Shown piece by piece: positions 1 through 20,740 of a stretch of 20,740 nt of DNA; within the stretch, counting starts at the first letter, position 1; every line of letters begins with the position of its first letter. Source of the stretch: Porphyridium purpureum. Taxonomy: Eukaryota; Rhodophyta; Bangiophyceae; Porphyridiales; Porphyridiaceae. The position numbers and the translations under genes are program-made. The DNA lies in assembly GCA_008690995.1 (NCBI GenBank), contig VRMN01000038.1:1-20740 (forward strand). The letters are read 5' to 3'. The notes under the pieces are model-generated. The model worked only from the letters and a program-made list of their open reading frames with translations, was not told where the DNA came from and made no database searches.

Positions 1-319
1 AACCCTAGAGTAACCCTAGAGTAACCCTAGAGTAACCCTAGAGTGTAACCCTAGAGTAACCCTAGAGTAACCCTAGAGTAACCCTAGAGTGTAACCCTAG
101 AGTAACCCTAGAGTAACCCTAGAGTAACCCTAGAGTAACCCTAGAGTAACCCTAGAGTAACCCTAGAGTAACCCTAGAGTAACCCTAGAGTAACCCTAGA
201 GTAACCCTAGAGTAACCCTAGAGTAACCCTAGAGTAACCCTAGAGTAACCCTAGAGTAACCCTAGAGTAACCCTAGAGTAACCCTAGAGTAACCCTAGAG
301 TAACCCTAACCCTAACCCC
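1..319. repeat. Telomere, 11-bp variant repeat
   Basis: The tract is 27 head-to-tail units: 25 copies of AACCCTAGAGT and two 13-base variants ending in GTGT (34-46 and 80-92). It then switches to plain hexamers, AACCCT, AACCCT, AACCCC (302-319), directly against unique sequence at 320. The G-rich strand would read ACTCTAGGGTT, that is, a canonical TTAGGG-type core plus five extra bases. The C-rich strand reads left to right, so the chromosome end is at the left. The near-perfect regularity indicates recent synthesis, most simply by telomerase with a long template. The same 11-mer recurs as short seams deeper in the window, which supports it being this organism's true telomeric repeat. Confidence 0.95.
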
Positions 320-3300
320 GACAGCTCCTACTCGACCTCCGACTCTGGGGATGACTGGCTGCCCCAGCGTGAGCGAGCAGGCCAGCCATCAGATGACCAC
401 GGACAGCGGCCGCAGAGTCGCGGCGGCCTAGCACGGCCCCGGACACCGCAATATCCGTGCCCGGAGCCGCGTTGCCCGTTTGCGAGCAGCTCCATGGCCC
501 ACGTCGGCCGCCACTGGGGGCGCGAGCATCCCACGATCATGCCACCGGCGGACGTGTGGGGCGCGCTGGAACTGCGCAGAAACAAATGCGGGCTGGCGGT
601 GCCACGAACCCAGGCTGACTCGGCATGTCAGTGCGGACCATGTACGACCGCGAAGCCCAAGTGCCCAGTCTGTGACACTCGCCTCGACCTTCGGTCCTCG
701 CAGGTGCGCCACTTCTCGCGCCACTCTGCAGCGCAGGTCCGCGCCGTCCCGCCCGCGGTTCTGCGCACGCTGGGCGTTGGCCAGCGAGCGTGCGGCAAGA
801 TTTGCGAGGTCAACTCGCTGAACCACCCGCATGCCATCTCGCGATGCCTGGACCCAGTGCTTTGTGGCTCGGGCCTCACCCATGCCCAGACGCTGGCTGT
901 CCGGCGCAACCGCGCAGCAGATGACCTGACTGGGCTCGACGACGTGTTTGCGCAACTCCGCAACTCTCCCTCGGAGTTTTTCGGTGCCGCCTCCATCCAT
1001 ACACTCGTCCGTTTTGTCGATGCGGTTTTGGCAATGCAGGTCAGAACATGGAAGCGGGTGCCGCAGCGGCTCAGTGCCACGGTGGCGCTCGAGCTCGCAG
1101 CCATGCTGGAGGACTTGGCGCGGGCGCCGTCGGAACTGGAGCAAGTGCGCGCTCTGAGCCGGCTGTGGACGTTCCCGACATTGGTTCTGTGCCTGCCGCC
1201 CGGGCGACAGCCGTCCCGCGCACGAGCGGCCTTCTTGGTGGACCGACTCCACAAGTGGCGCGCGGACAGCATCACTGAGCTTGTTTCGGCCGTCCCGGTA
1301 GACGCTGCTTTGCCAACGGGTACGCTGACTCCAGACCTGCTCGCAAAGCAGGTTCAGAAGCACATGCGCGCGCACCACATTGGGGCTGCCGCGCGTCTTC
1401 TCGAGTCCAGCGGCATTCATCAGGTCACTGATGACGTGCTTGCCAAGCTGCGCGCGCTGCATCCGTCAGCCGCCGACACCAGCTCACTGCGCCACGATGC
1501 GCACGGGCCTGGTCAAGACTCCGCATCCGCAGCTGACGTTCCTTGGGAGGGCGACGACATTCGTCAGCTCATCCTCGCCATTCCCCACACCAGCGGGAGC
1601 GGTCCGTCCCGCTGGTCGGCAAGTCTGCTGCACCAAGTGCTTCAGACCGAGGTGGCCGGCTCCAAGGTCCAAGTGGCTCTGCTGCGAGTGTCGCAGGCGC
1701 TCGTTCGTCGTGGCTTCGAGGGCCAGGCCGGAGCGCTCTGGAACCACGCCCGCCTTATTCCTTTGCGCAAGAAGGATGGCGGCGTGCGACCCATCGCGGT
1801 GGGTGAGGTGCTTCGTCGCGCGCTCGGCAAGCTTGCGCTCCGCTGCCTAGGTCAAGCTGCCGTGGACAGCCTGCTTCCGCTGCAGTTCGGCGTAGGCCGC
1901 AAGTCGGGCCTCGAGGCCGCCATCATGGGTACCCGCATGGCCGTGCTCGAGCCAACGCAGTCCGAGCCCGTAGCGGCCCTGAAAGTTGACCTGGCGAACG
2001 CTTTCAACACGGTCAGTCGCCACACGCTGCTCCGCTTGGTGCACGCGCGCTTTCCCGAGTTGTGGCCGCTGGTGCGGTCAACTTACTCAACACCTTCTCC
2101 TCTTCGGCTCGGGACCCAAATGCTGTACAGCGCTCGGGGCGTGCAGCAAGGGGACCCGCTTGGCCCGCTCTTGTTTTCGTTGGTCCTGCAAAACGTCTTG
2201 GCCCAGTTCTCGGCGCCGCAGGTGCACCAAGTATGGTACTTGGACGACGGCTGTGTCGTCGGCACGCCAGCGCACTTGGCTGCATTCCTTCTGGCCTTCG
2301 AGCACGACGCGCAGGCCCATGGCCTGGCGATCAATCGCGCAAAGACCGAGTTTATCTTGACGGGCACGATGACGCGCAGCGATGTGCCGGACGGCCTGCA
2401 AGACTTGCTCGTCACTTCGTGGTCCGAGGCGGAGCTTCTCGGTGTGCCCCTGGACGCGACCGGTGCAGGCCGTGCACTGGCGCCCATCGCGCGTCTCTCT
2501 CGCAAGGTCCTCGACCTGGCTCGCACCGTGTCCGAGTTGCCGTGCTCCGAAGAGGCGTTTCACCTCCTCCGCGGCAGCGTGGGCCCGCGCCGCCTCGCGC
2601 ACCTGACGCGCACCATGCCGGCCGATGTGATCCGTGCGGAGCTCGCTTCCTTTGACGAAGGCTGGCGGCACTGCGTCGCACGCACAGTCGGGACTGCGCC
2701 GGCGGACTGCCTCGACGGCACCGACGTCCGACCCGAGTGGCGCTTGCCCTTGTCAATGGGGGGCCTCGGCCTGACCGCGCTCACCGACGTTGCTCCGTTC
2801 GCGTTCGCGGCAGGCAGCCGTGCAGCCGCGCGTGCCTTGGACCAGGTACCCGATGATGTGGTGCCACCCACTTTGGTGCGCTGGGATGCTCGGTTCCACA
2901 GCGACCAGGCGGCTCTGGCTTGTCTCCCAGCGCCGGTCGCCGCTGACGATGCGCCTCCCGGAACACTCCTGTCGTCCCAGACGCAGAGTTGCCGTCGCTT
3001 TTTCCGCAAAATGCAGACAGACTGGCTCTCTGACCAAGGCACCACGACGTGGGAGTTCCACCGAAGGCACGGCATCTCCGCTCCGTTTGCGCTGGCTTGG
3101 CTGAGCATGCCGAGCGCTATACCTCTGGCAGGTCACGCGACTCGGATGCGGCCGCACGTGTGGCAAGCTGCGGTGCGCCACATGCTCGGGCTCCCGACGC
3201 GCCTGGCCCAGTTTGCTTCGCAGACTCGGTGCCCGGCCATTTCGGCCACGACCGGTGCCATTTGTGGCGAGCGCCTGGACGCTCTGGGCCGGCACGCGCT

Positions 3301-3919
3301 CGCTTGTGTGTTCGGGCCCTCGCGCTACGGGCGCCACGAACGCGTGGCAGAAGCGCTCCGGGACTTTGCCCACGCGGCGGGTCTGGTGACCGTGCGCGAG
3401 CCCGCGGTGTGCGACACCAGCACGGCTCGGCGGCCGTACGACGTACTGATTGGCACGACCGGCGTCGACGTCTCGGTCGTCCTGCCGGACAAGGCAGGTG
3501 CGCGGCGCACGCCCGGCTCCGCCATTCGTATCAAGACTGCGGCCAAGCTGTCGGCCTACACCTTCGCTCGTGTCGGCTCGTCCGCCCGCTGGCAGTCAGC
3601 GCCACGGCTCACTCTTGCCGCGGTAGCTCCGACCGCTCCCGCTGGTGCTGGACATCTTTATGCCTGGGCGACGATGCCCGACCTTCCTGGCCTTCGCTCG
3701 CGGGTCATTCCAGATGGCCAAGCAGCCGTGGCGCGGCCAAGCCTCGATGATTCTCCATCGGCCCTTTCCCCTGGCTGTCTCGGTCGGCAGCCGAGGCCGT
3801 GTGCTTCTGCATTCGGCACCCGCCATCCCTGTGGCGGGACTGCAATGGCTCTTCGGGCCTCCGCTCCTGGCGCCCACACCATGTCTCTCGACATTGGCCA
3901 CTGTCCCGGACAGCGGTAA
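320..3919 (+). CDS. LINE protein: C2H2 finger, reverse transcriptase, CCHC, RLE (5' partial)
   Basis: This protein makes the element's cDNA at a nicked target. The frame is open from the telomere junction. The first ATG (494) lies inside a C2H2 zinc finger (CPEPRC at 458-475, then H-x3-H ending HP), so the true start is lost or upstream. Numbered from that ATG, the next block is a Cys-rich segment ACQCGPC (622-642). The RT begins at about residue 421 (LIPLRKKDGGVRPI). Motif A is VDLANAF (D499), then QQGDPLGPLLFSL (residue 551 on), then YLDDG (D584, D585). The CCHC knuckle has Cys codons at 3230, 3263 and 3305 and His at 3293. The endonuclease follows as RRPYDVLI...DVSV (D983, D992). After about 3540-3625 the protein stops matching copy B, whose C-terminus is instead matched by another frame (from 3625: LVLDIFMPGRRCPTF, later PLAVSV). 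The last roughly 100 residues are therefore probably out of frame and the protein inactive. Confidence 0.88.
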   Translation, partial: DSSYSTSDSGDDWLPQRERAGQPSDDHGQRPQSRGGLARPRTPQYPCPEPRCPFASSSMAHVGRHWGREHPTIMPPADVWGALELRRNKCGLAVPRTQADSACQCGPCTTAKPKCPVCDTRLDLRSSQVRHFSRHSAAQVRAVPPAVLRTLGVGQRACGKICEVNSLNHPHAISRCLDPVLCGSGLTHAQTLAVRRNRAADDLTGLDDVFAQLRNSPSEFFGAASIHTLVRFVDAVLAMQVRTWKRVPQRLSATVALELAAMLEDLARAPSELEQVRALSRLWTFPTLVLCLPPGRQPSRARAAFLVDRLHKWRADSITELVSAVPVDAALPTGTLTPDLLAKQVQKHMRAHHIGAAARLLESSGIHQVTDDVLAKLRALHPSAADTSSLRHDAHGPGQDSASAADVPWEGDDIRQLILAIPHTSGSGPSRWSASLLHQVLQTEVAGSKVQVALLRVSQALVRRGFEGQAGALWNHARLIPLRKKDGGVRPIAVGEVLRRALGKLALRCLGQAAVDSLLPLQFGVGRKSGLEAAIMGTRMAVLEPTQSEPVAALKVDLANAFNTVSRHTLLRLVHARFPELWPLVRSTYSTPSPLRLGTQMLYSARGVQQGDPLGPLLFSLVLQNVLAQFSAPQVHQVWYLDDGCVVGTPAHLAAFLLAFEHDAQAHGLAINRAKTEFILTGTMTRSDVPDGLQDLLVTSWSEAELLGVPLDATGAGRALAPIARLSRKVLDLARTVSELPCSEEAFHLLRGSVGPRRLAHLTRTMPADVIRAELASFDEGWRHCVARTVGTAPADCLDGTDVRPEWRLPLSMGGLGLTALTDVAPFAFAAGSRAAARALDQVPDDVVPPTLVRWDARFHSDQAALACLPAPVAADDAPPGTLLSSQTQSCRRFFRKMQTDWLSDQGTTTWEFHRRHGISAPFALAWLSMPSAIPLAGHATRMRPHVWQAAVRHMLGLPTRLAQFASQTRCPAISATTGAICGERLDALGRHALACVFGPSRYGRHERVAEALRDFAHAAGLVTVREPAVCDTSTARRPYDVLIGTTGVDVSVVLPDKAGARRTPGSAIRIKTAAKLSAYTFARVGSSARWQSAPRLTLAAVAPTAPAGAGHLYAWATMPDLPGLRSRVIPDGQAAVARPSLDDSPSALSPGCLGRQPRPCASAFGTRHPCGGTAMALRASAPGAHTMSLDIGHCPGQR

Positions 3920-3970
3920 TGCATTAGATTTTGCGGTTTATTTTTAGGTTAAGGATCCGACAGTAAAATC
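320..3970 (+). mobile_element. RLE-type non-LTR retrotransposon, copy A, 5'-truncated at telomere
   Basis: This LINE has a zinc finger, reverse transcriptase, CCHC knuckle and restriction-like endonuclease, the layout of the R2/CRE/NeSL/Utopia group. Its 5' end is missing: the reading frame is already open at the telomere junction. The 3' end is not sharply defined. After the stop at 3919 there are about 50 AT-rich bases, then GTAACCAAGAGAGT (3971-3984), which resembles a degraded telomeric repeat, then a minisatellite. Protein comparison by eye with copies B and D shows clear homology but a different subfamily. Confidence 0.9.
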
Positions 3971-3980
3971 GTAACCAAGA

Positions 3981-4272
3981 GAGTGTTCTGTGGTCTCCTG
4001 TAGTGTTCTGTGGTCTCCAGTAGTGTCCAGCGGCTTTTCGTAGTGTTCTGTGGTCTTCTGTAGTGTTCTGTGGTCTCCTGTAGTGTTCTGTGGTCTCCAG
4101 TAGTGTCCAGCGGCTTTTCGTAGTGTTCTGTGGTCTTCTGTAGTGTTCTGTGGTCTCCTGTAGTGTTCTGTGGTCTCCAGTAGTGTCCAGCGGCTTTTCG
4201 TAGTGTTCTGTGGTCTTCTGTAGTGTTCTGTGGTCTCCTGTAGTGTTCTGTGGTCTCCTGTAGTGTTCAGTA
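3981..4272. repeat. 20-bp minisatellite with 80-bp higher-order unit
   Basis: Strict 20-base units begin at 3981 and run to 4260, with a partial unit after. Four unit types alternate: A (ending CTCCTG), B (ending CTCCAG), C (TAGTGTCCAGCGGCTTTTCG) and D (ending CTTCTG). The order ABCD occurs three times (3981-4060, 4061-4140, 4141-4220), followed by A, A. The nearly identical 80-bp blocks show recent amplification by unequal exchange. The antisense frame open through this array is only a reading of the repeat. Confidence 0.95.
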
Positions 4273-4299
4273 AGTGACAATCAATTAAAAACACCCGCT
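4273..4299. repeat. Left terminal inverted repeat
   Basis: This 27-base end is the exact reverse complement of 5627-5653. It sits directly after the minisatellite fragment TAGTGTTCAGTA. Confidence 0.93.
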
Positions 4300-4741
4300 G
4301 TTTTGCATATTTTCTATGAAAATAGGTAATTTTAGAATAAAATTGAAGAAGGTCGACCTTTCGGTGACCGTGCGAGCGTCCAAACGATTAAAAACAGTGC
4401 AGTCAAACACACATTCCAGGGGTCATAGAGCATGGACATGAGCGCGCGGCGCGGTTTCATCAGGAGCACAGCAATGTCTTTCAGTGGACAAGAGCCCAGC
4501 ATGATTGGTGGCGTGGTTACGGAGGAATGCATGATGCGGGTGATCACGAACTGACCATTGAGTTTTTGCTCCGTTGCATTAGTACAAAGGTATTTGAATA
4601 GCCTCAAAACGGAAAGCAAATGGAGGCCCGATCAGAATGACGCAAGAATAACATCCAAACCGCACCTAAAGCTTGAAAATGTCCCAAAGCAAGGCCTTCT
4701 TTTGCTGCGCTTTTTAACTTGCACAGAACTCTAATCAGCAT

Positions 4742-5372
4742 GTGCCGAGCCAATTTCAGCGCAACGCACCAGACTTGGAACCAGAAATAAGCGCACGTGC
4801 GAGACGAAGACGACCATACCAGCTTTGGAGAACTGTCATGGACACACACAAAATGAATGAGTTGTTTTTACTGCTGAAAACAGAGAAAAACTTGCAAGTG
4901 TTATTTACGGACCTAAAAGGCTCGAATTGGAGGGTTCTGATGGTGTCCTCTTCTCTTAGGGAGGGTCAGAGCTTATCCCAGTCAACCATTTCATCTGTAC
5001 GTTTGGTGCACACAGCTTGATAACTTGGGAGTGCCAACCACACCCGAAAATTTAGACTTCTCCTTCGCATGCGACTATCGTATCCCTATTGAGAGGGGCG
5101 CAAGAAGCGTGAACATGTTGGACAGATTTCGGGTGAATATGAGAGCCGTAAAAAAGCTCAGTTGCTTCATGTTTATGTTGCTCTATGTAGCTTGCCTCAA
5201 GGCAGAGCAAACCGGGTACCGATTGAAAAGCAAATATGTGGAAGCTAGAGATAGTCCTGCGCTCCCGCGAGACTTGGATTCAATTGACCATGTTCGGAGA
5301 CATGTAATAGGCCACGTTTACGGTGAATTCCAGCAGTTTTATAGCGTGAAAGAGCTGCGAACGGCAGATTAG
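4742..5372 (+). pseudogene. Possible transposase remnant inside the TIR element
   Basis: Two open stretches in different frames (4742-5020, 92 residues; 5025-5372, 115 residues) follow each other on the plus strand inside the TIR element. The first contains TVMDTHKMNELFLLLK, which loosely recalls the VMDNFFTS...L segment of piggyBac-type transposases. The second contains SVNMLDRFRVNMRAVKKL followed by a hydrophobic stretch, which loosely recalls the later GVDxxDQ...KKW segment. The order is right, but each match is weak and no complete catalytic domain is visible. PiggyBac elements insert at TTAA, which the ends here do not show. The second frame opens with TTG rather than ATG. This could equally be noncoding. 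Confidence 0.25.
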
Positions 5373-5626
5373 GACGCCCTGGCGAAAATGGAGGGCTCCT
5401 GCGTCACAGGCTCGCGTGACAGTGTGTCAAAGGGACTCGTTGGAAAGGTCTTGGGCCAAGGAAGGACGTGGCGCTTTCAGAACTCGCTTCTACCCTTCAC
5501 TGCTGCGGTAAACTCTCTGAACTTGCTCTGTTTTTAATCGTTTGTCACTTTCCCTTCGCGCGTAAAATCTCTACTTCAACGAGTTTATACTAAATTTACC
5601 ATGTTTTGTTATAAAAGGTAACGACT

Positions 5627-5653
5627 AGCGGGTGTTTTTAATTGATTGTCACT
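5627..5653. repeat. Right terminal inverted repeat
   Basis: This is the exact reverse complement of 4273-4299. The minisatellite resumes in phase a few bases later at 5659. Confidence 0.93.
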
Positions 5654-6015
5654 TGCTGTAGTGTTCTGTGGTCTCCTGTAGTGTTCTGTGGTCTCCTGTA
5701 GTGTTCTGTGGTCTCCTGTAGTGTTCTGTGATCTCCAGTAGTGTCCAGCGGCTTTTTGTAATGTTCTGTGGCTTTCAGTAGTGTTCTGTGGCTTTCAGTG
5801 GTGTTCTGTGGTCTTCTGTAGTGTTCTGTGGCTTTCGGTAGTGTTCTGTGGCTTTCAGTAGTGTTCTCTGGTCTTCTGTAGTGTTCTGTGGTCTTCCGCA
5901 GTGTTCACAGGTCTTCAGTAGTGTTCAGTGGTGTTCAGCAGTGTTCAGTGGTGTTCAGCAGTGTTCAGCAGTGTTCAGCAGTGTTCAGTGGTGTTCAGCA
6001 GTGTTCTATGAGCTC
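5654..6015. repeat. Continuation of the 20-bp minisatellite, diverging into 10-bp units
   Basis: The array restarts at 5659 with three A-type units, then B-, C- and D-like units, keeping a strict 20-base period to about 6010. Units become progressively different: CTTTCAG endings first, then (C/T)AGTGTTCAG half-units of 10 bases from about 5919. Beyond 6016 there are only degenerate traces (TGCTCACTCG-like) to about 6090. Together with 3981-4272 this was one array before the TIR element inserted. Confidence 0.92.
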
Positions 6016-6639
6016 ACCCGTGCTCACTCGTGCTCACTCGTACTCACCCGCACGCAGCCGTGCTCACCGGTGCTTATGCTCACGGGCGTTCACCCCTTGC
6101 GCAGCCATCGCGCCTGTATTTGTGCACACTGCCTTTATCAATTTGGTAACGAGTGCATAAGTTTTATTGCTCTCTTCCTGGTGCTTGCTCCATGGCCTTG
6201 CGCCACCACTATCCGTAGAGATTGTCCTCGCACAAGCTGACTGACCCATTAGAATAAGAAGCGCCCAACTCGCACTACGCCCATACGCCTCCCTATCGGG
6301 CGGTATTACTTGGCCACTCGATCGCCGAGCGCTTGTCTTTTGGCAGACCGCCCTGCCCGCTGTCACAACAAGCGCTCAAACGAAACGGCGCCCGCGAGTC
6401 ACCGTGATCCGCGACCTTGCGGAAGAGCTCGACCGCTTTGCGTGTGTCCTTAGGAGATCGCCATCACTACGTTCGTCACAAACGCCCAACGTAGCCTGCG
6501 CGGCTGCAAGTCCCTGTTCTGCGGCTTTGCGACACGCCTCAACCACCTCGCAATCGCCCTAGCGCAGCCGGCCGCAAGCTTCGCTCGCTACAGACATGGC
6601 TCAGCCTGACCTGCGCATACATCTCCGAAGTGCGCCGCC
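6016..6639. other. Spacer without recognisable gene
   Basis: The segment opens with degenerate copies of a GTGCTCACTCG-like motif, then about 500 bases of mixed composition. Open frames on both strands are short, do not resemble known proteins and lack repeat or motif support. Confidence 0.5.
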
Positions 6640-7065
6640 TGGCTCTACCACATCAGCGCTTCCGCACGTCCTTGTCGTCCTCGGCAATCCGACCAAGTTG
6701 CTGTTCTTTTGCAGTGTCGCAGCGTGCTTGCTCGGCGGCGCCATCGCATAGCGCAGCCAAATCTCGTGCCTCAACGCGCGCCTGCTCCGTAGCAGTGGCG
6801 CGTTGTTGGACAACATCTCGCACCTGCTCATGGCGCGTGTGCTCCGCGGCAACGGCGCGTTATCCAGCAAGATCTCGACACTCACCCGTACGGCGCGCTT
6901 GCTCGGCGGCAGCGGCGCAAAGTGTGGCCAAAGCTCGCGCGTTCTCGTGTCGAGCGTGCTCGGCAGCGTCGGCGTATTGTGCGGCCAAAGCTCACGCGTT
7001 CTCGTGTCGAGCGTGCTCGGCAGCGGCGGCCTCTTCTTCACGCCGCCGCGCTCAAGCACGCTTTA
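6640..7065 (-). pseudogene. Decayed repeat gene, 19-residue coiled-coil units
   Basis: A 57-bp unit is repeated about six times, clearest at 6721-7040. In one minus-strand frame the units read as 19-residue blocks such as AAEHARHENARALAAQYAD, AAEQARRTGECRDLAG and ATEQARVEARDLAALCDG, ending with DTAKEQQLGRIAEDDK. The spacing of Ala and Leu with Glu, Arg and Gln is typical of a long alpha-helical coiled coil. Stop codons interrupt this frame twice within the repeats and again at both ends, so it is not functional as it stands. The plus-strand frame through the same repeats (RACSAAAAQSVAKARAFSC) is open but reads as Ala/Cys/Ser/Arg-rich shadow sequence. The protein family is unknown. The uninterrupted parent gene, if it exists, should be elsewhere in the genome. 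Confidence 0.55.
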
Positions 7066-7094
7066 CCGGATCCCATCGAGTCCCACCACTTGCG

Positions 7095-7290
7095 CCCGTC
7101 CGCGCCCATCCCCACCCACCACCCGTGCCCGCGAGCGCCGGCCGCGCGCCGCGCCCACCGCGCCCACCGCGCCCTGCGCCCACCGCGCGCGCCGCGCCGC
7201 CGCGCGCACCGCGCCCACGCGCCCGCGCTCGCCCCACGCCGGCGGCACTCCTCGCTCCCTCGCCGCCCGCACAGCGCGCCGACCGCTCAA
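7095..7290. repeat. GC-rich low-complexity tract
   Basis: The tract consists of imperfect CCGCGCCCAC-like repeats, almost entirely G and C, and adjoins the decayed coiled-coil repeat. Open frames here reflect composition only. Confidence 0.75.
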
Positions 7291-7299
7291 CGGGCACTG

Positions 7300-7680
7300 G
7301 TTTTTCAGCGCCAACTGAACACGCACTTTATCACATTTCAATGCCTTTTTTCTATGCTCAAACACACTATCAAAATACTACTGTTTTACTATGCTCTAGG
7401 ATTCGTTTTTCTATGCTAAATTCCTCATCCTAAAACACTGCCATTTACCCATGAAAAGTCAACTTTGGACACAAAATTCGACAGTAAAATGTTTTCACAT
7501 TAAAACAGCATCATTTTACAGTAACTCAGCACAACTTCGGACTTCGGACAATCTACTCTACTTTACTTTTCACCCGCATCACTCGCGAGTAACCTGGTGG
7601 TGATCTATCGCAAGCAGTGGACGAGCTGAGTGGAGTGTTCGCGCGAGCGGCTGCACGTCGTGTGGGAACCAGCGATTGAG
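7300..7680. other. AT-rich spacer
   Basis: About 280 bases rich in A and T (TTTTTCTATGCT twice, ATTTTACAGTAA), then a mixed stretch leading into the 33-bp array. No coding or RNA gene is seen. Confidence 0.5.
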
Positions 7681-7878
7681 GCAGTGCGACGCTGCGTAGC
7701 GGTCAGGGCACCGGCAGTGCGACGCTGCGTAGCGGTCAGGGCACCGGCAGTGCAACGCTGCATCGCGGTCAGGGCACCGGCAGTGCGACGCTGCATCGCG
7801 GTCAGGGCACCGGCAGTGCGACGCTGCATAGCGACCAGGGCAGAGGCACTGCGACGCTGCATAGCGGCCAGAGCAGAG
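7681..7878. repeat. 33-bp minisatellite, six units
   Basis: Six 33-base units start at 7681, 7714, 7747, 7780, 7813 and 7846, followed by a partial unit. Each begins GCAGTGCGACGCTGC or a near variant. As the unit is a multiple of three, all frames stay in phase, e.g. plus-strand AVRRCIAVRAP (11 residues) and minus-strand MQRRTAGALTA. No start context or flanking domain favours one reading, so I treat it as a minisatellite and not a gene. Confidence 0.9.
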
Positions 7879-8004
7879 GCACTGCCGGCTCGGAGCACCG
7901 CCTGCTCGGGCATGCATGACCGCTGGAGATGGGTGTTCTGAGAGACTGGAGAACGGTTTGCGTATTGCCATGACTTGACAGTGGGTCTGATGATGGTGAC
8001 GGAC

Positions 8005-8310
8005 CTACAGAGCAGACGAAGAGTGTTCAAGCAGCGGGAACATCAAATTGCGCTTCTCGTACCTGGTTGACCGGCTTTCTGACAGCTCCATGCCGAAAGT
8101 GATGAGCTTGGCATGTTCTGCACGGCGGGTCGTGTCAGAACGCAATCGCACACTGCTGCGAATATCGTACTCACATGCGACAGTTGCCGGAGCGTGACTC
8201 CAAGTCGTACGCAGAAAGATGTCTTCGTGAGAGCAAGCAATAAACAAGTTCTCGCGCACCAGTCAAGGCTTATCTTCGGGCCACCGCACTTGCTCCAAGT
8301 GCTGTAATGT
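8005..8310 (-). pseudogene. Possible gene remnant downstream of the helicase
   Basis: A minus-strand frame reads HLEQVRWPEDKP, a stop codon, then LVRENLFIACSHEDIFLRTT and on to MELSESRSTRYEKRNLMFPL before ending at 8005. The mixed, charged composition looks protein-like and continues in the same frame across the single stop, suggesting a degraded exon or gene end. The open part from 8259 to 8005 codes for 84 residues. I recognise no family. It may be noncoding. Confidence 0.3.
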
Positions 8311-8633
8311 CGCCCACACATACAGACTAAAGGGTCGAGCAGAAGGTCTCTTCATACACAAGCCTCGCACGTTTCAGCCATTTCATGAACGGAATCGTCC
8401 AAGCTAGCAAGCTCCAAATGGTCGCCCACGCACTGGTCGCGCACTGAAATCTAGCACTCTTGCACAATGTCAAAATGGTTTTGATGGCGTTCATTGCACG
8501 TGTAACAATGCAGCGATGCTGACCAGTATCCCACTGCAAGCAACCCAAAGTGAAGCGCAGCAACTTCAGTGTACGGTGAAGCGCCGTAGAGTCGTGTCTT
8601 TCACTGATGAGCATCATTCCCAGCGGTCCGTGC
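8311..8633. other. Spacer after the helicase stop
   Basis: Minus-strand open stretches here (e.g. 8327-8617, 96 residues) do not resemble known proteins or continue the helicase. This may be its 3' untranslated region plus decayed sequence. Confidence 0.4.
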
Positions 8634-11600
8634 TTACGACAAGACAGAGTCCATCTGCGCTAACGCCTTCATTGCGTTTGTTATCCCTGCAGTGTCAACC
8701 TCTACAAGCCACTTAAAATAAGCATCCAGGGCAAGATGAGGATACTGCCGATGGCGATGAGCCAAATACAGATGCTCTATTCGTGCTTTGAGAAGGCCTG
8801 GACGCTGAATCCCAGTGCTTGATTGCGCTCGCGTCAGAGACGCGTGCAACTCCTTGTCGATGAAGACACCGGCAGTCCAATGATTGGGAGCTAGGCACGC
8901 CACACAAAAGAGTCCACTCGAAGGGGCTCTGGGAGGTATATGCAATCTGATATACGCATGAGCAGTGTGCTTGTGCATGTTCCCAATCTTGCCACACTGC
9001 ATGCAAGTCACAGGCCGATAGCAACTACCGGAGCACGCTGCTAAACCACAGAATGGACAGCGCTCCACAGCCGTGGACCATATCCGCTGCCATCCCTTAC
9101 TCGTCGCACAAACCACGGCTAATGATACAGAACGCACACCTTCCGGTGCGTGTACTCGTGCCCTTTTCAACGAACGCACACCTTCCGTTGCGTCCTCCCG
9201 TGACCCGTTCAGCCCGTGTACACTGCTAAGGTCTGCTTGCAGAAGCGTCATAAAAGGACGCTCTGAGTTCGAGATGCTCGCCGTTAATTGCTCGTCGCGC
9301 GTAGCCGTGTGCACTTTGCGAACCGGAGTCATCTGCACATTCTCAGAGTTGGATACATTCGGCAGGCTGCTTTCACTTGACACAAGACTTGAATACCTGT
9401 CCGCACGCTCGATGCACAATTTCACTAGCTGCTCACGAATTACAGCGTTCGGCCTGCTTCGGCATTCGTCGTAAAACTTTTCCACAGCTTGCATCGAGTA
9501 CATGGGGTGTGTCAAGCACGCCGGTCGATGCACATCTTGCGCAATAGTGCTCCTCTGCAGTGCGCTGGCTACGTTCGGGTCAAACCAGAAAAAGCACTCT
9601 GGCGTATGCGAGAGACTTGTCCGCCGGCCGGTACGGCCCCACGCTTGGACCAACTGCGCAATCGAGAATGTAGCATAAAGCACTGCGACTACGCAAGTAT
9701 TTTCGAGGTTTAGGGCTAATCCGACGGTGGACGTTCCGACGATGACTGTGCATAATTTGGCTCTCTCACGCGCGACGCTTTCAGTATCTGCTGTGATCAT
9801 ACCAATTCTGTCGCCCAGCTGGGGGAAATTATCCACAAGCCGCAAATACTCATCTTCGACCAGTTTTTTGGTTGGCACAACAATGAGAACTCTTGTTCCC
9901 TCCACTGAAGCCTTTTCCACGCGCACGTGCAGGGCAAGCCTTGACTCATCGTTCAGTGGGGACACAGACAACTTGGAGATCGGAGGCAGAACCTCAGAGT
10001 CTGTTACAAATTGCGGTTCTGGAGACCACAGAACTTTCGCAACATAGTCAGCTACGTCCATCGTCAACGTGGCACTCAAGTATACGCGCTGAATTCCAGC
10101 AAGGCGCATACCAAGCAGTCCTGCCTGCATCGACGCGCGAAAGCTCGTATGCTCGCAAACAATGTGAGCCTCATCAACTACTGCAAGAATGACTCTTGCC
10201 ACAATCTTTTCCAGCACACTCAGTACATTTCTACCCGTCTGAACTTGATCGAAAGACAAGACCACAATACCACCCCGATGCGCGGCGCTGCCAGCACGCA
10301 GATCTTCGATATCGAAGCATTCAATACCACAAGATCTTGCCTGCGCGATAGCTGCGTCACTTGCAGCACGCATGGGTGTCAATACAAGAACAATGCGGCC
10401 CACGCGTTCAGCTAGACGGCCCGCACACAGAAAAGAGGCACTCTTGCCGGCACCGCAGCGCAGCTGGGCTGCTGTATCATGTCCTTCCCAGACAGAACGA
10501 AGCAGCTGCTCTTGACCCTCTGTCTGAAATGCTGCATCAATACCGAACACACTTTGCAGAGCCTTGTGTGGGGTACCAAGATCTGGAACTGCTCGAACCA
10601 CCTCTGCGAAACACATGTTCTGAAGCTCCAAAGGGAGACGCTCGTCTTCGATACCAACTAAAGTCAGCCACGCATTGCGCGTGTCTCTTTCGAACCAGAG
10701 GCACTCGTCAACATTCAGAGCCAAATTGTACCATACTTCGTCTGTAGAAACGGTGTGTCCTAACTTCAGAGCGAGCGCCTTCTGAGCTTCGCTGTGAAGC
10801 GCCATGGTGTCAAGCCCAAGGACGTCTGCGAATGCCGCTGGTTCGCGCTTCAGGACGTGCGATGCTAGCTTGCGAAATTCTCCAACCGTCATTGGCACCC
10901 CGGTAAGTGCAAAGAGCGTTTTTTCCTGAGCTTTGCGCCCCATCATGTCCGAGGCTTGCTCAGACACATCTACATCTTTGCTCACTTGCGTAGCTGACGC
11001 AAAATTCAGTGGGGTGATGAATTCCAAATGCTCCTTTTCACAGTGGCGCAGGAAGAAATCCGCCGTCCAATGCAAGATCACGAACAAATCAGATACCGCC
11101 GTCGTCGGCAACCGTTCCACAAGCGGTACTCCAAATGCTTTGTGCCTGTTTTTCACCACCACTTCCACAACACTGACGACGTTTTCACCCAAGTTTTTGA
11201 GCGAATGCCCTTGATGTCTGCTCGAAAGAACAATTCCCTGCTGAGAAGATGATGACCGCAGAGGCATGCACGCTGCTTGTAGTGCGAGAAGCGAGCATAT
11301 ACTGAGCTCATTTCTAATCTCGCGCGAGGCACCGCAAACTTTTTGCGCGACCTCTGATGCCGTCACACGTTTAATCCCGCGCGACCGTGCCTTGCAATAC
11401 AAGTATCCTTGAATAACATTTTCCACTTGACCGCCGTCAAGATGAATACCCAGAGCGCCGTCCATCTCAGGAAACAATTTGGCCAGAATGTCCCGCGCTC
11501 TATGCACGCACCTGTAGTAAAGAACACCGAATACGGACGGGAGAACCGGTACTCCGCTTGCACGGTGCTGTAAGAAATACCTTCCACTGTCATTCCCGGT

Positions 11601-12839
11601 ATCCAAACTTGTATCTGTCCGCACAATCAGTAGCCACTCGGCGTGATCGTCACCGCACGGCTTTGACGCGCACAGAATGCTCTGCGTCATGTACAGAGGG
11701 CCACTTAGCCGAGACCCGTTCAGAGCGAGTAGATCAAAACCGCGATCCGCGACAAGCTGGAATGCTTGACTCTTCTTGTACAACTCTGTCACTGCTGTGG
11801 CTCGCAACATCCACAACTGATAGCTTGACAGCTTCGCCAGCTTGTAAAGCGAGTTGAGACCAAGGCGGCCACACGAGTCTTTATGCAAAGCATGCGACCG
11901 GAGAAACTCAATCGCACGAAAGCGTTTTGTCCGGCCATCCGGACAATCCTCCAAGCCGTTCCGCACGATAAGCGCTTGCACCGCGTGCGCGTCGCTTTCG
12001 TCTCCGGTCGGATTATTTGCTCTGTACTCCTCCGCAAAGGTTTCAAATGACTTGTTGAGCGCGTGCAGCGCGTAAAACTCAACGACCTGAGTGAAAGTCT
12101 GTAGCGCGTTTGAAATTGTGCTCTTCTCCAGCGCGGGTAGTAAACGATACTTGAAGATATCATCAGTATATTCAATCGTACTTTTCCCCTGTATCGGTAG
12201 TCTCAGCACGTCGGCACGTGTTTTCAACACTTGATTGATTGAATACCGGGCAATGTTCAACCACGACTTCACGGCCGCACGCGCACAGTCTGTCACATCG
12301 CCAACCTGCCTTGAAAACGCATCCTGCATGTCCGCCTCGGATTCAAACCATCGTAGCTTGACGATGGCCTCTCCTGTCGCAGTTCCACACAGCACCCGCA
12401 TGCCCACCTCGCTCTCACCAGCACTTCGGTTTGCGTCTTCCATTTCTTGCGTCACGGACTGCAGCGAAGAATGCGTAAGCGTTTCTCTATTCGCCGTGTG
12501 TAATACCGCATAGACCAGCCGAGTCTGCGCGGTCGCTGCGGTCCTTTCGACACCGTACTGGGTACAATAAGCTTGAAATGTTTTCAAAAACGCCTCTTCC
12601 AAACCGTCCGCCTTGACTTTGTGTACCCGTGTTATGTGTCGTTTGAGAGCCTTCTTAGCCTTTCTGCTTTGTCCATTGTCGGGCTCGCTGTTTTTCGGAA
12701 ATCGTTTTGCGAGAGAGCATTGAGGGCACACTAAGCCCCACACTAACTCGTCAAGTTGGACACACTTCTGCTCGTGGAGGCGGCAATCGCTGGCACGAAC
12801 AAAAACGGCCGCGCATCCCTTGGAACAAGCAAATACCAT
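8634..12839 (-). CDS. Subtelomeric RecQ-like SF2 helicase with zinc fingers
   Basis: This uninterrupted 1401-residue frame encodes an ATP-dependent DNA helicase of the RecQ type. At the N-terminus is a C2HC finger (C5, C9, H22, C26), then a second finger (C38, C41, H68, H73). Residues about 100-740 form a large unrecognised region. A RecQ-like motif 0 (FGIDAAFQTEGQ) leads into the helicase core: Walker A RCGAGKS (K799), motif Ia LTPMRAASD, motif II DEAH (D889-H892), motif III YLSATL, motif IV VLIVVPTKK, motif V VGTSTVGLALNLEN and motif VI QAWGRTGRR (from Q1065). The tail is Cys-rich (CPFCGLAACSGSC, CMQCGKIG, CVACLAPNHW), consistent with zinc binding. All ATPase motifs look usable. Multi-domain helicases at this location are known in fungi (telomere-linked helicases) and in yeast Y' elements. 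A role in end maintenance or recombination is inferred from family and location. The gene reads toward the telomere. No intron is needed. Confidence 0.88.
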   Translation of the reverse strand: MVFACSKGCAAVFVRASDCRLHEQKCVQLDELVWGLVCPQCSLAKRFPKNSEPDNGQSRKAKKALKRHITRVHKVKADGLEEAFLKTFQAYCTQYGVERTAATAQTRLVYAVLHTANRETLTHSSLQSVTQEMEDANRSAGESEVGMRVLCGTATGEAIVKLRWFESEADMQDAFSRQVGDVTDCARAAVKSWLNIARYSINQVLKTRADVLRLPIQGKSTIEYTDDIFKYRLLPALEKSTISNALQTFTQVVEFYALHALNKSFETFAEEYRANNPTGDESDAHAVQALIVRNGLEDCPDGRTKRFRAIEFLRSHALHKDSCGRLGLNSLYKLAKLSSYQLWMLRATAVTELYKKSQAFQLVADRGFDLLALNGSRLSGPLYMTQSILCASKPCGDDHAEWLLIVRTDTSLDTGNDSGRYFLQHRASGVPVLPSVFGVLYYRCVHRARDILAKLFPEMDGALGIHLDGGQVENVIQGYLYCKARSRGIKRVTASEVAQKVCGASREIRNELSICSLLALQAACMPLRSSSSQQGIVLSSRHQGHSLKNLGENVVSVVEVVVKNRHKAFGVPLVERLPTTAVSDLFVILHWTADFFLRHCEKEHLEFITPLNFASATQVSKDVDVSEQASDMMGRKAQEKTLFALTGVPMTVGEFRKLASHVLKREPAAFADVLGLDTMALHSEAQKALALKLGHTVSTDEVWYNLALNVDECLWFERDTRNAWLTLVGIEDERLPLELQNMCFAEVVRAVPDLGTPHKALQSVFGIDAAFQTEGQEQLLRSVWEGHDTAAQLRCGAGKSASFLCAGRLAERVGRIVLVLTPMRAASDAAIAQARSCGIECFDIEDLRAGSAAHRGGIVVLSFDQVQTGRNVLSVLEKIVARVILAVVDEAHIVCEHTSFRASMQAGLLGMRLAGIQRVYLSATLTMDVADYVAKVLWSPEPQFVTDSEVLPPISKLSVSPLNDESRLALHVRVEKASVEGTRVLIVVPTKKLVEDEYLRLVDNFPQLGDRIGMITADTESVARERAKLCTVIVGTSTVGLALNLENTCVVAVLYATFSIAQLVQAWGRTGRRTSLSHTPECFFWFDPNVASALQRSTIAQDVHRPACLTHPMYSMQAVEKFYDECRSRPNAVIREQLVKLCIERADRYSSLVSSESSLPNVSNSENVQMTPVRKVHTATRDEQLTASISNSERPFMTLLQADLSSVHGLNGSREDATEGVRSLKRARVHAPEGVRSVSLAVVCATSKGWQRIWSTAVERCPFCGLAACSGSCYRPVTCMQCGKIGNMHKHTAHAYIRLHIPPRAPSSGLFCVACLAPNHWTAGVFIDKELHASLTRAQSSTGIQRPGLLKARIEHLYLAHRHRQYPHLALDAYFKWLVEVDTAGITNAMKALAQMDSVLS

Positions 12840-13110
12840 CCGACCTGATCAAAATGGCCCCACGCTCGCTTCCGCCATCCGCGCACTTCGTACGGCCGGA
12901 TACCCACATCCCACTCCCGACAAAACTTCTGTTTGTTGTGGCGCGAAAACTACTCCGCTCTGGTAAAAATACGAATGCAATCATGTAGGTGTATGTAATA
13001 AGAAAACTTTTGCTGTGATTGGCTCGGTCCTACGCAACGCGATTAAGCACACTTCGGTTTCAGTAGTAAAATGGATACTAGGGGTACACTTTTTAACTCG
13101 ACCCAACATG
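12840..13110. promoter_or_regulatory. Upstream region of the helicase gene
   Basis: About 270 bases separate the helicase start codon from the minisatellite. On the minus strand the start context is GGATGG. No clear TATA box or known regulatory site is seen, and the promoter assignment rests on position alone. Confidence 0.3.
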
Positions 13111-13210
13111 CGGATCACGTACCCACTTTACGGCTCGCGTACCAACCTTGCGGCTGGCGTCCCCACCTTGCGGATCACGTACCCACCCTGCAAATCACGT
13201 TTCCACCATG
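13111..13210. repeat. 20-bp minisatellite, five units
   Basis: Five 20-base units start at 13111, 13131, 13151, 13171 and 13191, with consensus close to CGGATCACGTACCCACCTTG. Two related units recur at about 13364-13403. The unit is unrelated to the TAGTGTT minisatellite although the period is the same. Confidence 0.88.
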
Positions 13211-13582
13211 TTTCGCGTGACTGTACACATGCTGCGGCTGGCACGCCCATCATAAGCGGATACCGCGTCCCCAGTATGAAGATACTGTACCTCTAGGGTA
13301 GAAGTTCTGCTGGCACCCGTGATTTGAGGGGTTCAGCATATGCGGATGCCGGACCTATGGCTGCGGATCATGTACCCACCATTGCGAATGGCGTACCCAC
13401 TGCAAAGGTACTTACAGTCAGATATCTCAGCCATACAATCACCGTTTCACATGCAAAGCACATCGTTGTGAGCGCGTGAGCAAGGGCTATCATTCCATAT
13501 CCATCTTGAATGACACATTTGTAGCATACTTGAGTAAACAATTTTTTAATGTTTTTTAACATCAACCTACCATATGGTACCT
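13211..13582. other. AT-rich spacer
   Basis: Apart from the two stray 20-bp units near 13364-13403, this stretch has no recognisable gene or repeat. It becomes AT-rich (TTTTTTAATGTTTTTT near 13540) before the first telomeric seam. Confidence 0.5.
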
Positions 13583-13602
13583 GTAACCTAGGTAACCCTA
13601 GA
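13583..13602. repeat. Interstitial telomeric seam
   Basis: GTAACCTAGGTAACCCTAGA is a near-perfect stretch of telomeric repeat in the same orientation as the chromosome end. It contains the variant CCTAGGTAACCCTAGA, which is also found at 18588-18603. Confidence 0.85.
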
Positions 13603-13900
13603 CGACTTGCACAATGCTAGAGCGAGGCTCCACCATCCCGCGTAGCATGTCTCCCTCTTCCCTCTTGGTACATCATATGTCTCTCATGTTGCCATGAAAA
13701 CGCGCCTTTAGCAAGCGCGACCGTAACACATTGATATCCCGAAGTTAACCACTTGTGCGCATCAAGAGTGACCCAACTGTGCTCACAGTACATCGCTTTC
13801 GAGTGTACATACTGTACCCAATGGACCAGTGTACTCACTGCACCCTCAACACGAAGTGAGGAACCCTACGCTACGCCCCACCCTACCTCAAAAACGCCTG
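13603..13900. repeat. Subtelomeric repeat unit 1 (about 300 bp)
   Basis: This unit begins CGACTTGCACAATGCTAGAG right after the telomeric seam and ends ACCTCAAAAACGCCTG. It is clearly homologous over its whole length to 13911-14200, with small insertions and deletions. No protein is evident. I saw no tRNA-like Pol III box A or B, so a SINE is not supported. Confidence 0.88.
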
Positions 13901-13910
13901 TAACCCTAGA
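13901..13910. repeat. Telomeric seam between the two repeat units
   Basis: TAACCCTAGA is one telomeric unit less one base, placed exactly at the junction of units 1 and 2. Confidence 0.8.
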
Positions 13911-14200
13911 CGACTTGCACAATGCTAGAGCGAGCTCCACCATCCCCACTTGTGCTTGTGTCTCCCTCTTCCCCTCTTGGTACATCCTTATGTCTCTCGT
14001 ATTTTGCCTTGAGCAGCATGTACAGCAAAGCTGACCGTAGCCCATTGATGTCAGAGTTAACCACTTGTGCGCATCAAGGTAGGCAACTGTACTCTGGGTA
14101 CATCGCTTTCGAGGTGTACGTACTGTACCCAATGGTTAGTGTACCACCTCAACGCAGTGAGGAACCCTACGCTACGCCCCACCTACCTCAAAGGCGCCTG
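13911..14200. repeat. Subtelomeric repeat unit 2 (about 290 bp)
   Basis: This second copy of 13603-13900 has start-to-start spacing of 308 bp. It shares the opening CGACTTGCACAATGCTAGAG and the closing GAACCCTACGCTACGCCCC. It abuts LINE copy B at 14200/14201 with no telomeric seam between them. Confidence 0.88.
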
Positions 14201-16579
14201 GCTTCCCTAAGCCGTGGGACGCGCAGGCGGTGCGCAAGTCCATTCTGGCCATTCCGCACACCAGCGGGTGCGGACCGTCGCGGTGGTCCATAGGCGTGCT
14301 GCAGCAGGTCATCCGCACGCCCGTGGCGGGTGACACGGCGCTCGGGGCCGTGGCTCTCGCGTTCAAGCGCATCGCCAGTGTTGGTCTGCATCCGCAAGCT
14401 GGCGCGCTGTGGAGCCACGCACGCCTCATCCCGCTCAAGAAGAAGGACGGCGGCGTCCGACCGATTGCAGTGGGCGAGCTGCTGCGGCGCGTGCTGGGCA
14501 AGCTGGTGCTGGCACACCTGGGCAGCGACGCAGCCGAGTCGCTCCGGCCCGACCAGTACGGCGTGGGACGCCCGGCCGGGCTCGAAGGCGCGGTGCTGGG
14601 GACGCGCCTTGCCGCGATGGAGTCCAGGCGCAGCCGTGCTGCTCGTCGACATTTGCGAAAGACGCGTTAGCTGCGTCGACCGGTACGCTGGTACGCATCG
14701 TGCAGGGCCGTTTCCCCGCGCTGTGGCCGCTGGTGCGCTCAACGTACGCGCATCCGGCTCCGCTGCGAGTGGGCGCCCATGTGCTGGCCAGCGCGTGCGG
14801 CGTGCAGCAGGGCGACCCGCTGGGGCCCTTGCTGTTCTCGCTGGTGCTGCACAAGGTGCTGGCAGACACCGAGTCGCCGGGTCTGTCGTCGTTCTGGTAC
14901 TTGGACGACGGCAGCATTGTGGGGCCGCTCGCGCAGCTGGAAGGCTTCCTGGACGCCTTTTCGAGCGACGCGGCCGCGTACGGCATGCGCGTGAACCGCA
15001 CCAAGACGCAGCTGGTGCTTCCGCCAGGAACGCAACCGGCAGTCGTGCCCGCGGGGCTCGCCGACCTGCCGCGTCTGGCGTGGGACCAAGCACAGCTGCT
15101 CGGTGTGCCGCTCGACTTTACCGGCAGTGGCGAGTCGCTCGTGCCGATCACCAACGCGAGCGCGCAGGTGCTCCAGCTGGCGGAGCAGGTGGCCAAGCTC
15201 AGCCACCCCGAAGAGGCGTTCTACCTCCTGCGGGGCAGCGTCGGGCCAAAGCGCCTGATGCACCTGGCGCGCACCATGCCTCCGCCCGTCGTGACTCGCA
15301 TCTTTGCCGAGTTTGACCGCGCGTGGCGCAGCATTGTCGCGCGCGCGCTGGGTGTGATGGCACACGAGGTCGGCGAGCCGTGCAAGGCCGAGTGGCGGCT
15401 GCCGTGCTCGCTTGGCGGCTTGGGACTGACCGCAGTGGCAGACATTGCGCCGTTTGCGTTTGCCGCCGGCAGTCGTGCTGCCGCGCGCGTGGTGGACAAC
15501 CCGCCCGCACGCGTGTACCCTCCGTCGCTCGCGCAGTGGTGGCGAAGGTTTGACGGAGACGCACACGCCGTGGCGCAGTGGCGCCTGGAGCCAGACGAAG
15601 ATGTGGAAGCCCTGCTGGACTCGCAGGCACGTGGGAGCCGTCGCTTTTATCGACAATGGTGCTCAGATTGGTCCCACGCGCCGGCCCCGTCCGACCCAGA
15701 CTTTCACCGACGTCGCAGCGTCAGCTCGCCGCACGCGCTGGCGTGGCTCGGGATGCCGTCTGCCACGCAGCTGGCCGCTTTTTGCGGAAGTCGCCGCTGA
15801 GTCTGGTCGCTGGCGCGTGGCTGTGCGGCACATGCTGGGCCATCTGTGAGCCGCGCAGCGCGTCGTATGGCGCTATCGGGCGGTTCGGATGCCGTCTGCG
15901 AGACCAGGCTGGTTCGGCACGGTCACCCACGCTCAAAGTGCCATCTCCGGGCCGTCGCTGGTACGGTCGGCGCGCACGCTGGTGGTCGACGCCGGCGGCA
16001 GCATTTGCGCGCCGCTGAAGCGCCAGTGGAGCGCGAGGTGCTAACTTCCGGCGCGGCGGACTTCACGCGGCCGGGTGACCAAATGGACAGCACGTGGGTC
16101 GATGTGGCAGTGGTGGTGCCGACCGCACCGGCACCAGGCGGTCCGACGGAGCGGCACTCGCGGCAGCGGCGCGTCGCAAGCAGGCCTCCTTCCAGGCTGC
16201 TGCGCGCACTGGCGACGCTGCTGGCGTGTCGTTCCAGGCGGTCATTCTGGACACGTACGGCCGGCGCGAACAGTGTGGAGCCGCGTTTCTGGAGACTCTG
16301 GTGGCGGCGTACATGCGGCACCGTGGAGTAAGCCAGATGCTGGCAAGCACGGCGCTCCACCGGTCGCTGTCGCTCGCGGTATACCGCTCGGTGGCGGCGG
16401 CGGTGCTTCTACGGCACCCGGGCCCGACTCTGTCAGTTGCCTCGCAGCACTGGCTGGAGACGGGCAGGCGCCTCTTTGTAGGCGAGGTACTCTCGGAATC
16501 GGAAGCAGAGTCGCACTGACTTTGCTGATACATAGGTAAAGTACTTAGGCCCTCTAGATTTATAATGTAAAACGATTTC
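14201..16579 (+). mobile_element. RLE-type non-LTR retrotransposon, copy B, 5'-truncated and decayed
   Basis: Homology to LINE copy A starts just before the RT (KSILAIPHTSGCGPSRW, compare LILAIPHTSGSGPSRW in A), so the N-terminal fingers are missing. The 3' untranslated region (16520-16579) ends GATTTC and runs directly into AGAGTAACCCC. The element is in the same orientation as the other LINE copies. Confidence 0.9.
14203..16519 (+). pseudogene. Broken LINE reverse transcriptase/endonuclease ORF
   Basis: The RT is recognisable across several frames. The first frame (to about 14640) has LIPLKKKDGGVRPIAVGELL. The next carries motif A as AVLLVD. The third, to 15800, has QQGDPLGPLLFSLVL and WYLDDGSIVG (YLDD at 14898-14909), followed by a long conserved post-RT region (EEAFYLLRGSVGPKRLMHL, WRLPCSLGGLGLTA, ALAWLGMP). 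The endonuclease core FTRPGD...WVDVAVV is near 16062-16105. The C-terminus, SLSLAVYRSVAAAVLLRHPG, lies in a further frame ending at 16519. At least four frame changes separate these pieces, two of them within motif A. The copy cannot make an active enzyme but has decayed mainly by small insertions and deletions. Confidence 0.88.
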
Positions 16580-16590
16580 AGAGTAACCCC
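16580..16590. repeat. Telomeric seam between LINE B and LINE C
   Basis: AGAGTAACCCC is the part of the telomeric repeat immediately after the LINE B 3' end. It ends AACCCC, as the telomere does against LINE A at 314-319. Confidence 0.75.
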
Positions 16591-16899
16591 CTCACCACAT
16601 TACGGCAGCGTGGATTAACGCCAGCAAAATTATTGCTTCTTTCCGGGCTCGCGCGACCTTTGCACGCGATGCGCCAGGTCCGCCCCGCTTGGGCGCTGAC
16701 CGTCCTTTCGCGGGCTGTGTCCCTCGCTGTGTACCGCGCCGCCGCACATGGCATTCTTTTGCGGTACCCGGCGGGACACTCGGCCCTCACTTCGAGCGGG
16801 CTGCGCTGGCTCCCCCATGTGACGAAAGCGCTCGGCTCCTCCGAACCGAGCACCCCAAGTCACGAGGCCGGCGTCCTCCATTTTGGCCCCGTGAGCTGA
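16591..16899 (+). pseudogene. C-terminal LINE protein fragment
   Basis: The open frame includes SRAVSLAVYRAAAHGILLRYPAG, which matches the C-terminus of copy B (HRSLSLAVYRSVAAAVLLRHPG). It ends at 16899. No start codon, RT or endonuclease is present. The frame is open from the seam itself, as expected for a 5'-truncated copy. Confidence 0.75.
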
Positions 16900-16972
16900 T
16901 CCCAATTCAGCTCCAACCACGCTGAGTCCCCAACCCTCTGAATAAGTTAAATTTTGACAATAAACACAATTC
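16591..16972 (+). mobile_element. LINE fragment, copy C (3' end only)
   Basis: This 382-bp remnant begins directly after a telomeric seam and ends in ACAATTC followed by telomeric AGAGTAACCCTAGAGTA. Only the last part of the protein and the 3' untranslated region remain. The 3' tail CAACCCTCTGAATAAG... (16931-16972) recurs almost identically at 18539-18580. The extreme 5' truncation is typical of incomplete target-primed reverse transcription. Confidence 0.82.
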
Positions 16973-16989
16973 AGAGTAACCCTAGAGTA
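16973..16989. repeat. Telomeric seam, Tc1 target
   Basis: AGAGTAACCCTAGAGTA is one and a half telomeric units directly after the copy C 3' end. The final TA (16988-16989) is the dinucleotide next to the left end of the Tc1 element. Confidence 0.88.
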
Positions 16990-17015
16990 CACTCCTGGCC
17001 AAGATGGTTGTCCCA
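16990..17015 (+). repeat. Tc1 left terminal inverted repeat
   Basis: Reads CACTCCTGGCCAAG and on to GTTGTCCCA. It differs from the reverse complement of the right end at three positions, including base 3 (CAC against the usual CAG). Confidence 0.9.
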
Positions 17016-17252
17016 GGTGCAATTTCAAGGTCTGAACTCCAGTTTTATAGTAAAAACGAGCGTTTTCATATAAAATCAATGTTTATACCTTTTTTAACAT
17101 ATTTTTGTTCCTCAGGTCAGAGGTAAGCGCGCGCTTTTGCGGGACCCCGTGAGGCCATGGAGGGGTTCAAGACATGTGCAAGAAGACCAGCGCATCTACT
17201 GCACTCGGGCATACGATCGCGACCAAGTCCAGCAACCGCAAGCATCGGAAAT

Positions 17253-18287
17253 ATGGCACCACGGCTCTCCGACTTTGAGAAAGGCCAGATTGACGCTCTG
17301 CACCGGCTCTGTCTGACGCCGCGGGCCATTGCAGCACGCCTTCGTCCGCGACCAGACAAGACCCGACCATCGTACAAGACTGTGGAGCGATTTCTGAAGA
17401 ATCGAGGCAAGAAAAGGGTTTTCAAGAAGCCCGGACCGGCGCGGACAATATCGCCGAAATTGGAGCGTCGCCTGATTCGGCACGTCATTACGGATAGATT
17501 GACGTCTGCACAGGCAGTGACGGAGCTGCAGCTTGCGTGCAGTGCGAGAACTGTTCGTCGTATCCTGCAGAGATCACCAGAGGTTCGTATTATCGCACAG
17601 AGGCGAAAGTTCTTCATTTCGGAAAAGAACCGAGTCAAGCGGCTTGCATTTGCTCGAGAATACGTCCACAAGCCGCTATCGTTTTGGAAGAATGTCATCT
17701 TCTCGGATGAAAAGATCTTTCGGCTGGACGGGCCGCACGGGTACAACAAGACTTATCAGCGCACGCGAGGCCCTGAGCCCGCGCCAACCATGCGTCGCCA
17801 CAGTGGCGGAGGATCCGCGATGTTTTGGGGTGCCATGTCGTGGCACGGACTGAGTACGTTGCATCGTGTTCAAGGCTCGCTGAATGCCGAGCGATATCGG
17901 CAGGTTATGCTGAACGTCATGATGCCCTGGGCACTGGAACTGCCCTGGCGCCTTGATCAGCCGGATTGTCCATTCATATTTCAGCAAGATAATGCGCCCG
18001 GACATGCAGCGCTGAGCACGCGCGAGCTGTTTGACACGGTCGGAATCGCACTACTTGATTGGCCAGCGCGGTCGCCGGACTTGAATCCAGTTGAGAATCT
18101 GTGGGCGATCGTTTCTCGCCGTGTGCATTGGCAGGGACGCCAGTTTATGCGCCTCGATGACATGCTTCCAGTTATCTATGACTGCTGGCGAACGGAAGCG
18201 CCAAAGTATGTTGAGGCACTTTTCGAGAGCATGCCCCGTCGCCTGCAAGCTTGCATCGACGCCGGTGGCCGTCAAACCAAGTACTAG
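17253..18287 (+). CDS. Tc1-family transposase (DD34E)
   Basis: This protein cuts and reinserts the element at TA sites. I chose ATG 17253 (MAPRLSDFEKGQIDAL) because this is how Tc1-type proteins usually begin and it gives 344 residues, the usual size. An in-frame ATG at 17157 would add 32 residues without a family match. The N-terminal helix-turn-helix region recognises the element ends (RAIAARLRPRPDKTRPSYKT, then a basic GKKRVFKKPGPA). The catalytic residues are D152 (FSDEKIFRLDG), D246 (FQQDNAPGH) and E281 (SPDLNPVENLW), with 34 residues between the last two. There is no stop or frameshift, so it may still be active or was recently. It is less GC-rich than the surrounding LINEs. Confidence 0.95.
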   Translation: MAPRLSDFEKGQIDALHRLCLTPRAIAARLRPRPDKTRPSYKTVERFLKNRGKKRVFKKPGPARTISPKLERRLIRHVITDRLTSAQAVTELQLACSARTVRRILQRSPEVRIIAQRRKFFISEKNRVKRLAFAREYVHKPLSFWKNVIFSDEKIFRLDGPHGYNKTYQRTRGPEPAPTMRRHSGGGSAMFWGAMSWHGLSTLHRVQGSLNAERYRQVMLNVMMPWALELPWRLDQPDCPFIFQQDNAPGHAALSTRELFDTVGIALLDWPARSPDLNPVENLWAIVSRRVHWQGRQFMRLDDMLPVIYDCWRTEAPKYVEALFESMPRRLQACIDAGGRQTKY

Positions 18288-18512
18288 TTTCGTTACTACA
18301 GTTAAATCTCTTCTCATAAGCGTGTTTGTCCTCATCAACCTGTTTTATTGTTTTTCTCTTTTTCGGCACTTCTCACACCTGTTGTTTTGTTCTACGATAC
18401 CTTTGGACGCCCCTACCCATTTTCCGTGCCGCTGATTCTTTTCGTGCCATCAAAACAGACGACAACCTAGTCGAAAAGCCGAGTTATTCACAAAAAACTT
18501 CATTTAATCCTG

Positions 18513-18538
18513 TGGGACAACTAACTTGGCCAGGACTG
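18513..18538 (-). repeat. Tc1 right terminal inverted repeat
   Basis: Read inward from 18538 it begins CAGTCCTGGCCAAG, the usual CAGT start of Tc1 ends, and continues to GTTGTCCCA. Confidence 0.9.
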
Positions 18539-18580
18539 CAACCCTCTGAATAAGTTAAATTTTAACAATAAACTCGATTC
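18539..18580 (+). mobile_element. Minimal LINE 3' tail (35-42 bp)
   Basis: The 42 bases match the copy C tail (16931-16972) at 39 positions and end GATTC against telomeric AGAGTACC. Either this is a LINE insertion truncated to its last 35 bases and joined to TAACCCT, or it begins at CAACCCT within the LINE untranslated region. The Tc1 right end touches it directly. Confidence 0.75.
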
Positions 18581-18603
18581 AGAGTACCTAGGTAACCCTA
18601 GAG
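18581..18603. repeat. Telomeric seam before LINE D
   Basis: AGAGTACC followed by TAGGTAACCCTAGAG is degenerate telomeric repeat in the usual orientation. It contains CCTAGGTAACCCTAGA, also present at 13587-13602. Confidence 0.8.
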
Positions 18604-18742
18604 CGTACAGAGCCACTTTTAGACCCGGACGGAGCACACGGGCTCAGCGCTGCAGTCGCATTCGTTCCCGGAGTTGAGCAGCTTGGCTCGCCGGAGACCG
18701 TGACGACGGTGACGCGGTGACGCCGCGACCGGTGACGAGGCC

Positions 18743-19536
18743 ATGCCGTCAGCTGGGTCAGACTCTCAAGGCGAACCGGACGGAGGACAGCTCGTCGACG
18801 CTGCAGGCGGCTCTGCTCAGCCAGATGCCGCCCTTTCACGCAGCGCCGAGTCTGTGGTCGGCGATGCAGAGGCTTCAGATGCCCCCGGACGCAAGAATGA
18901 TGCTGCTCCGGGGATGGCCCACGCTAAGCGACCCGCCGCTGCCGCGTTATCGCGCACGGTGTCTCCGTCCCGGGCTACTCTGCCCAAGCGTTCCCGGGCG
19001 GCTGCAGAAGTGCCTAGCGTGACGGCGGAAGCAGCGCAGCAAGAGTCTGCAGCAGACAGAGGCGTCGCGCAGGCGCAGCAGAACAGTGCGGGTCTGAGCA
19101 CTGCCGCCTGTCTGTTGAATGACGCTGTGCAGCGCTGCAGTCGCCGGAGCTGACGCCGGCGGCTCAGGCCGTTCAGAAGCTCGGACGGGGCGCTGCGCGT
19201 TCCGGCCTGCTTGTTCCGAGCGGCGCGCGGGAGGCCAGAGTATGGTGCGCCACGCAACCAGGTGCCACCGTGGCGCGCATCCGCACGGTCTCGACAGACG
19301 CGCTTGCCGAGGCAGGACTCGCTGCAGACCCGTGTGGAGCATGGCATGCGCTCAGCGGCTCTGCGCACTCTCGGGACCAGCACCGCGCACGCTGCATGCA
19401 GTGCAAGACGGCCCACGCCCACCGTTCCGCAGTGGGCCGTGCCAGCGGCCAAGAGTTTGCCGCTCCCGCACTTCCGGAGGTCCACGCTGTGACTCCGGCT
19501 CCCTCGGCGGCTTCGCCCTTCGGGGCTCATGAGTGA
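18743..19536 (+). pseudogene. LINE ORF1, low-complexity protein, one frameshift
   Basis: ATG 18743 opens a frame rich in Ala, Ser, Gly and Pro with basic patches (AHAKRPAAAALSRT, LPKRSRAAAE) that stops at 19153. From about 19123 a second frame continues the same character (SPELTPAAQAVQKLGRGAAR) with WCATQPGATVARIR and CMQCKTAHAHR, ending at the TGA at 19534-19536. A single frame change at about 19123-19150 separates the halves; it could be decay or an assembly error. The composition suggests a disordered nucleic-acid-binding ORF1, as in many LINEs, but no domain is recognised. It ends overlapping the ORF2 start by eight bases (ATGAGTGA). Confidence 0.6.
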
Positions 19537-20740
19537 GACACTTTCTGACTCGTGGGAAGGGCCCGGTCCGCGCGGCGCAAGTCTTCTAGCCTCAAGTGAG
19601 GAAAGCGACGCGGAATGGGCTCCCGCACGCCCCCGCGCTCGTCGAGCGTCTGGGCGAGGCCGGCTACAAAGTCGGCCGGGTGGACCAGTGGAACTGCGTG
19701 AGCGTGCTGGTCCTGCGCGAGAGAGTGCGGTGGTGGATGCGCACATCTCCAGCTCTAGGGTGCTGGCAGCCACGCACGCGCCAGTGGCATCTCCGCACAG
19801 TGTCGCAGACTCGGCAGACGGTCGCGCCACACGTCGGTCCGCACGACGACCGCGCCAGCGTGCGGGGCCTGCCGCACACATAGCGGTCAGGGATGCCGTG
19901 CTTGGCCACAGCGCATCTGTTCGCAGCTCTGCTCGCATGCTCCGTCCGGCGGGCTTTGACATTTCGCGACGCAGCGTGGCTCGGATGGCGCAGCTCGAAG
20001 CGCCGCACGCATGTCCGGCCGCCGAGTGCATGCGACGCTACCAGAGTGCGGCTCAGCTGGGCAAGCACTGGCGTGCGGCACATCCGACGGAGCCAGCGAG
20101 TGCCGAGCTTCTGTCCAGCCTGCACTTGAGGCGAAACGCGTGCGGATGGGCGGTGCGCGACGTGCAGCCCCAAGACGCGTGCCAGTGTCCAGCGTGCCGA
20201 GCGCTGTGGAACGCGTGCCCCGTGGCAGGCTGTGAGGCCTCGTGGGCCGAGCCAGCTGGGCTGCTGCGGCACTTGGCGGGCAGTAATCACTCGGCTGAAA
20301 CACTTGCCGCAGTGCCACCGGACGCGCTCAGAGCGGTTGGGCTGGCACGCCGGGCGTTTGGCTGCCGATGTCTTTGCTGCCTGCGCTGTCCGATGCGCCA
20401 CCAGCGCAGTCGATGCACCGGATCCTGCGCGTTGTGCCGAGGCATTTGAAGGGCAGAAGGGTGGTCGCGTGCAGTCTGCACAGCGAGCGGGCGCAAGCGG
20501 AGCATGCGATGACACTCGCAGTGGCTCCGACACGGCCGCAGACACGCATGTGTTGACGGCGCCTCCTGCCGCTGCGCATCCGCCGTCGCCGCTGCTCGAC
20601 GCCTCCATACTCACCATTCTTCAAACGGTAGATTGGGTGCTGGGGCTGCGCGTGCGCACGTGGAAGCGCGTACCGGCAAAGTTTGCGCCGGACGTTGCGC
20701 TCGAGTTCAGCAGCATGCTCACGGAGCTGGCCGAAGCCGC
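19529..20740 (+). pseudogene. LINE ORF2, N-terminal part with zinc fingers, one frameshift
   Basis: ATG 19529 opens ORF2. An acidic/Arg-rich stretch leads to a C2H2 finger at 20012-20083 (CPAAEC...LGKHWRAAHP). A second Cys/His block follows at 20180-20290 (CQCPAC, ACPVAGC, LLRHLAGSNH). The same order is seen in copy A (LELRRNKCGLAV, ACQCGPC, AVPPAVLRTLG against LHLRRNACGWAV, ACQCPAC, AVPPDALRAVG). The first frame stops at 20449, but homology to copy A continues in another frame from about 20367 (DVFAACAV) to SPLLDASILTILQTVDWVLG and LRVRTWKRVP at the window edge. One frame change therefore lies near 20360. The fingers probably direct target or RNA binding. Confidence 0.75.

Follow-up and report, generated by a model that had tools for sequence, protein, structure and literature searches.

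Organization of the subtelomeric window

The window analysed here is an entire contig of 20,740 bases from Porphyridium purpureum, and the assembly searched for related sequences comprises 22.2 Mb. A telomere array is followed by LINE copies, several of them separated by short telomeric tracts (hereafter seeds), together with a satellite, a helicase ORF and a DNA transposon (Table 1). Copy A is not a full element but 5′-truncated, and where its truncated end meets the array the two overlap by C/CC. Compared with the C13 copy, the C-terminus of its ORF diverges in the manner of a frameshift. Copy B starts at about 14,213, as placed by eye, and its 5′ edge is not obviously telomeric. The terminal B-family LINE contains an ORF (19529-20449) with C2H2-like zinc-finger motifs. 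The helicase ORF exists as four full-length copies that are 100% identical to each other; its location is similar to that of fungal telomere-linked helicases, and a phmmer search of the ORF against the PDB gave no match.

Table 1. Features of the Porphyridium purpureum window.
Feature	Position	Strand	Remarks
Terminal telomere	1..319	+	Mostly AACCCTAGAGT 11-mers, few AACCCT 6-mers and GT inserts
LINE copy A, 5′-truncated	320..3976	+	3′ end ..AAAATCGTAACC
Copy A ORF	494-3919	+	Zinc-finger-like, RT and RLE-like motifs
Subtelomeric DNA	3977..6007	+	20-mer satellite in two blocks, 3982-4270 and about 5656-6007
Subtelomeric DEAD-type helicase ORF, 1401 aa	8634..12839	-	
LINE copy B, frame-broken, 5′-truncated	14213..16579	+	Start by eye; 3′ end ..GTAAAACGATTTC
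Telomere seed	16580..16589	+	AGAGTAACCC; boundary of copies B and C
LINE copy C, 5′-truncated	16590..16972	+	383-base 3′ end; ends ..AATAAACACAATTC
Telomere seed	16973..16989	+	AGAGTAACCCTAGAGTA
Tc1/mariner-like DNA transposon	16990..18538	+	Between two C-type tails; ends by eye
Transposase ORF of Tc1/mariner-like element	17157-18287		
Short C-type tail	18541..18580	+	Ends ..AATAAACTCGATTC
Degenerate telomere seed	18581..18603	+	AGAGTACCTAGGTAACCCTAGAG
Further B-family LINE, 5′ part	18604..20740	+	Stopped by contig end

Element families and their proteins

The elements are very probably telomere-specific non-LTR retrotransposons of at least four families (A, B, C, and E). At the protein level, identity to A is 45-52% for B and C and, in pieces, 36-58% for E. 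The last bases of all four families are similar by eye to [GA]TAAA..CGATTC, and the tails close with GATTTC, ATTC or GTAACC rather than poly(A). The reverse transcriptase is of the LINE type: RVT_1 was found in copy A with 70.8 bits against a Pfam cut-off of 29.6, and YLDD and QGDP are invariant in the six aligned rows. Its closest sequence relatives in the PDB are R2 elements, and among LINEs the PDB matches were to R2 and L1 only.

A motif order resembling that of restriction-like endonucleases (RLE) is present in A and C and partly in B. In A and C it reads C-X10-C-X8/9-H-X3/4-C-X8-RH(E/A)-X19-E-X10/12-RPxD-X8-D, an expression to which B has no full match. These spacings depart from the consensus given in the available portion of a published account, C-X1-3-C-X7-8-H-X3-4-C-X9-10-RHD/N-X19-33-E-X9-21-R/KPD-X12-14-D/E (PMC12857005). 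The Pfam scan of the 5′-truncated copy A returned RVT_1 alone and no nuclease domain, and an AlphaFold model of copy A with six rows was unusable (pLDDT 36.9). The RLE assignment is therefore putative, since it draws on a series of unusually spaced motifs. As judged from these sequences, R2/CRE-like is a plausible label insofar as it denotes LINEs with a restriction-like endonuclease.

A common register at the 3′ junctions

In the window, copy B ends in TTTC (16579) followed by AGAGTAACCCC, copy C in ATTC (16972) followed by AGAGTAACCCTAGAGTA, and the short C-type tail in ATTC (18580) followed by AGAGTACC, exactly as first described. Further copies were sought across the genome by 3′ tail patterns alone, with up to three mismatches and with reversed patterns as a control. 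This search found 33 B, 19 C, and 9 A tails, while the reversed B, C, and A patterns each gave no match genome-wide. The seed AGAGTAACCC stood immediately 3′ of the tail in 30/33 B, 16/19 C, and 2/9 A copies. Exact junctions thus make up 46/52 of the B and C copies (88%), above the 80% at one register that the sequence-only reading had asked for, and 48/61 (79%) when A is added.

Four of the six non-exact B and C copies keep the register in mutated or stub form, and two carry indels. In the three B copies concerned, the final C is followed by AGTGTAACCC, AGAGCGCG, and AAAGTAATCC, each in the same register but mutated or reduced to a stub. One C exception, AGAGTACCTAGG, is the short tail of the window itself; the other two, which carry the indels, read ATTC followed by CAGGTAACC and ATT followed by GGTAACC. 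The motif CAGAGTAACCC occurs 57 times, compared with 6 for its reversed control; 51 of these sites follow element tails, five are unrelated and interior, and one is a second seed unit. Three copies of family E, located via AGAGT patterns rather than by the tail-only search, conform as well. The 3′ ends of B and C, and those of the three E copies, have the register T followed by AGAGTAACCCT on the C-rich strand.

Family A is less constant. It was already noted that copy A ends less clearly, and this holds for the family, which ends ..TCGTAACC ahead of a blurred AGAGT. Its nine junctions include two that are exact, one with AGAG only, four with extra or changed letters (two of them duplicates), and two that read otherwise. 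The final GTAACC of family A could also be telomere in another register. Overall, the elements combine 5′ truncation with a constant 3′ end.

Downstream contexts, seeds and genomic location

Many tail copies are subtelomeric duplicates. Downstream contexts of the exact B, C, and E junctions were counted by a 12-letter rule, and once identical ones were merged there were 22 for B, 11 for C, and one for E, 34 in all; at least one pair among the 34, the contexts at C4:16579 and C34:1203, is probably one event. The DNA beyond the junctions includes other LINE copies, the 20-mer satellite, the helicase region, mariner and unidentified DNA. With contexts this varied, the telomere seed is their common feature.

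Strict seed tracts measure 10-48 bases in the B, C, and E contexts, 10 being the search minimum, and that of C8 continues beyond an interruption to 112 bases. Their contents differ, with 6-mers and 11-mers in varying order. The edge opposite the element falls in 10 of the 11 phases across 32 seeds, two of the 34 having been left out of this count for interrupted tracts. Chance matches of flanking letters blur the seed edges. The elements are arranged head to tail with these short seeds between them, and by inspection there are nine points at which truncated elements abut telomere directly or lie up to six letters away.

Ten tail-bearing contigs longer than 200 kb hold 29 tails, 24 of which lie within 30 kb of a contig end (chance fraction 3.7%). 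The 5′ side faces outward in 22 of these 24. An outward 5′ end had been claimed for all insertions; this stands for most tails near contig ends but not for every insertion. Three tails, at C22:642280, C11:1840160, and C40:22150, depart from the outward subtelomeric pattern, and C43 holds an internal block of four tails (4.225-4.254 Mb). Among the best candidates listed, long terminal telomere arrays were found at only two contig ends, C4 and C29.

Proposed mechanism and alternatives

These observations make it very probable that the LINEs insert by priming on the telomeric G-strand, the 5′ end then being capped or joined. A protein-RNA complex would prime reverse transcription on the G-rich strand ending ..GGGTTACTCT-3′-OH (ACTCT-3′). 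That 3′ end could be a nick made by the putative restriction-like endonuclease or a natural 3′ overhang, two options already raised in the sequence-only reading, and the data fit both. Synthesis of cDNA would proceed outward, in many cases halting early, after which telomerase would cap the new end, unless it is joined to the telomere on the distal side. The genome contains a TERT RNA-binding domain at two places. It is rather unlikely that priming dispenses with a nuclease altogether and uses ..ACTCT-3′ ends left by telomerase, the register then being the telomerase template boundary and very short ends being healed. Beside this idea of short-end healing, the strict residual seeds (10-48 bases) may be set against the roughly 319 bases of the terminal array in the window.

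Alternatively, the register may be inherited: a short telomeric tail (AGAGT..) carried by the element RNA from its source copy would anneal to the G-overhang, and the register would then mirror this RNA-telomere pairing rather than cleavage at a fixed site. This is possible, if doubtful. The presence of AGAGTAACCC behind nearly all B and C copies agrees with it, as does C25:26755, which keeps AGAG beside non-telomeric DNA. However, the B, C, and E tails differ save for the terminal motif and yet have one register in common, the C-type copy at C33:3487 lacks CAGA, and the seeds contain 6-mers and 11-mers in different orders. Inheritance is compatible with telomere targeting and differs on the cause of the register.

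Recombination within telomere seeds and subtelomeric duplication could instead have spread a few old insertions to most of the present junctions. Contexts do recur (one B context is found at six places), the four helicase copies are identical, and so are the 1,326 bases upstream of the C25 and C13 A copies. Moreover, break-induced rearrangement at interstitial telomeres is described for MoTeR in the available part of the source (PMC7367193), and seed recombination could create new contexts without new insertions. This origin for most junctions is nevertheless improbable given the 34 contexts left after merging, the several families and the approximately nine 5′ truncation points. Finally, that the elements are passive residents, accumulated near telomeres since insertions elsewhere were removed, is scarcely credible: mariner and satellite also lie in the subtelomeric window, but accumulation without targeting is rejected because the register is fixed, and it cannot yield one register of an 11-base unit in 46/52 B and C copies.

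Comparison with known telomeric elements

The proposed insertion by G-strand priming is closest in its way of working to MoTeR, an apt parallel already drawn from the sequence. In the available account, MoTeR1 and MoTeR2 of Magnaporthe oryzae are RLE-type LINEs that likewise lie in telomeres with the 5′ end toward the chromosome end, in head-to-tail arrays with short telomere tracts between them and with 5′ truncations (PMC7367193). They differ in having a fungal host with TTAGGG telomeres, whereas P. purpureum is a red alga with an 11-base repeat. In addition, the MoTeR 5′ end carries TTCGGG(TTTGGG)n, and no such run was seen at either of the B-family starts examined (C34 and C4). FoTeR of Fusarium oxysporum, as far as its report is available, combines an RT with C2H2 fingers and an RLE, for which the algal elements have similar motifs, and shares with them the telomere flanks, the frequent truncation and neighbouring subtelomeric helicases; it is assigned by tree to the MoTeR1/Cnl1/SLACS/CRE clade, and differs from the algal elements in its RLE spacings (PMC12857005).

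SART1 and TRAS1 of Bombyx mori are also LINEs that insert at a single position within the telomere unit, and carry poly(A), in the part of the source available (PMC7265360). Similarly partial sources class them as R1-type and describe their endonuclease as apurinic-type (PMC4640811, PMC10088271). By contrast, the 5′-truncated copy A showed only RVT_1, and the algal tails are not poly(A). GilM and GilT of the protist Giardia and Zepp of the green alga Chlorella are likewise telomere-associated retrotransposons according to one such source (PMC10088271).

The algal elements resemble R2 in the nearest RT relatives in the PDB, the zinc-finger-like motifs and the RLE-like series. R2 elements target 28S rRNA genes, whereas the algal elements appear to target telomeres.

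In the literature consulted, telomere-specific RLE LINEs are described mainly from fungi, and insertion in a telomere register is known from some fungi and insects. A limited literature search found no earlier report of such elements in red algae, which would be a new branch of life for telomere-attaching LINEs. The occurrence of elements with this way of working in a red alga, in four families with a common 3′ motif, three of them in one register (B, C, and E), suggests that the lifestyle either goes back further or has evolved more times than the record shows. Because the 11-base repeat is long and uneven, the register can be read at single-base resolution, for which a 6-base repeat is hardly suited; as a result, cutting of the telomere versus use of an end left by telomerase becomes directly testable. 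The 11-base unit also gives a red alga a candidate telomere sequence; for red algae, telomere data are mostly missing or fragmentary according to the available part of a 2020 review (PMC7046594).

A candidate telomerase RNA template

Template candidates were sought in one repeat phase only. One candidate, AGAGTAACCCTAGAGTAAC, has a boundary that exactly matches the junction register. It belongs to an interior block with just three occurrences, on C3, C45 and C30 (the last probably a duplicate of C45), a distribution by which a repeat family was ruled out. The shared block spans 228 bases, of which 19 are telomeric, and its conserved end probably reflects the border of an LTR-like insertion rather than a Pol III stop. 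An Rfam scan of the block gave only matches far below the gathering score, and the fold of part of it (L144:68-295, minus strand) was less stable than shuffled sequences (z +1.8). Since its flank, TGTAAAAGGATGTTTA followed by AGAGT, is similar to the B tail, the block is equally likely to be a fossil LINE junction instead of a telomerase RNA.

LINE 3′ ends mostly join the telomere repeat at one register

Searches were carried out genome-wide in an assembly of 22,164,627 bases and 46 contigs (C-numbers denote its contigs; C4 is the window). The telomere unit was found to be the 11-mer AACCCTAGAGT, with some AACCCT units interspersed. The three LINE/telomere junctions in the window are exactly as the sequence-only reading had written them. 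The genome contains 57 occurrences of CAGAGTAACCC vs 6 of the reversed control. When all 57 sites were read, they were found to be preceded by the 3′ end (tail) of LINE family B in 30 cases, C in 17, E in 2, and A in 2. The remainder are one second unit of a seed (the short telomere tract after a LINE 3′ end) at C33 and five unrelated interior sites.

A genome-wide search with the tails only was done so that copies were not chosen by the answer. It returned 33 B, 19 C, and 9 A tails, with zero matches for the reversed controls; one of the 17 C tails at CAGAGTAACCC sites was too diverged for the C pattern used here. B tails were followed by AGAGTAACCC in 30/33 cases, the three exceptions reading AGTGTAACCC, AGAGCGCG, and AAAGTAATCC. 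C tails were followed by AGAGTAACCC in 16/19, and the exceptions read AGAGTACCTAGG, CAGGTAACC, and GGTAACC. The nine A tails were more varied: one had AGAG only, four had letters added or altered within or ahead of AGAGT (two of these being duplicates), and two read otherwise. The element had been proposed to be telomere-targeted, with more than 80% of copies expected to be telomeric at one register, i.e., one position in the 11-mer. This was found for B and C together (46/52); with A added the total is 48/61, family A itself being imprecise (2/9 exact).

Many chromosome ends are duplicates of each other, and junctions were therefore collapsed by context, defined as the first 12 letters past the strict telomere tract. 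This leaves 22 contexts from 30 B junctions, 11 from 17 C, and 1 from 2 E, although C4:16579 and C34:1203, still counted apart, are probably one event. Downstream lie other LINE copies, the 20-mer satellite, the helicase region, mariner, and DNA of unassigned kind. Since these contexts vary, the telomere seed is what the junctions have in common.

Strict seeds span 10 to 48 bases (10 being the search minimum), and the C8 tract reaches 112 bases when continued past an interruption. The opposite seed edge is loose: 10 of the 11 phases occur among 32 seeds (2 of 34 were dropped for an interrupted tract), unevenly, with 23/32 ending AGAG| or AAC|/AACC|/AACCC|, and this edge is blurred by chance matches with flank letters. 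A fixed 3′ end combined with a loose 5′ side is typical of target-primed reverse transcription followed by imprecise completion or telomerase capping.

Placement and neighbours

The ten tail-bearing contigs longer than 200 kb have 29 A, B, and C tails between them. Of these tails, 24 sit no more than 30 kb from an end, in zones making up 3.7% of the sequence of those contigs, and 22 of the 24 point outward. Distance scoring covered these contigs; 32 of the 61 tails are on contigs up to 200 kb. The exceptions are two inward-pointing tails, one tail in C22, and a block of four same-strand tails far inside C43, the largest contig seen, which is perhaps a chromosome fusion or misjoin. The C22 tail, of diverged C type and with CAGAGTAACCCTA, sits deep inside a large contig and is either an old internal copy or a trace of a former chromosome end.

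The helicase-like ORF of the window matches 13 places in the genome, one of them a piece of 45 residues. The matches are on contigs C2, C4, C5, C13, C22, C25, C33, C37, C40, C41, and C44, all of which also have LINE tails. Four full-length matches are 100% identical. This ORF parallels the fungal telomere-linked helicases. A Tc1/mariner-like element in the window is flanked by two C-type tails, and C34 has the same tail-mariner start and, equally far on, another tail.

Coordinates of features in the assembly
Feature	Contig	Position
Telomere array	C4 (window)	1-319
Telomere array	C29	contig end
Telomere array	C3	6454-6905
Helicase-like ORF	C4 (window)	8634-12839
Tc1/mariner-like element	C4 (window)	16990-18538
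Four-tail internal block	C43	4225151-4254065 (4.225-4.254 Mb)
Diverged C-type tail	C22	642280-642304
Inward-pointing tail	C11	1840160
Inward-pointing tail	C40	22150
TERT RNA-binding domain	C24	255105-255533
TERT RNA-binding domain	C44	30388-30816
AGAGTAACCCTAGAGTAAC block (L144)	C3	128047-128296
AGAGTAACCCTAGAGTAAC block (L147)	C45	17057-17284
AGAGTAACCCTAGAGTAAC block	C30	1771-1998
Interior AGAGTAACCCTAGAG (L148)	C45	611919-611933

Element proteins and 3′ ends

Copy A of the window is 5′-truncated, as copies on C25, C43, and C13 extend at least 1,326 bases further upstream (C25 and C13 being identical there). Its truncation point meets the telomere with a C/CC overlap, as expected if a truncated cDNA had been capped by telomere. 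C13 and C43 have open frames of 1,408 codons, counted stop-to-stop. Identity to A is 45-52% for B and C, and 36-58%, in pieces, for E. The reverse transcriptase matches RVT_1 and R2 proteins of the PDB, and a pattern scan found C2H2-like and CCHC-like motifs at the N-terminus. A putative nuclease motif series keeps its order in A and C and partially in B, with spacings outside the published consensus; a structure model of the protein was too poor in quality to inform on the nuclease. By eye, all four families end in similar bases ([GA]TAAA..CGATTC, A with TCGTAACC) while the rest of the tails has no obvious alignment between families, suggesting that the protein recognizes a signal at the 3′ end.

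Mechanism and relatives

Orientation and register together point to a cDNA start on the G-rich strand, where the 3′ end ..GGGTTACTCT-3′ would act as primer and the cDNA would extend outward, toward the chromosome end. This primer end could be exposed by nicking within a longer telomere, or it could be where a short telomere naturally stops; the finished sequence fits both. The shortness of the seeds favours short ends, or else long interstitial tracts were lost; such tracts break in Magnaporthe, according to the portion of PMC7367193 consulted.

These findings point to a genuine set of red-alga LINE families that target telomeres. Location, direction, arrays, and truncation are common to these elements and to MoTeR of Magnaporthe and FoTeR of Fusarium, and FoTeR is likewise co-located with subtelomeric helicases. 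SART and TRAS of Bombyx mori likewise insert at a single site in the telomere unit, but with an endonuclease of another type. The Porphyridium elements work like MoTeR; the likeness is one of way of working, whichever clade they belong to. No report of the element was found among the listed matches of literature searches on Porphyridium and red-alga telomeres, retrotransposons, and genome assemblies, nor in the portions consulted of PMC10250338, PMC7046594, PMC10088271, PMC1955436, PMC10767889, and PMC9498494; most subscription journals and Repbase lie outside this coverage and may hold a record.

Further observations on the genome

Ten phycobilisome linker loci were found, and one linker translation is identical at 127/127 residues to chain b8 (LRC2) of 6kgx, a structure from Porphyridium purpureum; this red alga is therefore almost certainly the host. 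The TERT RNA-binding domain matches two loci with equal scores, reflecting either a duplicated gene or a duplicated contig. Long telomere arrays were found in the window, at the C29 end, and in C3 away from its contig end. In all three, the units and GT inserts follow one order (4-5 units, GT, 4 units, GT, 15-19 units), which suggests recombination copying between ends, or an assembly effect. The block with AGAGTAACCCTAGAGTAAC, containing 19 telomeric bases, occurs at only three places in the genome, all interior. It is either a candidate template of the telomerase RNA or the fossil of a LINE junction. Finally, an interior AGAGTAACCCTAGAG on C45 is preceded by ..TTTGATTCA and is possibly an old junction.
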